Assembly: GCF_003610295.1 (NCBI RefSeq)
Contig: NZ_RAPV01000001.1
Coordinates: 5,890,001-5,954,000, forward strand
Length of the DNA: 64,000 nt
Source of the DNA: Paraburkholderia sp. BL23I1N1
GTDB taxonomy: Bacteria > Pseudomonadota > Gammaproteobacteria > Burkholderiales > Burkholderiaceae
Direction: 5' to 3'
Shown in pieces: positions 1 through 64,000 of this stretch. Below the pieces are notes generated by a model that had not been told where the DNA came from, searched no databases, and saw only the letters and a list, made by a program, of their open reading frames with translations. Each line of letters begins with the position of its first letter. Position 1 is the first letter of the stretch. The position numbers were made by a program, and so were the translations under genes.

Positions 1-11
1 ATGAGACGCTT

Positions 12-1274
12 TTAACGCAACGCTTTCACCGCATCGGCTGTCACATCGGCAGGTTGGCCACCATACGATGCACGCAGGTAATTCGCGAGTTGCGCGAGTT
101 CCGTGTCGCTCAGTTGCACGGCGAAGCCCGGCATCTCCTGCATCCGTTCGAGGCCCGGGAAATCCTGTGCGCCAATGCCGTCGAGCATCGCCACAATCAG
201 GTTATGCGCATCGCCTTGACGCACTGTCGAGTTGCCGTGCATCGGCACCGCGACGTGCGGTTTGCCCTCGCCGCCAAGGCCGTGACAGCCGGCACACACC
301 GCGAGATATACATTGCGCCCGGCCTCGAGTTGCGCAGCATCGGCGGAGACCGATTGCAACGGTTGCGGCGCCGGTGGCTGGTCGCCGAACAGATAGGTCG
401 ACATCGCGCGCAGATCGTCATGCGTCATGTACTGACTGCTCAGATGCACGACCGGATACATCTCGCCGAAGGCCGAGCCTTGCGGCGCGATGCCCGTCGC
501 GAAGAACGTCTGCAGGTCCGCAGCCGTCCAGCCACGCGCCGCCAAACCATGCGGCGTGATGTCCGGTGCGGCGATCCTGCCGAGTGCCGCGCCCGTTAGG
601 GGCTTCGCATCGTCGAGCTGGCCGAACTTGCCGCGCGGCGTATGGCATTCGGCGCAATGGCCAAGCGCGTTCGCCAGATAGCGTCCGCGATTCCAGTCGG
701 CGGTCTGGCCTTTCGATGCATCCGGCAACGCGTCCTTCAGGAACACCCAGTTCCAGAAGCGCACACCAAAACGCATGTTGAACGGGAACGACAGCTCGGG
801 TTCGTGGTTCGCCACGGCGGCCGGTTTCTGCGCCATCAGATACTTGTAGATGGCGTCGCTATCCGCGCGCGACAACTGACGATACGACGTGTACGGCATG
901 GCCGGATACAGCTGCTTGGTCGGCGTGACGCCGTCGTGCAGCGCCCTGTAGAAATCGTCCGCGCTCCAGTTGCCGATGCCGTGGTCCTTGTCCGGCGTGA
1001 TGTTGGTGCCGTAGAAGGTGCCGAACGGCGAAGCCAGCTTCACGCCACCGGCGAACGGCGCGCCGTCGGCCGTGGTGTGACAGGCGGCGCAGTCGGCGGC
1101 TTTCACGAGGTAACGGCCGCGCGCGAGCGGATCGGCGGCGGTGGATTGCGGGCCCAATGCGGCAGCGGCCTGCATCGCGACAGCGGAGTCGTCGTGTTTA
1201 CCGCAAGCACTGAGCAACGCAGCCGTACCGAGCAACAGCAGCGCGCGACGCACATTCATCGAGGGGCGCATCAT
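12..1274 (-). CDS. Triheme c-type cytochrome subunit of a molybdenum hydroxylase
   Basis: This 420-residue cytochrome passes electrons from the molybdenum hydroxylase encoded upstream to the respiratory chain in the periplasm. Three CXXCH heme-binding motifs are visible (CAACH, CAECH, CAGCH), one in each third of the protein, as in AdhB-type subunits of membrane-bound alcohol and aldehyde dehydrogenases. The N-terminus has a hydrophobic stretch ending in a lipobox-like LLSAC, so it is probably a lipoprotein. I chose the ATG at 1274 because it overlaps the stop of the 2Fe-2S gene (ATGA), which implies translational coupling; an in-frame extension to 1481 only shadows that gene. It is the third gene of a three-gene operon. 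The true substrate of the complex cannot be told from sequence. Confidence 0.9.
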   Translation of the reverse strand: MMRPSMNVRRALLLLGTAALLSACGKHDDSAVAMQAAAALGPQSTAADPLARGRYLVKAADCAACHTTADGAPFAGGVKLASPFGTFYGTNITPDKDHGIGNWSADDFYRALHDGVTPTKQLYPAMPYTSYRQLSRADSDAIYKYLMAQKPAAVANHEPELSFPFNMRFGVRFWNWVFLKDALPDASKGQTADWNRGRYLANALGHCAECHTPRGKFGQLDDAKPLTGAALGRIAAPDITPHGLAARGWTAADLQTFFATGIAPQGSAFGEMYPVVHLSSQYMTHDDLRAMSTYLFGDQPPAPQPLQSVSADAAQLEAGRNVYLAVCAGCHGLGGEGKPHVAVPMHGNSTVRQGDAHNLIVAMLDGIGAQDFPGLERMQEMPGFAVQLSDTELAQLANYLRASYGGQPADVTADAVKALR

Positions 1275-2035
1275 GCGGCTTCCTTCACGAGACCAGGCGT
1301 GGTCATCACGACTTCCTTCACGGCCTCGTAGTACCGCACGTAGCCCGTGCAACGGCAGATATGGTCGTTCAGCGCTTCGGTGATGGTTTGCTCGACCTGG
1401 TCTTTGCCGATCGGCTGACGCTTCAGGCATTCGATCAGCACGGTCGCCGCATTGACGAATCCGGGCGTGCAGTACCCGCACTGAAAACTGAAGTGTTCGA
1501 GAAACTTCTGCTGGATCGGCGACAGTTCGACGACTTCGCCTGCTTCGTTACGCTTCGCGTGGCCTTCGATCGTGCGGATGGTTTTGCCTTGGAAGAAATT
1601 CGCGCCCGTGATACAGGTGCGCACTTCTTCGCTGGTACCGTCCGGCTTGTCGACGATCACGACGCACGCGTGGCAGATGCCCTGGCCGCAGCCGAGCCGC
1701 GAACCGGTCAGATGCAGATACTCGTGCAGAAAATCGATCATCATCAGACCGGCGGGCACGTCGGTCGGGCCGACGATCTCGCCGTTCACCTTGACCGACA
1801 CGGGCAGTGTGCGGAAATGCGTCAACGGACGCTCGACCACGACCGCGGCCGGCGTGCTGGTGGCAACGCCGGCGGACACCGTCGCACCCAAGGCAGCGGA
1901 AGCCGGATTAGCGGCGGATGCGCCCGAGGCACCCGTAGTAGCGGATGCCGCGACAGCACCAGAGGCGCCAAAGACTTTGCCTGAGGCAACGGCGGAGCTC
2001 GCCGCATTAGCTGGAGTTTGAGTGGGGGCCGTCAT
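1271..2035 (-). CDS. (2Fe-2S)-binding small subunit of a molybdenum hydroxylase (IorA-like)
   Basis: This is the electron-transfer subunit of a xanthine dehydrogenase-family enzyme. The plant-type ferredoxin cysteines (CGQGICHAC) are followed by the C-terminal 2Fe-2S domain with CGYCTPG and CRCTGY, the order expected for isoquinoline 1-oxidoreductase and aldehyde oxidoreductase small subunits. Family members usually have about 150-170 residues, but this one has 254. The excess is an N-terminal tract of about 65 residues made almost only of Ala, Ser, Thr and Gly before the ferredoxin fold. The ATG at 2035 overlaps the stop of the large-subunit gene (ATGA), and the next gene overlaps in the same way, so all three are probably translated together. 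Confidence 0.9.
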   Translation of the reverse strand: MTAPTQTPANAASSAVASGKVFGASGAVAASATTGASGASAANPASAALGATVSAGVATSTPAAVVVERPLTHFRTLPVSVKVNGEIVGPTDVPAGLMMIDFLHEYLHLTGSRLGCGQGICHACVVIVDKPDGTSEEVRTCITGANFFQGKTIRTIEGHAKRNEAGEVVELSPIQQKFLEHFSFQCGYCTPGFVNAATVLIECLKRQPIGKDQVEQTITEALNDHICRCTGYVRYYEAVKEVVMTTPGLVKEAA

Positions 2036-4860
2036 GCGAGCACCTTCTGAATACGTTGCGGGGTAACCGGCAGGTCGGTAAAGCGATGGCCGATCGCGTG
2101 CGCGATACCGTTCACGATGGCACCGACCACCGGAATCATCACCACTTCGGCGATGCCCTTCGGCGGGTCGGTCTCGGTCAGCGGCGGCAGCACCTCGCCG
2201 GTCTGGGTCCAGACGGCGACATCGGTTGCGCGCGGCAAGTGGTAGCGATTGAAGTTCCACGTGCCGTTGCCCGGGCCGTCCTCATAGAGCGGCAAATACT
2301 CGTGCAGCGCGTGGCCGATGCCCATTGCGAGCCCGCCTTGCAACTGACCCGACACGAGTTGCGGCGAGAGCTGATTGCCGCATTCCATGATCGAGTGATG
2401 CGCGAGCAGGTCCACCTTGCCGCTCGCTTCATGCACCGACAACTCGACCAGCGTGCCAACCGCGCTGTAGTACGTAACGGCCGCGTTATTGCGCTGAACC
2501 GGCGGAATAAACACACGCTGACGATCGAGCACGCCGTAATGGTTCGGCGTGGTTTGCAGTTTCCTTTTATCGGCGGAAGCGTTGTCGCCGTAACGAACCG
2601 CAAGCCCGTCGAGCGGCAAACGCTCGACGCTGCCGTCAATCTCGAAGTCCGCTTCAGTCCATTGCCAGCGATTGAACACGTGCACAGTCGCGCCCGTAAC
2701 CAGGCCCAACTCGTGTGCCTTCTTCGCAAGCTGTTCGAACGGCAGCGCTTCGAGCCCCGCCGCGGACAGCTTGCCCTCGACCCAACGCGCGTCCTCGATT
2801 CGCACCACCAGCGGCGCGGCTTGACCACCACCGCCACCCTGGCTCCAGATCGCCATTGCCGCCGGCCACAAGCCATGGGCGAAGACGACGCGCGCCGCCT
2901 CGCGGGTGCTGTGCGTGAAGTAGAACGCCGAATTCGTCGCGCTCGACGGCGACGCATAACCCGGCGACCAGCGCGGATTCGCGGCCAGCTTGTCCTGGTC
3001 CGCTTGCGACATCATGTACGGATCGCCGCTCGTGACGACCGGCAGATCCGGCCAATCGGTGATTGCCACGTGCACGTCGGTAGCCGGCATGCCGAGCCAC
3101 TTCGCGACCGCGATCGCCTGCGAGGTCGACATGCCGGTGCCGATTTCGGCAGCCGTATGTTGCAGACTGATCTTGCCGTCCGCGCCGAACTCGACCTTCG
3201 CGAACGAGGTTTCCGCGCCCGTGCCGAAGTCCTTCTGCACACACGCAAAACCGACGCCGTAGCGCTTGCCCGGATGCGCGGCTTCGAACTCGGCTTTACG
3301 CTTCGCCCGATTCACCCACAGCGGATGAACCTTCGCCTTCTGTAACACATCGTCGACGCGAATCGCGCCGGCGGGCACCGCGCCCTGCGTGTTTTTCATG
3401 CCCGAACGCAGCGCGTTTTTCAGGCGGAAGTCGATCGGATCGACATTCAGCTGCGCGGCGATTTCGTCGACCATCATCTCGGTCGCGGCCATGCTTTGCA
3501 GCGTGCCGTAGCCGCGCGCCGAACCGGCGTCGATCGCGCGCGAAGCGACGGCCACCGCCGAGAGATCGTTCTTCGGGAAGTAATAGATCGATTGCGCAGC
3601 CGTCGCGCCGACCATCGCCACCGACGGCGAGAAGTTGCAACGACCGCCGCCGTCCGCTTCCATCTCGGCCTTGAACGATTGCATCAGACCGGTGTTCTTA
3701 TCGACGGCGATCCGGTAGTTCATCTTGAACGCATGGCGTTTCAACGACGTCTGGAACTGCTCATAGCGATCGTTGGCGAGACGCACCGGGCGACCCTCCG
3801 CATACATCGCGCAGACGAGGCCGTAGAACGGCACGTTGAAGTGATCCTTCGAACCGTAGCCCACCGTATAGCACGGGTGAATGAACAGGTTCTTCACCGG
3901 GAACGCGCACTTCGCGACCATGCCGGCGGCACTGTCGGCGACTTCCGACGGCGCCTGGGTCGGCACGACCATGTGCAGCGATTGCGTTGCCGCGTCGTAC
4001 CAGCAGTTCGCGTTGTCGGGTTCGAGCGCGGCCGTGTCGATCGACTGCGTGTTGTACTCGCGTTCCAGCACGAGCCAGTCCGCCGACGGATGATCCAGTT
4101 CCTGCCGGATCTGGCCGGCATGGAACATGCCCTGCTCGTCGAGCTTGCCGTGTTCGACGCCGTCGGGCCACACCGGCTGGTGCTTGCGCATCATGCTCGG
4201 GAACACCGGCGCGTCTTTCAGGCTGGAGAAGATGTCGTCGTCATGCGGCGTCTTGCCGCCGACGCGCACAAAGCGGAACGTGCCCCACGGATCGCGTTCG
4301 AGCGGCCCCGTTTGCGCACCGTAACGGATGATCTGATCCTGGAACTTCAGTTTGTCTTTCGCGAAACGGAAGCGCGCGAAGTCGTGATAGATCAGGATCG
4401 CAACCGCCTGGCCGAGATACGCGGGCGTCTTGCCCGGCGGCAACAACATATCGTCGCCGTAGAAGGCCGGGAAGATCAGGCCGTCACGCGACAGATCGGC
4501 CGCCGTGACCACGCGGTCAGGCTTCAGTTCGTCGCCGAGCAGCGTCAGGTCGAAGCCTTCATAGCTGCGGTCGGCTTGCGTCGTGCGCAGGATGAAGGCG
4601 TGCGACTGTTGCTGCGGCCAATGCGGCATGTCGGCGGCGCGGATGTCGCGCGCGAACACTTTGGAGCCGGTCACTTTGGCGATCCCGTCGATACGGAATT
4701 TCGCCTGCCCGTTGGCGGCGTTCCACTGAACCGGCGTCAGAATTTTTTCTTCGAACAACGCAGCGAATGCGCGGCTGCCCATCGGCGCGATATACACCGA
4801 TACACCCGCCAACACGCTGGCCTTCAGAAAACTACGACGCGAAAGGTCGAGTTTCCCCAT
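2032..4860 (-). CDS. Molybdopterin-binding large subunit, xanthine dehydrogenase family (IorB-like)
   Basis: This 942-residue catalytic subunit should hydroxylate an aldehyde or N-heterocycle at a molybdenum-cytosine-dinucleotide centre. The N-terminus carries a twin-arginine signal (SRRSFLKAS followed by a hydrophobic segment), so the folded enzyme is exported. The C-terminal half contains the glycine-rich cofactor loops and a GIAE sequence at the place of the family's GxGE catalytic glutamate. The start at 4860 is preceded by AGGAG at good spacing; the longer reading to 4917 lacks this. It is the first gene of the operon with the 2Fe-2S and cytochrome subunits. The subunit set resembles membrane-associated aldehyde dehydrogenases of acetic acid bacteria and Burkholderia, but the substrate is unknown. 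Confidence 0.9.
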   Translation of the reverse strand: MGKLDLSRRSFLKASVLAGVSVYIAPMGSRAFAALFEEKILTPVQWNAANGQAKFRIDGIAKVTGSKVFARDIRAADMPHWPQQQSHAFILRTTQADRSYEGFDLTLLGDELKPDRVVTAADLSRDGLIFPAFYGDDMLLPPGKTPAYLGQAVAILIYHDFARFRFAKDKLKFQDQIIRYGAQTGPLERDPWGTFRFVRVGGKTPHDDDIFSSLKDAPVFPSMMRKHQPVWPDGVEHGKLDEQGMFHAGQIRQELDHPSADWLVLEREYNTQSIDTAALEPDNANCWYDAATQSLHMVVPTQAPSEVADSAAGMVAKCAFPVKNLFIHPCYTVGYGSKDHFNVPFYGLVCAMYAEGRPVRLANDRYEQFQTSLKRHAFKMNYRIAVDKNTGLMQSFKAEMEADGGGRCNFSPSVAMVGATAAQSIYYFPKNDLSAVAVASRAIDAGSARGYGTLQSMAATEMMVDEIAAQLNVDPIDFRLKNALRSGMKNTQGAVPAGAIRVDDVLQKAKVHPLWVNRAKRKAEFEAAHPGKRYGVGFACVQKDFGTGAETSFAKVEFGADGKISLQHTAAEIGTGMSTSQAIAVAKWLGMPATDVHVAITDWPDLPVVTSGDPYMMSQADQDKLAANPRWSPGYASPSSATNSAFYFTHSTREAARVVFAHGLWPAAMAIWSQGGGGGQAAPLVVRIEDARWVEGKLSAAGLEALPFEQLAKKAHELGLVTGATVHVFNRWQWTEADFEIDGSVERLPLDGLAVRYGDNASADKRKLQTTPNHYGVLDRQRVFIPPVQRNNAAVTYYSAVGTLVELSVHEASGKVDLLAHHSIMECGNQLSPQLVSGQLQGGLAMGIGHALHEYLPLYEDGPGNGTWNFNRYHLPRATDVAVWTQTGEVLPPLTETDPPKGIAEVVMIPVVGAIVNGIAHAIGHRFTDLPVTPQRIQKVLA

Positions 4861-5263
4861 GGACTTCTCCTTTAGTGAACACAGCGGCAACCCGATAGCA
4901 GGACCAACGCGGAACACAGGCCGTCGCAGCGCGGGCGCATTCCAGCTTACACGCGGCGAACCTGCGCTAAACGGCTGTAATCCACGAGGGAGGTGTTCGA
5001 ACCGCAGGCGCTTGCGTGCGCCCGTGCGTACCGACGACGTGCAGCGGCCATCACCTCGGCTGCCGCAGTCGATCTGATTTACCTTGAACTACCGTGAGTT
5101 GCCTTATTTCCTGCCCTACAGAGGGCAAGGGCGGGAATTATCGCGCTGTTTAGACACATGGTGCGTCAATTTTTGTCTTTTATCTCGCAAATAACGGATC
5201 GGGTATGAATCATTATAAAAGCGGGTTTATGACGCTTCTTGTGCCACTTATTTTGCCGCTTAC
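4861..5263. other. Intergenic region upstream of the molybdenum hydroxylase operon
   Basis: This 403 bp stretch has no credible gene. It must hold the promoter of the minus-strand operon starting at 4860 and the 3' flank of the DeoR-type gene. A short perfect hairpin, TGCCCT-acag-AGGGCA, lies at 5112-5127. The part near 5165-5240 is clearly more AT-rich than its surroundings. Confidence 0.5.
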
Positions 5264-6020
5264 CTAGGCACGCAGAATCGTGATGCCCAATGCCTCGAAC
5301 GGCGCGGTAAGCGCCTCTGGCGTGTGCCGCTCGACGACGATCGTGCTGGCCGCCGACACCTCCGCGATCTTGTACGCCGACGCCGCGTTGAGTTTTTTCC
5401 GCCGACGCTAGCACCACCGTTTCCGCCGCATGTTCCGCGAGCGCGCGTTTAACGTAGGCCTCCTCCATATCGCCGGTGCTTAGACCCGCTTGCGGATGCA
5501 CGCCGGTCGCGCCCATGAAATAGAGGTCGGCGCGAATGTGACTGAGTGATTCGATGGCCGCCGCGCCCACGTTGACCATCGAATGCCGGAACAGCCGTCC
5601 GCCGATCATGATGACCTCGAGTTCCGTGTGCTCCGCGAGTTCGACGGCGATGCTCGGACTATGCGTGACGATCGTTGCCCGCAAGTCTCGCGGCAGATGA
5701 CGCGCCAGTTGCACGGCCGTCGTGCCGCCGTCGACGAACGCAATCTGGCCGCGCCCGATCAGGCCCGCCGCCGCCCGGCCGATTGCCGCCTTCGACGCCG
5801 ATTCGATCTGCTCGCGCCCGGCAAAATCCACCGCCGCCGGCGACGCCGGCAACGCCCCGCCATGCACGCGCTGAAGGTGCCCCTCGGCGGCAAGCTCGCG
5901 CAAATCGCGCCGGATGGTGTCCTCGGAGACGTCGAACGCCGCGCTCAAGGTTTTCGCGATCACCTGACCGTCCCGCTTGAGTGCTTCAAGGATCAACTGT
6001 TTTCTTTGCGATGTGAGCAC
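5264..6020 (-). pseudogene. DeoR/GlpR-family transcriptional regulator with a frameshift
   Basis: The N-terminal part shows a DeoR helix-turn-helix (TSQRKQLILEALKR, SEDTIRRDLRELAAEG, RVHGGAL) followed by the sugar-phosphate-sensing DeoRC domain (VDGGTTAVQLARHL, MIGGRLFRHSM). The normal reading is lost after VLASAEK at a run of six T at 5393-5398. Removing one base restores a typical family ending (LNAASAYKIAEV through ALGITILRA) and a stop at 5264. Without correction the frame runs on to 5166 with unrelated sequence. I place the start at the GTG at 6020, where family similarity begins. The gene may be broken in the organism, or the homopolymer may be a sequencing error. It is divergent from the Nudix gene, with repeats between them. 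Confidence 0.8.
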
Positions 6021-6051
6021 GGCGGCAGTCCCGTCAGCAGGTTGGACAATT

Positions 6052-6088
6052 TGCACGAAATTTCTTGTTTTTGCACGATACTGCACGA
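6052..6088. promoter_or_regulatory. Phased TGCACGA direct repeats, candidate DeoR-type operator
   Basis: TGCACGA occurs three times on the plus strand, at 6052-6058, 6072-6078 and 6082-6088. The steps are 20 and 10 bp, so the copies lie on one DNA face. They sit between the divergent DeoR-type regulator and the Nudix hydrolase, where an autoregulatory operator is expected. DeoR-family proteins often bind repeated short sites. Assignment to this regulator is inference. Confidence 0.45.
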
Positions 6089-6157
6089 TACCATGAATTG
6101 CATGCGGTGCAGACCGCATTTCCCAACACGACCAGATGCGAGGACAGGAGGCGAGTC

Positions 6158-6757
6158 ATGAACGAAATTGCCGGGCGGGTGCGGATTGTCGACGTGAAAG
6201 TGCTATCGGACGACTGGTACGTGTTGAAGAAAACCACCTTCGACTACCAGCGCGCGGACGGCAGCTGGCAGCGCCAGAGTCGCGAAACCTACGATCGCGG
6301 CAACGGCGCGACGCTGCTGCTATACGACGCGCGCCGCCGCACGGTGGTGCTGACGCGGCAGTTCCGCCTGCCGGCATTCGTCAACGGACATCACGGTATG
6401 CTGATCGAGGCGCCGGCAGGCCTTCTGGAGGCGGCTTCGCCCGAGGAACGCATCCGCGCCGAAGTCGAAGAGGAAACCGGCTACCGCGTGCATGACGTGC
6501 GCAAGGTATTCGAAGCCTTCATGAGCCCGGGGTCGGTGACGGAAAAGCTGCATTTTTTCGTCGCCGAATACGACGCGGTGGCAAAGGTCGGCGCGGGCGG
6601 CGGGATTGCCGACGAAGGTGAAGATATCGAAGTGCTGGAACTGCCGGTGGACGAAGCGCTGGCGATGGTCGAGCGCGGCGAGATCGTCGACGGAAAGACC
6701 ATCATGTTGCTGCAGTACGCAAAGTTGAATCTGTTCGGCGCGAAGGCGGCAGCTTGA
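6158..6757 (+). CDS. Nudix hydrolase, ADP-sugar/GDP-mannose pyrophosphatase type (NudK-like)
   Basis: This 199-residue protein should cleave a nucleoside diphosphate sugar to NMP and sugar phosphate. The Nudix region reads APAGLLEAASPEERIRAE followed by VEEETGY, which keeps the metal-binding glutamates (EVEEETG), although the canonical RE is AE. The N-terminus (VKVLSDDWYVLKKTTF) and the downstream FMSPGSVTEKLHFFVAEYD segment match the NudK/ADP-ribose pyrophosphatase subgroup. The ATG at 6158 follows an AGGACAGGAGG Shine-Dalgarno; the longer frame from 6065 would start inside the operator region. It is divergent from the DeoR-type regulator and may be its target. Confidence 0.88.
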   Translation: MNEIAGRVRIVDVKVLSDDWYVLKKTTFDYQRADGSWQRQSRETYDRGNGATLLLYDARRRTVVLTRQFRLPAFVNGHHGMLIEAPAGLLEAASPEERIRAEVEEETGYRVHDVRKVFEAFMSPGSVTEKLHFFVAEYDAVAKVGAGGGIADEGEDIEVLELPVDEALAMVERGEIVDGKTIMLLQYAKLNLFGAKAAA

Positions 6758-7060
6758 CGGTCACTCTTCAGGATCGCCGCGACGGGCATAAACGCTGACA
6801 CACAACGTAGCGAGCGCCCTGCCGCCGCTACGGTTGTTCTGTCAGCGTCCTGGCCGCGCGCCGGCCATTTCAGACTGATCCCGCACGACATTAGGAAAAG
6901 GACGATAGGCTGAAGAACGTCAAAAAAATATCCTTACGGGTCCTTTAAAGCCGGCCTTACTGCCAAAGCAAGACCGGTCTTTAAACAGAAAAACCATTTC
7001 CGTCAGTTTATTTTTTTACTTCGCCGGCTCGGCAAAGCCGGCGAATGATTTGAGGTTCAA
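6758..7060. other. Intergenic region with two hairpins
   Basis: This 303 bp stretch separates the Nudix gene from the small membrane protein and has no credible gene. It holds an imperfect hairpin around 6940-6985 (arms built on TTTAAAG and CTTTAAA), which could end the Nudix transcript, and a perfect hairpin at 7020-7045 listed separately. The stretch between them is AT-rich. Confidence 0.5.
7020..7045 (+). promoter_or_regulatory. Perfect 10-bp stem hairpin before a small membrane protein gene
   Basis: TTCGCCGGCT and AGCCGGCGAA pair perfectly around a 6-nt loop, ending 15 nt before the GTG at 7061. No U-tract follows, so it is not a typical terminator. It could be a 5'-leader structure affecting translation of the next gene or an operator. 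Function is unproven. Confidence 0.4.
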
Positions 7061-7390
7061 GTGGATTCTCTTAATTCAGCGAACAGATTCATGGGTGGAG
7101 TTTTTTTCGGCGCCCTGGTCGCTGCAGTCGTGATGGTGTTGCTCTGCAATGCCGGCGATTTTTCGCCATTTATAGCGAAGCTGCATGCTTTGGAGCAGGT
7201 CATCCTGACCGCGCTCATCTCCATCGTTATTGTCGATGCCAAGCCATTGGCCTATAAAACCGTCTGGCGTGAACGCCGCTGCAGCTTCGTACTCGACGAA
7301 GATCTGAGCGCGCCGATTCGCGGCAGAACTTTCGGCATTCCCGCCGGCGTGGTCATCGGCATTCTGATTCAGAACTATGTGATGAACTGA
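7061..7390 (+). CDS. Small integral membrane protein, unknown function
   Basis: I do not recognise this 109-residue protein. It has a hydrophobic segment near residues 11-30 (MGGVFFGALVAAVVMVLL), a second near 45-58 (VILTALISIVIVDA) and a third at the C-terminus (GIPAGVVIGILIQNYVMN), with a charged loop (WRERRCSFVLDEDLS) between the last two. The start used is a GTG with a weak GAGG upstream; an ATG at residue 11 (7091) is an alternative. Codon use is less GC-rich than in neighbouring genes. It stands alone between a hairpin and the convergent porin gene. Confidence 0.55.
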   Translation: MDSLNSANRFMGGVFFGALVAAVVMVLLCNAGDFSPFIAKLHALEQVILTALISIVIVDAKPLAYKTVWRERRCSFVLDEDLSAPIRGRTFGIPAGVVIGILIQNYVMN

Positions 7391-7451
7391 ATCTGCCAAA
7401 TCTGCCGTGCTCGGCCAGAAATACCCCCGCTGTCTCGTCCTGCCGCCTTCC

Positions 7452-8624
7452 CTAGAACTTATGCCGTATCGCCGCGCGCACCACGACCTGCTTCGACGTC
7501 GATGACGGCGACTGGGTGCCGGGCGTAAAGGCCTCGTCAAGAATCGAATAAGTTGCGTCGCCGGTCACCTGCTGATATTCGCCCTGAATGTAGACGTCGG
7601 TCCGTTTGGACAGGTTGTAGTCCGCCATCAGGCCGAACGAATGAATCTTCGGCTTCACGCCGCCGCTCGAGGCGTCGTAGGTTTCCATCGTGTACACATA
7701 CTGCGCGCCCACGAACAGCATCGGCGAAATCTGATACTTGCCGTTCACCTCGAAGTTCTGATACTTCAGCGAGTTCAACAACACGCCCGGCGGCACGAGC
7801 GGCGTCACGCCGAGATAGCCGTTGCCGGTGGGGTTCAGATAGTTCGAGTTGGTGTACACGAAACCGGCCGTGGCCGGGCCGAAGGTATATGTGATGCCGC
7901 CGCCGAACACGCGCATGCGGGCGGCGATAAAGCTGGCGTCGTTCGCCGTGATCGCGCCGTTCGAGCCGTTGCCGGGGTTGTCGGCCTGCAGATACGCCGC
8001 GGCCACCAGCAGTCCGCCATAGACGTACTGGCCGCCGAAACTGTACGCGCGGTTATTGGCGAAGCCGGTGTCATTGCTGAAGCTGTAGACGCCGCCGAAC
8101 TGGAAGCCCGAGATCGTCGGGCTAGTGTACTTGACGCTGTTGTCGAGGCGAAATGAGTTGTCGGTGTTGTCGTTATCGTACGGATGCGAGAACAGATAGC
8201 CGGCCCAGTTGCCGTTGGCCGTCGTCTGCGCCAGAAAGTCGACCACCGAGTCGTACTGGCGGCCGAACGTCAATGTGCCGTATGGCTCCGAACTCAAGCC
8301 GACGAAGGCTTGGCGGCCGAACATCCGGCCGCCCTGGTTGAGCCGCCCGGAACTGACGTCGAAGCCATTTTCCAGCTGGAAGATCGCCTTCAGGCCACCG
8401 CCCAGTTCCTCGGCGCCTTTCAAGCCCCAGCGGCTGCCTTGCGCATAGCCGCTCGCGAGTTCATAGACATGGCCGTGGCCGACATTGTTGGTGTAGTTGA
8501 TGCCTTCATCGAGTACGCCGTACAGCGTCACACTCGTCTGGGCAAAAGCAGAGGGGGAGAAAATAGCTAACGAAGCGGCGGACAAAGCAGTGGAGACAGC
8601 CAGCGCGAACACTTGCTTGTTCAT
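7452..8624 (-). CDS. Gram-negative trimeric porin (Burkholderia OmpC-like)
   Basis: This 390-residue outer membrane protein should form a general diffusion pore. It begins with a Sec signal peptide ending SAFAQ, followed by SVTLYGVLDEGINYTNN, the typical opening strand of betaproteobacterial porins. The L3-like region has FGRQAFVGLSSEPYGTLTFG, and the last residue is phenylalanine (AIRHKF), the normal signal for BAM-dependent assembly. Length fits the family. It is monocistronic, with a long divergent promoter region on its 5' side. Confidence 0.93.
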   Translation of the reverse strand: MNKQVFALAVSTALSAASLAIFSPSAFAQTSVTLYGVLDEGINYTNNVGHGHVYELASGYAQGSRWGLKGAEELGGGLKAIFQLENGFDVSSGRLNQGGRMFGRQAFVGLSSEPYGTLTFGRQYDSVVDFLAQTTANGNWAGYLFSHPYDNDNTDNSFRLDNSVKYTSPTISGFQFGGVYSFSNDTGFANNRAYSFGGQYVYGGLLVAAAYLQADNPGNGSNGAITANDASFIAARMRVFGGGITYTFGPATAGFVYTNSNYLNPTGNGYLGVTPLVPPGVLLNSLKYQNFEVNGKYQISPMLFVGAQYVYTMETYDASSGGVKPKIHSFGLMADYNLSKRTDVYIQGEYQQVTGDATYSILDEAFTPGTQSPSSTSKQVVVRAAIRHKF

Positions 8625-9157
8625 GATGATCTCCCAGAGCTCGAGTGATGGGACCTCGATCCGACCGCTTTCTTTTTGACGCTTCTCGGGGCGCTTATCG
8701 AACCTGACTCGACCCCGACAGACCCCGACGCGCTTTCAGGAAATCCTCACACGCCGTTACGTCGCCGTCCATCGGGTGTCGCGCGCATATCTCAAAACGT
8801 TGCGAAATCTCCACTGCGTGCAGCAGCCCCTTCTTTCGCGGCGCTTATTCAGGTAAACGGCGGCGCGCCAGCCAGACTTAAGCCGGCGGCCGCATGGGCC
8901 GCCCCGCTCTACCCATCTCGTAGCAGCTTTGTTATCGAAAGAAATATAATCGAAAGCTTTTGCGGCGCTGCAGCGGAACTCGGCGCCGTCAAACGGGTCA
9001 TTTTTACTGGCCTCTGCAACCGAGCCTCGCATGGCCGGTTCAAGCGGCGACACAGGTCGCCCCGCCGCAACACCCATCCAATTTTATAAAGCTTTGTGAG
9101 ACGCCTGCCGCGCTGGACTAGCGCGCCGTCGCACAGGGCTGCTTTTGGCGCCACACA
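8625..9157. other. Divergent promoter region between porin and OpgC-family genes
   Basis: This 533 bp stretch has no convincing gene; short readings in it have no family resemblance. It must carry the promoters of the porin (minus) and the OpgC-family gene (plus). An AT-rich patch at 8930-8960 contains a direct repeat ATCGAAAG at 8934-8941 and 8949-8956, with a TATAAT-like sequence between the two copies. Confidence 0.5.
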
Positions 9158-10267
9158 ATGCAAAAATCGCAATCCCGCTTGATTGAGCTCGATTTTTTTC
9201 GCGGGCTGGTTCTCCTGATCATCGTCGTCGATCACATCGGCGGCAGCATTCTGTCGCGCGTCACGCTTCATGCGTATGCGCTGTGCGACGCGGCCGAGGT
9301 CTTCGTGTTCCTCGGCGGCTTCGCCACCGCCACGGCCTATGCGGCGCTCGCCGAACGGCGTAACGAGGCGACCGCGCGCAGCCGCTTCCTGCGGCGCTCG
9401 CTCGAGATCTATCGCGCGTTCCTCATCACAGCCGGCTTGATGCTGCTGGTCAGCGCAGTGCTGAGCGCGTTCAGTATCGACGGTCCGAATCTGGCCACCA
9501 CCGATCTCGACGATCTGATGGACGCCCCTGTGTCCGCCCTGCGCGACATCCTCCTGTTCCGCCGTCAGCCGTATCTCGCTTCCGTGCTGCCGATGTACGC
9601 GTTCTTCGCGCTGCTGGTACCGATGATCCTGCCGCTCGCGCGCAGCAAGCCGTGGCTGCTGCTGGCCGGCAGCGTCGCGCTGTGGGCGGGCGCACCGGCT
9701 ATCGACGCCTACCTGCCCGCCGCGCCGGACATGCACTGGGATTTCAACCCGTTCGCCTGGCAATTGCTGTTCGTGCTCGGCGTGCTGGCACGTTGCCAGC
9801 CGGTTTATCAGCGGATCAGCGCGCACCGTCTCGGCTGGCTGGTCAGCGCGCTGGCGCTCGCCGTGGTCGCCGCCGCGGCCTACTACAAGCTGTTTATCGA
9901 ACGCGAGCCGCTCGACGGCAGCTTCAAGCAAAACCTCTCCTACCTGCGCGCAGTCAATTTTCTGGCAATTGCCTGGCTCGTCGCGAACCTGATCGAGCTC
10001 GGCTGGGCAAGAAAGCTCGCTCAATGGATGCCGTGGGTCGGCATGATCGGCCGCAAAGGGTTGCTGTGCTTTATCGCGGGCGCCGTGATTTCGCTGGTCG
10101 TCGATTCGGTGCTGTATGCCGCGACTGACGGCTATCTGAACTATCCCCTCGGGCTGGTGGCGGATGCATGTGCGGTGGGCGCATTGTTCGCCGTCGCCAA
10201 GGCATCCGAGCCGCTCAAACGCTTCACCGCGTACGTCTGGAGCTTGCGTCTCAGGACATCGCCTTGA
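9158..10267 (+). CDS. OpgC-family integral membrane acyltransferase-like protein
   Basis: This 369-residue protein has about ten hydrophobic segments and starts with RLIELDFFRGLVLLIIVVDH, the conserved opening of OpgC-domain proteins. OpgC succinylates osmoregulated periplasmic glucans in E. coli, and related proteins act on other periplasmic or surface glycans. The conserved early motif DFFRG/DH and the following LGGFATATAYA segment support the family assignment. No glucan synthesis genes lie nearby, so the substrate is open. It may be co-transcribed with the secreted esterase, which starts about 100 bp downstream. Confidence 0.85.
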   Translation: MQKSQSRLIELDFFRGLVLLIIVVDHIGGSILSRVTLHAYALCDAAEVFVFLGGFATATAYAALAERRNEATARSRFLRRSLEIYRAFLITAGLMLLVSAVLSAFSIDGPNLATTDLDDLMDAPVSALRDILLFRRQPYLASVLPMYAFFALLVPMILPLARSKPWLLLAGSVALWAGAPAIDAYLPAAPDMHWDFNPFAWQLLFVLGVLARCQPVYQRISAHRLGWLVSALALAVVAAAAYYKLFIEREPLDGSFKQNLSYLRAVNFLAIAWLVANLIELGWARKLAQWMPWVGMIGRKGLLCFIAGAVISLVVDSVLYAATDGYLNYPLGLVADACAVGALFAVAKASEPLKRFTAYVWSLRLRTSP

Positions 10268-10363
10268 GCGGGCAGCGTGCCGCTTGCCACTTAACGATTT
10301 CCACTGCCGATACTGATAGCATGACGACCGCGCCCGACCTGCGCGGCGGCCTCTTACTCTGAC

Positions 10364-11224
10364 ATGCGTCTATTCCTACATTCCGCACTCTTCGCGCTGT
10401 GCGCCGCTGTCGGCGCGCTGGCGAACGCCAGCACCGTCATCAGCCGAAGTTTCCATTCCGAAGCGCTCGGCCGGGATTGGGCCTACACGATCTATCTGCC
10501 CACCGGCTACCGCCACGACGCCGCGCGCATTCCGGTGCTTTACCTCCTGCACGGCAACAACGGCGACGCCAACGACTGGCTCACGCAGGGCCACCTGCAG
10601 ACCACCGCCGACGCACTGATCGAACGCAAGGAGATGCCGCCGGTCGCGATCGTGATGCCGCAGGGCGGCACGGACTGGTACGTCGATCGCAAGGAGAAGA
10701 TGGAGACGGCGTTCTTCGACGATCTGCTGCCCGAGATCGAAACGCGCTACGCGGTCGCGACGCAGCGCAACGGTCGGATGATCGGCGGCGTTTCGATGGG
10801 CGGTTTCGGCGCGCTGCGCTACGCCATGACGCAACCCGCGTTCTTTTGCAGCGCGCTCCTGCTCAGTCCCGCGATCTATGCGAACGAGCCGCCGCTCGCT
10901 TCGGCGGCACGCCGCGTCGGCGTGTTCGGTGATCGGCAGTTCGATCCGCACGCCTGGCATGCGCTCAACTATCCGGCGCAATGGGAGCGGTACATGGGTC
11001 AGCCGTATCGCCTCTCAATCTTCATCGCCGCCGGCGACGACGACCTCGCGATCCAGGCCGATGCATCATCGCTTTACACGCATCTTCGGCTGGCGGAAAA
11101 TCCCGCGGCGCTGCGCATCATCGACGGTGGTCACACCTGGGATGTCTGGAGCGCGCTGCTGCCGGCAGCGCTGAAATATACGTTGGGCTGCGTCAAACAG
11201 CCGGCGCGCGATCAGGAAAAGTAA
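10364..11224 (+). CDS. Secreted alpha/beta-hydrolase esterase (esterase D/antigen 85-like)
   Basis: This 286-residue protein begins with a signal peptide (LFALCAAVGALANAS) and should act in the periplasm or outside the cell. YLLHGNNGD forms the oxyanion region, GVSMGGFGALRYA carries the nucleophilic serine, DDLAIQAD probably supplies the acid, and GGHTWDVW supplies the catalytic histidine. This order fits the putative esterase family that includes S-formylglutathione hydrolase and IroE-type enzymes. Its position after the OpgC-family gene could suggest a role in adding or removing acyl groups on an exported glycan, but that is inference. Confidence 0.85.
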   Translation: MRLFLHSALFALCAAVGALANASTVISRSFHSEALGRDWAYTIYLPTGYRHDAARIPVLYLLHGNNGDANDWLTQGHLQTTADALIERKEMPPVAIVMPQGGTDWYVDRKEKMETAFFDDLLPEIETRYAVATQRNGRMIGGVSMGGFGALRYAMTQPAFFCSALLLSPAIYANEPPLASAARRVGVFGDRQFDPHAWHALNYPAQWERYMGQPYRLSIFIAAGDDDLAIQADASSLYTHLRLAENPAALRIIDGGHTWDVWSALLPAALKYTLGCVKQPARDQEK

Positions 11225-11243
11225 CCTCGCTAGTCCCGCCCCC

Positions 11244-11271
11244 CGGCGAATCAGCAGTCCTGATTGCGCCG
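11244..11271. terminator. Probable bidirectional terminator hairpin between convergent genes
   Basis: CGGCGAATCAG (11244-11254) pairs with CTGATTGCGCCG (11260-11271) around a five-base loop with one bulged base. It sits between the convergent esterase and AI-2E-family genes. There is no strong U-tract on either strand, so termination efficiency is uncertain. Confidence 0.45.
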
Positions 11272-11286
11272 GCAAATTGCATGCAA

Positions 11287-12369
11287 CTATTGCACGAGGT
11301 CAGCCCACAGCACCACGAGCACGGTCATCAGCGCGGGCCCGATGAAGAGGCCGAGCAAACCAAACGTCTCCGCCCCGCCGAGAATGCCGAACAGCACCAG
11401 CAGGAAAGGCAATCGCGTCGAGTTGCCGATCAGCACCGGCCGCACGAAGTGTTCGGCGATGAACACCACGACTGAACCGAACACGGCAAGCCCGATCGCC
11501 CCGGCCACCGAGCCTTGCGAGAACAGCCACAAGGCCGCGAGGCCGAACGTGAGCGGCGCGCAGAACGGCAGCATCGCGGCGATCGCCGTGATGGACGCGA
11601 GCAGCGCGACATGCGGCAAACCGGTCACGAAATAGGCGACGCCCATCAACACGCCCTCGCCGAGCCCCACCACCACCAGCCCGGACACGGTGCCACGCAC
11701 TGCCGCGGCCATGCGCTCGAGCAACTGTGCGCCGTCATCGCCGAAACCGCGCCGCGCGCCTTTCATCAGCGAGCCGGACAGACGCGGCCCCGCTTGAAAG
11801 ATCACGAATAGCGTGATCAGCATGAAGGCGAACACCATCACGCCGTGCGCCGCGCGCGCGCCGAAATGGCGGCCGAGCGTCATCACCGTGGTGCTGTGCA
11901 GTCCCTTCATGGCCGCCGAGTCGCGCAGCGGCTGAGCGAGATTGGTCTGCCACCAGGCTGAAATCTGTTGCACGCCGAACGGCAAGCGCTCGATGATGGC
12001 CGGCATCGGAATACCGTTTTCCTGCGCGGCCTTGAACCACTCGCTCATGTCATGGGCTTCGCGCAGCGCCTGAGCAATGCCGATACCGACCGGCAGCACC
12101 ACCAGCAACGCAATGACGAGTGTCAGCACCGCGGCGATCAGCGTCGTGCGGCCCGTGCACCAGCGGATGCCCTCCATCTTTCTCAACAGCGGCCACAGGG
12201 CGATCGCAATGACGCCGGCCCAGGCCACGACCGCAATGAAATCGCGCACGACCCACAACGCCAGCAACACGAGTGCGATGTAGAGGACAAGCGATGCCGG
12301 TTTCTGCTTTTTCAGGCAAGCAGGCGGCACCGGGGATTCGGGCGGGACAATTGGGGGGCGTGAAGTCAT
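11287..12369 (-). CDS. AI-2E family transporter (PerM-like permease)
   Basis: This 360-residue membrane protein belongs to the PerM/AI-2E exporter family. It has about eight hydrophobic segments: an N-terminal pair (VLYIALVLLALWVVRDFIAV), a polar middle region, and a C-terminal block with GLGEGVLMGVAYFVTGLP and the family-typical PVLIGNSTRLPFLLVLFG. Members are known as autoinducer-2 exporters or cation/proton antiporters, and many have no known substrate. The start at 12369 gives the normal length; a longer reading adds 25 unlikely residues. It is convergent with the esterase. Confidence 0.88.
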   Translation of the reverse strand: MTSRPPIVPPESPVPPACLKKQKPASLVLYIALVLLALWVVRDFIAVVAWAGVIAIALWPLLRKMEGIRWCTGRTTLIAAVLTLVIALLVVLPVGIGIAQALREAHDMSEWFKAAQENGIPMPAIIERLPFGVQQISAWWQTNLAQPLRDSAAMKGLHSTTVMTLGRHFGARAAHGVMVFAFMLITLFVIFQAGPRLSGSLMKGARRGFGDDGAQLLERMAAAVRGTVSGLVVVGLGEGVLMGVAYFVTGLPHVALLASITAIAAMLPFCAPLTFGLAALWLFSQGSVAGAIGLAVFGSVVVFIAEHFVRPVLIGNSTRLPFLLVLFGILGGAETFGLLGLFIGPALMTVLVVLWADLVQ

Positions 12370-12711
12370 GAAGGCTCTTAAGGTCTTGTGGAAATGCGCG
12401 CGAGCCGTCCAGAAAAATGCAAACCCGCTACACTTGCATCGCACGGTCGCTCATCAATTACCACATCTTAAAGGAAGCGCCGCAGCCCTTTGCAGGCGGC
12501 ATTCTCGTCGCGCTGCGTACAACACTGCGTTGCAAAAATCCACGTTATCGCAAATTCATAACGCATACGACCCGCAAAGCCCCGCCGTTCCGGGCGAGCA
12601 CAAATGTCAAGTTTCATTGTTGCTATTTGAAGAACAGTGTTTCAACCGCGGCAGAATGGCTATCCGGCGCGCACGGGACTAAATTCGGCACACCACAATA
12701 CGGAGCCGACG
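12370..12711. other. Intergenic region with divergent promoters
   Basis: This 342 bp stretch lies between the divergent AI-2E transporter and DUF3331 genes. Overlapping short readings are not convincing proteins. It is more AT-rich than the genes on either side, as expected for promoters, and I see no clear operator or riboswitch. Confidence 0.45.
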
Positions 12712-12999
12712 ATGATGACCCTTGAGTCCATCCCCCTTGACGGTACCAATGGCGTGCGCATCGAAATTCTCGAACGCTCCGATACCACGCTGGTGATCCG
12801 CTGGGTCGAACCGGGGCGCTGTCATTATGGCGAGCAACGGTGGCGGCGGCGCTCGGCGCATACGTCGGGGACGTGCGCGGTTACGCGGCGCAAGATCCGC
12901 CGCGGCGATGCGGTGTTCAAGCCCGCTGAACGGCCGGCACCTTCGAATGCTTCCGCGATGATCTGTGCCGAGGTGTTCGGCGAACTGGTTGAAGCCTGA
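12712..12999 (+). CDS. DUF3331 domain-containing protein (short copy)
   Basis: This 95-residue protein matches the DUF3331 family, which as I recall is found mainly in Burkholderia and relatives and has no known function. The conserved core reads VIRWVEPGRCHYGEQRW, then a cysteine (SGTCAVTRR), then the signature IRRGDAVFKP and SNASAMICAE. The same core occurs in the protein at 15836-16312, so the two are paralogues. The ATG at 12712 has CGGAG just upstream; the next ATG at 12715 is nearly equivalent. The conserved cysteines could bind metal, but this is not established. Confidence 0.75.
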   Translation: MMTLESIPLDGTNGVRIEILERSDTTLVIRWVEPGRCHYGEQRWRRRSAHTSGTCAVTRRKIRRGDAVFKPAERPAPSNASAMICAEVFGELVEA

Positions 13000-13232
13000 C
13001 GTTTTTTGCCTCGACGGCACGTTGTTGCTATCACGCGGTTACGGCGCCTGCCGCCGTGAGCCTCTCCACAGCCCTGCCCCCAAAAGCCCGATTGCGGCCC
13101 TTCGCCACGTGCGTTAAGGTGTTCCACGTTGCGCCAGGTCACCACGCCTGCCAGACGCGCACCGTTAAATGAATGCCCCGCACCCATTCGAATGCGCCGC
13201 AGCCCGTCTCGCGGCAAACGAGAGGCGACACC

Positions 13233-15812
13233 ATGGCAGAAGACACTTCCGAAACCCGCGCCGCAGCGGTTCCTCCCGTCCAGATCGTTGCACCGCAACA
13301 ATTCTCTCTGGACGTCCTGCTCGAGAAATACGCGAAAGGCGACGAACAATCGGCCGACGACGTGTTCAAACGCGTCGCCCGCGGCGTCGCTCAGGCGGAA
13401 CCGGAAGCCTTGCGCGAGTCGGTGGAAGCCCTCTTTGTCGACAACCTGCGGCACGGCGCGCTGGGCGCCGGGCGCATCATGAGCGCGGCCGGCACGGGCA
13501 TCGCCGCCACGCTGATCAATTGCTTCGTGCAGCCGGTCGGCGACGCGATTCAAGGCGTCGACGAACAAGGCCTGCCCGGCATTTACGTTGCGCTGCTGCA
13601 GGCCGCCGAAACGATGCGACGCGGCGGTGGCGTCGGCTACAACTTCTCCGCGATCCGGCCCAAGGGGGCCCGCGTTCACACCACCAGTTCGTCGGCGTCC
13701 GGACCGTGCAGTTATATGGACGTATTCGACGCCTCATGCCGGACCGTCGAAAGTGCGGGCTCGCGGCGTGGCGCGCAAATGGCCGTGCTCGATTGCAATC
13801 ACCCCGATCTGATCGAGTTCATCGAAGCGAAACATTCGAAAGGCCGCTGGAACAATTTCAACGTGTCGGTGGGCGTCACCGACGAATTCATGCGCACGGT
13901 CGAAGAAGATCAGCCCTGGCCGCTCGTGCACCGCGCCGAGCCGTCACCGGCGCTGCGCGCGGCAGGCGACGTGCGGCAGCGCGAAGACGGCCTGTGGGTC
14001 TACAGCGAACGGCCCGCACGCGAGATCTGGGATCGCATCATGCGCTCCACTTACGACGTCGCCGAGCCCGGCATCGTGTTCATCTCGCGCATGAACGAGG
14101 ACAACAATCTACGCGCCGTCGAAACCATCCGCGCCACCAATCCGTGCGGCGAACAACCGCTGCCGGCCTACGGCTGCTGCAACCTCGGACCGCTGAACCT
14201 CACGCGTTTCGTGCTCGATCCGTTCGCGCAGATGAAAGGCCGCAAGCCTTCGTTCGACTGGGACGGTCTCGCCAAACGCACCCGCATCCAGGTGCGTTTT
14301 CTCGACGACGTGCTCGACGTCACGCTATGGCCGCTGCAGCAGCAATATGACGAGTCGCGCGCCAAGCGGCGCATCGGCGTAGGCTTCACCGGCCTCGGCG
14401 ATACGCTCGTGATGCTCGGCCTGCGCTACAACTCGCAGGAAGGCCGCGACTTCGCGGTACGCATTGCCCAGCTGATGCGCGACGAAGCCTATCGGGCGTC
14501 GGTGGAACTGGCGCGCGAGCGCGGCGCGTTCGAATTGTTCGACGCCGCGCGTTATCTGGAAGCCGGCACCTTCGCCTCGCGCCTGCCCGACGACATCAAG
14601 GATGCGATCCGCGAGGACGGCATCCGCAACAGTCATTTGCTGTCGATCGCGCCGACCGGCACCGTCAGCCTCGCGTTCGCCGACAACGCCTCGAACGGCA
14701 TCGAGCCGGCCTTCTCGTGGACCTACACGCGCATGAAGGTGATGGCCGACGGCGGCCGCGAATCGTTCGATGTCGAAGACTACGCGTATCGTCTTTATCG
14801 CGAGCTCGGCGGCGATGTGAGCAAGCTGCCGGACTACTTCGTCAGCGCACTCGAGATGTCGGCGCGCGACCACCTCGACATGATGGCCGCCGTGCAGCCG
14901 TACGTGGACACGTCGATCTCGAAGACCGTGAACGTGCCGGCGGACTATCCGTTCGAAGCGTTCGAAAGCCTCTACTTCGACGCGTGGAAGAACGGTCTCA
15001 AGGGTCTCGCCACGTACCGCCCGAATGAAACGCTGGGCGCGGTGCTGAGCGTGAGCCCGCCGCAAGCCGAGGACACGCTGGCCGAGACCGGTCAGGACCC
15101 TTTGCGGATCGCAATCGATCATCGGCCCAAGGGCGAGTTGCCGGCGATCATCGAAAAAGTCGAGTACCTGACGCAAGCCGGCAAGAAGTCGCTTTACGTG
15201 GCGGCGTCGTTTATCGAAGTGACGGGACGGCTCGGCGGCGAAGACGTCACGATCGAGCGCCCTATCGAGTTCTTTATTCCGACCGGTCAACGCGACGAAT
15301 CGCAGCAATGGATCACGGCGACGATGCGTTCGCTGTCGCTCGCGGCACGCGGCGGTTTTGTCGCGCGCAACTTGCAGGATATGCGCAAGGTGTCGTGGGA
15401 CCGCGGGCAAGTGCGGCTCGGCGAAGTGCAGCGTCTCGACGGTTATCGCACGCCACGCTGGCACGATTCCGAAGTGGCGGCGCTGGCCTTTGCGATCCAG
15501 CAAATTCTGCACCGGCGCGGTTTTCTCGACGCGGAAGGCAACCAGGTGCCCTCGCGCATGCTGGCGCGATTGCCGCGCGGGCAGATGAAGGCCGAGACGG
15601 CGTTGTCGGCGGATTTCGGTATCCGTCCAAATCCTGGTGACGCTGGTGACGCTCGCGAGGCTGGCGAAGCAGCGTTGATGCAAGCCGGCGGTGCGCAAGG
15701 CTTGCATACGATGCTTGGACGCAAATGCGGCTCGTGCGGCGCGAACGCGGTGATCCGCAAGGATGGCTGCGATTTTTGCACGGCGTGTGGCGAAGTGGGT
15801 GCGTGCGGGTAG
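13233..15812 (+). CDS. nrdJ: Adenosylcobalamin-dependent ribonucleoside-diphosphate reductase (class II)
   Basis: This 859-residue enzyme makes deoxyribonucleotides with a radical generated from coenzyme B12, and so works with or without oxygen. The barrel contains GGGVGYNFSAIRP, the active-site region NPCGEQPLPAYGCCNLG, and APTGTVSLAFADNASNGIEP. The C-terminus has a zinc-ribbon-like tail (CGSCGANAVIRKDGC then CTACGEVGACG) that delivers reducing equivalents. Length and domain order fit NrdJ of betaproteobacteria. I chose the ATG at 13233; an in-frame ATG at 13173 adds 20 residues of poor family likeness. It lies between two DUF3331 genes. Confidence 0.95.
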   Translation: MAEDTSETRAAAVPPVQIVAPQQFSLDVLLEKYAKGDEQSADDVFKRVARGVAQAEPEALRESVEALFVDNLRHGALGAGRIMSAAGTGIAATLINCFVQPVGDAIQGVDEQGLPGIYVALLQAAETMRRGGGVGYNFSAIRPKGARVHTTSSSASGPCSYMDVFDASCRTVESAGSRRGAQMAVLDCNHPDLIEFIEAKHSKGRWNNFNVSVGVTDEFMRTVEEDQPWPLVHRAEPSPALRAAGDVRQREDGLWVYSERPAREIWDRIMRSTYDVAEPGIVFISRMNEDNNLRAVETIRATNPCGEQPLPAYGCCNLGPLNLTRFVLDPFAQMKGRKPSFDWDGLAKRTRIQVRFLDDVLDVTLWPLQQQYDESRAKRRIGVGFTGLGDTLVMLGLRYNSQEGRDFAVRIAQLMRDEAYRASVELARERGAFELFDAARYLEAGTFASRLPDDIKDAIREDGIRNSHLLSIAPTGTVSLAFADNASNGIEPAFSWTYTRMKVMADGGRESFDVEDYAYRLYRELGGDVSKLPDYFVSALEMSARDHLDMMAAVQPYVDTSISKTVNVPADYPFEAFESLYFDAWKNGLKGLATYRPNETLGAVLSVSPPQAEDTLAETGQDPLRIAIDHRPKGELPAIIEKVEYLTQAGKKSLYVAASFIEVTGRLGGEDVTIERPIEFFIPTGQRDESQQWITATMRSLSLAARGGFVARNLQDMRKVSWDRGQVRLGEVQRLDGYRTPRWHDSEVAALAFAIQQILHRRGFLDAEGNQVPSRMLARLPRGQMKAETALSADFGIRPNPGDAGDAREAGEAALMQAGGAQGLHTMLGRKCGSCGANAVIRKDGCDFCTACGEVGACG

Positions 15813-15835
15813 GCAAGCCTGATGAAGACCTGTCG

Positions 15836-16312
15836 CTAATCGCCATGCACAGCCATAGAGGGCATTCCTGCAACCACAGAAGCCAGAATCATCGCGGCGG
15901 CGTTGGCGGGTGCCGCGCTACGCACCCTCGGTTTATAGACGAAATCACCGCGGCGGATGACCGCCCCGCTCAACCCGCAACGCCCTTTTACCCGGGCGCG
16001 GCAGAAGATCCAGACCTGGTCGGCGTAGCAGCCGCGCGTAGCGTCTCGCCAGAGCACGGCGACAGAGGCCTCAGACAGGCGCTCGGTCACTTCTATCAGC
16101 ACGTGCCGCGACGGCGCATAGGGTTCTTTGCCGCGCGCCGGCGGTACCAGGTACGCTTCACCCTGACCTTCTTTATCCGAGGTCATAAGCGTATTGATCA
16201 CGTGACTCCACACGAGTGCGCGACTAGCGTCCGTCATCGGATCCAGAAAATGCTGACGGATGCCGTTCGCCCGGAGCGTGTGGTGCGTCACTGCAATCGA
16301 TTCTGCGCCCAT
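15836..16312 (-). CDS. DUF3331 domain-containing protein (long copy)
   Basis: This 158-residue protein carries the DUF3331 core in its C-terminal half: VAVLWRDATRGCYADQVW, a cysteine in GRCGLSG, then IRRGDFVYKP and ANAAAMILAS. The N-terminal half (residues 1-70) includes ALVWSHVINTLM and is absent from the shorter paralogue at 12712-12999. It lies tail to tail with nrdJ, 23 bp away. Function is unknown. The two cysteines and the RGD-x-V-x-KP motif are the clearest shared features of the two copies. Confidence 0.78.
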   Translation of the reverse strand: MGAESIAVTHHTLRANGIRQHFLDPMTDASRALVWSHVINTLMTSDKEGQGEAYLVPPARGKEPYAPSRHVLIEVTERLSEASVAVLWRDATRGCYADQVWIFCRARVKGRCGLSGAVIRRGDFVYKPRVRSAAPANAAAMILASVVAGMPSMAVHGD

Positions 16313-16354
16313 TTGTCGTTCCTCAGAGTGATGAAGGAAAAGGCCTAGCCGATG

Positions 16355-17347
16355 TCATTGACCGGGCGCGGCTTCGTAATTGATCGGCACCCAGTCATAG
16401 GTATTGCCGTTTCTTCTGATATGCCCCAAGCCCGGAAAGGCAATATGCGCGGCGCCGATCAGATAGCGTCTGTCCGCAGCCAGCTTGAGCGCGTAGCGAC
16501 GCGAGCGCTGTGCCTCGCCCATGTCGGTGTCGTATTCCACTGAAGCCGCCGGGTTCTGCAACTGGATCGACGCGACATGGACGATATCGCCCCAGACCAG
16601 CAGATGTTTCGAATCGCTCTCCACGAGATACGCGGTATGACCCGGCGTATGACCCGGTACTGCGACGGCCCGGATACCCGGATCGAGCTCCACATCGCCA
16701 CTGAAGGGTTTGAACCGCCCGGCCGCGACATAAGGCGCAACGGAGGCGATCGCGGCGTCGAAGAACGTGCTGAGGAAGGCAGGCGCCTGTGACTTGTGGG
16801 CCGGATTCAGCCAGTAGTCGGCTTCTGCCTGGCTGGTCCGCACGACAGCGTTCGGAAACGTCATCGCGCCGTTCGAAACGATGCCGCCGACATGGTCCTT
16901 GTGCAGATGCGTCAGCAACACTTCGTCAACCTGTCCGGGTTGATAGCCCGCTGCGCGCAAGTTCGCGAGCAGCTTGCCGCAACAGTCGCCATAGAGCACA
17001 CCTGCGCCGGTATCGACGAGGATCAGTTTGGAACCCGTATTGATCAAAAAGGCGTTGATCGAACCTTGAACGGGCGCTTGCAGAAAATCATGCTCCAGGT
17101 CGCGCGCGATTTCCGCTTTGGGCACGCCCTCCATCACGGTATCGATCGGAAACGGATGCGTGCCGTCAAGCAGAGCGGTCACTTCGAAGCCGCCCAGCAT
17201 GATCCGATAAAAACCCGGCCCCTGCGTTTTGACCTGCGGTGCGGCAGCAAGCGCCGCGTTGAACCACGCTCCCGAGACGATGCTTGCGACAACTACACAC
17301 CATGCGCCAATATGCATTGCCCATTTGCGTTGAATCCGTATCGTCAT
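16355..17347 (-). CDS. Secreted MBL-fold metallo-hydrolase
   Basis: This 330-residue metallo-beta-lactamase-fold enzyme has the zinc-binding THLHKDHVGG motif near the middle, then PGHTPGH with the third-site histidine, GDIVH with the bridging aspartate, and AAHIAFPGLGH as the last metal ligand region. The N-terminus has a signal peptide-like segment ending AALAAAP, so it is exported. This subgroup includes quorum-quenching lactonase-like and teichoic-acid-like hydrolases; the substrate is not clear. The ATG at 17347 follows AGAGGAAG at good spacing, so the longer reading to 17449 is not favoured. It is a single gene. Confidence 0.87.
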   Translation of the reverse strand: MTIRIQRKWAMHIGAWCVVVASIVSGAWFNAALAAAPQVKTQGPGFYRIMLGGFEVTALLDGTHPFPIDTVMEGVPKAEIARDLEHDFLQAPVQGSINAFLINTGSKLILVDTGAGVLYGDCCGKLLANLRAAGYQPGQVDEVLLTHLHKDHVGGIVSNGAMTFPNAVVRTSQAEADYWLNPAHKSQAPAFLSTFFDAAIASVAPYVAAGRFKPFSGDVELDPGIRAVAVPGHTPGHTAYLVESDSKHLLVWGDIVHVASIQLQNPAASVEYDTDMGEAQRSRRYALKLAADRRYLIGAAHIAFPGLGHIRRNGNTYDWVPINYEAAPGQ

Positions 17348-17473
17348 TTCTTCCTCTGTACTCGCCATAGCTATGTGAAGAAGCATAACGACCACCCATT
17401 TGATACAGATGCAAAATTTTCTTAATCGTCCTGAGCCGAAGTTGGCCACCGATGCTTCCGATGGCCCTCATCC

Positions 17474-17830
17474 TTACTGACCGCCGTCTTCCGCAACGAT
17501 CAGGCGGTTGTCAACCGCAACCACTTTCGGCACGCGTTTGGCGGCATCGCCCGCTACCTGAATCTGCGCTTCATCAACCACCGTCCCCACTAGCGAAACC
17601 TTGCCGCCCCTGGCGAACACGGAAATCCTGGTGGCGTCCAAACCTTTGGTCGAATACAGCGCGTGACGAACCGCCTTCGACAGTTGCAGGTTCTGCGAAC
17701 GCAACGCCGCTTTCGTCGTGGCTGCCGCCGGTTGCGATGCCGCGGTGTCGCTTACGGTTTGTGCGATGGATGGAATGGAAATAAGCGCGGCGGTGACGCT
17801 GCACGCCGCGACGATGACGCAGATTCGCAT
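17474..17830 (-). CDS. Periplasmic BON-domain protein (OsmY-like)
   Basis: This 118-residue protein has a signal peptide ending SIAQT and one BON domain, seen as LSKAVRHALYSTKGLDATRI, VFARGGKVSLVGTVVDEAQI and the closing VPKVVAVDNRLIV. BON domains bind phospholipid and appear in envelope stress proteins such as OsmY. Single-domain versions of this length are common in Burkholderia. No partner gene is evident beside it. Confidence 0.85.
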   Translation of the reverse strand: MRICVIVAACSVTAALISIPSIAQTVSDTAASQPAAATTKAALRSQNLQLSKAVRHALYSTKGLDATRISVFARGGKVSLVGTVVDEAQIQVAGDAAKRVPKVVAVDNRLIVAEDGGQ

Positions 17831-18011
17831 GATGAATTCCTGTGGATCCGATTAAATTGAAAGCGACCACGAAGGTCATGTCGGCACAGGCAAGCATGCT
17901 TCCCATGCGACGATTTCATCTTATCCACGTTGACTGTTCTGAGCCGCTTAAACCTTATTAATGCTCGTTAAGCGTCCACCCGTTCTTCTTCAGAAGCAGC
18001 ACGCCGCGGCG

Positions 18012-20003
18012 TCATAGGCGATCGGCGTGCGTATGGCTGCCCATTTGACTATCCTCATCCATGCGCAGAAGCCGCCCCGCGCTGGCAATCACAATGAACG
18101 TGCCGAGGTTGTGCAGGAGCGCGACCCACACGGCGCTCAACACGCCCGTCGCGGCGAGCGTGATCACCGCGACAGTCCACGCAAGCCCGATCGCCGCATT
18201 GATCGTCACGGTACGCGAGCAGCGCCGCCCGAGCCGCACGCAGGTCGCAATACGCCGCAAATCGTCGCCGAGCAGCACGACGTCGGCCGACGCCACCGCA
18301 ATGTCGATGCCCCGCTCGCCCATGGCGATACTGGCAGGGCCGGCCTTGATGGCGAGCACGTCGTTCAAGCCGTCGCCCACCACCAACGGATGGTAGCCCG
18401 CTGCCATCTCATGCACGACGTAGTCCAGCTTGTCGTGCGGTAAAGCTTGCGCCACCACCAGGTCGATACCGGTTTGCGCGGCCAGCTTGCGCGCAACCGG
18501 CTCGCGGTCGCCGGTCAGAAGCGTCTGGCGTGTCAGTCCCAGGTCGCGCAATTCCGACAGCGCGCTGCGCGCCTCTTCGCGCAGCGCATCCGCAAAACCA
18601 AACCATGCGAGGAACCTGCCATTCAACGCAAGACCGACACAGGGTCCTTCGATCGCGCGCGGCGGTTCCGGCAATGCCTGCACGTGTTCCGTGAGCAAGC
18701 CATAGCGGCCGAGTACCGCGACGCCCTCCGGCGTTTCGCCCACCACGCCGAGACCGCGTAATTCGCGCGTATGCTCGAACGGCGCGCGCTCGCATCCGGC
18801 CGGTTCGGCGTCGTTCACGTAACGCACCAATGCGCGGCTCACGGGATGCGCGCTACTGCCGCCGAGCCGGGCCGCGAGCTGGAGCACTTGCGCCCGATCG
18901 ACGCCCGGCTCCAGGAACACGTTCTCGACACGCAATTCGCCGTAGGTCAGCGTACCGGTCTTGTCGATCACCAGCGAATCGATCTGGGCAATCTTGTCCA
19001 GAAACGCGGCACTCCTGAGCAGGATGCCGTGCCGTGCGCCCACGGCAATGCCGGCAATGGCCGTCGAAGGCGCCGCGAGCACCAACGCGCACGGGCACGC
19101 CGCGACAATCACAGCCAGCATCGCCGACGCGTTCGACGAGGCGAACCACACGATGGCCGCAATCAGCAGCACGAGGCAAAGATAGCCGCCCATATAGCGC
19201 TCGAGTATCTGGGTAATCGGCGGTTTCGCCTGCTCGGCGCGCTGCATGAGTTCGATGATCTTGCCGAGCGTCGACTGTTCGCCGGCATGCGTGACCTCGA
19301 TGCGCAGTGGCCCGTCGAGATTCATCGCGCCGCCGAATACCTCGGATCCCGCCTCCACGTCGAGCGGCAAGGACTCGCCGGTGATGGGTCCGTTATCGAC
19401 GCTGGACTGGCCATGTTGCACGACGCCGTCGGCAGGAATCCGTGCGCCGGCCACGATTTCGATCAGATCTCCCGCGCGCACCGCTTCGTACGGCACCTCT
19501 TCGATGGCACCGTCCGCCCCGACACGCCGCACCTTGCCCGACGTCAGCCTGCCGAGCGCCCGGATCGCCTCCTGCGATCCGAGCACGCTGCGCTCTTCGA
19601 GCGCGTGCCCGAACGTCATCACGATCGGCAGCAAGGCGGCCGTCGCCATGTCCCCCACCGCCCACGCCGCCAGCATCGCGAGCGCGATCAGCCGGTCGGT
19701 CACGCCGTGCAGGCTGGGCGTCTTCAGACTTTGCCAGGCACCTGCGAACACCGGTCCTGCAACCACGAGCGACGCGAGTCCCGCCAGCACCTGGGCCAGC
19801 AAGGCCCCGCCCGCGACGAAGTAGTCCCATGCCAGCGATAACACCAGAAGACCGCCGGCCAGCAACGCAAGTGCTATTTGCCGCGTCACCGCCCGCTGCT
19901 CGGATGCCGATAACGCAATGGCCGGCCGCGGAGCCTTCTGGCGTGTGCCGCCGGCCTCCCACGCCTCTTCCGCGTGAACTGACTGCTCCAGATTCGCGCT
20001 CAT
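18012..20003 (-). CDS. P1B-type heavy-metal-translocating ATPase without HMA domain
   Basis: This 663-residue pump should export a soft or transition metal ion across the inner membrane. It has the transmembrane CPC motif (AACPCALVLAAPS), the phosphorylation site DKTGTLT, the actuator TGES, the P1B-specific SSAHPVSRAL and the hinge GDGLND. The usual N-terminal heavy-metal-associated CXXC domain is absent; the N-terminus is a short polar stretch. The ATG overlaps the stop of the SPFH gene upstream (ATGA), so it is coupled to an operon of three SPFH-domain proteins, one with a histidine-rich tail. The ion cannot be assigned with confidence. Confidence 0.92.
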   Translation of the reverse strand: MSANLEQSVHAEEAWEAGGTRQKAPRPAIALSASEQRAVTRQIALALLAGGLLVLSLAWDYFVAGGALLAQVLAGLASLVVAGPVFAGAWQSLKTPSLHGVTDRLIALAMLAAWAVGDMATAALLPIVMTFGHALEERSVLGSQEAIRALGRLTSGKVRRVGADGAIEEVPYEAVRAGDLIEIVAGARIPADGVVQHGQSSVDNGPITGESLPLDVEAGSEVFGGAMNLDGPLRIEVTHAGEQSTLGKIIELMQRAEQAKPPITQILERYMGGYLCLVLLIAAIVWFASSNASAMLAVIVAACPCALVLAAPSTAIAGIAVGARHGILLRSAAFLDKIAQIDSLVIDKTGTLTYGELRVENVFLEPGVDRAQVLQLAARLGGSSAHPVSRALVRYVNDAEPAGCERAPFEHTRELRGLGVVGETPEGVAVLGRYGLLTEHVQALPEPPRAIEGPCVGLALNGRFLAWFGFADALREEARSALSELRDLGLTRQTLLTGDREPVARKLAAQTGIDLVVAQALPHDKLDYVVHEMAAGYHPLVVGDGLNDVLAIKAGPASIAMGERGIDIAVASADVVLLGDDLRRIATCVRLGRRCSRTVTINAAIGLAWTVAVITLAATGVLSAVWVALLHNLGTFIVIASAGRLLRMDEDSQMGSHTHADRL

Positions 20004-21052
20004 CTGGCGTTCCCCGGAAGGATCAGATTCGATGTGTTGCGAGGATCGACCGTCGTCACGCCTGCCGCTTTCGACAGGATCTGGTGAACGCGGTCCCGAT
20101 AGACGCGCGCAAGCAACCCTGGATCGCTATGGGTTTGCAATGGCGCGTTCAGTTGTTGAATCGTCAAGGTTTGGGCCTGTGCGGTGGCCACGCGTTCGAC
20201 CGCGCTCGCATGCGCGTTCTGCACGATCCGGTCGGCGTCCTGCTGGGCGTCCTGGCGCGTTCCCTCAGCGGCCGTGCGCGCCTCGGCGATGTTCCGTTCT
20301 GCCTCCTGCAGCGACGTCAGCACGGAGTTGAACGCGTTGACGGCGGGCGCCGGGAATGAAGCCTCGACGTCGACGCGCGCGACTTCGATGCCAAGCCCCG
20401 CGTGCAGCGCATCGAGTTGCCGCAGATGCCGTTCGATTTCCTGCGCGAGATCGCCGCGCAATTGCTCACGCTTGACGGCCACCTGCGGATCCGCCGCCAA
20501 CTGCTCGGGCCGCGCCACGAGAATCGCATCCAGATCGCGCTTGGCCGCCACCTCGACCGTCGATGCGGACACGATCCGTTCGAGTGCTGGAGCAAGCCGA
20601 TCCTTCTGCAGCACATAGGCGTACGGATCGACTACACGGTAATACAGCGCGGCGCGCAACTGCAGGACGCCGTTGTCGCCTGTCAGCACGTAGCCGGACC
20701 CTGCTAGCGCATCGGGCAACATGGGGCTGCCGCCTGCAAGCGAAGGTTCGGTTCCGGCCTCCGGCGCACGTTCGAGCGACTGAATGCGCTGTTCGAGGAC
20801 ACGGGCGCTGCCCGGCACCAGCAACGCCGACTCGAACGGACGCGGCCAGGCAATCAGCAGTCCTGCGTCCTGAGTGCGCACGAACGCGCCGAAACGCAAG
20901 ACGACCGCGCGGCTATCAGGCGGAATGCGCTGGATGTTCGACCCCGCCCATGCACACGCGGCAAGCACGGCGACCGCCGCTACAAACCAGAACGACAGGC
21001 GCACTGCCTGTGCGCCAGGGCCAAGCGGCGGCACGCCGGAATCCGTGCTCAT
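20000..21052 (-). CDS. SPFH/Band 7 membrane protein (HflK-like, second of its kind)
   Basis: This 350-residue protein has one N-terminal membrane segment (SFWFVAAVAVLAACAWAG), then an SPFH domain beginning IPPDSRAVVLRFGAFVRT, then a long Ala/Gln-rich helical region (AERNIAEARTAAEGTRQDA) likely to form a coiled coil. HflK and HflC form large cages around FtsH in E. coli; this protein is a divergent relative. It overlaps the P-type ATPase gene downstream and the HflC-like gene upstream by 4 bp each. Its coupling to a metal ATPase suggests it organises that pump or its turnover, which is inference. Confidence 0.85.
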   Translation of the reverse strand: MSTDSGVPPLGPGAQAVRLSFWFVAAVAVLAACAWAGSNIQRIPPDSRAVVLRFGAFVRTQDAGLLIAWPRPFESALLVPGSARVLEQRIQSLERAPEAGTEPSLAGGSPMLPDALAGSGYVLTGDNGVLQLRAALYYRVVDPYAYVLQKDRLAPALERIVSASTVEVAAKRDLDAILVARPEQLAADPQVAVKREQLRGDLAQEIERHLRQLDALHAGLGIEVARVDVEASFPAPAVNAFNSVLTSLQEAERNIAEARTAAEGTRQDAQQDADRIVQNAHASAVERVATAQAQTLTIQQLNAPLQTHSDPGLLARVYRDRVHQILSKAAGVTTVDPRNTSNLILPGNAR

Positions 21053-22098
21053 CGCGCGGACCTGCCCTTTTTCGAGGTGGACGACTTAGACGATGACGGC
21101 GCCGCGTTCATGTCGGCGGGACCCTGCACGAGTGCCTTGAAGGGCGCCGCATCGGTGCGCAGAATCAGGTTCGTGTTGTCGCCAACAACCGAGTCCAGCG
21201 TATCGAGCGAGCGCAGCATCGTGTACAGCTGGGGATTGCCCGCATAGCTGTTGCCGTAGATCGCTGCAGCATCCTTGCGGGACTGCGCTTCGATCTCCGC
21301 CGCTTTCACATTCGCGTCGGCCAGCGCGATGCGCGCGTCGCGATCCGCATCCGAACGGATCTGCGCCGCCTCGCGATTGCCGTCGGCCGTGCGCTGCGCG
21401 GCCACCGTCTCACGTTCGGCGCTCATCCGCCCGACGGTCGCCGCCAGTGTCACGGCGGGAAGCGTCAGCCTCTCCAATCCAACCTGGACGACGTGCACGC
21501 CATAGGCCGAATACAGTTGTGCGTCGATCTGGCTGCGCAATGCGTCTTCGAATGCCGAGATCCGCACCTTGGACGGATCGGTGTTGACCAGCGACGAGAG
21601 CTCGAAACCGGCGGACGTGGTTTGCAACGCCGAGCCGAGCAGCGAGCGGATTTGCCGGGCTGCTTCGTCGGGCACGTTGCCCACGGCTCGCACGAAATGA
21701 CTGACGTCGTTCGGATCCGCCGCGACGCGCCATGCAACGTAGGCCTGCACGATGATCCGCAGGCCGTCGCGCGTGCCAACATCCTGCAGACCGCTCGAGG
21801 TAGTGTGCAAGCGCAGATCGACCGGCACCACCGCTTCGATCGGCGCCGGCAGGCGCCATGCGAGGCCAGGTTCGAGCAGCACGCGCACCGGCTGCCCAAA
21901 GCGCGTGATGACCGACGCTTCGCCCGTGCGCACCGAAATGAAACTCGCCACCATGATCGCGACGATCACGCACAGCACGGCGAGCAGCACGCGCAGGTAA
22001 AAGGGGCCGCGCTCCGGCGGCTCGCCGTGATCCGCGTGCGCATGGCCGCCGTGATGGTGATGCCCGTGGCCATCGTGGTGCGAATGAAACGAACTCAT
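21049..22098 (-). CDS. SPFH/Band 7 protein, HflC-like, with histidine-rich N-terminus
   Basis: This 349-residue protein has a single membrane segment (FYLRVLLAVLCVIVAIMVAS), the SPFH opening VRTGEASVITRFGQPVRVLL, and an HflC-type C-terminal half (RMSAERETVAAQRTADGNRE, AIYGNSYAGNPQLYTMLRSL). It differs from ordinary HflC by a cytoplasmic N-terminal tail in which 11 of the first 24 residues are histidine. Such tails commonly bind zinc, nickel or copper. The pump in the same operon lacks a metal-binding domain, so the tail could collect ion for it. It overlaps the next gene by 4 bp. Confidence 0.88.
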   Translation of the reverse strand: MSSFHSHHDGHGHHHHGGHAHADHGEPPERGPFYLRVLLAVLCVIVAIMVASFISVRTGEASVITRFGQPVRVLLEPGLAWRLPAPIEAVVPVDLRLHTTSSGLQDVGTRDGLRIIVQAYVAWRVAADPNDVSHFVRAVGNVPDEAARQIRSLLGSALQTTSAGFELSSLVNTDPSKVRISAFEDALRSQIDAQLYSAYGVHVVQVGLERLTLPAVTLAATVGRMSAERETVAAQRTADGNREAAQIRSDADRDARIALADANVKAAEIEAQSRKDAAAIYGNSYAGNPQLYTMLRSLDTLDSVVGDNTNLILRTDAAPFKALVQGPADMNAAPSSSKSSTSKKGRSAR

Positions 22099-22168
22099 AG
22101 TGTCACCCCGAAAACAGCTTTATCTGACGCTAACGTGCGACGCGAAGTCATTCGGCATACCCTGACCC

Positions 22169-24082
22169 TCAATTGCCGGGCCGGATGCCGGCTAGATCGC
22201 CGGCCGTGAACGGGCGCAGGTCGATCGTGGCGCGCCTGTCGTCGACGATCCGATTGTCGATCACTGTGATGCGCGCGTTCTGCAATCCCTTTTGCAGCTT
22301 GCTCAAGTAGTACTCGAATGCAAAGGCCGGACCGCCCAGACGATAGGCCACCTTATCGGCATCGAAATTGATCTGTTGCACCCGCGCCGACGATAGCGTG
22401 TCGCCCGCCCGCGCACTCGCCTGCGCGACGCTCGCCAGTGCCTGCTGCTGCGCATTGCCGAGCACGCCTGCCGCGAAGCCGCGCGCTTGTGCGACGCTGC
22501 CCTGCGCGCGAATCTGCGCCGCTTGCACATCGTGATAGGCCGCGGCCGCCCCTGCCGGCGGATGCACGCTTTCGATCACCACCGCCACCACTTCGATGCC
22601 GCTCTCCAGCCGGTCAAGCTGCAGTTGCACCGCTTGCCGCACGCTGTCGGCCATCGCGGTTTGGCTCGTCTCGAGCAACGACTGCAGCGTATGCGACGCG
22701 AGGTAATGCACCACCTCGCGATTCGCAATCGAGCGCACCGTACTTGCCGGATCGACGGACCGGTACAGCGCCGCACGCGCGGCGGCATCGCTCAAGGCCA
22801 CGCGGTAATCGAGCCGCACGTCGGCGTTGACGATCTGGAAGTTCTGCTGGTCCCCGCTCGCGCCGGCTATCACCTGCGTCGTCTCCCATGGATGCAGGAC
22901 ATCCCAGAGACGGTTCAGGTCCGCGGGCGTCGGGCCATCGGCGGAGGTGGACGGCGCAGCGATGCTGCTGCTGTCCGCGCCGCCCGAGACGATCAGCTGA
23001 TGCACGGCGCCGTTGTCGACGACGCGCACCTTACCGAAGGGCCAGGGCATGCCGGCATGGAGTCCCGGCGACCAGACCGCGACCGGAGCGCCGAATCGTT
23101 CATAGACCGCGCGCTGGCCGGGATTCAGTACGACGATGGACGTCAGCAGCCATGCGCACACGGCGATTGCGGCGATCGTTGCGGGCAACAGGCGCACGAA
23201 ACTCCGCAGCACCCAGTTTTGCCGCAGATCGATTCCGTAGCGGGTGTGCAATTCAGCGCCAAGCGACGAAAGCGGCGAGCGGCGATATCGCAACAAACCT
23301 GCCAGGATACTGGAGGGGACGTGGACAGCGATTGCCCCGGCACGCGGGGCGGAGAACCAGCGGAGGCCCGCGCGAATGGCCAGCTCGATCGCGATTGCCG
23401 CACTGAATAGCGCGATCGCATGGACGGCCAGATCGAGCGCCGTATGCAGATAGACAAACCACCCGGCCGACACAGCGGCAGTGAGCGCGCACAGCAGCAC
23501 CACGCGCAACATGCCCGCGAGCGACGCGGATTCCGACGCATGCGAGCGATCCGCATCGTGTGCGTAAAAGCGTTCGGCGACGAGGGTAAAAAAGGCAAGG
23601 ATCAGCGCCGCGGCACCGGCGGCGATCACAAACGACGGCGAGACCATCGCACGGATCAGCGCGGCGGGCGCAAACGGCCTGAAAGCCGCCGCAGCAAGCG
23701 CCGCCGAAAGACATGCACAAACGGGCACGCCCCAGGGTTCCCAGCGAATGGAACGGGCAATGGCGCCCCATCCTGTTGCGTCCGGATGCCGCCGGATAAT
23801 GTGCCACAGGGCCCTTGCGGTTTGCCGCCAGCTCAAGCGCTCTGTCTGCGCAAGCTGTGCATGCATTGCCAGCGGGCCCCAGATCGCGACGACGAAGACG
23901 TTCAGGCACGCGCTCGCCAACACCGCGCACCAACGCAGATCGACGGGCAGGCCTTCTGCAAGGTTCAGGGTGCCGAATACGGCCGCAAGTCCCAGGGCAA
24001 CCCATCCAGCCAGCGAGACGCCATCACGCCCGGTGGACTGCTCACGCTTTGGCTCGTTATCGCGCCCCGCCCGATATGACAT
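22169..24082 (-). CDS. Polytopic SPFH/HflK-like membrane protein
   Basis: This 637-residue protein fuses an N-terminal membrane module to an HflK-like SPFH domain. The first ~320 residues hold about six to seven hydrophobic segments. Then VVLNPGQRAVYERFGAPVAV opens the SPFH domain, and HPPAGAAAAYHDVQAAQIRA matches the HflK signature near the coiled-coil region. Normal HflK has one membrane span and about 400 residues. It is the first gene of the operon leading to the HflC-like protein (70 bp downstream), a third SPFH protein and a metal ATPase. The role of the extra membrane module is unknown. Confidence 0.85.
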   Translation of the reverse strand: MSYRAGRDNEPKREQSTGRDGVSLAGWVALGLAAVFGTLNLAEGLPVDLRWCAVLASACLNVFVVAIWGPLAMHAQLAQTERLSWRQTARALWHIIRRHPDATGWGAIARSIRWEPWGVPVCACLSAALAAAAFRPFAPAALIRAMVSPSFVIAAGAAALILAFFTLVAERFYAHDADRSHASESASLAGMLRVVLLCALTAAVSAGWFVYLHTALDLAVHAIALFSAAIAIELAIRAGLRWFSAPRAGAIAVHVPSSILAGLLRYRRSPLSSLGAELHTRYGIDLRQNWVLRSFVRLLPATIAAIAVCAWLLTSIVVLNPGQRAVYERFGAPVAVWSPGLHAGMPWPFGKVRVVDNGAVHQLIVSGGADSSSIAAPSTSADGPTPADLNRLWDVLHPWETTQVIAGASGDQQNFQIVNADVRLDYRVALSDAAARAALYRSVDPASTVRSIANREVVHYLASHTLQSLLETSQTAMADSVRQAVQLQLDRLESGIEVVAVVIESVHPPAGAAAAYHDVQAAQIRAQGSVAQARGFAAGVLGNAQQQALASVAQASARAGDTLSSARVQQINFDADKVAYRLGGPAFAFEYYLSKLQKGLQNARITVIDNRIVDDRRATIDLRPFTAGDLAGIRPGN

Positions 24083-24248
24083 CAGGAATCCTTACGCATT
24101 CACTACAAAGCCTGACGATCTGCCGCTTTACCAGGAGCGGCAGCAAGGATCTGCGAGCCGCCGTCTGGCGCGCAGGGATTGGAAACTTCCCGACCAACCG
24201 GGAATGCATTTTGAGCATATGCGTGTGCACACGCAATAGGGCTGCCGC

Positions 24249-24264
24249 AAAATTTTGAAATTTT
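24249..24264. repeat. AT-rich inverted repeat between the SPFH operon and soeC
   Basis: AAAATTT-tg-AAATTTT is a perfect 7-bp inverted repeat in the 274 bp between the 3' end of soeC (24357) and the first SPFH gene (24082). It may belong to the SPFH operon promoter or an operator. Nothing else recognisable was seen in this gap. Confidence 0.35.
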
Positions 24265-24356
24265 CAGGACTGGAAAAGACCAAAACTTCGGCGGCAACTT
24301 CGGCTGTCTTAGCGTGCAGCGGCTGCCGATATCGGTCGGCCGCGCCAACCCACGCG

Positions 24357-25307
24357 TCAGCCGACTCTCGCGTAATACAGATTCTGCGGATGCTTTGCTT
24401 CGGCGAAAAAGAACCAGCGTTCCGCCACGAGGCCGGCGTATTGCACAAGACACGCCGCGGCCAGCACGCCGAGCGAAGCGCCAATCGACTGCAAGCCTGC
24501 GCCTAGCGCCATCAGCAACACAGGCACGGCAAACGCGGCGACGAGGAAAGCCCACTTGACGCCACGCAACGTCCCAGCCGACTTGCCGTGAAAAAACTCA
24601 CGCAGATTGAAAGCACCGGCGGTGAAACCGCGTGAGACCTGCACGAGCTTCGGGTTGTTAATGCCAGTCGCGCTCTGCACGGTGGACTTCGGCCGCAATC
24701 TGGCATTACGCACGAGAGATGCAGAACGGCTCGCGCAACCGGCGAGCGTGAGCACACAGGCACAGAGCGCCAGCCCTGCCGTCAGCGCGGGGGCGAACCA
24801 GGCGGTCAGCGCCGTAGCCAGTGTGAATCCGGAGGCACAACCGAGCAGCACAAAATTAACCAACGTGAGCGGCGTGGCCCATTCCTGCAGAAAGCGCAGG
24901 CATGCGTAAATCATCGCCGAGCAGACGAATAGCGCGGCGCTCGCCAGCACGCCAAGCGCGCCTATTGCGAGCGACCATGGCGAGCCGATCCAATGCCCAA
25001 CGCCATAGAAAAACGCGCAAGCGAGAAACGCCGGCAGACAGAGGCATTCGCGCGACAACCACGAAGTTCGCCACATCGCGACCGCGCGCCACGCCCGCTC
25101 CGGATGCCCGAGATGGAAGAACGACGCGATCAGTCCCAAGCCGCCCAATACGACCGACAGTGCCGCGCCGGTGACATAGAACGCATCGGTTGGCGCGGCG
25201 ATCAGCCCCAGATGCGCGGCCGTCTCCACGCCAACGAGCGCGATCAAGAGCCCTTGAGCGGCGCCGCTCAGTGTCGTGAGAAAAACCACGGAGAAAGCAG
25301 GATTCAT
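24357..25307 (-). CDS. soeC: Membrane anchor subunit of sulfite dehydrogenase (DmsC/SoeC family)
   Basis: This 316-residue protein has about eight membrane segments and belongs to the DMSO reductase anchor family (FHLGHPERAWRAVAMWRTSWLSRE is the family hallmark region). It should link the iron-sulfur subunit to the quinone pool at the cytoplasmic face. It is the last of three genes, after the catalytic and ferredoxin subunits, 11 bp from the latter. The assignment to SoeC rather than DmsC rests on the catalytic subunit lacking a Tat signal and on the adjacent sulfolactate genes, which release sulfite in the cytoplasm. Confidence 0.75.
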   Translation of the reverse strand: MNPAFSVVFLTTLSGAAQGLLIALVGVETAAHLGLIAAPTDAFYVTGAALSVVLGGLGLIASFFHLGHPERAWRAVAMWRTSWLSRECLCLPAFLACAFFYGVGHWIGSPWSLAIGALGVLASAALFVCSAMIYACLRFLQEWATPLTLVNFVLLGCASGFTLATALTAWFAPALTAGLALCACVLTLAGCASRSASLVRNARLRPKSTVQSATGINNPKLVQVSRGFTAGAFNLREFFHGKSAGTLRGVKWAFLVAAFAVPVLLMALGAGLQSIGASLGVLAAACLVQYAGLVAERWFFFAEAKHPQNLYYARVG

Positions 25308-25318
25308 CGTGAGGCCCC

Positions 25319-26065
25319 TTAGATGCGCGTCGCCATCGACGCCAGATGCAGTTCGCCGCGCTCAAGTTGATCGTCGAACGAGGCCGGCGAATCCATCACC
25401 GACCCGGTCGATTTGCACGAGCAGCCTTCGCTGCCGCAGCCCGAGGCCGACGTGGTGACGCGCGGCAAATAGTGGTTCGCCGGCCGCGTGTTCCACTCGG
25501 GCATCAACTGATATCCGCCGCGCTCCTTGATCGCTTTCGACACCACCGACTCCGGATCGTGGATATCGCCAAACAGCCGCGCGGAGGTCGGACACGCGAG
25601 CACGCATGCCGGTTTCCGGTCGCGTTCGGAGAGGTTTTCATCATGAATGCGATCGACGCACAACGTGCACTTCGTCATCTCCTTGCGCTCTTCGTCGAGT
25701 TCGCGCGCGCCGTATGGGCAGGCCCACGAGCAGTACTTGCAGCCGATGCATTTGTCGAAATCGACCAGCACAAGGCCGTCTTCCTTGCGCTTGTAGCTTG
25801 CGCCGGTCGGACACACTGGCACGCACGGCGGGTCCTCGCAGTGCAGGCATGATTTCGGAAAGTGGATCGTCTCGGCGTTCGGAAAGCTGCCGGCCTCGAA
25901 GCTCTGCACGCGGTTGAAGAATGTGCCGGACGGGTCCGCGTCGTAGGGATTCAGGTCGGCGAGACTGCCCGATTCGCCCGACGTATTCCATTCCTTGCAA
26001 CTCGTCACGCAAGCCTGGCATCCCACGCACACGTTCAGGTCGATTACCAATGCCATCTGAGTCAT
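25319..26065 (-). CDS. soeB: 4Fe-4S ferredoxin subunit of sulfite dehydrogenase (DmsB/SoeB-like)
   Basis: This 248-residue electron-transfer protein shows four cysteine clusters of the DmsB type: CVGCQACVTSC at the N-terminus, CLHCEDPPCVPVCPTGA, CIGCKYCSWACPYGARE and a CTLCVDR-to-CVLACPTSARLFGD segment. It should pass electrons from the molybdopterin subunit to the membrane anchor. The ATG at 26065 has AAGGAGCC upstream; the TTG one codon earlier is unlikely. A cysteine-rich C-terminal patch (GCGSEGCSCKS) is additional to the usual clusters. It lies between soeA and soeC in one operon. Confidence 0.82.
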   Translation of the reverse strand: MTQMALVIDLNVCVGCQACVTSCKEWNTSGESGSLADLNPYDADPSGTFFNRVQSFEAGSFPNAETIHFPKSCLHCEDPPCVPVCPTGASYKRKEDGLVLVDFDKCIGCKYCSWACPYGARELDEERKEMTKCTLCVDRIHDENLSERDRKPACVLACPTSARLFGDIHDPESVVSKAIKERGGYQLMPEWNTRPANHYLPRVTTSASGCGSEGCSCKSTGSVMDSPASFDDQLERGELHLASMATRI

Positions 26066-26141
26066 CAAAGGCTCCTTGCTGCTTTATTGCGTTGCTTGCG
26101 CGTTTCGTTGCGCCTTATATGCGTCTTCGGTGCGCCTACGG

Positions 26142-29063
26142 TCACTTGCGCCCTGCCGCGCCACGCAGCCGCGCCGCGAACTCGCCGCGCCCCGCGAAGT
26201 AGGTCTGCACGATCCGCGAGATCACCCCGTTCGATCCCGGCAACGCGGCCATCGCGTCGAACTGCGGCAGCGTATGACGCGCGTCCGCTTCCGCCGGATA
26301 GATGCGCACGCGCACGTCGTACCACGCGGCCTGGCCTGTCACCGGGTCCGAGTTCGAGAGGCGCGGGGCCGCTTCATTAGCGCCGGGTAACTCGTCGGTA
26401 ATGAGGTGGTTGAGCAGGAAGCCTCGCTGCGATTCGTTCGCGCCGGCGCCGAGATTCCACGCGCCCGCGGCCTTGCCGATCGCGTTCCAGGTCCATACCG
26501 TGCCCGGTTCGACGGTCTCGCTAAAGCGCGCCATGCAGCGCACGCGGCCCCATTGTGATTCGGCATAGATCCAGCTGCCGTCGGCGATGCCGTTTTCAGC
26601 CGCCATCAGCGGATTCATGTAGAGATAGTTCTCGCCGTGAATCTGCCGCAGCCACGCATTCTGCGAGTCCCACGAGTGATACATCGCCATCGGCCGTTGC
26701 GTCACGGCGGCGAGCGGAAAGCGCACGACATCGGTGGAATCGCTTTCTAGCGGTGCGTACCAGAACGGCAGCGGATCGAAATACTTCTCGACGCGCGCGC
26801 GCAAGTGCTCCGGCGGTTGCCTGCCGCTCGTGCGCCCCTGCGCGGCGAGCCGGAACTTCTGCATGACGTCGGAGTAAAGCTGGATCAGGATCGGTTCGCT
26901 GAACTTACGGAAGCCGTTTTTCACAGCCCAGTCGAGATACGGCCCGTTGCAGTTGCGCATGTATCGAAGCGTCTCCGGCAAGCGGTAATGGAACACGCAA
27001 TTGTTCTTTGCATACTGTTCCCACTGCTGCGGATTCGGTTCGCCCACCAGCGCCTTGTCGCCGTCCTTACCACGCCAGCCGATCAGAAAGCCCACGCCGG
27101 AATCGGGCGTGGTCGTGTGATTGATGATGAAGTCGGGATAGTCGCGAAACTTGCGTGTGCCTTCGGCCGTGGTGAAGGCTGGAAACTTGAGGCGCGAAGC
27201 CAGTTCGATCAGCACTTCCTGGAACGGCTTGCACTCGCCCGTCGGCGGCACGACCGGCACGCGCACGGAATCCACCGGACCATCGAACTCGGAGATCGGC
27301 CGGTCGAGCATCGACATCGCGTCGTGCCGTTCGAGATAGGTCGTGTCCGGCAGGATCAGATCGGCGAATGCCGTCATCTCCGACTGGAACGCGTCGCACA
27401 CTACCAGAAACGGAATCTTGTACTCGCCGTTCGCGTGCTTGTCCGCGAGCATCTCGCGCACCTTCATCGTATTCATCGACGAATTCCAGGCCATGTTGGC
27501 CATGAAAATCAACAGCGTGTCGATGGGATACGGATCGCCGCGCCAGGCATTGGTGATCACGCTATGCATCAAACCGTGAACGGCGAGCGGATATTCCCAG
27601 GAGAACGCCTTGTCGATCCGCACCGGGCCGCCGTTCTCGTCGATGAACAGATCTTCCGGTGCGGCGGGCCAGCCGAGCGGCCCGGTTGCGAGCGGCGTGT
27701 TCGGCTTGACGGCGTCGGGGCTGTTCGGCGGTTTGGCCGATGGCGGCACCGCGCGGGGAAACGGCGACTTATGGCGAAAGCCGCCTGGGCGGTCGATCGT
27801 GCCGAGCAGCGACATCAGCACCGCCAGCGCGCGAATCGACTGGAAGCCGTTGGAATGCGCGGCCAGCCCGCGCATTGCGTGAAAGGCGACCGGGTTGCCG
27901 GTCACCGTTTCGTGCGTCTCGCCCCACGCATCGGTCCAGCGGATCGGCAGCGTGATCCGGTGGTCGCGGCTCGTCTGGATCATTTCGCCGGCAAGGCGGC
28001 GAATCGTGTCCGCCGCAATCCCGGTGATCCCGGCGGCCCACTCGGGCGTGCAGTCGGCCACGCGTTCGCGCAGCAAAGCGAACGAAGGCGTGACCGGCGT
28101 GCCGTCGGCGAGCGTATAGCGGCCCTCCAGCGCGGGCGTCACGCCCGGCGAATGATGCGGCACGGCGCGCGCGGCGGCGGTGTCCCACCAGAGATGATTT
28201 TGCGGAAACAGCGGATTGCCGGCCGGCCGTTCAGGGTCGCGTACGAACAGGCCGAAATTTTCGCTGGCTTCGTCGAGATCGACGAGTTCCGCCGCATTCG
28301 TATAGCGCTGCACGAACTCGTGATCCCAGGCGTCAGCGGCAATCAATTCGTGCAGAAACGCCATGAACAGTGCGCCGTCGGTGCCCGGCTTGATCGGCAC
28401 CCACTCGTCGGCAATCGCCGCATAGCCGGTGCGGATCGGATTGATGGCGATGAAGCGTCCGCCCGCGCGCTTGAACTTCGAAATGGCGATCTTGAGCGGA
28501 TTCGAATGATGATCTTCCGCCGTGCCGATCATAAAGAAGAGCTTGGCGCTGTCGAGGTCGGGGCCGCCGAACTCCCAGAACGAGCCGCCGATCGTATAGA
28601 TCATGCCGGCCGCCATGTTCGCCGAACAGAATCCGCCATGAGCCGCGTAATTAGGCGTGCCGAACTGTTTGGCGAAGAGGCCGGTGAGCGCCTGCATCTG
28701 GTCGCGGCCGGTGAACAGCGCGAACTTCTTCGGATCGGCGGCGCGGATCGTGGCAAGGCGCTTTTCGAGCACGTCGAACGCGACCTCCCACGACACCGGC
28801 TCAAACTGCGCGCTGCCCCGCTCCGCGCCCGCCTTGCGCATCAATGGCTGGGTCAGGCGCGCGGGCGAGTACTGCTTCATGATGCCCGAGGCACCCTTGG
28901 CGCAGATCACCCCCTGATTCAGCGGATGTTCGGGGTTGCCGTCGATATAGCGCACCTCGCCTTCACGCAGATGCACGCGAATGCCGCAGCGGCAGGCGCA
29001 CATATAGCAGGTGGTGGTCTTGATCTCGAGCCGTTCGTTCTGCGTCCGGGCGTGGTGTTCCAT
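26142..29063 (-). CDS. soeA: Molybdopterin catalytic subunit, cytoplasmic sulfite dehydrogenase-like
   Basis: This 973-residue DMSO reductase-superfamily enzyme carries an N-terminal 4Fe-4S site (CYMCACRCGIRVH with a later GVICAKG) and the bis-MGD-binding regions, ending with a molydopterin dinucleotide-binding domain. It lacks any twin-arginine signal, so it acts in the cytoplasm, unlike DmsA or PsrA. SoeA of phototrophic and marine bacteria has this length and partner set and oxidises sulfite to sulfate. The neighbouring suyAB genes generate sulfite from sulfolactate, which supports this call. Other cytoplasmic oxidoreductases of the superfamily cannot be fully excluded. Confidence 0.75.
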   Translation of the reverse strand: MEHHARTQNERLEIKTTTCYMCACRCGIRVHLREGEVRYIDGNPEHPLNQGVICAKGASGIMKQYSPARLTQPLMRKAGAERGSAQFEPVSWEVAFDVLEKRLATIRAADPKKFALFTGRDQMQALTGLFAKQFGTPNYAAHGGFCSANMAAGMIYTIGGSFWEFGGPDLDSAKLFFMIGTAEDHHSNPLKIAISKFKRAGGRFIAINPIRTGYAAIADEWVPIKPGTDGALFMAFLHELIAADAWDHEFVQRYTNAAELVDLDEASENFGLFVRDPERPAGNPLFPQNHLWWDTAAARAVPHHSPGVTPALEGRYTLADGTPVTPSFALLRERVADCTPEWAAGITGIAADTIRRLAGEMIQTSRDHRITLPIRWTDAWGETHETVTGNPVAFHAMRGLAAHSNGFQSIRALAVLMSLLGTIDRPGGFRHKSPFPRAVPPSAKPPNSPDAVKPNTPLATGPLGWPAAPEDLFIDENGGPVRIDKAFSWEYPLAVHGLMHSVITNAWRGDPYPIDTLLIFMANMAWNSSMNTMKVREMLADKHANGEYKIPFLVVCDAFQSEMTAFADLILPDTTYLERHDAMSMLDRPISEFDGPVDSVRVPVVPPTGECKPFQEVLIELASRLKFPAFTTAEGTRKFRDYPDFIINHTTTPDSGVGFLIGWRGKDGDKALVGEPNPQQWEQYAKNNCVFHYRLPETLRYMRNCNGPYLDWAVKNGFRKFSEPILIQLYSDVMQKFRLAAQGRTSGRQPPEHLRARVEKYFDPLPFWYAPLESDSTDVVRFPLAAVTQRPMAMYHSWDSQNAWLRQIHGENYLYMNPLMAAENGIADGSWIYAESQWGRVRCMARFSETVEPGTVWTWNAIGKAAGAWNLGAGANESQRGFLLNHLITDELPGANEAAPRLSNSDPVTGQAAWYDVRVRIYPAEADARHTLPQFDAMAALPGSNGVISRIVQTYFAGRGEFAARLRGAAGRK

Positions 29064-29209
29064 TCGGGATCTCCGTCGCTGCTCCGGCTGTGTCGAAGCG
29101 GGGTGGGTTCGATACCGACCATCCTATTCGCCGCAGGCCCGCAAGGGAAATCGTGATTTACGAGAGAAACTATCCGCTGGGCTGATGGTTTCAATTGGCC
29201 TTCATTTTT

Positions 29210-29259
29210 CTTCGCTGACCCTCGCTGGCCTTCGTTGACCTTCACTGGTCCTCAGCGGC
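29210..29259. repeat. Five imperfect 10-bp tandem repeats upstream of soeA
   Basis: Five consecutive units, CTTCGCTGAC, CCTCGCTGGC, CTTCGTTGAC, CTTCACTGGT and CCTCAGCGGC, run through the gap between comC and soeA. A 10-bp period places each unit on the same DNA face. The array begins about 150 bp before the soeA start. It may be a remnant of slippage or a regulator-binding array; neither is shown. Confidence 0.5.
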
Positions 29260-29327
29260 GGCGTTTCAGTCGGGCTTTAGCATGCCCATTCCGTAGACGT
29301 TTCCGGCATGCCCCTTCAGCCGGTCCC

Positions 29328-30323
29328 TCAGCTTCCCTTCAATTGGGCAACCAGTGCGTCCGGAATCTCGACACCCTCTTTTTGCGCCGTGTCCGCAAGA
29401 CGCTCTCTTCTGTGGCCGGGAAGCCGAACGTCGTCGTCAGTCAGCATCATCCCGATCAGCGCTTCGACACGGGAAAGATAGGTTTCGTCGCCGGCCAGTG
29501 CGCCTGGATCGATGGCCCAGAACAGATGGCCGATGCGCGAACGCTCGCCTTCTTCGGTCAGGAACGAACCCGCTTCATAGCCGAAGTTCGCGCCGGTCAA
29601 CGCGGCTGCCAGCAGCTCGACAATCAGCGCGAGCATTGCTCCCTTGGCCCCGCCGAACGGCAGCATCATGCCGTCGAGGGCGGCACGGGCGTCGGTGGTC
29701 GGCTGACCGTCTCGGGTGGTCGCCCAGCCCTCGGGAATCGGTTTGCCGTCGCGCGCGGCGATCGCGATCTTGCCGCGCGCGATTTGCGAAAGCGCGAGGT
29801 CGATCACGAGCGACTCGCCGTTGCGCCGCGGGAACACGGCGGCAATCGGATTGGTGCCGAACAGCGCACGGCGGCCGCCCCAGGCGGGCATCGCCGCGGG
29901 CGAATTGCTGAAGACGAGCGCCACCATGCCCGCCGCGCCGAGCGCAGCCACATGCGCCGCGCCCACGCCAAAATGATGGCTGCGCTTCACGCCCGCCACC
30001 GCGCTGCCGAATTGCCGCGCGCGGTCGGTCAAGGTCGCCACCGCGAGATCGCAGGCGGGATAAGCCAGTCCGTCCGCACCGTCAATCAGCACGGCTGCGC
30101 CACGATCGGCCGCGATCACGGGCTGCGCCGCGGGATCGACACGGCCGTTGCGCAACTGCGCGCAATACATCGGCAGCCGCGATACCCCGTGCGAAGACAA
30201 TCCGCGCAGGTCGGCGTAGACGAGCGCGCGCGCGGTCGATTCGGCGGTAGCCCGCAGCGCGCCGGCCTGGCGCAGCGCGTCGATTGCAAGCGCGGTGAGC
30301 GCGTCGGGTAACAGTCGGGCCAT
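29328..30323 (-). CDS. comC: (R)-3-sulfolactate dehydrogenase-like Ldh-family oxidoreductase
   Basis: This 331-residue NAD(P)-dependent enzyme belongs to the malate/L-lactate/L-sulfolactate dehydrogenase family. Family marks are ADLRGLSSHGVSRLP with the catalytic histidine, GVKRSHHFGVGAAH, ALFGTNPIAAVFP and DGMMLPFGGAKGAM. In sulfolactate catabolism ComC reduces sulfopyruvate to the (R)-sulfolactate that SuyAB can cleave. Its place directly after slcC supports this role. The ATG at 30323 has AAGGA at good spacing; an upstream ATG at 30371 shares one base with the slcC stop and would add 16 residues of basic sequence. Confidence 0.82.
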   Translation of the reverse strand: MARLLPDALTALAIDALRQAGALRATAESTARALVYADLRGLSSHGVSRLPMYCAQLRNGRVDPAAQPVIAADRGAAVLIDGADGLAYPACDLAVATLTDRARQFGSAVAGVKRSHHFGVGAAHVAALGAAGMVALVFSNSPAAMPAWGGRRALFGTNPIAAVFPRRNGESLVIDLALSQIARGKIAIAARDGKPIPEGWATTRDGQPTTDARAALDGMMLPFGGAKGAMLALIVELLAAALTGANFGYEAGSFLTEEGERSRIGHLFWAIDPGALAGDETYLSRVEALIGMMLTDDDVRLPGHRRERLADTAQKEGVEIPDALVAQLKGS

Positions 30324-30370
30324 CGATTCGTCCTTGCGTATGGGTTTGCGTGTGGGTCTGCGTATGGACA

Positions 30371-31300
30371 TCAGCCCGAAAGCGCCGCGGCGACCCGTTG
30401 CGCGACGAGCGAACTCACACGCTCATTCGATTGGACCGTCAGTCCGGCAATGTGGGGCGTGAGGATCAGGTTCGGGGTCTCTGCCAGCGGTGAGGCCTGC
30501 TTCAACGGTTCGTCGGCGAAGACATCGAGCGCGGCGCCCGCGAGCCGTTTCTCGCATAAAGCGGCCGCCAGCGCGTGCTCGTCTATCGTGCCACCCCGCG
30601 CCGTATTGATTACGATCGCGCCGCGCTTGAGGCGTGCAATGCGTTCGCTATCGAGCAGATTTCGCGTGCTATCGGTAAGCGGCACGTGCAGGGTGACGAC
30701 GTCGGCGAGCGCCAGCGCGTCATCCAGCGCCATGCAGCGCGCGCCGGTTTCGCGCCAACACGGCGCATCAGCGGCAAGCTGCGGATCGTGGCCGATAACC
30801 GTCATGCCGAGCCCGCCTGCAAGCCGCGCCACCCGTTGGCCGATGCCGCCGAAGCCGATCACCGCCAGCACACTACCCGCGGCCTCCCTTCCGTTCGACA
30901 ATGTCTGCCGCGGCCACTCGCCCGCTGCAACCTCGGCACTGCGCAGATAGGTCCCGCGCAACAGCATGAGTGCTGCGGTAACCACGTATTCCGCGACGGC
31001 CTGGGCGTTCGCGCCCGTGGCAGGCAACACCGCCACGCTGCGCTCGGCACAGGCGGGCATGTCGATATTATCGAGACCGACGCCCAGCCGCCCCACCGCG
31101 ATCAGATTCGCGGCGGCGTCGAGCAATGCCGCCGACACCTGCGTGCGGTTTCTCACGATCAGCGCGTGAGCATCCGCGAGTTCGGCCATCAGGCGCTCGG
31201 GACGGTCCACCAGCATGGGATCGAAGTGGACGTCAAAGTCTTGTCGTAGCGTGTCGACCGCAGCGTCGTCCATGAACTCGCTAATGACGATCTTCTTCAT
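30371..31300 (-). CDS. slcC: (S)-sulfolactate dehydrogenase (D-isomer-specific 2-hydroxyacid dehydrogenase family)
   Basis: This 309-residue enzyme should oxidise (S)-3-sulfolactate to 3-sulfopyruvate with NAD+. It opens with KKIVISEFMDDAAVDTL, has the nucleotide loop VIGFGGIGQRVA, and the catalytic set arginine (NTARGGTIDE), glutamate (DVFADEPL) and histidine (LTPHIAGLT). Together with ComC it epimerises sulfolactate by oxidation and reduction. The start overlaps the stop of the carrier gene (ATGA). Gene context with suyAB makes this more likely than a general phosphoglycerate or glyoxylate dehydrogenase. Confidence 0.85.
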   Translation of the reverse strand: MKKIVISEFMDDAAVDTLRQDFDVHFDPMLVDRPERLMAELADAHALIVRNRTQVSAALLDAAANLIAVGRLGVGLDNIDMPACAERSVAVLPATGANAQAVAEYVVTAALMLLRGTYLRSAEVAAGEWPRQTLSNGREAAGSVLAVIGFGGIGQRVARLAGGLGMTVIGHDPQLAADAPCWRETGARCMALDDALALADVVTLHVPLTDSTRNLLDSERIARLKRGAIVINTARGGTIDEHALAAALCEKRLAGAALDVFADEPLKQASPLAETPNLILTPHIAGLTVQSNERVSSLVAQRVAAALSG

Positions 31301-32652
31301 TTAGCCGCCTTTTCCAGCAGCGGATGAGCAGCGGGATGGCGTGTTTCTTCGAGACCGGGCCGGACCGTCGCCGGCTTGCCTTGAGATTGGGCTGGAGCTT
31401 GCGACTCGCGCAGCGCGGCGAGGAATTCGCGCGCGGCACGTGCATCGAATGCGCCTTCCCAACGCGCGACGACGAGCGTCGCCACCACATTGCCGATCAT
31501 ATTGGTGAGCGCGCGAACCTCGTTGAGCACCCGGTCGACGCCGAGAATCAGCGTGATCCCCGCGACCGGAATAATGTTGTGGGTGGACAGCGTCGCCGTC
31601 AGCGCAACCAGCGCCGCACCGGCCACGCCCGCACCGCCCTTCGAGGTCAGCATCAGGATCGCCAGCAGTCCGAGCTGCTGCACCAGCGATAGATGCGTGT
31701 TGGTGGCCTGCGCGATGAAGAGCGAGGTCATCGTGAGGTAGATCGCCGCGCCGTCGAGATTGAACGAATAGCCTGTAGGCAGCACGAGTCCGACAATCGC
31801 CTTCGGGCAACCCATGTGTTCGAGCTTCTCCATGAGGCGCGGCAGCACGGACTCCGTCGTCGAGGTGCCGAGCACGATCAGCAATTCCTCGCGGAAGTAC
31901 CTGAGCAGCGGCCAGAGCCCCACCCCTGCCCAGCGCGCCGCGGCGCCGAGCACGACGGCCACGAACAGAATACTGGTGATGTAGAAGCACAGAATCAGCA
32001 GGCCGAGTTGCTGCAAGGTGCCGATGCCGTATTTGCCGACCGTGAAGGCAATCGCCCCGAATGCGCCGAGCGGCGCGAGCCGCATGATCATCTCGACAAT
32101 GCGCATCAGGGTGTCGCCGAACTGCTCGATGCCGCGCATGAGCAGCCGGCTGCGTTGCGACATGATCGAGAGCGCAATGCCGAACAGCACTGAGAACAGC
32201 AGCACCTGTAGCAAATCGCCGCGCGCGAACGCACCCACCACCGAATTCGGCACGATCAGGTCGAAGAAACTTGATGACGCCGCGTGAGCGTCCGCGACGT
32301 AATGCGACATGGCATGCGCATCGAGCGTAGCGGGATCGATGTTCAGCCCCGCGCCGGGATGCAGCACGTTCGCCACGACAAGTCCGATCACGAGCGCGAT
32401 GGTGGTCACCACCTCGAAGTACAGCAGCGTCTTGAAGCCGACGCGGCCCACCTGTTTCAGGCTCTCCATTCGCGCAATGCCCACCGAGACCGTACAGAAG
32501 ATCACCAGTGTGATCAGCATCTTGATGAGACGGATGAAGGTGTCGCCGAGCGGTTTCATTTCGACGCCGAACGAAGGCGCGAGGTAACCGACGAGAATTC
32601 CGGCTGCAAGTCCGATCAGGACCTGCACGTAGAGATGTTTGAGCACGCGCAA
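31297..32652 (-). CDS. DctA-type dicarboxylate:cation symporter, probable sulfolactate carrier
   Basis: This 451-residue carrier belongs to the DAACS family, with GYLAPSFGVEMKPLGDTFIR near the N-terminus, a TSTTESVLPRLMEKL segment and PTGYSFNLDGAAIYLTM, the substrate and sodium site of DctA proteins. It starts with TTG at 32652, supported by a strong GGAGGAG eight bases upstream; DctA-like sequence (LYVQVLIGLAAGILVG) begins within a few residues. It overlaps slcC by 4 bp and follows suyB, so sulfolactate or a related C3-C4 acid is the likely substrate by context. C4-dicarboxylate uptake remains possible. Confidence 0.85.
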   Translation of the reverse strand: MRVLKHLYVQVLIGLAAGILVGYLAPSFGVEMKPLGDTFIRLIKMLITLVIFCTVSVGIARMESLKQVGRVGFKTLLYFEVVTTIALVIGLVVANVLHPGAGLNIDPATLDAHAMSHYVADAHAASSSFFDLIVPNSVVGAFARGDLLQVLLFSVLFGIALSIMSQRSRLLMRGIEQFGDTLMRIVEMIMRLAPLGAFGAIAFTVGKYGIGTLQQLGLLILCFYITSILFVAVVLGAAARWAGVGLWPLLRYFREELLIVLGTSTTESVLPRLMEKLEHMGCPKAIVGLVLPTGYSFNLDGAAIYLTMTSLFIAQATNTHLSLVQQLGLLAILMLTSKGGAGVAGAALVALTATLSTHNIIPVAGITLILGVDRVLNEVRALTNMIGNVVATLVVARWEGAFDARAAREFLAALRESQAPAQSQGKPATVRPGLEETRHPAAHPLLEKAAK

Positions 32653-32818
32653 GATGGTGTCTCCTCCACTCGCTGCCGCCAGATGTCGAACCGGCGCCGT
32701 TGCGGCATGGCTTGCCGGGCACGGGTGGCGCCGCGGCCAGTCTCCGTGCCGGCACGCGCCGGAATGTTGAGGTCCGCCCCGATCTTACCAAGCTCCCGGA
32801 GCGGCCTGGCCGCCCGAA

Positions 32819-33994
32819 TCAGGCGCTTTCGAACAGACGGGTCAGCACGAACTCGCGATGGCCGAGCGCTTCCGCCGACGTGAAACGGCCGTTTACCGTC
32901 GCCATCATGCATTCGAGCAGTTTGTCGCCGCTCTGGTCGAGATTCTGTTCGCGCTGCAGGATGCCGGTCACGTCGACGTCGATATGCTCGCCCATGGTGC
33001 GGACCGTACGCGGGTTCGCGCAGATCTTGATGACCGGCACGATCGGATTGCCAATCACGTTCCCCTGGCCCGTCGGGAAGAAGTGGACCACGAAGCCGGA
33101 CGCCGCGCACAACGTCACCATCTCTGCCGCCGCCGACGACGAGTCCATGAACCACAGGCCCGAGTGCGTCGGTTCCTCGGCTTTGTCGAGCACACCGTCC
33201 ACCATGCACTTCTTGCCGATCTTCTGGATATTGCCGAGCGCCTTTTCCTCGATGGTCGTCAGGCCGCCTGCGATATTGCCCTTGGTCGGCTGTGACTCCG
33301 AAAGATCGTCTGTTTTCCAGCGGTTGATCATCTCCTGATAGCGGTCGAACATGAACTGAAAACGCTCGCGCACGCCGTCGTTGGCGCAGCGCGCAGCAAC
33401 GATCTGTTCGCCGCCGGTAAGTTCCGAGGTTTCGCCGAACACGAGCGTGGTGCCAAGGCCATATAGTTTGTCGAACGCATTGCCGACCGTCGGATTAGCG
33501 CCGCATCCGGAGGTGGTATCCGACTCGCCACATTTGGTGGAGACCCAGAGATCAGAGATCGGACACTCCTCACGATCGAGCGACGTGGCGTACTGCACCA
33601 TTTCTTTCGCCGCCTTCGACGCACGCATGATGGTTTCGTGGTCGCCGTGCAGTTCGATGCCGAAGCCCATCACCGGCTTGCCGGTTTTCGCAATGCCGTC
33701 GACGACACGCTTGGTCCAGCCCTCCTCGATGCCGATCACGACCACGGCCGCGACGTTCGGATTGCTGCCCGCGCCGATCAGGGTACGGAAATGCAGGTCG
33801 AGGTCGGCGCCGAATTGCAACCGCCCGTACGGGTGCGGCAGCGCCATCGTACCCTTGATGTTGTTTTCAACGGCCTGCGCGGCAGCGTTCGACAGATCGT
33901 CGACCGGCAGAATGATCACGTGGTTGCGCACGCCAACGCGGCCATTGTCGCGACGATAGCCGCGGAAAGTCGTATCCAGATCAATCACGCTCAC
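32819..33994 (-). CDS. suyB: (2R)-sulfolactate sulfo-lyase large subunit (UxaA family)
   Basis: This 391-residue protein is the iron-dependent large subunit that cleaves (R)-3-sulfolactate to pyruvate and sulfite with SuyA. It resembles altronate and galactarate dehydratases: [20 protein letters not shown], the [20 protein letters not shown] cysteine region and [20 protein letters not shown]. The start is GTG at 33994 with GGGAGA upstream; the longer frame to 34294 is a shadow of suyA. A hexuronate dehydratase is the alternative, but there are no hexuronate genes here, and slcC, comC and soeABC follow. Confidence 0.88.
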
Positions 33995-34098
33995 GGTGTG
34001 TCTCCCGTTCGGGTTCGGTTCGATTCGGTTTGATGCGGTTCGCAGAAGCACGAGCGGACAAGCGGCGGCCGGAAAACACGCCCCCGCTCGTTTAGCAC

Positions 34099-34443
34099 TT
34101 ACCAGCGCTTCGTCTTGATGTTGTGCACGTGAGCGTGTTCGCCGGCGCTGATCGGCGCGACCACCTTGCCGATATCCACGCCGTACTTGAACACCGTGTC
34201 GCCGACTGCCATGTCCTTGAGCGCCACCTTGTGACCGATCGGAATATCCTGCCTGGCCGGGAACGTCACGATCTCGTCGTCGTCCATGATCCACGCGTTG
34301 AGTTGCGTGCCCGCCTTGATGCCCTCGACGACCGCCACGCCGACCGTGTCTTTCGCTTCGTGCAGCACGATGTGAATCGTCTGGCGTTCGGGCGTCGCGC
34401 CCTCAGCCGCGCTGCCGTTGATGTCTGCCGTGGGATTGCTCAT
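34099..34443 (-). CDS. suyA: (2R)-sulfolactate sulfo-lyase small subunit (SAF domain)
   Basis: This 114-residue protein is the small SAF/UxaA-N domain partner of Suy[21 protein letters not shown] and [29 protein letters not shown] form the conserved ending with the histidines that complete the active site. In altronate dehydratases the two parts are fused, but in SuyAB they are separate, as here. It is first in the minus-strand operon, followed after about 100 bp by suyB. The ATG at 34443 has CGGAG upstream. Confidence 0.9.
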
Positions 34444-34547
34444 TAGCGTCTCCGTTCGTGTGTTGAATGCGGTGTGGGTCCCGCCGGGGCAGCGAGCCAA
34501 ACGCGCTGCTGTGAATCGATATTAGGCGGCAGGTCTGTGCATGTCAA

Positions 34548-34569
34548 CTAGGTCATATATATGTCTTAG
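34548..34569. promoter_or_regulatory. 22-bp imperfect palindrome upstream of suyA
   Basis: CTAGGTCATAT and ATATGTCTTAG match as an inverted repeat at 9 of 11 positions around a perfect CATATATATG core. It is centred about 115 bp before the suyA start, a natural operator or activator position. Its AGGTCAT half-site recurs in the second palindrome in this gap, so one regulator may bind both. The LysR protein at 37812 and the GntR protein at 43724 are candidates. Confidence 0.5.
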
Positions 34570-34690
34570 ATGAGTGTTTTCCAGTAGTGCCCGTAGTGTG
34601 CGGCTGGCGAACGCAGCCATGCGAATGAGTGCCGCGTTTCTACCAGTTTGCTTTCACACGCATCATCGCCTAGACTTCGCACTCATACAG

Positions 34691-34713
34691 ATGACCTAAA
34701 TAACACAGGTCAT
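34691..34713. promoter_or_regulatory. ATGACCT-N9-AGGTCAT inverted repeat
   Basis: A perfect 7-bp inverted repeat with a 9-bp AT-rich spacer lies in the suyA/ABC-transporter gap. Arms and spacing resemble LysR-type binding sites. The AGGTCAT arm also occurs at 34550-34556. The site may control the ABC transporter, the suy operon or both. Confidence 0.5.
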
Positions 34714-35078
34714 TGGATGCGCTGCAACACTGCGCTGCAACACTGCACTGCACTGCAACACGTTTCCCGTCCCACCAGAAAAGAGCTGAACGCATGCCGG
34801 CATGCAGTGCGCGCACGACGCACGACTGGCCACAGGAGACACGCATGATGCTTGCCCCTCTCGACACGCCGTGGGCCTTGCTTGCGCCCACACGGCCTAC
34901 GCCGTCCTTCACTCCATCGTTCGCGAACTCATCGACGTACTCACGTGCGTATCCCGTCATGCGAGGCGTCGGGCGAATTGCCCTGCGGCAGTGAGCGCCA
35001 GGCTGCCTGCCTCGTTTTTCTGTGTTCGTCCCCACGCGCGCCTCGTCGGCGCTCCGCAACCATAAGGGTGTGCCAGCA

Positions 35079-36098
35079 ATGAACGTGAAGAGAGTGATTC
35101 GATCGATAGGCGTTGCCTGTGTGCTGTCCGGCATGCTTGCCGCCGGTTCCGCGCGGGCGGAACTCAGCGAGGTGAAAATCGCGCGGCAATACGGTGTCAG
35201 CTATCTGCCGCTGATGATCATGCAGGACCAGAAGCTTCTGGAAAAACACGCGGCGCAGATGGGCATCAAGGATCTGAAGGTTTCATGGGTCGAGTTTGCC
35301 GGCGGCAATGTGATGAACGATTCGCTGCTGTCCGACTCGTTGCAGATTGCCTCGGGCGGCGTGGCGCCGCTCGTGCTGCTGTGGTCGCGCACCAAGGGCA
35401 CGCCGGTCGAGGTCAAGGCGCTTTCCGCGATCAATTCAATGCCGCTGCTGCTCAACACGACCAACGCGAAAGTGAAGACGGTGAAAGACTTCACCGGTCA
35501 GGACAAGATCGCACTGCCCGCAGCCAAAGTGTCGATCCAGGCAATCACCTTGCAGATGGCCGCGGAAAAAGCGTTCGGCGCGGGCAATCAGGGGCAGCTT
35601 GATAAATACACCGTGTCGCTCGCCCACCCGGACGCGCAGCAGGCCATGATGTCCGGCAACAGCGAGGTCACCGCGCACTTCGGCTCGCCGCCGTTCCAGG
35701 AGCAGGAACTGCAAAAGCCGAATGTGCATACCGTGCTCAATTCGTATGACGTGCTTGGCGGCAAATCGAGTTTCAACCTTGTCTGGTGCACAACACGCTT
35801 CTATCAGGAGAATCCGAAGCTGACAAAAGCATTCATGGATGCATTAGACGAATCGGAAGCCTGGATCAATCATGACAAGCATGCGGCCGCCGTCGCCTAT
35901 CTGCGGATATCGAAGGAGAAGAGCACGGTCGACGAAGTGGAGAAGATGATTTCGACGCCGGATGTCTCGTTCACCACGGTGCCACAAAACACCATTAAAT
36001 ACGCGGACTTCATGGCGCGCGCCGGGCTGATCAAGGCCCGGCCGCAATCGTGGAAGGACCTGTTCTTCCCTACCGTTCAATCCCTTCAAGGAAGTTGA
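35079..36098 (+). CDS. Periplasmic substrate-binding protein of a taurine/sulfonate-type ABC transporter
   Basis: This 339-residue protein has a signal peptide ending SARAELS and the two-lobed binding fold of the SsuA/TauA/NMT1-like group (KIARQYGVSYLPLMIMQDQK, then SLLSDSLQIASGGVAPLVLL). It should capture a small organic anion in the periplasm and hand it to the permease at 36890. The ATG at 35079 precedes a clear signal peptide; the longer frame adds 19 unrelated residues. Taurine, sulfonate or nitrate cannot be told apart by sequence. Nearby sulfolactate genes favour a sulfonate, while the adjacent dehydrogenase-hydratase operon favours a dicarboxylate. Confidence 0.85.
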   Translation: MNVKRVIRSIGVACVLSGMLAAGSARAELSEVKIARQYGVSYLPLMIMQDQKLLEKHAAQMGIKDLKVSWVEFAGGNVMNDSLLSDSLQIASGGVAPLVLLWSRTKGTPVEVKALSAINSMPLLLNTTNAKVKTVKDFTGQDKIALPAAKVSIQAITLQMAAEKAFGAGNQGQLDKYTVSLAHPDAQQAMMSGNSEVTAHFGSPPFQEQELQKPNVHTVLNSYDVLGGKSSFNLVWCTTRFYQENPKLTKAFMDALDESEAWINHDKHAAAVAYLRISKEKSTVDEVEKMISTPDVSFTTVPQNTIKYADFMARAGLIKARPQSWKDLFFPTVQSLQGS

Positions 36099-36099
36099 C

Positions 36100-36897
36100 A
36101 TGCGCGCCGCGACTGAAGCCCCCCCTTATCCCGACACGTCGCCACTGCTCGCCGTGCGCGGCGTGACGCTGCAATACAAAACCCCGAAGACCCTTGTGAT
36201 GGCCACTTACCGCGTGGACTTCGAAGTATTCCGCGGCGATCGATTCGTCCTGCTGGGCCCGTCCGGCTGCGGCAAGTCGACTTTGCTCAAGAGCGTGGGC
36301 GGTTATCTCGCGCCGACCGAAGGCACGATTTCGCTGAAGGGCAAAGTCGTCACGCGCCCGGGCCCCGACCGCATGATGGTGTTCCAGGAATTCGACCAGT
36401 TGCTGCCGTGGAAAACGGTCAGGCAGAACGTGATGTTCGCGCTGCAGGCATCGCACCGGTTGCCCGCAAGCGAGATCGAAGATCGCGCGATGCATTACAT
36501 CGACAAGGTCAATCTCTCGTCGTTCGCCGACAGCTATCCGCATACGCTTTCGGGCGGCATGAAGCAGCGCGTCGCAATTGCGCGGGGCATGGCGATGGAG
36601 CCCGACATCCTGCTGATGGACGAGCCGTTCGCCGCGCTCGACGCGCTCACCCGCCGCAAGATGCAGGACGAACTTCTTGCGCTTTGGGACGAGACACACT
36701 TCACCGTGCTGTTCGTCACGCACTCGATTCCCGAAGCGATCAAGGTGGGCAGCCGGATTCTGCTGTTGTCGCCGCATCCCGGCCAGGTGAAGGCCGAACT
36801 GGAAACGGCGGCGACGCCGGAAGCCGCGATTGCGCTGGAAAAACGTATCCAGCACATGCTGTTCGAAGACGAGATCGAGAGGGCGGAAAATGTCTGA
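36100..36897 (+). CDS. ATP-binding subunit of the taurine/sulfonate-type ABC transporter
   Basis: This 265-residue ATPase powers the importer. Walker A is GPSGCGKST, the signature is LSGGMKQRVAIARGMA, and Walker B is ILLMDEPFAALDALTR, followed by the switch histidine in VLFVTHSIPEAI. The protein is of the SsuB/TauB/NrtD group. It starts 1 bp after the binding-protein stop and overlaps the permease start by 8 bp, so the three genes form one operon. Confidence 0.93.
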   Translation: MRAATEAPPYPDTSPLLAVRGVTLQYKTPKTLVMATYRVDFEVFRGDRFVLLGPSGCGKSTLLKSVGGYLAPTEGTISLKGKVVTRPGPDRMMVFQEFDQLLPWKTVRQNVMFALQASHRLPASEIEDRAMHYIDKVNLSSFADSYPHTLSGGMKQRVAIARGMAMEPDILLMDEPFAALDALTRRKMQDELLALWDETHFTVLFVTHSIPEAIKVGSRILLLSPHPGQVKAELETAATPEAAIALEKRIQHMLFEDEIERAENV

Positions 36898-37795
36898 CAT
36901 GCTTACCCACGGCGGCACCCATCATCGCAATGTCCCGCCGGTCGTACCGCGCTCCGAGGTGGTCCGCGAGCCATCCGAGACACGCGAGTTCAGCGTCGTC
37001 GAAAAACCTTTGTCGCCGTTCGAGCGGCTGTATAACCAGGCCTGGATCCGCAAGCTGGTCATTTTGCTGCTGCTAGCGGGCCTCTGGGAAATTTATGGCC
37101 GGGTGCTGAACAACCCGCTGCTGTTTCCGACGTTCAGCGCAACCATCGAAGCATTCTTCAAAAGCATTGCGAGCGGCGAATTGCCAGGCAAGGCATGGGC
37201 GTCGATCCATGTGCTGCTGATCGGCTATGCGTTCGGGATCATACTCGCCGCCCTGCTCACGGCTGCGGCGATCACCTCGCGCATCGGCACCGATTTTCTG
37301 GAAACGATGACCTCCATGCTCAATCCGCTGCCCGCCATCGCGCTCCTGCCGCTCGCGCTGATCTGGTTCGGCCTCGGCAACGGCAGCCTGATCTTCGTTC
37401 TGGTGCATTCGGTCACGTGGTCGGTGGCGCTTAATACGCACTCGGGGTTTTTGTCGGTCAGCAATACGCTAAAGATGGTCGGGCGCAACTACGGTCTGCG
37501 CGGCGGCCGCTACGTGCTGCAGATTCTCGTGCCGGCGGCGTTCCCAAGCATCCTCACCGGGCTGAAAATCGGCTGGGCTTTTGCGTGGCGCACGCTGATC
37601 GCCGCCGAGCTGGTATTCGGCGTAAGTTCCGGTTCGGGCGGCCTCGGCTGGTTCATCTACGAGAACAAGAATCTGCTCGACATCGCCAACGTGTTTGCCG
37701 GTCTGTTCACGGTGATCCTGATCGGGCTCGCCGTCGAGAATCTGATCTTCCGCGTGCTGGAACGTCATACGGTGCAGCGCTGGGGCATGCAGTAA
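36890..37795 (+). CDS. Permease subunit of the taurine/sulfonate-type ABC transporter
   Basis: This 301-residue membrane protein has about six hydrophobic segments and the BPD-transporter EAA-like loop near its C-terminal third (GRNYGLRGGRYVLQILVPAA followed by FPSILTGLKIGWAFAWR). It belongs to the SsuC/TauC permease group. A polar N-terminal extension of about 45 residues, including HGGTHHRN, precedes the first membrane span. The ATG at 36890 lies within the 3' end of the ATPase gene, which indicates coupling. Confidence 0.9.
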   Translation: MSDMLTHGGTHHRNVPPVVPRSEVVREPSETREFSVVEKPLSPFERLYNQAWIRKLVILLLLAGLWEIYGRVLNNPLLFPTFSATIEAFFKSIASGELPGKAWASIHVLLIGYAFGIILAALLTAAAITSRIGTDFLETMTSMLNPLPAIALLPLALIWFGLGNGSLIFVLVHSVTWSVALNTHSGFLSVSNTLKMVGRNYGLRGGRYVLQILVPAAFPSILTGLKIGWAFAWRTLIAAELVFGVSSGSGGLGWFIYENKNLLDIANVFAGLFTVILIGLAVENLIFRVLERHTVQRWGMQ

Positions 37796-37811
37796 AGGGA
37801 GCGGAGCCGTC

Positions 37812-38738
37812 GTGAGCGCGATTCGTTATTTCGTGACGTTTCTCTCGGTGGCGCGGCACGGCTCGTTCGCCGCCGCCGCTGAAGAGGTGTGTCTCACGCA
37901 GGCCGCGGTCGGCTTGCAGATGCGTTCGCTCGAACGCGATCTCGACCTCGTGCTGTTCGATCGCGCCGCCCGTTCGGTGTCGCTCAGTGCGCAGGGGCGT
38001 GCGGTGCTGCCGCTCGCGGAAACGCTGGTGGCCACCTACCGGCAGATTCTCGCCACGGGCGACGCCGGCGAGCTATCCGGCACCGTGCGCGTCGGCGCCC
38101 TCGTTTCCTCGCTGATGGGCGCGTTCGCCGACGCGATGCTCAACCTCAAGCAGCGCTATCCGCGTCTGGATCTGAAGCTGTTTACGGGGCTGTCGAGCGA
38201 CTTTGCGGCGCGTGTGGAGAGCGGCGAACTCGATGCCGCGATCGTCACGCAATCACCGTCGACGCTGCCGGCCGCCCTCAAATGGACCGTGCTGTATAGC
38301 GAGCCGATGGTGTTCATTTCATCCACGAGCGGTCAGCCCGCGTCGATCGAAGCCTTGCTTGAAGAGCCGTTTATCCGTTTCGACCGTCATACCTGGACCG
38401 GCGTGCTCGTCGACAACGCGCTTCGCCAGCTAGGCCAGGCCCACAGCGAAATCATGGAGCTGAATTCGATCGAGGCCATTTCGGAAATGGTGCGGCGCGG
38501 CTTTGGCGTGTCCATCGTGCCGCTTCTCGCTAACGCGAACTGGACGCGTGAGACGGGCCTGCAGGTCACGCCGCTGCCCGAGCGCATCACGCCGCGCCGG
38601 GTCGGTCTGCTGGAGCGGCGCGATCACCCACGCAAAGCATTCACGGATTCCGTGAAGCGTCATTTCATCGACACCGCCGAACTTTCTTCTTCGATCAGCG
38701 ATTCGCCCGGGCGCACTCGCGTGAACTCAACCGGTTGA
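37812..38738 (+). CDS. LysR-family transcriptional regulator
   Basis: This 308-residue regulator has an N-terminal winged helix (FVTFLSVARHGSFAAAAEEV, CLTQAAVGLQMRSLERDL, LFDRAARSVSLSAQG) and a periplasmic-binding-protein-like effector domain. It starts with GTG 17 bp after the permease stop and is probably co-transcribed with the transporter, so it may sense the imported compound. Its 3' end overlaps the convergent flavoprotein gene by 79 bp. It could act at the ATGACCT/AGGTCAT sites upstream of suyA and the transporter; this is untested. Confidence 0.9.
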   Translation: MSAIRYFVTFLSVARHGSFAAAAEEVCLTQAAVGLQMRSLERDLDLVLFDRAARSVSLSAQGRAVLPLAETLVATYRQILATGDAGELSGTVRVGALVSSLMGAFADAMLNLKQRYPRLDLKLFTGLSSDFAARVESGELDAAIVTQSPSTLPAALKWTVLYSEPMVFISSTSGQPASIEALLEEPFIRFDRHTWTGVLVDNALRQLGQAHSEIMELNSIEAISEMVRRGFGVSIVPLLANANWTRETGLQVTPLPERITPRRVGLLERRDHPRKAFTDSVKRHFIDTAELSSSISDSPGRTRVNSTG

Positions 38739-40396
38739 CGGCTTGCCGCGAAGTCGTCGCCTTCGAGGCGCAGGCACATGTACTCGGATGTCTCCAGATC
38801 GCCCGAATCCGGAAAGTCCTCGCGATAGTGCGCGCCGCGTGAATTCTCCCTTAGCAGCGCCGATTCCGTGATCGCGCGGCTCACGAGGATCAGATTGCGC
38901 AGGTTCATCCAGTCGTGCCAGGAAAGATTGAAGCGCAAGTCGCGGCCGTCGATGCCGGTCACGTCGAGCTCTGCGTCCAGCTCCACGAGCCGGCGCCTCG
39001 CGCGCTCGAGCCCTACTGCGTCGCGCAGAATGCCGACATCGTTCCACATGACTTCGGCGAGCGCGTCACGGATCGCTTCGAGATTGCCGGGCGGCTGGCG
39101 CAACGGGCGCGTGCAGCGGGCCATCGCCGCGTTGATCGCGTCCGTATCGAAGTCGGCGAATTGGCCGTGGCGCGGCACCCAGGCCGCCAGCGTGTCGCCC
39201 GCAATCCCGCCGAACACCGTCGAATTCGCCACGCCGTTGCCGCCCAACCGGTTTGCGCCGTGCACGCCGCCGGCATCTTCTCCCGCTACGAACAGGCCCG
39301 GCAGCGAGGTGGCGCAGTTCGCGTCGAAGACCACGCCGCCCATCATGTAGTGCGCGGTCGGCACGACTTCGACAAGACCGCCCGCGAGATCGAAGCCGCA
39401 GTCGGTGCATCGCTCGGCCATCCCCTTGAAGCGCTTGCGCACACTCTCGGCGCCGAGATGATGCATCTGCAGATAGACGCCGCCATTGGGCGTCGCGTGT
39501 CCGGCGCGCAATTCGCGGAAGATACTGCGCGAGACGACGTCGCGCGTCGCCCGTTCGGCGCGCGGGTCGTAAGCCTGCATGAAACGCTCGCCCGCGCCGG
39601 TAAGCAGATAGCCGCCCGCCCCGCGCAGCCCCTCTTCGAGCACCGTGCCGGTCATGCGCGTATCGGCGCCGGCCAGCAGTCCGGTCGGATGAAACTGCAC
39701 CATCTCCATGTCGCGCAGCGTGAGCCCGGCGCGCAAGGCCATCGCCATGCCGTCGCAGCTCTTGTCGCCGCTCGGCGTGTGATAGCGGTACATCGTCGGG
39801 CCGCCGCCGGTCGCGAGCAGCACGGCCTGGGTGCGCACGAACACGAACTCGCCGCTACGCATGTCGATCATCAGCACGCCGGCGAGCGATTCGCCGTCGC
39901 GGCTGCGGATGAACTCGACCGCGCGATGCTCTTCCAACCGGTCGATACCGCGTGCCCACACCTGCTCCGCCAGCCGGTTGATGATCTCGATGCCGGTCTG
40001 GTCGCCCTTATGCACGGTGCGGTCGAAGGTCTGGCCGGCGAATGCTTTCTGCCGCACGGAGCCGTCCGGATTGCGGTCGAAGAAACAACCCAGTTCGTTT
40101 TCCAGTTCGCGAATCCGTTCGACGGCGCCCGTCACCAGCATCCACGCCAGGTCCTGATTCGAAAGCCATTTACCGCCTTCGATCGTGTCCATGAAGTGCC
40201 GCTCAATCGAATCGCCCGGCGCGAGCGCGACGTTGTAGCCGCCCTGCACCATGCGCGTACAGCCGCATTTGCCGAGCAGCCCCTTCACGGCCACCGTGAT
40301 GCGCAATTGCGGCGCGACCGCCTGGGCATGCAGCGCAGCGAACAGGCCGGCGCCGCCACTGCCCAGAATGAGAATGTCGGTATCGATCTGTTTCAT
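38660..40396 (-). CDS. FAD flavoprotein subunit, succinate dehydrogenase/fumarate reductase-like
   Basis: This 578-residue flavoprotein should oxidise a succinate-like acid or reduce a fumarate-like acid. The FAD loop is LILGSGGAGLFAAL. Dicarboxylate-binding and catalytic motifs are present: QFHPTGLLAG, RATRDVVSR, PTAHYMMGG and HGANRLGGNG. The histidine that covalently attaches FAD in SdhA/FrdA (the SHT before QGG) is replaced: the region reads CGCTRMVQGG. FAD is thus probably not covalently bound, as in aspartate oxidase. It is the last gene of an operon with its iron-sulfur and cytochrome b partners and a class I fumarase-like pair. The ATG at 40396 gives the normal N-terminus. Confidence 0.88.
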   Translation of the reverse strand: MKQIDTDILILGSGGAGLFAALHAQAVAPQLRITVAVKGLLGKCGCTRMVQGGYNVALAPGDSIERHFMDTIEGGKWLSNQDLAWMLVTGAVERIRELENELGCFFDRNPDGSVRQKAFAGQTFDRTVHKGDQTGIEIINRLAEQVWARGIDRLEEHRAVEFIRSRDGESLAGVLMIDMRSGEFVFVRTQAVLLATGGGPTMYRYHTPSGDKSCDGMAMALRAGLTLRDMEMVQFHPTGLLAGADTRMTGTVLEEGLRGAGGYLLTGAGERFMQAYDPRAERATRDVVSRSIFRELRAGHATPNGGVYLQMHHLGAESVRKRFKGMAERCTDCGFDLAGGLVEVVPTAHYMMGGVVFDANCATSLPGLFVAGEDAGGVHGANRLGGNGVANSTVFGGIAGDTLAAWVPRHGQFADFDTDAINAAMARCTRPLRQPPGNLEAIRDALAEVMWNDVGILRDAVGLERARRRLVELDAELDVTGIDGRDLRFNLSWHDWMNLRNLILVSRAITESALLRENSRGAHYREDFPDSGDLETSEYMCLRLEGDDFAASRQPVEFTRVRPGESLIEEESSAVSMK

Positions 40397-40418
40397 GGGG
40401 TCGCGTTCCGGATGTTTT

Positions 40419-41054
40419 TCACACGCGAATACCGAGCGACGCGAGCACCGCATCGCGCTGCGTCCGTGTGTTCTGTTGGACTGCCGTGTAGAGGCTGCCG
40501 CCGTGACTGTCCATGGCGACCAGCAAGGGGCCGAAGCCGCGAATCCGGAAGCGCCAGAGCGATTCAGGATTGAGATCGTCGAGATCCACGTCTTCGATCT
40601 GTTCGATCCACGTGGTTTCCAGCGCCGCCGTGCCGCCGACGATCGCAAGGTACACGCCACCGAATTCCACGAACGCGCCACTCGACGCCGCGCCGAGGCC
40701 ACCCTTGCCGATGACCGCCCGCACGCCATAGGTCCGCATCAAGGGCGCGGTAAAGCGCTCCATGCGCGCGGACGTCGTCGTGCCGATGCAAACGGGTTCA
40801 TAACCTGCGGGATGTTCCGGCGACACGTCCACACGCCGCACATTCGGCGCAGTGTGAATCACCGCGTGGCCGCGCAAATCGAATCGCGTGGTGCGCCCGT
40901 GATCGAACATCTGGATCTGAGTGGCGTCGCGAATACCGAACAGTGTGTCGTTGAGCGTCACCGTATCGCCGATGCGCAACGCGCGGATCTGAGCTTCGCT
41001 CGCCGGCATGCCGAGCACGGAATGCGTGCCGGTGGCAGGCTTCTCAGTAGCCAT
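40419..41054 (-). CDS. Class I fumarase/tartrate dehydratase-like beta subunit
   Basis: This 211-residue protein is the C-terminal (beta) half of an iron-sulfur hydratase of the fumarase A/L-tartrate dehydratase type. Key segments are IRALRIGDTVTLNDTLFGIR, GTTTSARMERFTAPLMRTYG and VRAVIGKGGLG. It overlaps the alpha gene by 11 bp. Split alpha and beta subunits are typical of tartrate dehydratase, archaeal-type fumarases and some mesaconases. Its presence in an operon with a dehydrogenase of the succinate type points to hydration of the dehydrogenation product. Confidence 0.85.
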   Translation of the reverse strand: MATEKPATGTHSVLGMPASEAQIRALRIGDTVTLNDTLFGIRDATQIQMFDHGRTTRFDLRGHAVIHTAPNVRRVDVSPEHPAGYEPVCIGTTTSARMERFTAPLMRTYGVRAVIGKGGLGAASSGAFVEFGGVYLAIVGGTAALETTWIEQIEDVDLDDLNPESLWRFRIRGFGPLLVAMDSHGGSLYTAVQQNTRTQRDAVLASLGIRV

Positions 41055-41949
41055 ATTCGACTCCCCGCACGTTCACGGTCGCACGCGAGCGCCGCGCCGA
41101 ATGACACTGCATGTTCACGGCGACCGGATTCATCGTGATGTGGGTGGCGGCCAGTTCGACGTGCACCGCAAACGCGGTCGCGTCGCCGCCCAGTCCTTGA
41201 GGCCCGACGCCCAGTTGATTGACCGCCGCCGATAACTGCTGCTCGAGCGCCGCGCCGTGTTCATCGCGGCAGTCGGTGCCGAGCGGCCGGGTGGCCGCCC
41301 GTTTCGCCAGCGCCACGCAAAGATCCGAGGTGCCGCCGATGCCCACGCCGACAATCGTCGGCGGACAGGTCTTGCCGCCTGCGTCCACCACGCAGTCGAT
41401 CACGAAGCGCCGGATGGCATCCACACCTTCGGCCGGAATCGCCATGCGCAAAAACGAGTTGTTCTCCGAACCGCTGCCCTTCGGAATCATCTCGATCGAC
41501 AGCGCGCCCGGCGTAGCATCGAAATCGACGTGGATCACCGGCACTTCCGCGCCACAGGAGTTTTGCTCGTTATGGCGCGTGAGCGGATGAACCACCGAGG
41601 AGCGCAGCGGATGCTCATGCGTGGCGCGGGCGCAACCGCTACGAATCGCGGCCTTCAGGCGCATGCCATCGAACCGCACGCCCTGACCGATCGTGATCGT
41701 GTAGATCGGCAGGCCGGTGTCCTGGCAAAGCAGATTGTCGTCCTGCTCGGCCACCACAATGTTCTGCCGCATCGTGCCGAGCACGCGCCGGGCGGTTTCG
41801 TTACGCTCATCGGCTTCGAGCTTCGCGATGCCTGCCTTGATATCCAGCGGAAGCTGCTTGAGTGCACGGATATACAGCGTCTTTGCGATCTCTTCGACTA
41901 ACGCGTAGTCGACCGTGAAATCCGTTGTGAATCTCGTTGTGGTTTGCAT
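41044..41949 (-). CDS. Class I fumarase/tartrate dehydratase-like alpha subunit
   Basis: This 301-residue protein is the cluster-binding half of the hydratase. Three cysteines in LLCQDTGLPIY, NSCGAEVPVIHVD and GGKTCPPTIVGVGIGG are at the positions that hold the 4Fe-4S cluster in class I fumarases and tartrate dehydratases. The ATG at 41949 has GAAGAGG upstream. It follows the cytochrome b-like subunits in the same operon. Fumarate, mesaconate, tartrate or another unsaturated dicarboxylate could be the substrate. Confidence 0.88.
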   Translation of the reverse strand: MQTTTRFTTDFTVDYALVEEIAKTLYIRALKQLPLDIKAGIAKLEADERNETARRVLGTMRQNIVVAEQDDNLLCQDTGLPIYTITIGQGVRFDGMRLKAAIRSGCARATHEHPLRSSVVHPLTRHNEQNSCGAEVPVIHVDFDATPGALSIEMIPKGSGSENNSFLRMAIPAEGVDAIRRFVIDCVVDAGGKTCPPTIVGVGIGGTSDLCVALAKRAATRPLGTDCRDEHGAALEQQLSAAVNQLGVGPQGLGGDATAFAVHVELAATHITMNPVAVNMQCHSARRSRATVNVRGVEYGY

Positions 41950-41973
41950 TGAAGCCTCTTCGAACAAGCTCGC

Positions 41974-42369
41974 TCACAGAGTCAGCGAAAGCGCAAACGC
42001 CATACCGATGACCAACGCGCCGCCCGCGGTCAGCGCGATCAGATCCTTGCGCAAACCGCTCCACGGCCGGAACTCGATCAGCAGCAGCCGCACCCCGCCG
42101 ATCAGATGCGCCGCGAGCAGCGTGACCAGCCCCCACTCCGCGAAAACGAATAGCGGCGCACGCGTAACGGTCAGAAACGATTCGAAAGGCGCCGCGCCGT
42201 GGAGCGCCGTGCCGAGCGCCCAGAAATGCGCGGGTAAAAAGAAGGCCAGCGCGAGACCGGATAGCCGATGAACCAGGAAGGCCCACCATGCGGGATGATT
42301 ACGCGCGCGGAAGTCGAGCTTGCGGCCGGGCGTGACCGCGCGTGCGGACGTGCGCGCGTGGGTGCTCAT
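41974..42369 (-). CDS. Succinate dehydrogenase/fumarate reductase membrane anchor, SdhC-like
   Basis: This 131-residue membrane protein has three hydrophobic segments and SdhC-like marks: WWAFLVHRLSGLALAFFLPA at the first span and AAHLIGGVRLLLIEF with a probable heme-ligand histidine at the second. It should form part of the quinone site that links the dehydrogenase to the respiratory chain. The ATG at 42369 overlaps the preceding anchor gene by 4 bp. Confidence 0.82.
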   Translation of the reverse strand: MSTHARTSARAVTPGRKLDFRARNHPAWWAFLVHRLSGLALAFFLPAHFWALGTALHGAAPFESFLTVTRAPLFVFAEWGLVTLLAAHLIGGVRLLLIEFRPWSGLRKDLIALTAGGALVIGMAFALSLTL

Positions 42370-42710
42370 GCCGGCGCTCCCGCAATCAGCGCGTAGACCG
42401 CGCGCAGACCCGCCAGCGCCAGCGCAACGCCCACGAGCATACTGGCGCGCGCCGCCCACACGCCACGCCAATTCAGCCACTCGTCGGCGATACGGCGCAA
42501 GCCCACCGGCACGTGCATTGCCGCGGCGATCACGAAGACCGCGTAGAACAAACCCCAGACGACGTTTCCGTGCAGACGCGCAATGACATCCGCCGCACGC
42601 AGACCGCCATGCACGACCCAGATCATGGTTGCCAGATGCACGGCGACGCAGAGCGTCAGCACCATGGCGGACAGGCGCTGCAGCCACCAGCCGTCGAGGC
42701 TTCGATTCAT
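42366..42710 (-). CDS. Succinate dehydrogenase/fumarate reductase membrane anchor, small cytochrome b subunit
   Basis: This 114-residue protein has three membrane segments (LSAMVLTLCVAVHLATMIWV, VVWGLFYAVFVIAAAMHVPVGL and a third near the C-terminus) with histidines placed as possible heme ligands. It is the partner of the SdhC-like subunit and completes the two-anchor architecture. It overlaps the iron-sulfur gene before it and the other anchor after it by 4 bp each. Confidence 0.8.
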   Translation of the reverse strand: MNRSLDGWWLQRLSAMVLTLCVAVHLATMIWVVHGGLRAADVIARLHGNVVWGLFYAVFVIAAAMHVPVGLRRIADEWLNWRGVWAARASMLVGVALALAGLRAVYALIAGAPA

Positions 42711-43435
42711 CGCGCGCCTCCCTTGAAGCGTCCCACACGCTTGAGGCCGGCGATGCTGGCGGTCGGCGCAAGCGCCTTCGGACAGCGCTCGGTGCACGAG
42801 CCCAAGGTGTGACAGGCGTGGCAGCCCGCGTCGGTCGCAACTGCCTCGTGGCGAGCGGCCTGTTGAATGTCGCGGCTATCGTTGACGAGCGTCCATGCGC
42901 GGTTGAGCGCGGCCGGTCCGAGATAGTCCGGCTTCCATCCGACCACGTCGCAACTCGCATAGCACACGCCGCAGCCGATGCACTCGATGCCCGCATCGGC
43001 CGCCCGCCGTTCGGGCGACGCCGGATCGATTCGTTCGAGTGGAGCGTTGCGGTCACGGTTGCCGGCGAAAAAGCCCTTGGCGTCGCGCCATTTGTCGAAG
43101 AACTGCGTCATGTCGACCGCAAGATCCTTGACGATCGGCAGATGATTCAGCGGCGCGATTTCCAGCACGTCGCGCGGATGCCGCAGCACCTTCGCTACGT
43201 GCGTGCGACAGGTCCAGCGCGCACGGCCGTTGACGGTCATCGCGCAGGAGCCGCACATCCCGACCCGGCACGCGAACCGGTAGGACAACGTGGCGTCGAT
43301 GCTGCGCTGAATATGCGTGACGACATCCAGCACGGTCTGACTGGCGCGGCGCGGAACCTCGAATGATTCGAACGCGCCGTCTTCGGCGCCGCGCCACACG
43401 CGCACGCTCAGCAAGTCGCTGACAGGAGGTTGCAT
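42707..43435 (-). CDS. Iron-sulfur subunit, succinate dehydrogenase/fumarate reductase-like
   Basis: This 242-residue protein carries the three clusters of SdhB/FrdB: CRVGMCGSC with a later WTC for the 2Fe-2S cluster, CIGCGVCYASC for the 4Fe-4S cluster, and CHTLGSCTERCPKAL completing the 4Fe-4S and 3Fe-4S sites. It passes electrons from the flavoprotein to the membrane anchors. It is first in the operon. I use the ATG at 43435; a TTG seven codons earlier is possible, and neither has a strong Shine-Dalgarno. This is an accessory set, since a housekeeping sdhCDAB would be expected elsewhere. Confidence 0.88.
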   Translation of the reverse strand: MQPPVSDLLSVRVWRGAEDGAFESFEVPRRASQTVLDVVTHIQRSIDATLSYRFACRVGMCGSCAMTVNGRARWTCRTHVAKVLRHPRDVLEIAPLNHLPIVKDLAVDMTQFFDKWRDAKGFFAGNRDRNAPLERIDPASPERRAADAGIECIGCGVCYASCDVVGWKPDYLGPAALNRAWTLVNDSRDIQQAARHEAVATDAGCHACHTLGSCTERCPKALAPTASIAGLKRVGRFKGGAR

Positions 43436-43627
43436 AGGGATAGTTGAATGGCCCAATTATTCTGCTGGAAGATACCGGCTGACCATCAGACTAGAGCCCG
43501 GCGCGGCCGCCTGAAAAGCCAATAATTCTTCGCTCGAGGACAAGTGTTTCTTGCGCATGCGCAGCGCGAAAGAAGGCCGGGTTTCACGGGTATAAACCCT
43601 TGTAGCGAGTCGCCTACAAAACCTATC

Positions 43628-43648
43628 TCATCTAGATGTGCTAGATGA
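43628..43648. promoter_or_regulatory. Perfect inverted repeat TCATCTAG-N5-CTAGATGA, candidate GntR operator
   Basis: Two perfect 8-bp arms with a 5-bp spacer lie between the divergent iron-sulfur gene (start 43435) and the GntR gene (start 43724), 76 bp before the latter. GntR/HutC-type regulators bind such palindromes and usually control their own gene and the divergent operon. A related half-site, CTTAGATGA, occurs near 34566 by the suyA palindrome. Confidence 0.6.
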
Positions 43649-43723
43649 ATTTGTCGGCTAAAATCGGGGCAGGTTTAACCTTCGCGGGCGGCATCGCGCG
43701 GCCCGCGCATCTCAGGGGTTGTC

Positions 43724-44482
43724 ATGAGCACGCTCGCCTTCAATCCGCCCGCGCTGGGCGGCACGCGGTACAAGGAAGTCAAGAGCGCGATTCTGGCCGC
43801 GCTTTCGGCGGGCGAATGGAAAGGCGGCGAATGCATTCCTTCGGAGAAGCGGCTGGCCGAGCGGTTCGGCGTATCCATCGGCACGCTGCGCAAGGCCATC
43901 GACGAACTCTGTGCCGAGAACATTCTGACCCGTCATCAGGGTCTCGGGACCTTCGTGTCCATGCATCAGCACGACCGGCATTTTTTCCGTTTTTTTCGCA
44001 TTGTCCGGCGCGATGGCGACAAGGTATATCCGGTTGTCACGTTGATCGATTTTAAAAAAGCGCGGGCATCCCGCGAGGTGGCGGCAACGCTCGGCATCGA
44101 AACCGGCGCACGCGTGTTCCAGTTCGTCAACGGCCTGGCGCTGCATGGCAAGACGGTCCTGATCGAACACATCACGGTGCCGGACACCCATTTTCCTGGC
44201 CTCACCGAGGCGAAACTGCGCAACCGGCCCAATACGCTCTACAACTTTTACCAGGATGTGTTCGGCATCAACGTGGTTGAAACCGACGAACGTGTGAGCG
44301 TCGCCTTGGCGAACGAACTGGAAAGCAGCCTGTTGGGCGTGAAGGTCGGTGAACCCTTGCTGGAGATCCGGCGGATCGCCTATTCGTATCATCGCAACGC
44401 CGTCGAACTGCGCGTTTCGCGGCTGAACACCGAAGAGTACGAGTACATCGGGGCCCGCCCAGGCCGCGAAGAACAGCGGTAG
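43724..44482 (+). CDS. GntR-family regulator with UTRA effector domain (HutC subgroup)
   Basis: This 252-residue regulator has a winged helix at residues 10-80 (EVKSAILAALSAGEWKGGEC, PSEKRLAERFGVSIGTLRKA) and a UTRA ligand domain (VLIEHITVPDTHFPG, LLEIRRIAYSYHRNAVELRV). Such proteins respond to small metabolites and mostly repress. It is divergent from the dehydrogenase-hydratase operon and follows a perfect palindrome, so it probably controls that operon and itself. The ATG at 43724 follows AGGGG. Confidence 0.9.
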   Translation: MSTLAFNPPALGGTRYKEVKSAILAALSAGEWKGGECIPSEKRLAERFGVSIGTLRKAIDELCAENILTRHQGLGTFVSMHQHDRHFFRFFRIVRRDGDKVYPVVTLIDFKKARASREVAATLGIETGARVFQFVNGLALHGKTVLIEHITVPDTHFPGLTEAKLRNRPNTLYNFYQDVFGINVVETDERVSVALANELESSLLGVKVGEPLLEIRRIAYSYHRNAVELRVSRLNTEEYEYIGARPGREEQR

Positions 44483-44565
44483 GCTGGGCCCGGCAAGGGT
44501 CGGCGGCCCGCGGTCGGCCGCGAGTGGCCTACCCGGTTGACGCCCAGCTTCGCGGCGTCACACCG

Positions 44566-45498
44566 TCAAATCGGCGTCAACACCGCCTCACCGGCAAAAT
44601 GCCGCGTCGCGTTAGTCAGGAAATTGTCGACCGAAGCCGTAATCGCCTCCGGCGAGCGCCCGCCCACATGCGGCGTCAGGACCACGTTGCGCAGCGTCAG
44701 CAAGGCTTCGGGCGGATGCGGCTCGCCCTCATAGACGTCGAGTGCCGCACCGGCGATCGCGCCGGCCGTGAGCGCTGCGGCTAACGCAGCGGTATCCACC
44801 ACGCTGCCGCGAGAGACGTTGACCACGAAACCGTCCGGCCCGAGCGCGTCCAGCACCGCTTTGCCGATCAGATGACGGGTACCGGCGCCGCCGGGCGTCG
44901 CCACCACCAGAAAATCGCACCACTGCGCGAGGCCCAGCACGCTGTCGAAATACCGCAGCGGCGAGCCGTCACGCGGTTTGCGGTTGTGATAGCCGATTTC
45001 CATATCGAACCCGGCGCCACGCCGCGCGACTTTCTCGCCGATATGGCCGAGCCCGACGATGCCAAGCCGCTTACCGGACACGTTCGGCCGCATCGGCAAC
45101 GTGTCGCGCCAGGCGCCCTCGCGGGTAGCCTGATCGAGTTGGGGCACATCGCGCACCACCGCAAGCAGTAAGGCAAACGCGTGATCGGCCACGCAATGAT
45201 CGTTCGTGCCCGCGCCGTTGACGAGCACGATGCCGCGCGAGCGCGCGTGGTCGATGGCGAGGTTTTCATAGCCGGCGCCGAGCGCGCTGACAAACTCGAG
45301 TCGCGGCATGAGGTCGATTTCGGCGGCCGTCAGCCCGTTCGTGCCGTTGGTCAGCACGGCGCGGATCGTCTCGCCATGCGCGGCGATCGCAGCGGCCCTC
45401 CGGGCGGCATCGGGTGCGTAGACGACGTCGAAAGCGGCTTCGACACTGCTGCGGCTTGCGTCTTTCAAGGGGATCAACACCAGCAAGGATGGCTTCAT
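44566..45498 (-). CDS. D-isomer-specific 2-hydroxyacid dehydrogenase
   Basis: This 310-residue NAD(P)-dependent enzyme has the nucleotide loop GIVGLGHIGEKVA and the catalytic arginine (VNVSRGSVVDTAAL), glutamate (DVYEGEPHPPEAL) and histidine (LTPHVGGRSPEA). It resembles glyoxylate/hydroxypyruvate reductases. It is convergent with the GntR gene and next to an operon that should produce a 2-hydroxy acid by hydration, so it may oxidise that product; this is inference. It is clearly distinct from SlcC in the same window. Confidence 0.85.
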   Translation of the reverse strand: MKPSLLVLIPLKDASRSSVEAAFDVVYAPDAARRAAAIAAHGETIRAVLTNGTNGLTAAEIDLMPRLEFVSALGAGYENLAIDHARSRGIVLVNGAGTNDHCVADHAFALLLAVVRDVPQLDQATREGAWRDTLPMRPNVSGKRLGIVGLGHIGEKVARRGAGFDMEIGYHNRKPRDGSPLRYFDSVLGLAQWCDFLVVATPGGAGTRHLIGKAVLDALGPDGFVVNVSRGSVVDTAALAAALTAGAIAGAALDVYEGEPHPPEALLTLRNVVLTPHVGGRSPEAITASVDNFLTNATRHFAGEAVLTPI

Positions 45499-45766
45499 GA
45501 CGGGCGCATTTCTTTAAGGCGGTGACAGGACGAGTGAGTGTAGCAAGCAGTCCGCAGGCCTGCTGGCAAGGGATCGGAGGTGATGCGCAAACCGCTGCGA
45601 GCGAAAAGTCCTGTTGCAAACCTGCTGCCGCGCAGACTAAAGTCCATCCGAACCGTGCCGTTATCTTCCTGAATGGACCGGCGCGAACGCTATGCGTCAT
45701 GCTTCTTTCTTTTGAGCTGAACCCAGGCCGCTTTAAAATAGCCCGAACGCCGACCACGGACATCTC

Positions 45767-47299
45767 ATGCTGGATACCCCCCCGCGTGGCTCAGTGCCCG
45801 CCCACTACGCCCTGCAAGAAGTCTCCCGCCCCGAAGGAAGTCCTCATAGGGGATTGGGAGAAGACTCCGAAATGTTCGAACTCGCGCCGGTCTCGCTCTG
45901 GCTCGAAGACTTCAGCGGCGTGCGCGCGTTATTCGATACGTGGCGCGCGCAAGGTGTGACGAACCTGCGCGCCCATTTCGCCGAATTTCCGGCCCTTGTC
46001 GCCGAATGTGCGCACAGCATCCGCGTCGTCAAGGTCAACCAGAAAACGCTGACGCAATTCGAAGCCGCCGATTTCGAAGCGCTCACCAGCAATCTCGCCG
46101 CGGTGTTCCGCGACGACATGCTCAAGACCCACCTCGAAGAGCTCTGCCAATTGTGGGCGGGCCAGGCGCAGTTCACGAGCCAGACAGTCAACTACACGCT
46201 CGGCGGGCGGCGCCTCGACGTACTGCTCAAGGGCGCCGTGCTGCCCGGCCATGAAGACCGCTGGGACCGCGTGCTCGTCTCGGTTGAAGACATTACCGAA
46301 CTCGAAGGCGCGCGGCATCGCGTCACGCTGGCGGAACAGTATGTGCGCGGCCTGTTCGAGTATTCGCCGGTATCGTTGTGGGTGGAAGATTTCAGCGCCG
46401 TCAAGCGTCTGCTCGACGATGCACGCTCGGCCGGCATCAACGATTTTCGGGTGTTCACCGACGTGCATCCCGAGTTTGTCGAGCGCTGCATGCAGGAAAT
46501 TCACGTGCTCGATGTGAACCAGCACACGCTCGACATGTTCGTAGCGAAAGACAAAAAAACGCTGCTGGCGCGCCTGCCGGACGTTTTCCGCGACGACATG
46601 CGACCGCATTTCCGCGAGCAATTAATCGATCTCTGGGACGGCAAACTGTTTCAGCAGCGCGAAGTGCTCAACTATTCGCTCGACGGCAACGAGGTGCACG
46701 TGCACCTGCAATTTTCCGTGCTGCCGGGCCATGAACGCAATTGGGACCTGGTGCTGGTGGCCCTCACCGACATCACGGCACGCAAAAAGGCCGAAGCGTA
46801 TCTGGAGTTCCTCGGCAAGCACGACGTGCTGACCAAGCTGCGCAATCGCTCGTTCTACGTCGATGAACTGAACCGGCTGGAGCGCAAGGGTCCGTGGCCG
46901 CTGACGATCATCATGGCCGACCTGAACGGCCTCAAACGCGTGAACGACCAGCTTGGGCACGCGGCCGGCGACGCGTTGCTACGGCGCGCCGGCGAAGTGC
47001 TGGCCAAGGCGACGGACGCGCCTTTTCACGCGGCGCGCATCGGCGGAGACGAATTCGCGATCCTGATGCCGGACACCGACGAGCGCGGCGGCGCCGCGAT
47101 GGTCGACGCGATCCGCCAGCTGGTCGATTTGAACAATCAGTTTTATCCGGGTTCGCTGTTGAGTTTTTCGATGGGCGTGGCGACGTGCCAGCGCGGCGAC
47201 CGCCTCGAAGCCGGCGTGCAACGCGCCGATCTGCTGATGTATGAGGAAAAGCGCGCGCACTACGCAAACCGTCCGGCCACGGACACGTCGGGCGACTGA
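45767..47299 (+). CDS. Diguanylate cyclase with two tandem PAS-type sensor domains
   Basis: This 510-residue protein has a duplicated sensor region (about residues 36-178 and 195-338) followed by a GGDEF domain (ARIGGDEFAILMPDTD) that should make cyclic di-GMP. The two sensor copies are clearly homologous: both contain APVSLW/SPVSLW, V-NQ-TL, VFRDDM and VLPGHE-followed segments. There is no signal peptide or membrane span, so it senses a cytoplasmic cue. I do not see a canonical RxxD inhibitory site before GGDEF (KATD lies two residues too far upstream). It is a single gene. Confidence 0.9.
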   Translation: MLDTPPRGSVPAHYALQEVSRPEGSPHRGLGEDSEMFELAPVSLWLEDFSGVRALFDTWRAQGVTNLRAHFAEFPALVAECAHSIRVVKVNQKTLTQFEAADFEALTSNLAAVFRDDMLKTHLEELCQLWAGQAQFTSQTVNYTLGGRRLDVLLKGAVLPGHEDRWDRVLVSVEDITELEGARHRVTLAEQYVRGLFEYSPVSLWVEDFSAVKRLLDDARSAGINDFRVFTDVHPEFVERCMQEIHVLDVNQHTLDMFVAKDKKTLLARLPDVFRDDMRPHFREQLIDLWDGKLFQQREVLNYSLDGNEVHVHLQFSVLPGHERNWDLVLVALTDITARKKAEAYLEFLGKHDVLTKLRNRSFYVDELNRLERKGPWPLTIIMADLNGLKRVNDQLGHAAGDALLRRAGEVLAKATDAPFHAARIGGDEFAILMPDTDERGGAAMVDAIRQLVDLNNQFYPGSLLSFSMGVATCQRGDRLEAGVQRADLLMYEEKRAHYANRPATDTSGD

Positions 47300-47374
47300 C
47301 GCCAGGGCGCGGCGGTTTTCGATTGTTGAAGATTGTTGAAAAGGCCGCGCCGTGTCGGAGGGTTAGGCGCTCAA

Positions 47375-47677
47375 TCAGCCCGGCAGTTTGGACGCCAGCA
47401 CGTCGACCTTCTGGATGCTGGGCGGCGTGGCGAACAGCTCGCCGGCCTTCGCCATCAGCGCGGCGGCCACCTTGCCGTTCAGATGCGCATCACGGCCCGC
47501 TTCGTCCGGGAAAGCGTCGAAAATGCCGTATGTGGACGCGCCCAGCTTCAGACCGAACCATGCCGTCGTGGCAGGCTCCTCCTCGACGAGCGGCAAGCCG
47601 CTCAGCAAAAAGGCCTCGACATCCTTTTCCTTGCCGGGTTTGGCTTCAAGACGAACGTACAGAGCAAGTTTGACCAT
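47375..47677 (-). CDS. Antibiotic biosynthesis monooxygenase-fold protein (putative quinol monooxygenase)
   Basis: This 100-residue protein has the ABM ferredoxin-like fold pattern: LALYVRLEAKPGKEKDVEAF at the start, TAWFGLKLGASTYGIFDAF in the centre and the AHLNGKVAAAL helix. Relatives such as YgiN act on quinols or are small heme-independent oxygenases, but many have unknown roles. The ATG at 47677 has AAGGAG upstream; the longer reading to 47941 is not supported. Confidence 0.8.
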   Translation of the reverse strand: MVKLALYVRLEAKPGKEKDVEAFLLSGLPLVEEEPATTAWFGLKLGASTYGIFDAFPDEAGRDAHLNGKVAAALMAKAGELFATPPSIQKVDVLASKLPG

Positions 47678-47849
47678 GGCGCGACTCCTTGGGTGAAATG
47701 GGGATAATGGATCCGCTTTGCAGCGGCCGACAAAGCGCGGTGAAAGGTGTCTGCTCGTCGAGCACTCAGCAAGTATAGGGCGGTGTTCGTGAAGCTGCGC
47801 CAGCGTGGGTCTGGGCCGCATCTGGGCCGCACCCTGGCGGAAAGGCGCG

Positions 47850-48173
47850 TCAGCCTTTGTCGGTCCGCACGGCCTCGCCGTAAGTGCTGACGATTCGCCG
47901 GTCCTGCTCTTCCACCGAAAACAGCTCCCATTCGAGCCCATTCACGTCCTTGCTGCTCGCGTACCCTTCTACGGAATCGTCCTCGAAGCCGACGTGCCGA
48001 AGCTGCCCCGCTTTATCCGGCATCTCGTTGATCGAAAAGTTGAGCAGATCGGTGCGCCACATCGCGTAACGGCCGGGTACAACCGCGGTGGGCGGCTGAT
48101 CGAGACGGCGGGTGTAATCTTCGATGGAAGCCTCGAGACTCGTAACGGCCAAAGCGATATGGAAGCGTTTCAT
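47850..48173 (-). CDS. VOC-family (glyoxalase/bleomycin resistance-like) protein
   Basis: This 107-residue single-domain protein opens with [20 protein letters not shown], the normal start of a vicinal-oxygen-chelate fold, and ends with [16 protein letters not shown], which supplies the last metal-ligand position. Histidine 5, the histidine in LRHVGFE and glutamate near the C-terminus are likely ligands. The substrate is unknown. It is upstream of the ABM-fold gene on the same strand, about 170 bp away. Confidence 0.78.
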
Positions 48174-48393
48174 AGCAGTTGTCCTGACGGTTGGAATGAG
48201 GTGTTTTCATCGTATCGGCGAAGCACCGTCGCAACCAGTTGCGCAATCATCCCGGTATCGCCATTACCGGTTTGCGTTAAAACAGCTTCCCGTGCGCAGG
48301 GTGACTGCGGTTGGGCCAACGTCCGCTATACTCGCCGGCCCTGAATTTATCCCTGACGCTTTCCGCGGTGCGCCGCGGTCTGGAAAGAAAATC

Positions 48394-48735
48394 ATGTCGA
48401 CGATTCCCGCCTGCCCGCAATGCGCGATGGAGAACACTTACCCGGACGGCGAAAATTACGTCTGCCCCGATTGCGCGCACGAATGGCCGATGACCGCCGC
48501 CGCAAGCGCTGACGAGGCCGACGAACGTATCGTCAAGGACGCCAACGGCAACCCGCTGGCCGACGGCGACGCGGTGGTGCTGATCAAGGACCTGAAAGTG
48601 AAAGGCTCGTCGATCACCCTGAAAATGGGCACCAAGGTGAAGAGCATTCGCCTGGTCGGCGGCGATCATGAAGTGGACTGCAAAATGGATGCGGGCAACT
48701 TCATGCTGAAGGCTGAGTATCTGAAGAAGGTTTGA
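48394..48735 (+). CDS. phnA: PhnA/YjdM family zinc-ribbon protein
   Basis: This 113-residue protein has an N-terminal zinc ribbon ([21 protein letters not shown]) and the PhnA C-terminal domain ([40 protein letters not shown]). Despite its name, PhnA is not needed for phosphonate breakdown in E. coli, and its role is uncertain. The ATG at 48394 is followed at once by the zinc ribbon; the longer reading from 48124 is antisense to the VOC gene. Confidence 0.9.
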
Positions 48736-48754
48736 GGCGGCCGATTAAGCCGCC
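48736..48754. terminator. Short hairpin between convergent phnA and histidine kinase genes
   Basis: GGCGGC (48736-48741) and GCCGCC (48749-48754) pair around a seven-base loop, exactly in the 21 bp between the two convergent stops. It may end transcription from both sides, though no U-tract is present. Confidence 0.45.
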
Positions 48755-48756
48755 GA

Positions 48757-50157
48757 CTAAGCGCCCGGAAAGCGCAATTCGAAACGCACCACGCCCGGCA
48801 CCGGACACACCACGTGCGCCGTGCCGCCGTGCAGTTGCATGATCGCCCTGACGATCGCGAGCCCAAGCCCGCTCGATTCGGTAAACTCGCTGCGCGCCGC
48901 ATCCGCGCGGTAGAAGCGGTCGAACAGGCGGTTCAGTTGCTCCTCGGGAATCGGCGCGCCGTCGTTTTCCACTACCACCGTCGCGCCCCGTTCGTCCTGC
49001 GTGCCGCTCAAACGCACCACCGTATCGTTCGCGCCGTACCGCACCGCATTCACAACGAGATTGTTGATCGCCCGCCGGCACAGCATCGGATTGACCGATG
49101 CCACACCCTGAGCCTCGACGGTAAAGCGCATACCGCGCTCGTCGGCGGGGCCCTCGAAATAGTCGGCGATCCTGACGAGTTCGTCGCGCAGATCGACAGG
49201 CTCGCGCTCGATAGACAGCGCAGCATGATCCGCGTGTGCGAGAAACAGGATGTTTTCCGCGATGTGGCTCAACCGGCTCAGCTCTTCGAGATTCGATTCG
49301 AGCAACTGCTGATATTCATCCGTGTCGCGCGGTTTGGCGAGCGTCACCTGAGTCTGCCCGATCAAGGCGCCCACAGGCGTCCGAATTTCATGCGCCAGAT
49401 CGGCGGAGAACTGCGAGAGGCGCTGATAACCATCGGCAAGACGGTCGAGCATGGCGTTGAAGGCGTGCGTAAGCTGACGTAATTCGACCGGCGCGGCCTC
49501 GCTGTCGAGCCGCACCGACAAACTCGCCGGACTGATCTGCGCCGCCCGCGTGGCGATCTCGCGCACCGGCCGGAACGCGCGGCGCAAGACGTAATAGGCG
49601 AGCAGCGTCGCGGCCAGCATGCCGATAAGCGTGGCCAGCACGATGCGATTGCGATACGCGGCCAGCATCCGCACTTCCTGAGTCATCGGGTGCGCGGCGA
49701 TCACTTCGACCTCGCTGCCGTCCTCGCGTGCTTTGACGGTGGCAATCGTCCAATGAACCGGCACGCCGTCCGGCAGCAGAGTCTGGCGGACGTCCGCGAG
49801 CGTCGGTATGCGGTTCTCCGCGCCGGCCTGCAGGGCGGGCACCGCAATGTTTGCGGGGTTCACGTCGATAAACGGCGCTTCGCCCGGACGGCGAAACAGC
49901 AGCACGTCCGCCTCCGCGCCGAACATGCTCTCGAACAGCAAAGGCCGGTTCTTCAGCTCGCTCACCGAATAAAGATCGCGCACGATGCGGCTGAAATGTT
50001 CGACTCGGCCTGTGAGCACCACGTCCGCGCGACGCTGTAACGACAGCTGTGCGGAGTGATAGAAATACGCGCCCAGCGTTCCGATCACCACGCACGCGAT
50101 CGCGGCGAACAGCACGGTGGTGCGAGCCATCAACGAACGTTCGCTCCACAATTTCAT
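48757..50157 (-). CDS. Sensor histidine kinase, heavy-metal sensor type (CusS/IrlS-like)
   Basis: This 466-residue kinase has a membrane span at each side of a periplasmic sensor region ([20 protein letters not shown] and [20 protein letters not shown]), a HAMP linker, the phosphorylated histidine in [18 protein letters not shown], the N box [10 protein letters not shown] and the G box [18 protein letters not shown]. The family includes CusS and IrlS, which respond to metals. It overlaps the response-regulator gene by 4 bp. Its target may be the divergent DUF5666-like gene and the cytochrome b/molybdoenzyme genes beyond it. Confidence 0.9.
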
Positions 50158-50825
50158 GAGCTGTCGCCGAAGGTATAGCCAATGCTACGCACCGTATGAA
50201 TCAGCTTCTTTTCAAATGGATGATCGATCTTGGCGCGCAGCCGTTTGATGGCGACGTCGACCACATTGGTGTCGCTATCGAAATTCATATCCCACACTTC
50301 CGAGGCGATCTGCGTGCGCGATAGCGCTTCGCCCTGTCGGCGCACCAGCAGATGCAGCAGCATGAATTCCTTGTTGGTCAGCGGAATCTCGACGCCTTCG
50401 CGCGTGACCTTGCGGCGCAACACGTCCAGCTTAAGGTCGGCGATCTCGAACACGTCGCTCTCGCGAATCACGCCACGACGCAGCAGCGTGCGGACGCGTA
50501 ACACCAACTCGGTGAAGGAGAACGGTTTGATGAGGTAATCGTCGGCGCCGAGTTCGAGGCCGCGAATGCGGTCGCTGACATGATCGCGCGCGGTCAGAAA
50601 AATGACGGGCAGATCGCGCCGCGCTCGCAGCGCACGCATGATTTCCCAACCGTCGATGCCGGGCAGCATCACATCCAGCACCACGAGGTCGTACGCGTGT
50701 TCGAGCGCCATATGCAGGCCGTCCGTGCCGGTGCGCGCGAGGTCGACCGCATAGCCGCTTTCGCGCAGCCCCTTCTTCAGGTAGTCGCCGGTTTTCGGGT
50801 CGTCTTCGATGACGAGAATGCTCAT
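50154..50825 (-). CDS. OmpR-family response regulator (CusR/IrlR-like)
   Basis: This 223-residue regulator has a receiver domain ([18 protein letters not shown] with acidic pocket, phosphorylated aspartate in [30 protein letters not shown]) and an OmpR-type winged helix ([39 protein letters not shown]). It pairs with the kinase directly downstream. The ATG at 50825 gives the normal N-terminus MSILVIEDD; a longer reading adds 33 residues of the promoter region. Confidence 0.92.
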
Positions 50826-51009
50826 GGACCTGTTCTTTCGGACCCGGGCGCCGCCGTGGGCGCGGGTCATGAATGTGGACGTGGATATGACGGCCATTCT
50901 ACGTGGCCGCGCCGCTCCGTTCATGACGTTTTTGTCATCCGTCCGTCACTTTACGGAGCCACTCCCGCGCCTAATCTGCCCCTATCCTTCACCCACCCAG
51001 AGCAGACTC

Positions 51010-51627
51010 ATGAAGATTGTTTCCGCTAATGCGATACGCGCCATCGTCGCCCCCGCGCTCGTTGCTGCCTCGCTGTTTGCCGCAGGATCCGCCGCGCAAG
51101 CCCAGAGCGCCCCGCCCACGGGTGTACGCGGCACGGTGACCGCGCTTTCGGGCGACGTGCTCAAGGTCCACACGCGCGACGGCAGGGACGTCGACGTGAA
51201 GCTCGCCAACGACACGCCGATCCGCGGCGTCGCGCTCGCCAATGTGAACGACATCAAGCCGGACAGCTACGTCGGTACCGCCGCGATTCCGCAGCCCGAC
51301 GGCACGCTAAAAGCGCTCGAAGTACACGTCTTCCCGGCGAGCATGCGTGGCTCCGGCGAAGGTTATCGCCCGTGGGATCTCGGCTCGAACAGCACGATGA
51401 CCAACGGCACGGTGGGCTCGCTCGTGGTCAGTAACGGCCGCACGATCACCGTCAAGTACAAGGACGGCGAAAAGAAGATCGTGATCCCGCAAGACGTACC
51501 TATCGTCGCCCTCGAACCGGGTGACCGCTCGCTGCTGGTGCCGGGCGCGAAGGTCGTGCTGTTCGCCATAAGGAAGCCGACGGCACCATGGCGGCGAATT
51601 TCATCTCGGCGGGCGAGCACGGCTTAA
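51010..51627 (+). CDS. Secreted DUF5666-like protein with a 3' frameshift
   Basis: This protein (205 residues as read) has a signal peptide ending AAQAQSA and two similar beta-rich repeats, VRGTVTALSGDVLKVHTRDG and VGSLVVSNGRTITVKYKDGE, typical of small OB-like domains in DUF5666-type exported proteins. The end is out of register: after VVLFAI the frame gives a basic, unrelated tail. One extra base near 51568-51572 would restore a tail KEADGTMAANFISAGEHGLT with a stop at 51641. This is either a real 3' mutation or a sequencing error. It is divergent from the two-component genes and may be under their control. Confidence 0.75.
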   Translation: MKIVSANAIRAIVAPALVAASLFAAGSAAQAQSAPPTGVRGTVTALSGDVLKVHTRDGRDVDVKLANDTPIRGVALANVNDIKPDSYVGTAAIPQPDGTLKALEVHVFPASMRGSGEGYRPWDLGSNSTMTNGTVGSLVVSNGRTITVKYKDGEKKIVIPQDVPIVALEPGDRSLLVPGAKVVLFAIRKPTAPWRRISSRRASTA

Positions 51628-51739
51628 CGCCGCCGATGTAAGACGGCGCTTTTCAATCGTTCGCTTTTCAGCCGCTCGGACAGCCGCGTGCCTCGATGAC
51701 GCGGCCGTCCGATTTGTCTTTGTTTCATGACCGCTCATC

Positions 51740-52372
51740 ATGCCCGAACCGCAAGCGCGCTCTATCGTCCACCCACTCGTCGTACGAATCACGCACTGGA
51801 TCAACGCTTTTGCGATGGTCTGCATGGTGATGAGCGGCTGGGCGATCTATAACGCGTCGCCCTTCTTCCCATTCAAATTTCCGGTGTGGGCGACGGTCGG
51901 CAGCTGGCTGGGCGGCTCGATTGCCTGGCATTTCGCAGCGATGTGGCTGCTGTGCGCGAACGGCCTGATGTATCTGGCGTATGCCATCGGACGTGGGCAC
52001 ATTCGGCGCAAGCTCCTGCCCGTCTATCCGCTCGATGTCGTACACGATGCCGCATTAGCGATGCGCTTCAAGCTGCCGCACGATACCGGCAAATACAACG
52101 CGGTGCAGCGCGCGCTCTATCTGTTCGTGTTGTTTCTTGGCGTGCTGCTGGTCGCCTCGGGGCTCTCGATCTGGAAGCCGGTGCAGTTCTCGTGGCTTAC
52201 CGCGCTATTCGGCGGCTTCGATTTCGCGCGTCGCGTGCATTTTGTCGCGATGGCGGGTGTGGTTGGTTTTGTTGTCGTGCATCTGGCGCTGATGCTGCTG
52301 GTGCCGCGCACCTTACTGCCGATGGTGACCGGCCGCGCCCGGCTCGCCACACACGACGGGAGCGAGGCATGA
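51740..52372 (+). CDS. Cytochrome b561-like membrane subunit
   Basis: This 210-residue protein of the cytochrome b/b6 superfamily has four membrane segments and histidines at likely heme positions: HPLVVRITHWINAFAMVCMV, SIAWHFAAMWLLCANGLMYL and RRVHFVAMAGVVGFVVVHLA. It resembles the membrane partner of MsrQ-type and hydrogenase systems and should take electrons from the quinol pool or return them. It overlaps the molybdoenzyme gene by 4 bp (ATGA), so they likely form one complex. Confidence 0.85.
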   Translation: MPEPQARSIVHPLVVRITHWINAFAMVCMVMSGWAIYNASPFFPFKFPVWATVGSWLGGSIAWHFAAMWLLCANGLMYLAYAIGRGHIRRKLLPVYPLDVVHDAALAMRFKLPHDTGKYNAVQRALYLFVLFLGVLLVASGLSIWKPVQFSWLTALFGGFDFARRVHFVAMAGVVGFVVVHLALMLLVPRTLLPMVTGRARLATHDGSEA

Positions 52373-53142
52373 ACGAATCAGAACGCAAGGACTCGCGCAA
52401 CACACGCATTGTTCTCGCCGACCACAAACCGCAAATCGAACGCCTGCAGCGGCGCCTGTTCCTGCGCTCGTCGCTTTCGATCGGCGCGCTGGCGATGCTC
52501 TCGGGTTGCAACATGCAGGACGGCGATTCCGTCGACAAGGTGTTGTGGGCCATGTCGCGCTGGAACGATCGCGTGCAAGGATGGCTGTTCGATCGCAATA
52601 AGCTCGCGCCCACTTATTCGGCGAGCGAAATCACCGACCCGTTCCCCTTCAACGCGTTCTATCCGGAGTTCGACGCGCCGGATATCGACGGTTCGACGTA
52701 CCAACTGGAAGTGTCGGGGTTGGTGTCGGACAAGCGCACGTGGACGCTCGATCAACTGCGCGCCTTGCCGCAGGCTTCACAGATTACGCGGCATATCTGC
52801 ATTGAAGGATGGAGCGCGATCGGGCAATGGCGAGGCGTGCCGTTTCGTACGTTCCTAGAACGCATTGGCGCCGATCTGAGCGCTCGCTATGTCGGCTTCA
52901 AATGCGCGGACCGTTACTACTCGAGCCTCGACATGGCGACTGCCTTGCATCCGCAAACCCAACTGACGCTCGATTTCCGCGACGCGCCGCTGCCGGCCAA
53001 ATATGGCTACCCACTAAAGCTGCGCGTACCGACCAAACTGGGCTTCAAGAATCCGAAGCACATCGCGGCAATTTTCGTGACCAACACGAACCCCGGCGGC
53101 TATTGGGAAGACCAGGGGTACAACTGGTTCAGCGGGTTATAA
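52369..53142 (+). CDS. SUOX-fold molybdopterin-dependent oxidoreductase
   Basis: This 257-residue protein has the sulfite-oxidase/MsrP molybdenum-cofactor fold. ITRHICIEGWSAIGQWRGVP holds the cysteine that ligates molybdenum, and YGYPLKLRVPTKLGFKNPKH is the conserved C-terminal region. The N-terminus has LFLRSSLSIGALAMLSGC, an export and lipobox-like signal after QRR; it could be a Tat lipoprotein. The coupled cytochrome b gene resembles the MsrP-MsrQ pairing for repair of oxidised methionine, but the substrate is not proven. Confidence 0.85.
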   Translation: MNESERKDSRNTRIVLADHKPQIERLQRRLFLRSSLSIGALAMLSGCNMQDGDSVDKVLWAMSRWNDRVQGWLFDRNKLAPTYSASEITDPFPFNAFYPEFDAPDIDGSTYQLEVSGLVSDKRTWTLDQLRALPQASQITRHICIEGWSAIGQWRGVPFRTFLERIGADLSARYVGFKCADRYYSSLDMATALHPQTQLTLDFRDAPLPAKYGYPLKLRVPTKLGFKNPKHIAAIFVTNTNPGGYWEDQGYNWFSGL

Positions 53143-53173
53143 CGCTTCGATAACGCTGCCGGCACACGTGCGC

Positions 53174-54172
53174 CTAGACCGCGGTCACATAACGCGCAAC
53201 CGGTTTGACCACCCGCGGCGCCGGCGCATCGTACACGCTGCGCATGCGTTTGACTTCATCGACCGGGCTCAGGCCGAACAGGCGCTTGAACTCGCGGCTG
53301 AATTGCGACGCGCTTTCGTAACCAACGCGCGCCGCGGCCGCGCCTGCATTCAAACCGTCCTGCACCATCAGCAAACGCGCGTGATGCAAGCGTGTGGTCT
53401 TCACGTACTGCATCGGCGAAGTTGCCGTCACGGCCTTGAATTGCGCATGAAAAACGGCGAGGCTCATACCCGCTTCGGAAGCGAGCGTATCGACATCGAG
53501 TTGCCCGTGATAGTCGGCATGGATTCGCCGTAGCGCCTTGGCGATGCGGCCGAAATGATTCTGATGCGTGAGCGCCGCGCGAATCGCATCGCCCTGCTCG
53601 CCCGTCAACACCCGATAACAGATTTCGCGCACCACGCCAGGCGCGAGAATACGCGCGTCGAGCGGCGAGGCTAACGCCTCTATCAACCGCTGCACGGCGT
53701 TGCTCAAGGCCGGATCGAGCGGCGTCGAATAGATGCCGAGCGGCTCCTTCTGCGCGGTGCCCTGCGTTTCATTCAGCGCCATCAACAACTCGGCCACCAT
53801 GGTCAGATCGATACGCACCGAGATACCGAGGAACGGCACTTCCGGGCTCGCCTCGGTTTCACATTCGAACGGCAGCGGCACCGACAGCACCAGGTACTGC
53901 TGCGCGTCGTACTGGAACACCTGATCGCCGAGAAAACCGCGCTTGCGTCCCTGGCAGACGATCACGATGCTCGGCTCGTACATCACGGGCAGACGCGGCA
54001 TCGGAGTATTGGCCCGCATCAGATTGACGCCTTCCACGCTGGAACGCGTGATGCCGGGATTGGGCGCGAGCGAGTCGAACAATTCGAGCAGACGTTGCTG
54101 GGCAGGATCGATCGGGGCGCCATTGACCGGGTCGCGATCGATCGATGTGGGTTCAACGGAACGGGTTGACAT
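53174..54172 (-). CDS. AraC-family transcriptional regulator
   Basis: This 332-residue regulator has an N-terminal AraC_N cupin-like domain (PSIVIVCQGRKRGFLGDQVF, LVLSVPLPFECETEASPEVP) and two C-terminal helix-turn-helix motifs (DTLASEAGMSLAVFHAQFKA and RVGYESASQFSREFKRLFGL). This subgroup often sits divergent from an alcohol or aldehyde dehydrogenase that it activates, which is the case here. The ATG at 54172 matches the family start; the longer frame to 54472 crosses the promoter region. Confidence 0.92.
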   Translation of the reverse strand: MSTRSVEPTSIDRDPVNGAPIDPAQQRLLELFDSLAPNPGITRSSVEGVNLMRANTPMPRLPVMYEPSIVIVCQGRKRGFLGDQVFQYDAQQYLVLSVPLPFECETEASPEVPFLGISVRIDLTMVAELLMALNETQGTAQKEPLGIYSTPLDPALSNAVQRLIEALASPLDARILAPGVVREICYRVLTGEQGDAIRAALTHQNHFGRIAKALRRIHADYHGQLDVDTLASEAGMSLAVFHAQFKAVTATSPMQYVKTTRLHHARLLMVQDGLNAGAAAARVGYESASQFSREFKRLFGLSPVDEVKRMRSVYDAPAPRVVKPVARYVTAV

Positions 54173-54492
54173 GACGGTATAGTGACGCGCAAGAGAATAA
54201 TGCTTGAAATTTAGCACCGAACGACCTACTGCGCTCACCGCCAGGAGTTTTAGGCAAATCTTCAAGACTTTCGGGTATTCCCCGGTTCGCTCCCGGCTTC
54301 TACTATGGGAACCCTGCCGGATCAACTTTTTCCGCGCCGCGCCGGGCTCGGTTGTCCGTTCACTTTTTCGGTGAATACGTCGACCACCGCTTGCGCCGTG
54401 ATCCCGGTTCACAACAGGGTTTAGCCGTATTGGCGACATGCGTCGCCAATCGTCGGCGCCTTGCGACATCACCCTCTTTGCTGGAGCTACCC
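54173..54492. other. Divergent promoter region between AraC regulator and alcohol dehydrogenase
   Basis: This 320 bp stretch has no credible gene. It should hold promoters for both neighbours and the AraC binding sites. I see no strong inverted repeat in it. Confidence 0.45.
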
Positions 54493-55545
54493 ATGAGCAC
54501 GACTTATGCCTATGCAGCGACTGACGCTACCGCGCCGCTCGCCCCATTCGAAATCCAGCGCCGCGCGTTACGCGCCCACGATGTCCAGATGGATGTTCTG
54601 TTTTGCGGCGTGTGCCATTCCGACTTGCATCAGGCGCGCAATGAATGGAAGAACACGGTGTTTCCGGTGGTGCCGGGTCATGAAATTGTTGGCCGCGTTA
54701 CGGCGGTCGGCCCGGACGTGACGAAGTACAAGGTAGGCGATCTGGTAGGCGTGGGCTGCCTGGTCGATTCGTGCCGTACGTGTGCCAGTTGCGAAGAGGG
54801 TCTCGAGCAGTATTGCGAGAACGGTTTTGTCGGCACGTACAACGGTGTGGACCGGGTTGACGGTCAGAACACTTACGGCGGTTATTCGACGCAACTGGTG
54901 GTGGATGAAGAATTCACGCTGCGGGTGCCGGAGAATCTCGACCCGGCGGGTGTGGCGCCTTTGCTGTGCGCGGGTATCACGACGTATTCGCCGCTACGCA
55001 CGTGGGGTGCTGGTCCTGGCAAGAAGGTCGGGATTGTCGGTCTTGGCGGCCTGGGTCACATGGGCGTGAAATTGGCTCGTGCGATGGGTGCGCATGTCGT
55101 GTTGTTCACGACGTCGCCGTCGAAGATTGAAGATGCGAAACGGCTTGGGGCGCATGAGGTTGTCATCTCGAAGAATGCTGAAGAGATGGGAGCGCATGCC
55201 AACAGCTTCGATTTCATTTTGAATACCGTTGCTGCGCAGCATGATTTGAATCCGTTTTTGAATCTGCTGAAGCGTGATGGGACGATGACGCTGGTCGGCG
55301 CGCCGGAGCACGATCATCCGTCGCCGCAGGTGTTCAATCTGATCTTCAAGCGTCGCCGGCTGGCTGGTTCGTTGATTGGCGGGATTGCCGAGACACAGGA
55401 GATGCTTGATTTCTGCGGCGAGCATGGGATTACTTCGGACATTGAAGTGATTGCCATGCAGGGGATCAATGAGGCTTTTGAACGGATGCTGAAGAGTGAT
55501 GTTAAGTATCGGTTTGTGGTTGATCTGGATTCCATGCGGAAGTGA
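54493..55545 (+). CDS. Zinc-dependent NAD(P)-linked alcohol dehydrogenase (YahK/cinnamyl alcohol type)
   Basis: This 350-residue medium-chain dehydrogenase interconverts aldehydes and alcohols. Catalytic zinc ligands are in CGVCHSDLHQARNEW and VPGHEIVGRVTAVGP, structural zinc cysteines in CLVDSCRTCASCEEGLEQYC, and the cofactor loop is VGIVGLGGLGHMGVKLARAM. These fit the YahK/CAD subgroup that prefers NADPH. The ATG at 54493 has GGAG upstream. Codon use changes along the gene: over the last 114 codons 90 end in G or T, unlike the rest of the window; this relates to the palindrome downstream. Confidence 0.93.
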   Translation: MSTTYAYAATDATAPLAPFEIQRRALRAHDVQMDVLFCGVCHSDLHQARNEWKNTVFPVVPGHEIVGRVTAVGPDVTKYKVGDLVGVGCLVDSCRTCASCEEGLEQYCENGFVGTYNGVDRVDGQNTYGGYSTQLVVDEEFTLRVPENLDPAGVAPLLCAGITTYSPLRTWGAGPGKKVGIVGLGGLGHMGVKLARAMGAHVVLFTTSPSKIEDAKRLGAHEVVISKNAEEMGAHANSFDFILNTVAAQHDLNPFLNLLKRDGTMTLVGAPEHDHPSPQVFNLIFKRRRLAGSLIGGIAETQEMLDFCGEHGITSDIEVIAMQGINEAFERMLKSDVKYRFVVDLDSMRK

Positions 55546-55674
55546 TTTGGGTTTTGCCTGTGCGGCGCTTGGTGGGGTTGGGTGCCTTGCAGGCAGGGGC
55601 TTTTCCTGATCTGGAATTTTTGGGCTTTTCTTGCTTTGATTTTTGGCCTTTCCTTGCTTTGTTAGTGGTTTATT

Positions 55675-56223
55675 AGCGTTGCCCCTGTGCGGGGCGGCAC
55701 CTACTTTTCTTTGCCTGCCGCAAAGAAAAGTAGGCAAAAGAAAGCGGCTCACACCGCTAATTTTTAAGCGGGTCCCCCGCACAGTCTCGGTAGTGGTGCA
55801 TCTGGAATCTGTGCCCTCGCACATTCGGCGTACGTGACAAGGCAGTCATGCTTCCCGCCTCGCACGATGTGCTCGCCGGAAAGGTTCCTCCGAAAACATG
55901 AGGCTTCGTTTTGGGCGTGGTTGGAGCCATCGGCTTCGCCTCGGCGAAATGCTAATGGACCCAACGCTTCAGAATCGCCGCAGGCATCGAATAACACAGA
56001 CGGTTTAATGAAGTACCGCGTCGGCGCGCGCAGCGCCGCCGGAAGTATGACGGCCTTGTCACTCACGCCGAATGCGCGAGAGCACAGATTCCAGATGCAC
56101 CACTGCCCCCTCCAAGCCAGGGGACCCGCTTAAGAGCTAGCGGTTTGAGCCGCTTTCTTTTGCCTACTTTTCTTTGCGGCAGGCCAAAGAAAAGTAGGTG
56201 CTGCCCCGCACAGGGGCAACGCT
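55675..56223. repeat. ~550 bp palindromic intergenic element with nested hairpins
   Basis: Two long inverted arms (about 55675-55855 and 56035-56223) share roughly 88% identity by eye around a centre of about 180 bp. Each arm contains a second perfect hairpin, CCTACTTTTCTTTG with CAAAGAAAAGTAGG (55700-55713/55721-55734 and 56163-56176/56185-56198). GTTGCCCCTGTGCGGGGC begins each arm. Overlapping ~100-codon readings on both strands come from the element itself and are not called as genes. I associate this repeat type with Paraburkholderia intergenic regions. No transposase is present. The flanks are very G/T-rich on the left and A/C-rich on the right (plus strand). Confidence 0.85.
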
Positions 56224-56361
56224 AACAAATCAATAAAAAATCAAGGAAAGGCCAACCCCACAGGCATACAAAAAAACCGCCGAACAGGCCAACAAACCAA
56301 GAAAAGCCCACCGCCGCAAAGGCAAAAAAAACCACCCTCAACACCAACAGGAGTTTGAATC

Positions 56362-57318
56362 GTGATTGACAGAATAACCGCAATGCGAACATTCATCCGA
56401 ATCGTGGACACCAACAGCTTCACCCGCGCAGCGGAGTCCCTCGACATCCCGCGCGCGACAGCGACGACCATCGTCCAGAACCTGGAGGCCCTGCTAGGCA
56501 CCGCCCTCCTAACCCGCACGACGCGGCGCCTAAGCATCACCCCAGAAGGCGCAGCCTACTACGAACGCTGCGCGCAAATCCTCGCCGACATCGACGAAAT
56601 GGAAGCGAGCCTCCGTCACTCGACGGATAACCTCACCGGCCGCCTGCGCATTGAAATGCCCGGCGCGGTAGCAAGCGCCATCGTCCTGCCGGCACTGGAC
56701 GACTTCCACGCCCGCTACCCGAACCTCGATCTCGCGATCGGCATCAGCAACCGCACCGTAGACCTGATCTCGGAAGCAATCGACTGCAGCATCCAGCTAG
56801 GCGATTTGCCGGATTCAAATCTGGTCGCACGGCAATTAGGCACGCTAGAACACGTGACATGCGCAAGCCCGGCCTATCTGGCCCGCCACGGCACGCCCAC
56901 CGGTCTCGACGATCTGCGCGGACACGCTGCCGTCAATTGCATGTCGCCGCATAACGGCCGCGAAGTCGACTTCGATTTCGAAGTGGACGGCGAAGCGCAA
57001 AACGTCAAGGTCAGAGGCTTCGTCAAAGTAAGCGACGAGCAGGCTTACCTCACCTGCGGATTGCAAGGCCTGGGCCTGATCCAGCCCGCGCGAATCGCCG
57101 CACAGCCCTACCTCGATTCGGGACTGCTGCGCGAAGTTCTACCGCAATGGAAACCCGTACCGATGCCGGTTTCGGTCGCGTATGTGAAGAACCGCCGCGT
57201 GTCGCCGCGCGTGCGCGCCTTCGTCGACTGGCTCGCGGAGTTGTTCGAGCAGACCGAACACGTCGATCAGGACCTGTCGCGCGTCCGTCAATTGTTGCGT
57301 GGTCTGCATCCCGCCTGA
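56362..57318 (+). CDS. LysR-family transcriptional regulator
   Basis: This 318-residue regulator has a winged helix (MRTFIRIVDTNSFTRAAESL, IPRATATTIVQNLEALLGTA, LLTRTTRRLSITPEGAAYYE) and a LysR substrate-binding domain of the CrgA-like group. It starts with GTG after CAGGAG. Its first 114 codons end in A or C in 83 cases, the opposite bias from the alcohol dehydrogenase on the other side of the palindrome. No obvious divergent target gene lies beside it. Confidence 0.9.
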   Translation: MIDRITAMRTFIRIVDTNSFTRAAESLDIPRATATTIVQNLEALLGTALLTRTTRRLSITPEGAAYYERCAQILADIDEMEASLRHSTDNLTGRLRIEMPGAVASAIVLPALDDFHARYPNLDLAIGISNRTVDLISEAIDCSIQLGDLPDSNLVARQLGTLEHVTCASPAYLARHGTPTGLDDLRGHAAVNCMSPHNGREVDFDFEVDGEAQNVKVRGFVKVSDEQAYLTCGLQGLGLIQPARIAAQPYLDSGLLREVLPQWKPVPMPVSVAYVKNRRVSPRVRAFVDWLAELFEQTEHVDQDLSRVRQLLRGLHPA

Positions 57319-57914
57319 GGCGGGTTTCATGCAGGCCCGCAACATCGCGGCCGCGTTAGTTCGGAAGCCTCACCATCAGCGGCACCAGACGCGTCAAGAA
57401 ATCAACAAAGAAATTGAAAACCTCGGACTGTCGAAGCGTTTGACGATCGCCCTCTTCTACACACCTGCCGGCGGCGAACGAATGTAAGCGGTCGACTTGC
57501 CGTCATTGGCGCCGAACCTCATATTCACATCCACTTGTTCATCCACCGTCCGCGCCGCAAACGAGCACCCCAAGTGGATCCGTCTGTGCATTGAGATCAC
57601 CGCCGCCAGATTCGTTGGACTACCCGACGAACAACCGCCCACCACCGAAGGCAGGATCGCTGACCAGCACCTGCCGTCCAAAGAAACGCCTGGCACCCCA
57701 CCGTACGTCACAGCCCCCGCCGATCTACCAGTGCGCAACCGGTTGCGATTCAGCTTTGCAACGGCGACGAGCGGCCCGCGGTTGCTTGACGCGAACCAAC
57801 GCGGGATCGACGTGTTTGTGGAAGATAAGACGCAGGTCAGCGATGGTCAGACACCGCGCGGAATACGAGCCTGGTTGCCGCGAGTCACGAAGACGCGCGG
57901 CACAGTGCCTGAAC
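57319..57914. other. Unassigned stretch with possible gene remnants
   Basis: This 596 bp region has no recognisable gene. A plus-strand reading from a TTG at 57497 runs to 58081 without family resemblance and overlaps the Ala-rich gene antisense. On the minus strand, a short run ending at 57457 (FAARTVDEQVDVNMRFGAND, then GKSTAYIRSPPAG) has plausible codon use but no proper start and is broken upstream, so it may be the tail of a decayed gene. Confidence 0.35.
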
Positions 57915-58880
57915 TTACGGCTGGCGCGCCTGAGGCGCCGCCCCCGGACAAGCCGGATCTTTACCCCAATGTCCGTCGCACACGCGCCAGCGGCATAACT
58001 GGTCTTCAAAGAAGCCGCGTTGTCCGCACTCTTTCACGCGTTCAGCCAGCTTGGCGTTTCCAGGGGCCGCGGATGCACTGATCTTGGTGGCCGTGCTGCC
58101 GTCGGCCGCTTTCGTGTCGGCCGGTTTGGTCCTTGCCACGAGCGCAGCCAATAGATCGGCATCCGAATCATCTTTCGAAGCATTACCGGCCGTGCGCGGC
58201 TTCTTCGTTTGAGCGACCGCAGTCGGTGCGCTTGCGTGATGATTGCTCGCGGTCGCGGTCTCCTTCTTGCCGTGCGCCGCCGTCGCCGTATCGTGTTTCG
58301 CATTGCTGGCGAGAGCCGTTGCGCTCTTACCGTGCTTCGCCGCCGGCACTGTGACCGCCGACGCAGCCGTTGCGGACGCAGCCGTTGCGGACGCAACCGG
58401 TGTGGACGCGTTGCTCGGCTCAGCACCATCCGCAAGCGCGCGCGATAAACGGCTTTCATCGCCGCTTGCAGGCGCACTCGCGGATGCCGCGGGCGTCTTG
58501 CTATCGCTGTCGTCAGCCACGATCGTGGCCGCTTGCGACGAAGCCGCGGCCGGCGCACCCACTTTCGCGGTTACCTGCGGCGCACCGCTTGCGGCAGACG
58601 CCGGCACGGCGACTTTCCCGGCACTGGTCGGCGTAGCCGATGCGAGCGACTCGGTCTGCGCACGCTGCTGCATATGCCACGCCCCCCAACCGCCGGCTGC
58701 GATCACCAGCAAGGCGACCAGCACAAGCGGCGTTTTGGACCGGCGTGGTTTATCGGTAGGCGGCTCGACGCGGCCTTCCAGGTTCGCAAGAATTCGCGAA
58801 CCATTGCCATCGGCGCCCTTAGCCTTATCGGATAACAGGCTAGGTGGGGCTTTGGAATTCGAACTTTCCGGCGCACTCAT
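57915..58880 (-). CDS. Ala-rich single-span membrane protein beside the type VI locus
   Basis: I do not recognise this 321-residue protein. After a polar N-terminus of about 48 residues there is one membrane segment (PLVLVALLVIAAGGWGAWHM), then about 200 residues of low-complexity Ala/Ser/Thr sequence with short repeats (ATAASATAASA), and a conserved-looking C-terminal block with four cysteines (VKECGQRGFFEDQLCRWRVC, then a final DPACPG). The C-terminal block probably folds in the periplasm and may be disulfide-bonded. It is divergent from the TagX-like peptidase. Confidence 0.7.
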   Translation of the reverse strand: MSAPESSNSKAPPSLLSDKAKGADGNGSRILANLEGRVEPPTDKPRRSKTPLVLVALLVIAAGGWGAWHMQQRAQTESLASATPTSAGKVAVPASAASGAPQVTAKVGAPAAASSQAATIVADDSDSKTPAASASAPASGDESRLSRALADGAEPSNASTPVASATAASATAASAVTVPAAKHGKSATALASNAKHDTATAAHGKKETATASNHHASAPTAVAQTKKPRTAGNASKDDSDADLLAALVARTKPADTKAADGSTATKISASAAPGNAKLAERVKECGQRGFFEDQLCRWRVCDGHWGKDPACPGAAPQARQP

Positions 58881-59005
58881 TCACTGTCTCATTGAATCCT
58901 GGATTATTTCGCCGTGATAATACCGTTCCGGCTCCTCTCCGAGCAGGCCTGATTCTAAGAGCAAGCATTACAAAATACAATTGTTTCCAATTTCCGGGGT
59001 CGACT

Positions 59006-59851
59006 TTGATTGCCGTAGTACTTCTCGCCTATTTCGCCATTGCCGTTGTGATCGCCGCAATGCTCCTATTGCCGGCGGTACGCGCCTCTTTATTAGGCGC
59101 CGCACTCGCCATTCACGGCCGCGTTATGCGTGGGGCATCGCAAGGTGCAGCACGTGCTCGTGGTCAATTAGCACGTTCGGCAAAAATTTCGCAATCGACT
59201 GCAGTCGATATGCAAAAGTTACTGGCAAAGCGGCGCTTGCTGATTTTTACCACCACAGGTATTCTTGCGACGCCGCCATTGGTGGCATTGGCTTTACGCG
59301 GCAGGCAATTATTCCAATTCGATGACACTGCAAGAGTACCGGACGAAAAAATTGCCGCGTTATTGAATGGCGAACAGCTCGTGCCCCCGCCGCCGTTGCC
59401 GCCCGAGGTATTTGCAACGCGGGAAGTGGAGCAGATCCGGCCCGCGCTGAAAGACGCGAGCCGTGACTGGAATCTGCTCGACGCCGATTTCAGAACGCGT
59501 TTATTGCTCGTGTACAAAATCATGCACGAGCAATACGGTTATGAAATGGCATTGCTGGAAGGTTATCGCAGTCCGGAGCGGCAAAACCGCCTGGCGCAAA
59601 TGGGGGGCAACGTCACGAATGCCGCAGCGTTTCAGAGCTATCACCAATACGGTCTTGCCGCGGACAACGCGTTTTTGCGCGACGGCAAGCTCGTCATTTC
59701 AGAAAAAGATCCCTGGGCCATGCGAGGTTATCAGTTATACGGACAGACGGCCGAACAGGTCGGCCTGACGTGGGGTGGCCGCTGGAAATTGATGGATCTC
59801 GGGCACGTTGAATATCACAAGCCCGGTTTCGTCCTGGGGCGCGGTCATTAA
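59006..59851 (+). CDS. Membrane-anchored M15 peptidase (VanY/TagX-like), type VI associated
   Basis: This 281-residue protein has two hydrophobic segments at the start (VVLLAYFAIAVVIAAMLLLP and a second near residue 80) and a C-terminal M15 zinc peptidase domain. The metal and catalytic residues are visible in SYHQYGLAAD (SxHxxGxAxD) and LGHVEYHKPG (HxE and H). Acinetobacter TagX has this type of domain, cuts peptidoglycan cross-links and is needed for type VI secretion assembly. tssM follows on the same strand after about 270 bp. The start used is a TTG at 59006 with a GGGG upstream; the exact start is uncertain. Confidence 0.82.
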   Translation: MIAVVLLAYFAIAVVIAAMLLLPAVRASLLGAALAIHGRVMRGASQGAARARGQLARSAKISQSTAVDMQKLLAKRRLLIFTTTGILATPPLVALALRGRQLFQFDDTARVPDEKIAALLNGEQLVPPPPLPPEVFATREVEQIRPALKDASRDWNLLDADFRTRLLLVYKIMHEQYGYEMALLEGYRSPERQNRLAQMGGNVTNAAAFQSYHQYGLAADNAFLRDGKLVISEKDPWAMRGYQLYGQTAEQVGLTWGGRWKLMDLGHVEYHKPGFVLGRGH

Positions 59852-60118
59852 GGCAAGGCGGGCAATAAAGAGGTTGCAATGGGGCGTTCAATCAATATTT
59901 CTGGCAAAAGGCGGCAATGCCGCGTGCATAACGGCATTCGTCCAGTCGCCATTGGCGGGACATCCTATGGCGGATTTAACAATTCGCCCGCATTCACCTT
60001 CGCCTGAATATGCTTTCATTTTGTTTCAAACGCGGCGCCGGCAGATTTTGCCCGCGCTCGCGTCTTGCTGTTTGCCACACACGCGCCACAACACACATCA
60101 CCAAGACCTGAACGGCTT

Positions 60119-63100
60119 ATGCGACGCATTCTTAACGTGTTGACCCATACACGCACGCTCTCGATCATCGGCTTGCTCGCGCTCGCTGCTGTTTTATTCA
60201 TCGGCGCCGATACCTTGCAGATCGACATGATGTGGCCTGCCATCGTGCTCGGCGCGGTGATCGCACTATGGCTGCTGCTCTGGGTGGTGCGCCGCCTGCG
60301 CGCGCGGCGCGCGAACGACAAGCTCGGCGAAATGCTCGAGCAACAAGCCGAAAAGCAGACCGAAACCGGCCCCGCGCCCACGCCCGCGCGCCAGGCCGAA
60401 CTCGACGTCTTGCGTACGCGCCTCGTAGACGCGGTGAAAACGATCAAGACCTCGAAGATCGGTCAGATGTCCGGCGGCTCGGCGCTGTATGAGTTGCCCT
60501 GGTACATCGTGATCGGCAACCCGGCTGCGGGCAAGAGCAGCGCCGTGCTGAATTCCGGCCTGCAATTTCCTTTCGCCGAGAAGAACAACGCGGTAATTCA
60601 CGGTATCGGCGGTACACGGAATTGCGACTGGTTCTTCACCACGGAAGGCATTCTGCTCGACACCGCCGGCCGCTATTCCGTGCACGAAGAAGACCGCACC
60701 GAGTGGCTCGGCTTCCTTGGCCTGCTCAAGCGCTTCCGGCCGAAGGCGCCGATCAACGGCATCATCGTCACGGCGAGCATTGCCGAGTTGACCAGCAGCA
60801 AGCCCGAGTTCGCGATCAATCTCGCGAAGAATCTGCGCCAGCGCGTGCAGGAGTTGACCGAGAAGCTCGAAGTGTTCGCGCCGGTGTATGTGATGTTCAC
60901 CAAGGCCGACCTGATCACAGGCTTCACCGAATTCTTCAGCGGCAGCGAGCGTCACGAGTACGACCGCGTGTGGGGCGCCACCCTGCCCTACGAACCCGAC
61001 GAAAAGCGCGACGTGGTGGGCCTCTTTGACGAACACTTTGAAGAGCTCTACGACGGCCTGAAAGAAATCAGCGTTGCGCAGATGTCGATCAGCCGCGGCA
61101 ACAAGCTCTCGCCGGGTCAGTTGAGCTTCCCGCTCGAATTCTCGACGATCAAGCCCGCCTTGCGCGCGTTTCTCGCCACGTTGTTCGAAACCAACCCGTT
61201 CCAGCACAAGCCGATTTTCCGCGGCTTCTACTTCACGAGCGCATTGCAGGAAGGCGAAACCAACAGCGCCGCCGCCACGCGCATCGCCAACCGTTTCGGC
61301 CTCTCCGCGGACAGCCTGCCCAAGCCGCATAGCGCGTTCTCGAAGAACGGCTTCTTCCTGCGCGACCTGTTCTCCAAGGTGATCTTCGCCGACCGGCAGA
61401 CCGTCAAGCAGTTCGCGAGCCCCGCCAAAACGCGCATGCGGTATGCCACATTCTTCGGCTTTGTCGCGGTGCTCGCGCTGGCGCTCGGCGGCTGGACGTG
61501 GTCGACGATCGGCAATCAGCAGCTCGCCGACAATGTCAAAGCCGACCTCGACAACGTGGTGCGCCTGCAGCAGAACCGCAACGACCTGCAATCGCGCTTG
61601 CAGGCCATGGACATTCTGGAAGACCGCATCGACCAGCTTGAACAATTCCGCCGCGACAAGCCGCTGGCGGTGTCGCTCGGGCTGTATCAAGGCGACCGCC
61701 TCGAGCAGCACCTGCTCACCGAGTATTACAACGGCGTGCGCCAGATCCTGCTCGACCCGGTCTCGCAGAATCTCGCGTCGTTCCTGAAGGACGTCAACGC
61801 ACATCCCGATCAGCTCGCGCCGCTGAACCGCAATCCGGACGCTGCCGCGCCGATTCCCGTATCGGCGCACAACGCGATGGCGACAAACGGCCAGGGTGGC
61901 CTGTATAGCGACGCGTCGCCGACCAACGTGGAAGACGCGTACAACGCGCTCAAGACCTACCTGATGCTCAGCGACAAGCGTCACGTGGAAACCGCTCACC
62001 TGACCGATCAGGTCGCGCGCTTCTGGCGCGGCTGGCTTGAAACGAATCGCGGCAACATGCCCCGCGACGAGATGATCCGCAGCGCCGAGCGCATGATCAC
62101 GTTCTATCTGTCGCGTGTGTCCGACAACGACTGGCCGATGATCGACCAGAACCTCGGCCTCGTCGACCAGACCCGTGAAAACCTGCGCCGCGTGGTGCGC
62201 GGCATGCCGGCCCGTCAGCGCGTCTACGAGGAAATCAAGGCGCGTGCGTCGACCCGTTTCGCGCCGATGACGATCGCGCGGATCGTCGGCGAAAACAATA
62301 CGGCGCTGGTGGCCGGCAGCTATGCGATTCCCGGCACCTTCACGCGTGAAGCGTGGTTCCAGTACGTGCAACCGGCAATTCGCGATGCCGCCACGAAGGA
62401 ATTGCAGGCCAAAGACTGGGTGCTCAACACCTCGGCGCATGACGATCTGACGCTGGAAGGCAGCCCCGAGCAGATCCAGAAAGCCCTCGTAGCGATGTAC
62501 AAAACGGAGTACGCAATGCACTGGCAGAAGTTCATGCAAGGCATTGCCGTGCAGAGCTTCGGCAGCTTCGGTCAGGCCGTGGATGCGATGAACCGTCTCG
62601 GCGATCCGCAGGATTCGCCGATCCGCAAGGTGCTCGAAACCGCGTACGACCAGACTTCGTGGGATAACCCGTCGCTCTTCAACGCGAACCTGAAGCGCGC
62701 GCAAACCGGCGTGACCAGCTGGTTCAAGAACTGGTTCTCGCGTGCGCCGACCGGCCAGATTAACGCCAATATCGACATCAACGGCAATCCGGTTGAAGTG
62801 CCGATGGGGCCGATCGGCCAGGAGTTCTCGGCACTGGGCCGCATCGTCGTCTCCGGCGACAACGGCTCCATGCTGAAGGGCTACATGGACACGCTCTCGA
62901 AGGTCCGTACGCGCTTCAACGTCATCAAGAACCAGGGCGATCCGGGGCCGGGCGCGCGTCAGCTGATGCAGCAGACGCTCGACGGCAACGGCTCCGAATT
63001 GGCCGATTCGCTGAAGTACGTCGACGAACAGATGCTGACAGGTCTCACCGATTCGCAACGCAAGGCACTGCGCCCGCTGCTGGTGCGTCCGCTGATGGCG

Positions 63101-64000
63101 GCGTATGCGGTGGTGATCCAGCCGGCCAGCGTCGAAGTCAACAAGGTGTGGAACGCACAGGTCTATCAGACCTTCCAGAACTCGCTCGCGAACAAGTATC
63201 CGTTTGCAAGCGACGCGAAGGTCGAAGCCGGCGCCGGTGAAATCGGCCAGGTGTTCGGGCCGGATGGCGCGATCGCCAAGTTCGTCGGCACCACGCTCGG
63301 GCCGCTCGCGGTGCGCCGCGGCGACACGCTGACCTCGCGCACGTGGGGCGACATGGGTCTCGCGCTGACGCCCGACTTCACCAGCGGCTTCGCACGCTGG
63401 GTGGCACCGCTCGCAGGGGGAGCCGCGAGCTCGTCGGGCCAAAGCTCGGCTGAGCCGCAGACCGTGTTCCAGATCCTGCCGCAGCCGAGCAGCGGCACCA
63501 CGGAATACACGCTCGCAATCGACGGCCAGCAAATGCGTTACCGCAATACGCCACCGCAGTGGACCAACTTCGTGTGGCCGAATCCGTCGGGTTCGCCTGG
63601 TGCAACACTGAATGCGACGACCTTCGACGGCCGCACGCTGCAGCTGGTCAACGAGCCGGGCCGCTACGGTCTGGAGAAGCTGATCAACTCGGCGCAACGC
63701 AAGCGCCGTCCGGACGGCACCTTCGACCTGTCGTGGACGCAAGGCAACGTGACGGTGGCGGTCAGCATGCGCATCATCAGCACGTCGCAGGCCTCGGGCG
63801 GCAGCAGCGACGCGCCGCAACAGCAAAGCCTGCGCGGGTTGCGCCTGCCTTCCTCGGTGGCGGATGTGAGCGCTGCGGCGAACTCGGTCAATGCGACGGC
63901 TGCGGGTGGAGCGGTTATTAGCGGACCAACGGCACCAACAGGAACAGCGGGCACCACGCCTGCTGTCGCACCGGCCTCGCCGGCGGCACGGCCCGCGACG
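60119..64000 (+). CDS. tssM: Type VI secretion system inner membrane protein TssM (IcmF), 5' part
   Basis: This reading frame is open from the ATG at 60119 to the end of the window (1,294 codons, no stop), so the gene is cut by the window edge. TssM is the membrane-complex component that spans inner membrane and periplasm with TssJ and TssL. Two N-terminal membrane segments (SIIGLLALAAVLFIGAD and IVLGAVIALWLLLWVV) precede a cytoplasmic NTPase domain with Walker A GNPAAGKSS near residues 133-141 and DTAGRYSVHEED; a third span (FFGFVAVLALALGGWTWSTI) precedes the large periplasmic domain. A 1,186-codon antisense frame over the same DNA is a compositional shadow. Confidence 0.93.
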   Translation, partial: MRRILNVLTHTRTLSIIGLLALAAVLFIGADTLQIDMMWPAIVLGAVIALWLLLWVVRRLRARRANDKLGEMLEQQAEKQTETGPAPTPARQAELDVLRTRLVDAVKTIKTSKIGQMSGGSALYELPWYIVIGNPAAGKSSAVLNSGLQFPFAEKNNAVIHGIGGTRNCDWFFTTEGILLDTAGRYSVHEEDRTEWLGFLGLLKRFRPKAPINGIIVTASIAELTSSKPEFAINLAKNLRQRVQELTEKLEVFAPVYVMFTKADLITGFTEFFSGSERHEYDRVWGATLPYEPDEKRDVVGLFDEHFEELYDGLKEISVAQMSISRGNKLSPGQLSFPLEFSTIKPALRAFLATLFETNPFQHKPIFRGFYFTSALQEGETNSAAATRIANRFGLSADSLPKPHSAFSKNGFFLRDLFSKVIFADRQTVKQFASPAKTRMRYATFFGFVAVLALALGGWTWSTIGNQQLADNVKADLDNVVRLQQNRNDLQSRLQAMDILEDRIDQLEQFRRDKPLAVSLGLYQGDRLEQHLLTEYYNGVRQILLDPVSQNLASFLKDVNAHPDQLAPLNRNPDAAAPIPVSAHNAMATNGQGGLYSDASPTNVEDAYNALKTYLMLSDKRHVETAHLTDQVARFWRGWLETNRGNMPRDEMIRSAERMITFYLSRVSDNDWPMIDQNLGLVDQTRENLRRVVRGMPARQRVYEEIKARASTRFAPMTIARIVGENNTALVAGSYAIPGTFTREAWFQYVQPAIRDAATKELQAKDWVLNTSAHDDLTLEGSPEQIQKALVAMYKTEYAMHWQKFMQGIAVQSFGSFGQAVDAMNRLGDPQDSPIRKVLETAYDQTSWDNPSLFNANLKRAQTGVTSWFKNWFSRAPTGQINANIDINGNPVEVPMGPIGQEFSALGRIVVSGDNGSMLKGYMDTLSKVRTRFNVIKNQGDPGPGARQLMQQTLDGNGSELADSLKYVDEQMLTGLTDSQRKALRPLLVRPLMAAYAVVIQPASVEVNKVWNAQVYQTFQNSLANKYPFASDAKVEAGAGEIGQVFGPDGAIAKFVGTTLGPLAVRRGDTLTSRTWGDMGLALTPDFTSGFARWVAPLAGGAASSSGQSSAEPQTVFQILPQPSSGTTEYTLAIDGQQMRYRNTPPQWTNFVWPNPSGSPGATLNATTFDGRTLQLVNEPGRYGLEKLINSAQRKRRPDGTFDLSWTQGNVTVAVSMRIISTSQASGGSSDAPQQQSLRGLRLPSSVADVSAAANSVNATAAGGAVISGPTAPTGTAGTTPAVAPASPAARPAT

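Follow-up and report, generated by a model that had tools for sequence, protein, structure and literature searches.

In the breakdown of sulfolactate, the steps catalyzed by SuyAB and by SlcC/ComC are established, according to excerpts of the published work, which also report slcC beside suyAB and comC in a sulfolactate island. For 3-sulfopropionate, passages of two reports (PMC11489063; PMC12890257) describe its formation from sulfoquinovose or DHPS by Enterococcus gilvus and from homotaurine by Burkholderia sp. and C. necator, and state that the compound can be an electron acceptor for Bilophila. The same part of PMC11489063 (2024) describes its bacterial degradation as previously unreported except in a thesis, which is credited with a degradation route in Roseovarius nubinhibens that leads from 3-sulfopropionate through sulfoacrylate to sulfolactate; in PMC12890257 (2026), the corresponding passage describes the Bilophila route as unclear. 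Genes for 3-sulfopropionate breakdown were not found in the literature searched.

Here, we report a six-gene cassette of Paraburkholderia sp. BL23I1N1 that is probably a sulfonate-isostere copy of a segment of the TCA cycle, with 3-sulfopropionate as its predicted substrate. In general terms, this soil-type bacterium probably carries a second, altered version of two steps of the central energy cycle, for burning a small sulfur-containing acid.

Gene content of the cassette

The window, i.e., the whole stretch of 64,000 nt that was analyzed, covers positions 5,890,001-5,954,000 of NZ_RAPV01000001.1. The tight order of six genes described in the first-pass annotation was confirmed: all six ORFs are present on the minus strand (43435-38660) in the order sdhB-sdhD-sdhC-fumA-fumB-sdhA, neighboring ORFs overlap or are at most 25 bases apart, and Pfam and NCBIfam profiles agree on the families.

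42707..43435, minus strand: SdhB-like iron-sulfur subunit, 242 aa (Fer2_3 and Fer4; TIGR00384, 194.1 bits vs. 88-bit cut-off)
42366..42710, minus strand: SdhD-like membrane anchor, 114 aa (PF01127, 31.3 bits vs. cut-off 25.8)
41974..42369, minus strand: SdhC-like membrane anchor, 131 aa (TIGR02970, 54.6 bits vs. 52.3-bit cut-off; PF01127)
41044..41949, minus strand: type A class I fumarase-like hydratase alpha (fumA), proposed 3-sulfoacrylate hydratase (PF05681, Fumerase; NF004885)
40419..41054, minus strand: type A hydratase beta, fumB (PF05683, Fumerase_C)
38660..40396, minus strand: SdhA-like flavoprotein, proposed quinone-linked 3-sulfopropionate dehydrogenase (PF00890, FAD_binding_2; PF02910, Succ_DH_flav_C)

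The complex II-like subunit set is complete, comprising the flavoprotein, the Fe-S subunit, and two Sdh_cyt anchors. FumA scores above the cut-off of the fumarate hydratase model NF004885 (294.6 vs. 276 bits), and none of the eight model matches of FumB, those to the TtdB and fumarase equivalog models included, exceeds its cut-off. We refer to the hydratase of the window as type A, and to the second class I hydratase type found beside related SdhA proteins as type B.

As had been suggested, the cassette is not the housekeeping set, because the genome encodes a separate sdh set (G000:C1:3548046-3550492), in which an SdhA-like gene at G000:C1:3548046, with 35% identity to the cassette SdhA, is accompanied by Sdh_cyt genes at 3549799 and 3550154, as well as FumC at 886370 (780.1 bits, above cut-off) and a fused class I fumarase at 3229356. 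The opposite case, a genome devoid of any other sdhCDAB or fumarase, is thereby excluded.

Genomic neighborhood

All neighbors named earlier, i.e., an SsuABC-type ABC transporter, LysR and GntR regulators, a 2-hydroxyacid dehydrogenase, and sulfolactate-type genes, are present in the window.

24357..25289, minus strand: SoeC-like membrane anchor (PF04976, DmsC, 60.1 bits vs. 22.3)
25319..26065, minus strand: SoeB-like 4Fe-4S subunit (PF13247)
26142..29063, minus strand: SoeA-like molybdopterin subunit, proposed sulfite dehydrogenase (PF00384, PF04879, PF01568)
29328..30323, minus strand: putative ComC-like Ldh_2 dehydrogenase (best NCBIfam match NF040650, L-sulfolactate dehydrogenase)
30371..31300, minus strand: SlcC-like D-2-hydroxyacid dehydrogenase, named from context (PF02826; adjoins suyAB and comC)
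31297..32646, minus strand: DctA-type dicarboxylate symporter (NF002461, 587.2 bits vs. 513 cut-off)
32819..33994, minus strand: SuyB, sulfolactate sulfo-lyase catalytic subunit (PF20629 and PF04295)
34099..34443, minus strand: SuyA-like small subunit of sulfolactate sulfo-lyase, directly upstream of suyB (weak match to the galactarate dehydratase N-terminus; no Pfam match in the profile search)
35121..36098, plus strand: ABC substrate-binding protein, SsuA/NMT1 type (TIGR01728, 86.9 bits, under the 163.5 cut-off; PF13379 above cut-off)
36100..36897, plus strand: ABC transporter ATPase (PF00005; relatives sharing ~70-99% identity lie close to the cassette at several further loci)
36890..37795, plus strand: ABC transporter permease (PF00528, profile run on the longer ORF 36830-37795)
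37812..38738, plus strand: LysR-family regulator, convergent with sdhA (PF00126 and PF03466)
43724..44482, plus strand: GntR/UTRA regulator, divergent from sdhB (PF07702 and PF00392; relatives adjoin suyA in other loci)
44566-45498: 2-hydroxyacid dehydrogenase

The window SuyB is 87.2% identical over 391 aa to a UxaA protein encoded in an hpsNO island of Cupriavidus pinatubonensis, and the suyA-suyB order is that of a suyAB cluster of the same species; passages of PMC11382572 describe the hpsRNOUPsuyAB cluster of this species. With a large UxaA-family subunit that closely resembles a known SuyB, plus a small partner gene, the pair is predicted to be of the SuyAB type. The ComC-like gene reaches 218.2 bits against the NF040650 cut-off of 500; the SlcC/ComC-like pair falls into the right families and is placed as in known clusters. 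The SoeABC-like subunit layout (molybdopterin, 4Fe-4S, DmsC type) is complete, the name Soe being our assumption, borne by no listed profile match. The 2-hydroxyacid dehydrogenase, earlier drawn into the pathway, is probably not a core part, since only L003 and L004, the closest two relatives among the loci compared, have it beside the cassette.

Distribution of the cassette

The cassette is accessory: FumA orthologs (at least 68% identity) occur in 25 of 144 genomes of the genus, and hosts span Beta-, Alpha-, and Gammaproteobacteria. Relatives of this SdhA were found at 103 loci, the window's own left out. The same hydratase type adjoins SdhA at 65 of these, and hence the arrangement is not due to chance. 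Type B is found at 21 loci and an argininosuccinate-lyase-family gene at two; the remaining 15 show no hydratase alpha gene, most of them being short contigs (L059, L060, and L080 excepted).

Association with sulfonate metabolism

Within the genus, suyB is present in 25/25 cassette genomes (G069 counted on two partial pieces only) vs. 16/119 genomes without the cassette (Fisher p = 1.6e-17, without correction for kinship), and in 22 of the 25 both lie on one contig, 7.9-14.0 kb apart. Among 50 cassette genomes, hand-picked from 80 loci, 45 contain suyB (42/45 for type A). An even sample of the phylum has suyB in 17/398 genomes (one a 34% match, one a contig-end fragment), and in 12/387 of those lacking the cassette. 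Nine of 11 cassette genomes without suyB carry Xsc and ComE, both above cut-off, which constitute the other sulfolactate route; ComE exceeds its cut-off in none of the four suyB-positive genomes in the same search. This argument is weakened by the fact that Xsc is common in Rhodobacteraceae for taurine. Both suyB and Xsc are absent from two cassette genomes, L063 (type A) and L055 (type B).

At 40/51 type A, 15/21 type B, and 2/2 archaeal loci, as well as at 5/15 loci without a visible hydratase, the neighborhood in view contains suyB or a gene for a TauE/YeiH exporter or SorA/SoxC dehydrogenase, while 11/51 type A loci show none of the five sulfur-gene classes. In other hosts the cassette often lies beside sulfite exporters, sulfite dehydrogenases (SorA is above cut-off in L083), or Xsc. 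HpsN-like genes are in view at 3/51 type A loci, and where suyB adjoins the cassette it could function in the use of other sulfonates.

The earlier proposal of a sulfonated acid, tied to the adjacent sulfolactate genes, agrees with this recurrent company, and the substrate is very likely some organosulfonate. The least probable of the readings considered is that the cassette duplicates the succinate/fumarate system or acts on a substituted succinate that bears no sulfonate (methylsuccinate/mesaconate, itaconate, tartrate). Mesaconate-converting class I fumarases are known, and FumA passes the fumarate hydratase model; however, the housekeeping SDH and fumarases are encoded separately, a carboxylate site is altered (see below), and sulfite-releasing and sulfite-handling neighbors recur in distant hosts, with fewer in S190 and P. 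seriniphilus. Because of these neighbors, the methylsuccinate/mesaconate-like substrate suggested at first is not supported.

Active-site residues

The FAD-linking histidine, which we take to hold FAD covalently in SDH flavoproteins, is absent from the GK(C/S/T)GCT segment of the SdhA-like flavoprotein in 85/85 relatives examined and present in the host's own SDH. Thr259 of the housekeeping SDH corresponds to Glu254 in the cassette SdhA, again in 85/85, with a T-R-x-T insertion at the same site, whereas H236, E255, R285, H349, and R383 are kept. Presumably, the Thr/Glu254 position forms one carboxylate site and H349, R383, and R285 the other; on this assignment, one of the two predicted sites is altered and the other intact. 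The Thr-to-Glu change adds a negative charge at the expected anion-binding spot, which counts against 3-sulfopropionate, although a conserved arginine could offset it.

In the hydratase, C75, C195, C282, D77, R116, and H270 of FumA are kept in 67-68 of 68 alignment rows, and T93, R97, and K117 of FumB in 77/77, the window's own copy included in both; we assume these to be the three Fe-S cysteines and the catalytic residues of class I fumarases. The subfamily motif is ITMNPVAVNMQCHSAR.

Proposed pathway and alternative substrates

In the proposed pathway, the ABC transporter, perhaps together with DctA, would import 3-sulfopropionate, i.e., succinate with one carboxylate replaced by a sulfonate. 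The membrane-bound SdhABCD-like complex would convert it to (E)-3-sulfoacrylate, with electrons passing to quinone, and the two-subunit Fe-S hydratase FumAB would add water to yield the malate isostere 3-sulfolactate. SlcC and ComC would interconvert the sulfolactate enantiomers, of presumed stereochemistry, via 3-sulfopyruvate, the oxaloacetate isostere; SuyAB would cleave (R)-sulfolactate to pyruvate and sulfite, and SoeABC may oxidize sulfite to sulfate. The dehydrogenate-then-hydrate logic proposed earlier is supported at the level of predicted activities.

Of the sulfonated C4 acid envisaged initially, the sulfonate fits the genes alongside, but the C4 skeleton fits less well, and sulfosuccinate, the main rival, is unlikely. 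The SDH-like complex would turn it into sulfofumarate, the hydratase would form 3-sulfomalate, a ComC-like or 2-hydroxyacid dehydrogenase 3-sulfo-oxaloacetate, and loss of CO2 3-sulfopyruvate, which would enter the sulfolactate route. The company of suyAB, slcC, and comC would be equally expected, three dehydrogenases lie within the window, and tripartite-tricarboxylate-type binding proteins occur at 28/51 type A loci. Yet this route requires an extra oxidation and a decarboxylation, one canonical carboxylate site is changed rather than both kept, a malonate-semialdehyde dehydrogenase gene close to some of the type B cassettes is left unexplained, and the terms "sulfosuccinate" and "sulfolactate" never co-occur in the literature searched. 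3-Sulfopropionate is favored because it needs no extra step, because a C3 sulfonate appears to fit the single altered carboxylate site better than a C4 one, and because malonate-semialdehyde or succinate-semialdehyde dehydrogenase-type genes adjoin a few cassette relatives.

The MmsA evidence for a C3 substrate stems from type B, not from the window's type A. This CoA-acylating malonate/methylmalonate-semialdehyde dehydrogenase, which also works in valine and inositol breakdown, is encoded near 4/21 type B vs. 0/51 type A loci (p = 0.006); two of the four are from Cupriavidus, and in Pseudomonas MPC6 (type B) it is directly downstream of fumAB. The NT-25/NT-26 plasmids carry a GabD-type gene and a sulfolactaldehyde-reductase-like gene (324.3 bits in NT-25, slightly under the model cut-off of 348). 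Such GabD-type and SlaR-type neighbors are rare (each 2/21 type B; 1/51 and 2/51 type A, respectively); GabT/GabD are able to convert homotaurine to 3-sulfopropanoate, as stated in an excerpt of earlier work.

Hydration at the sulfonated carbon would instead give an unstable alpha-hydroxysulfonate decaying to sulfite and malonate semialdehyde, with suyAB a mere bystander. Type B agrees with this in having suyB within 15 kb at 0/21 loci and MmsA as described, but for the window's type A, with suyB in every cassette genome of the genus and MmsA near none of the 51 loci, we regard it as very improbable; moreover, six suyB-less type B genomes may also use sulfolactate, because they carry Xsc and ComE. 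Entry of another sulfonated succinate-like acid into the same route, e.g., a substituted sulfopropionate or a homocysteate product, is quite unlikely. That some hosts have an oxo-acid branch upstream is suggested by a ThDP (TPP) enzyme of unassigned role (23/51 type A, 4/21 type B loci; two members profiled, no listed match above cut-off) and by a class III aminotransferase next to a single locus (L006), but neither gene is among the identified cassette neighbors in the window.

A broader reading, tentative and rather doubtful, is that prokaryotes run a sulfonate shadow of succinate-fumarate-malate, in which one quinone-linked 3-sulfopropionate dehydrogenase is paired with different hydratases. 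Type A would lead to sulfolactate and then SuyAB; type B, in part of its range, would add water at the sulfonated carbon, giving sulfite and malonate semialdehyde for MmsA; and a lyase-superfamily enzyme would perhaps act in haloarchaea. If so, the type B enzyme would represent a novel type of C-S bond cleavage.

Comparison with known systems

Naming a testable gene set for 3-sulfopropionate breakdown would fill a gap in the organosulfur cycle, illustrate the redirection of a TCA-cycle module to a sulfonate, and correct the labels fumarate hydratase, succinate dehydrogenase, and FAD-binding protein in public records.

With respiratory succinate dehydrogenase (complex II) and L-aspartate oxidase, the cassette shares the four-subunit layout, FAD and Fe-S domains, the catalytic arginine, and one carboxylate site; it differs in lacking the FAD-linking histidine and in the Thr-to-Glu change and inserted T-R-x-T at the other site, and its SdhA shares 35% identity with both the host's own SDH and a protein read as the host's NadB. 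Two-subunit class I fumarase and L(+)-tartrate dehydratase have the same Fe-S cysteines and catalytic residues, whereas the cassette FumB falls under the TtdB and fumarase equivalog cut-offs, the subfamily carries the motif ITMNPVAVNMQCHSAR, and the hydratase sits in an sdh operon by a sulfonate island.

The SuyAB/SlcC/ComC mineralization systems of Paracoccus, Chromohalobacter, and Cupriavidus pinatubonensis are matched by the suyAB, slcC-like, and comC-like genes adjoining the cassette. Their inputs, in the excerpts describing them, are DHPS, sulfolactate, cysteate, or sulfosugars, while here a dehydrogenase and a hydratase appear to feed sulfolactate. For 3-sulfopropionate metabolism (HpfXYZ of Enterococcus gilvus and the homotaurine route of Cupriavidus necator), the excerpts describe genes for making the compound and name none for its breakdown. 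The thesis route of Roseovarius nubinhibens from 3-sulfopropionate through sulfoacrylate to sulfolactate, as summarized in a passage of PMC11489063, comprises the same steps as the pathway proposed here.

Organization of the sdh/fum cassette

We predict that the cassette sdhB-sdhD-sdhC-fumA-fumB-sdhA very probably functions in organosulfonate catabolism, with 3-sulfopropionate as the best single candidate substrate. The sulfonate isosteres of succinate, fumarate, malate, and oxaloacetate are 3-sulfopropionate, 3-sulfoacrylate, 3-sulfolactate, and 3-sulfopyruvate, respectively; in this scheme, two enzymes, the dehydrogenase and the hydratase, would convert 3-sulfopropionate to sulfolactate, the remaining steps being carried out by products of neighboring genes.

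The cassette occupies the minus strand of the window (G000:C1:5890001-5954000; host genome 9.12 Mb), its genes overlapping or separated by at most 25 bases. Open reading frame positions, strand, and domain searches all agree with the six-gene cassette described in the first-pass annotation.

Features of the cassette and its surroundings (domain searches agree for all six cassette genes)
43724-44482, plus strand: GntR/UTRA regulator, upstream of the cassette, divergent
43435-42707, minus strand: sdhB
42710-42366, minus strand: sdhD
42369-41974, minus strand: sdhC
41949-41044, minus strand: fumA
41054-40419, minus strand: fumB
40396-38660, minus strand: sdhA
37812-38738, plus strand: LysR, downstream, convergent, its end overlapping the sdhA end
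35121-37795: ABC transporter of the SsuABC/NMT1 kind, downstream of the cassette
24357-29063, minus strand: molybdopterin, 4Fe-4S, and DmsC-type trio, directly after comC

The cassette enzymes seem to belong to known superfamilies but to have new functions. FumA scores above the cut-off of NF004885, a fumarate hydratase model (294.6; cut-off 276), none of the eight NCBIfam matches of FumB reaches its cut-off, and for the SdhA-like flavoprotein no NCBIfam cut-off was reached among the matches listed, 25 of 30 (the best, TfrA, scoring 511.4 vs. 718). The nearest named relatives, among the best 80 of 588 candidate places, are two Paraburkholderia loci (L003, L004). Curvibacter delicatus NBRC 14919 (L015), an environmental species in culture, also carries the cassette.

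The earlier claim that this is not the housekeeping set was borne out by a check for other sdh and fumarase genes. The genome contains a separate sdh set with adjoining anchors, whose SdhA is 35% identical to the cassette SdhA, as well as FumC and a fused class I fumarase; hence, a housekeeping SDH/fumarase role was rejected. Another flavoprotein with 35% identity to the cassette SdhA was read as NadB. The cassette is accessory in the genus: FumA orthologues (at least 68% identity; next at most 37% among the matches listed) occur in 25 of 144 same-genus genomes.

Genomic neighborhood and candidate operators

Past the ABC transporter, a minus-strand run comprises suyA and suyB (sulfolactate sulfo-lyase), dctA, SlcC-like and ComC-like dehydrogenases, and the molybdopterin/4Fe-4S/DmsC-type trio, which we take to be a likely SoeABC sulfite dehydrogenase. 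Over 391 residues, the window SuyB shares 87.2% identity with a protein of Cupriavidus pinatubonensis whose gene is sited with hpsNO. The available text of the respective sources describes the hpsRNOUPsuyAB cluster of C. pinatubonensis together with the SuyAB and SlcC/ComC reactions (PMC11382572), and cleavage of sulfolactate by recombinant SuyAB (PMC6278857). Farther along the minus strand, 18012-19865 encodes a heavy-metal P-type ATPase and 22169-23647 an HflK-like protein.

The 2-hydroxyacid dehydrogenase (44566-45498), tentatively assigned to the pathway in the first-pass annotation, did not hold up as a core enzyme: of the loci compared, L003 and L004 alone have it adjoining the cassette. 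Relatives of the GntR regulator adjoin suyA in L005, L017, and L018; the window's GntR gene adjoins sdhB instead. Between the two latter genes lie a perfect inverted repeat, TTGTAG-N8-CTACAA (43600-43619), and a CATCTAGATGTGCTAGATG element (43629-43647), both candidate operators. Neither has a second copy within the window, and the repeat pattern is not rare by chance, matching in 33 of 100 shuffles at up to two mismatches. An operator common to the sdhB and suyA upstream regions was rejected, given zero shared 9-mers.

Two types of associated hydratase, perhaps three

Members of the SdhA family are approximately 49–96% identical to the window SdhA and are accompanied by two class I hydratases, whose FumA subunits are only 33–36% alike. 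The gene order is sdhBDC-fumAB-sdhA in type A, to which the window belongs, and sdhBDC-sdhA-fumAB in type B, found in Paracoccus, Sulfitobacter, Methylobacterium nodulans, NT-25/NT-26, Pseudomonas MPC6, and Cupriavidus. The 103 loci comprise 65 of type A (including RHA1, L114, so classed at 48% to the best query), 21 of type B, 2 archaeal, and 15 with no hydratase alpha gene in view; in two of the loci lacking a hydratase gene in view (L059, L080), a TauE gene sits between SdhBDC and SdhA.

Genes within 15 kb of sdhA (type A; type B), counted in 51 type A and 21 type B loci, 14 of 65 type A loci being excluded for flanks under 12 kb; cut-offs were set post hoc, once the loci had been inspected, and the set includes closely related members (NT-25 with NT-26; two Cupriavidus)
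suyB: 28/51; 0/21
comC: 32/51; 1/21
TauE family: 20/51; 13/21
YeiH: 4/51; 6/21
SorA: 5/51; 3/21
SoxC: 3/51; 1/21
Recurrent TPP enzyme (e.g., L083:14946-16571) and relatives: 23/51; 4/21
MmsA: 0/51; 4/21
GntR: 28/51; 1/21

At least one of suyB, TauE, YeiH, SorA, and SoxC is in view in 40/51 type A, 15/21 type B, 2/2 archaeal, and 5/15 hydratase-less loci. In the window, no copy of the TPP enzyme was recognized next to the cassette. Five of 21 type B loci (L086:12321-13160; L109, L111, L112, L113) and none of 51 type A loci have an Amidohydro_2 gene after fumAB. On the NT-25 and NT-26 plasmids (L087, L115), typed as conjugative, the type B cassette adjoins conjugation genes and thus may be mobile between hosts.

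In two haloarchaea (L098, L099; both on plasmids), the neighbors of an SdhA-SdhB pair include a UxaA pair, a TauE gene, and a gene of the argininosuccinate lyase family. This lyase may simply be ArgH, since it passes the ordinary ArgH model (323.3 vs. 279.5 bits) and its match to the XcbC coenzyme M model falls below the cut-off (260.4; cut-off 575); a clean hydratase label was therefore withheld, as was a SuyAB label for the UxaA pair, at 36% identity to the window SuyB.

Co-occurrence with sulfolactate-consuming enzymes

Orthologues of suyB (at least 92% identity, G069 being included as two partial pieces and more distant UxaA proteins of 35–43% left out) occur in 41 of 144 same-genus genomes: in all 25 with the cassette vs. 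16 of 119 others (Fisher p = 1.6e-17, kinship ignored). In 22 of the 25, both are on one contig, 7.9–14.0 kb apart. The named loci are the best 80 of 588 candidate places and hence biased to close relatives; in this sample, whole-genome searches for 50 loci, mostly the longer ones, revealed suyB in 45, including 42 of 45 genomes with the type A hydratase. In an even phylum sample of 398 genomes, suyB was found in 17 (one a 34% match, one a contig-end fragment), SdhA (E <= 1e-150) in 11, and both in five, so that suyB is present in 12 of 387 cassette-free genomes. In several loci, e.g., L009, L017, L021, and L082, suyAB lies just ahead of the sdh/fum genes on the same strand; in the type B locus of Paracoccus versutus (L084), suyB is about 23 kb off, near an HpsN-like gene.

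We searched 11 suyB-less cassette genomes for the Xsc/ComE route: type A L033, L043, and L063; L080, with no hydratase in view; and type B L055, G190, G326, G351, G481, G530, and G532. Both enzymes scored over the cut-off in nine, the Xsc gene lying approximately 3–4 kb past sdhA on the opposite strand in L033 and L043. Genome-wide, neither suyB nor Xsc, nor ComE, was found in L055 and L063 (Pseudomonas sp. Q2-TVG4-2), where the cassette is present. Among suyB-positive comparison genomes (G000, G286, G398, G423), Xsc occurs in three of four and ComE over the cut-off in none. Thus, with suyB in four and Xsc/ComE in nine, 13 of 15 genomes have a known way of consuming sulfolactate. Xsc also serves as a taurine enzyme and may be present for taurine instead. 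That type B loci lack suyB is thereby weakened as proof of direct desulfonation, since Xsc and ComE are both present in all six type B genomes from the phylum sample that have no suyB.

Active-site residues and the choice of substrate

The SdhA alignment covers 85 relatives, namely the best 80 of 588 places and five plasmid loci, with archaeal and later-found loci outside it. In all 85, the segment that carries the FAD-linking His in SDH reads GK(C/S/T)GCT and is His-less, and housekeeping Thr259 (presumably E. coli Thr254), which precedes a conserved Glu, is Glu254. An insertion ahead of Glu254 contains T246 (84/85), R247 (84/85), and T249 (85/85); H236, E255, R285, H349, and R383 are conserved in 85/85. 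Judging by known structures, one carboxylate site is presumably intact and the other altered. In the hydratase, FumA C75, D77, R116, C195, H270, and C282 are kept in 67–68 of 68 rows, and FumB T93, R97, and K117 in 77 of 77, both types included.

The main alternative substrate, sulfosuccinate, fits less well for two reasons. Firstly, its two carboxylates would both be retained, whereas the residue pattern, a sequence-level argument, suggests a single altered site and would better fit a substrate with one carboxylate replaced by a sulfonate. Secondly, the sulfosuccinate route costs one further oxidation and a decarboxylation. Glu254 is an odd residue for an anion site.

Several neighbors in other loci may be regarded as C3-type, in line with 3-sulfopropionate: MmsA, directly after fumAB in Pseudomonas MPC6 (695.3 vs. 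448.5 bits) and also close to the cassettes of L109, L112, and L113; and, on the NT-25 plasmid, an SSADH-family gene (690.7 vs. 646.35) and a sulfolactaldehyde-reductase-like gene (324.3, slightly below 348), the NT-26 layout being identical. In the Polaromonas locus, a class III aminotransferase immediately upstream of the cassette's LysR gene (L006:3493-4833) is a possible homotaurine-type step. Methylsuccinate/mesaconate, put forward in the first-pass annotation, was rejected on gene context.

Comparison with known 3-sulfopropionate metabolism

According to PMC5320631, homotaurine can also be converted to 3-sulfopropanoate by GabT/GabD. According to PMC11489063, E. gilvus produces 3-sulfopropionate, which serves Bilophila as an electron acceptor, by a mechanism called unclear in PMC12890257. 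Among the titles and abstract openings listed, in a literature set with few subscription papers, none links particular genes to the oxidation of 3-sulfopropionate or the hydration of sulfoacrylate. Bacterial degradation of 3-sulfopropionate is described as previously unreported, save for a Konstanz thesis on R. nubinhibens (PMC11489063). The route given there for homotaurine degradation, by way of 3-sulfopropionate, sulfoacrylate, and sulfolactate, foreshadows the pathway proposed here.
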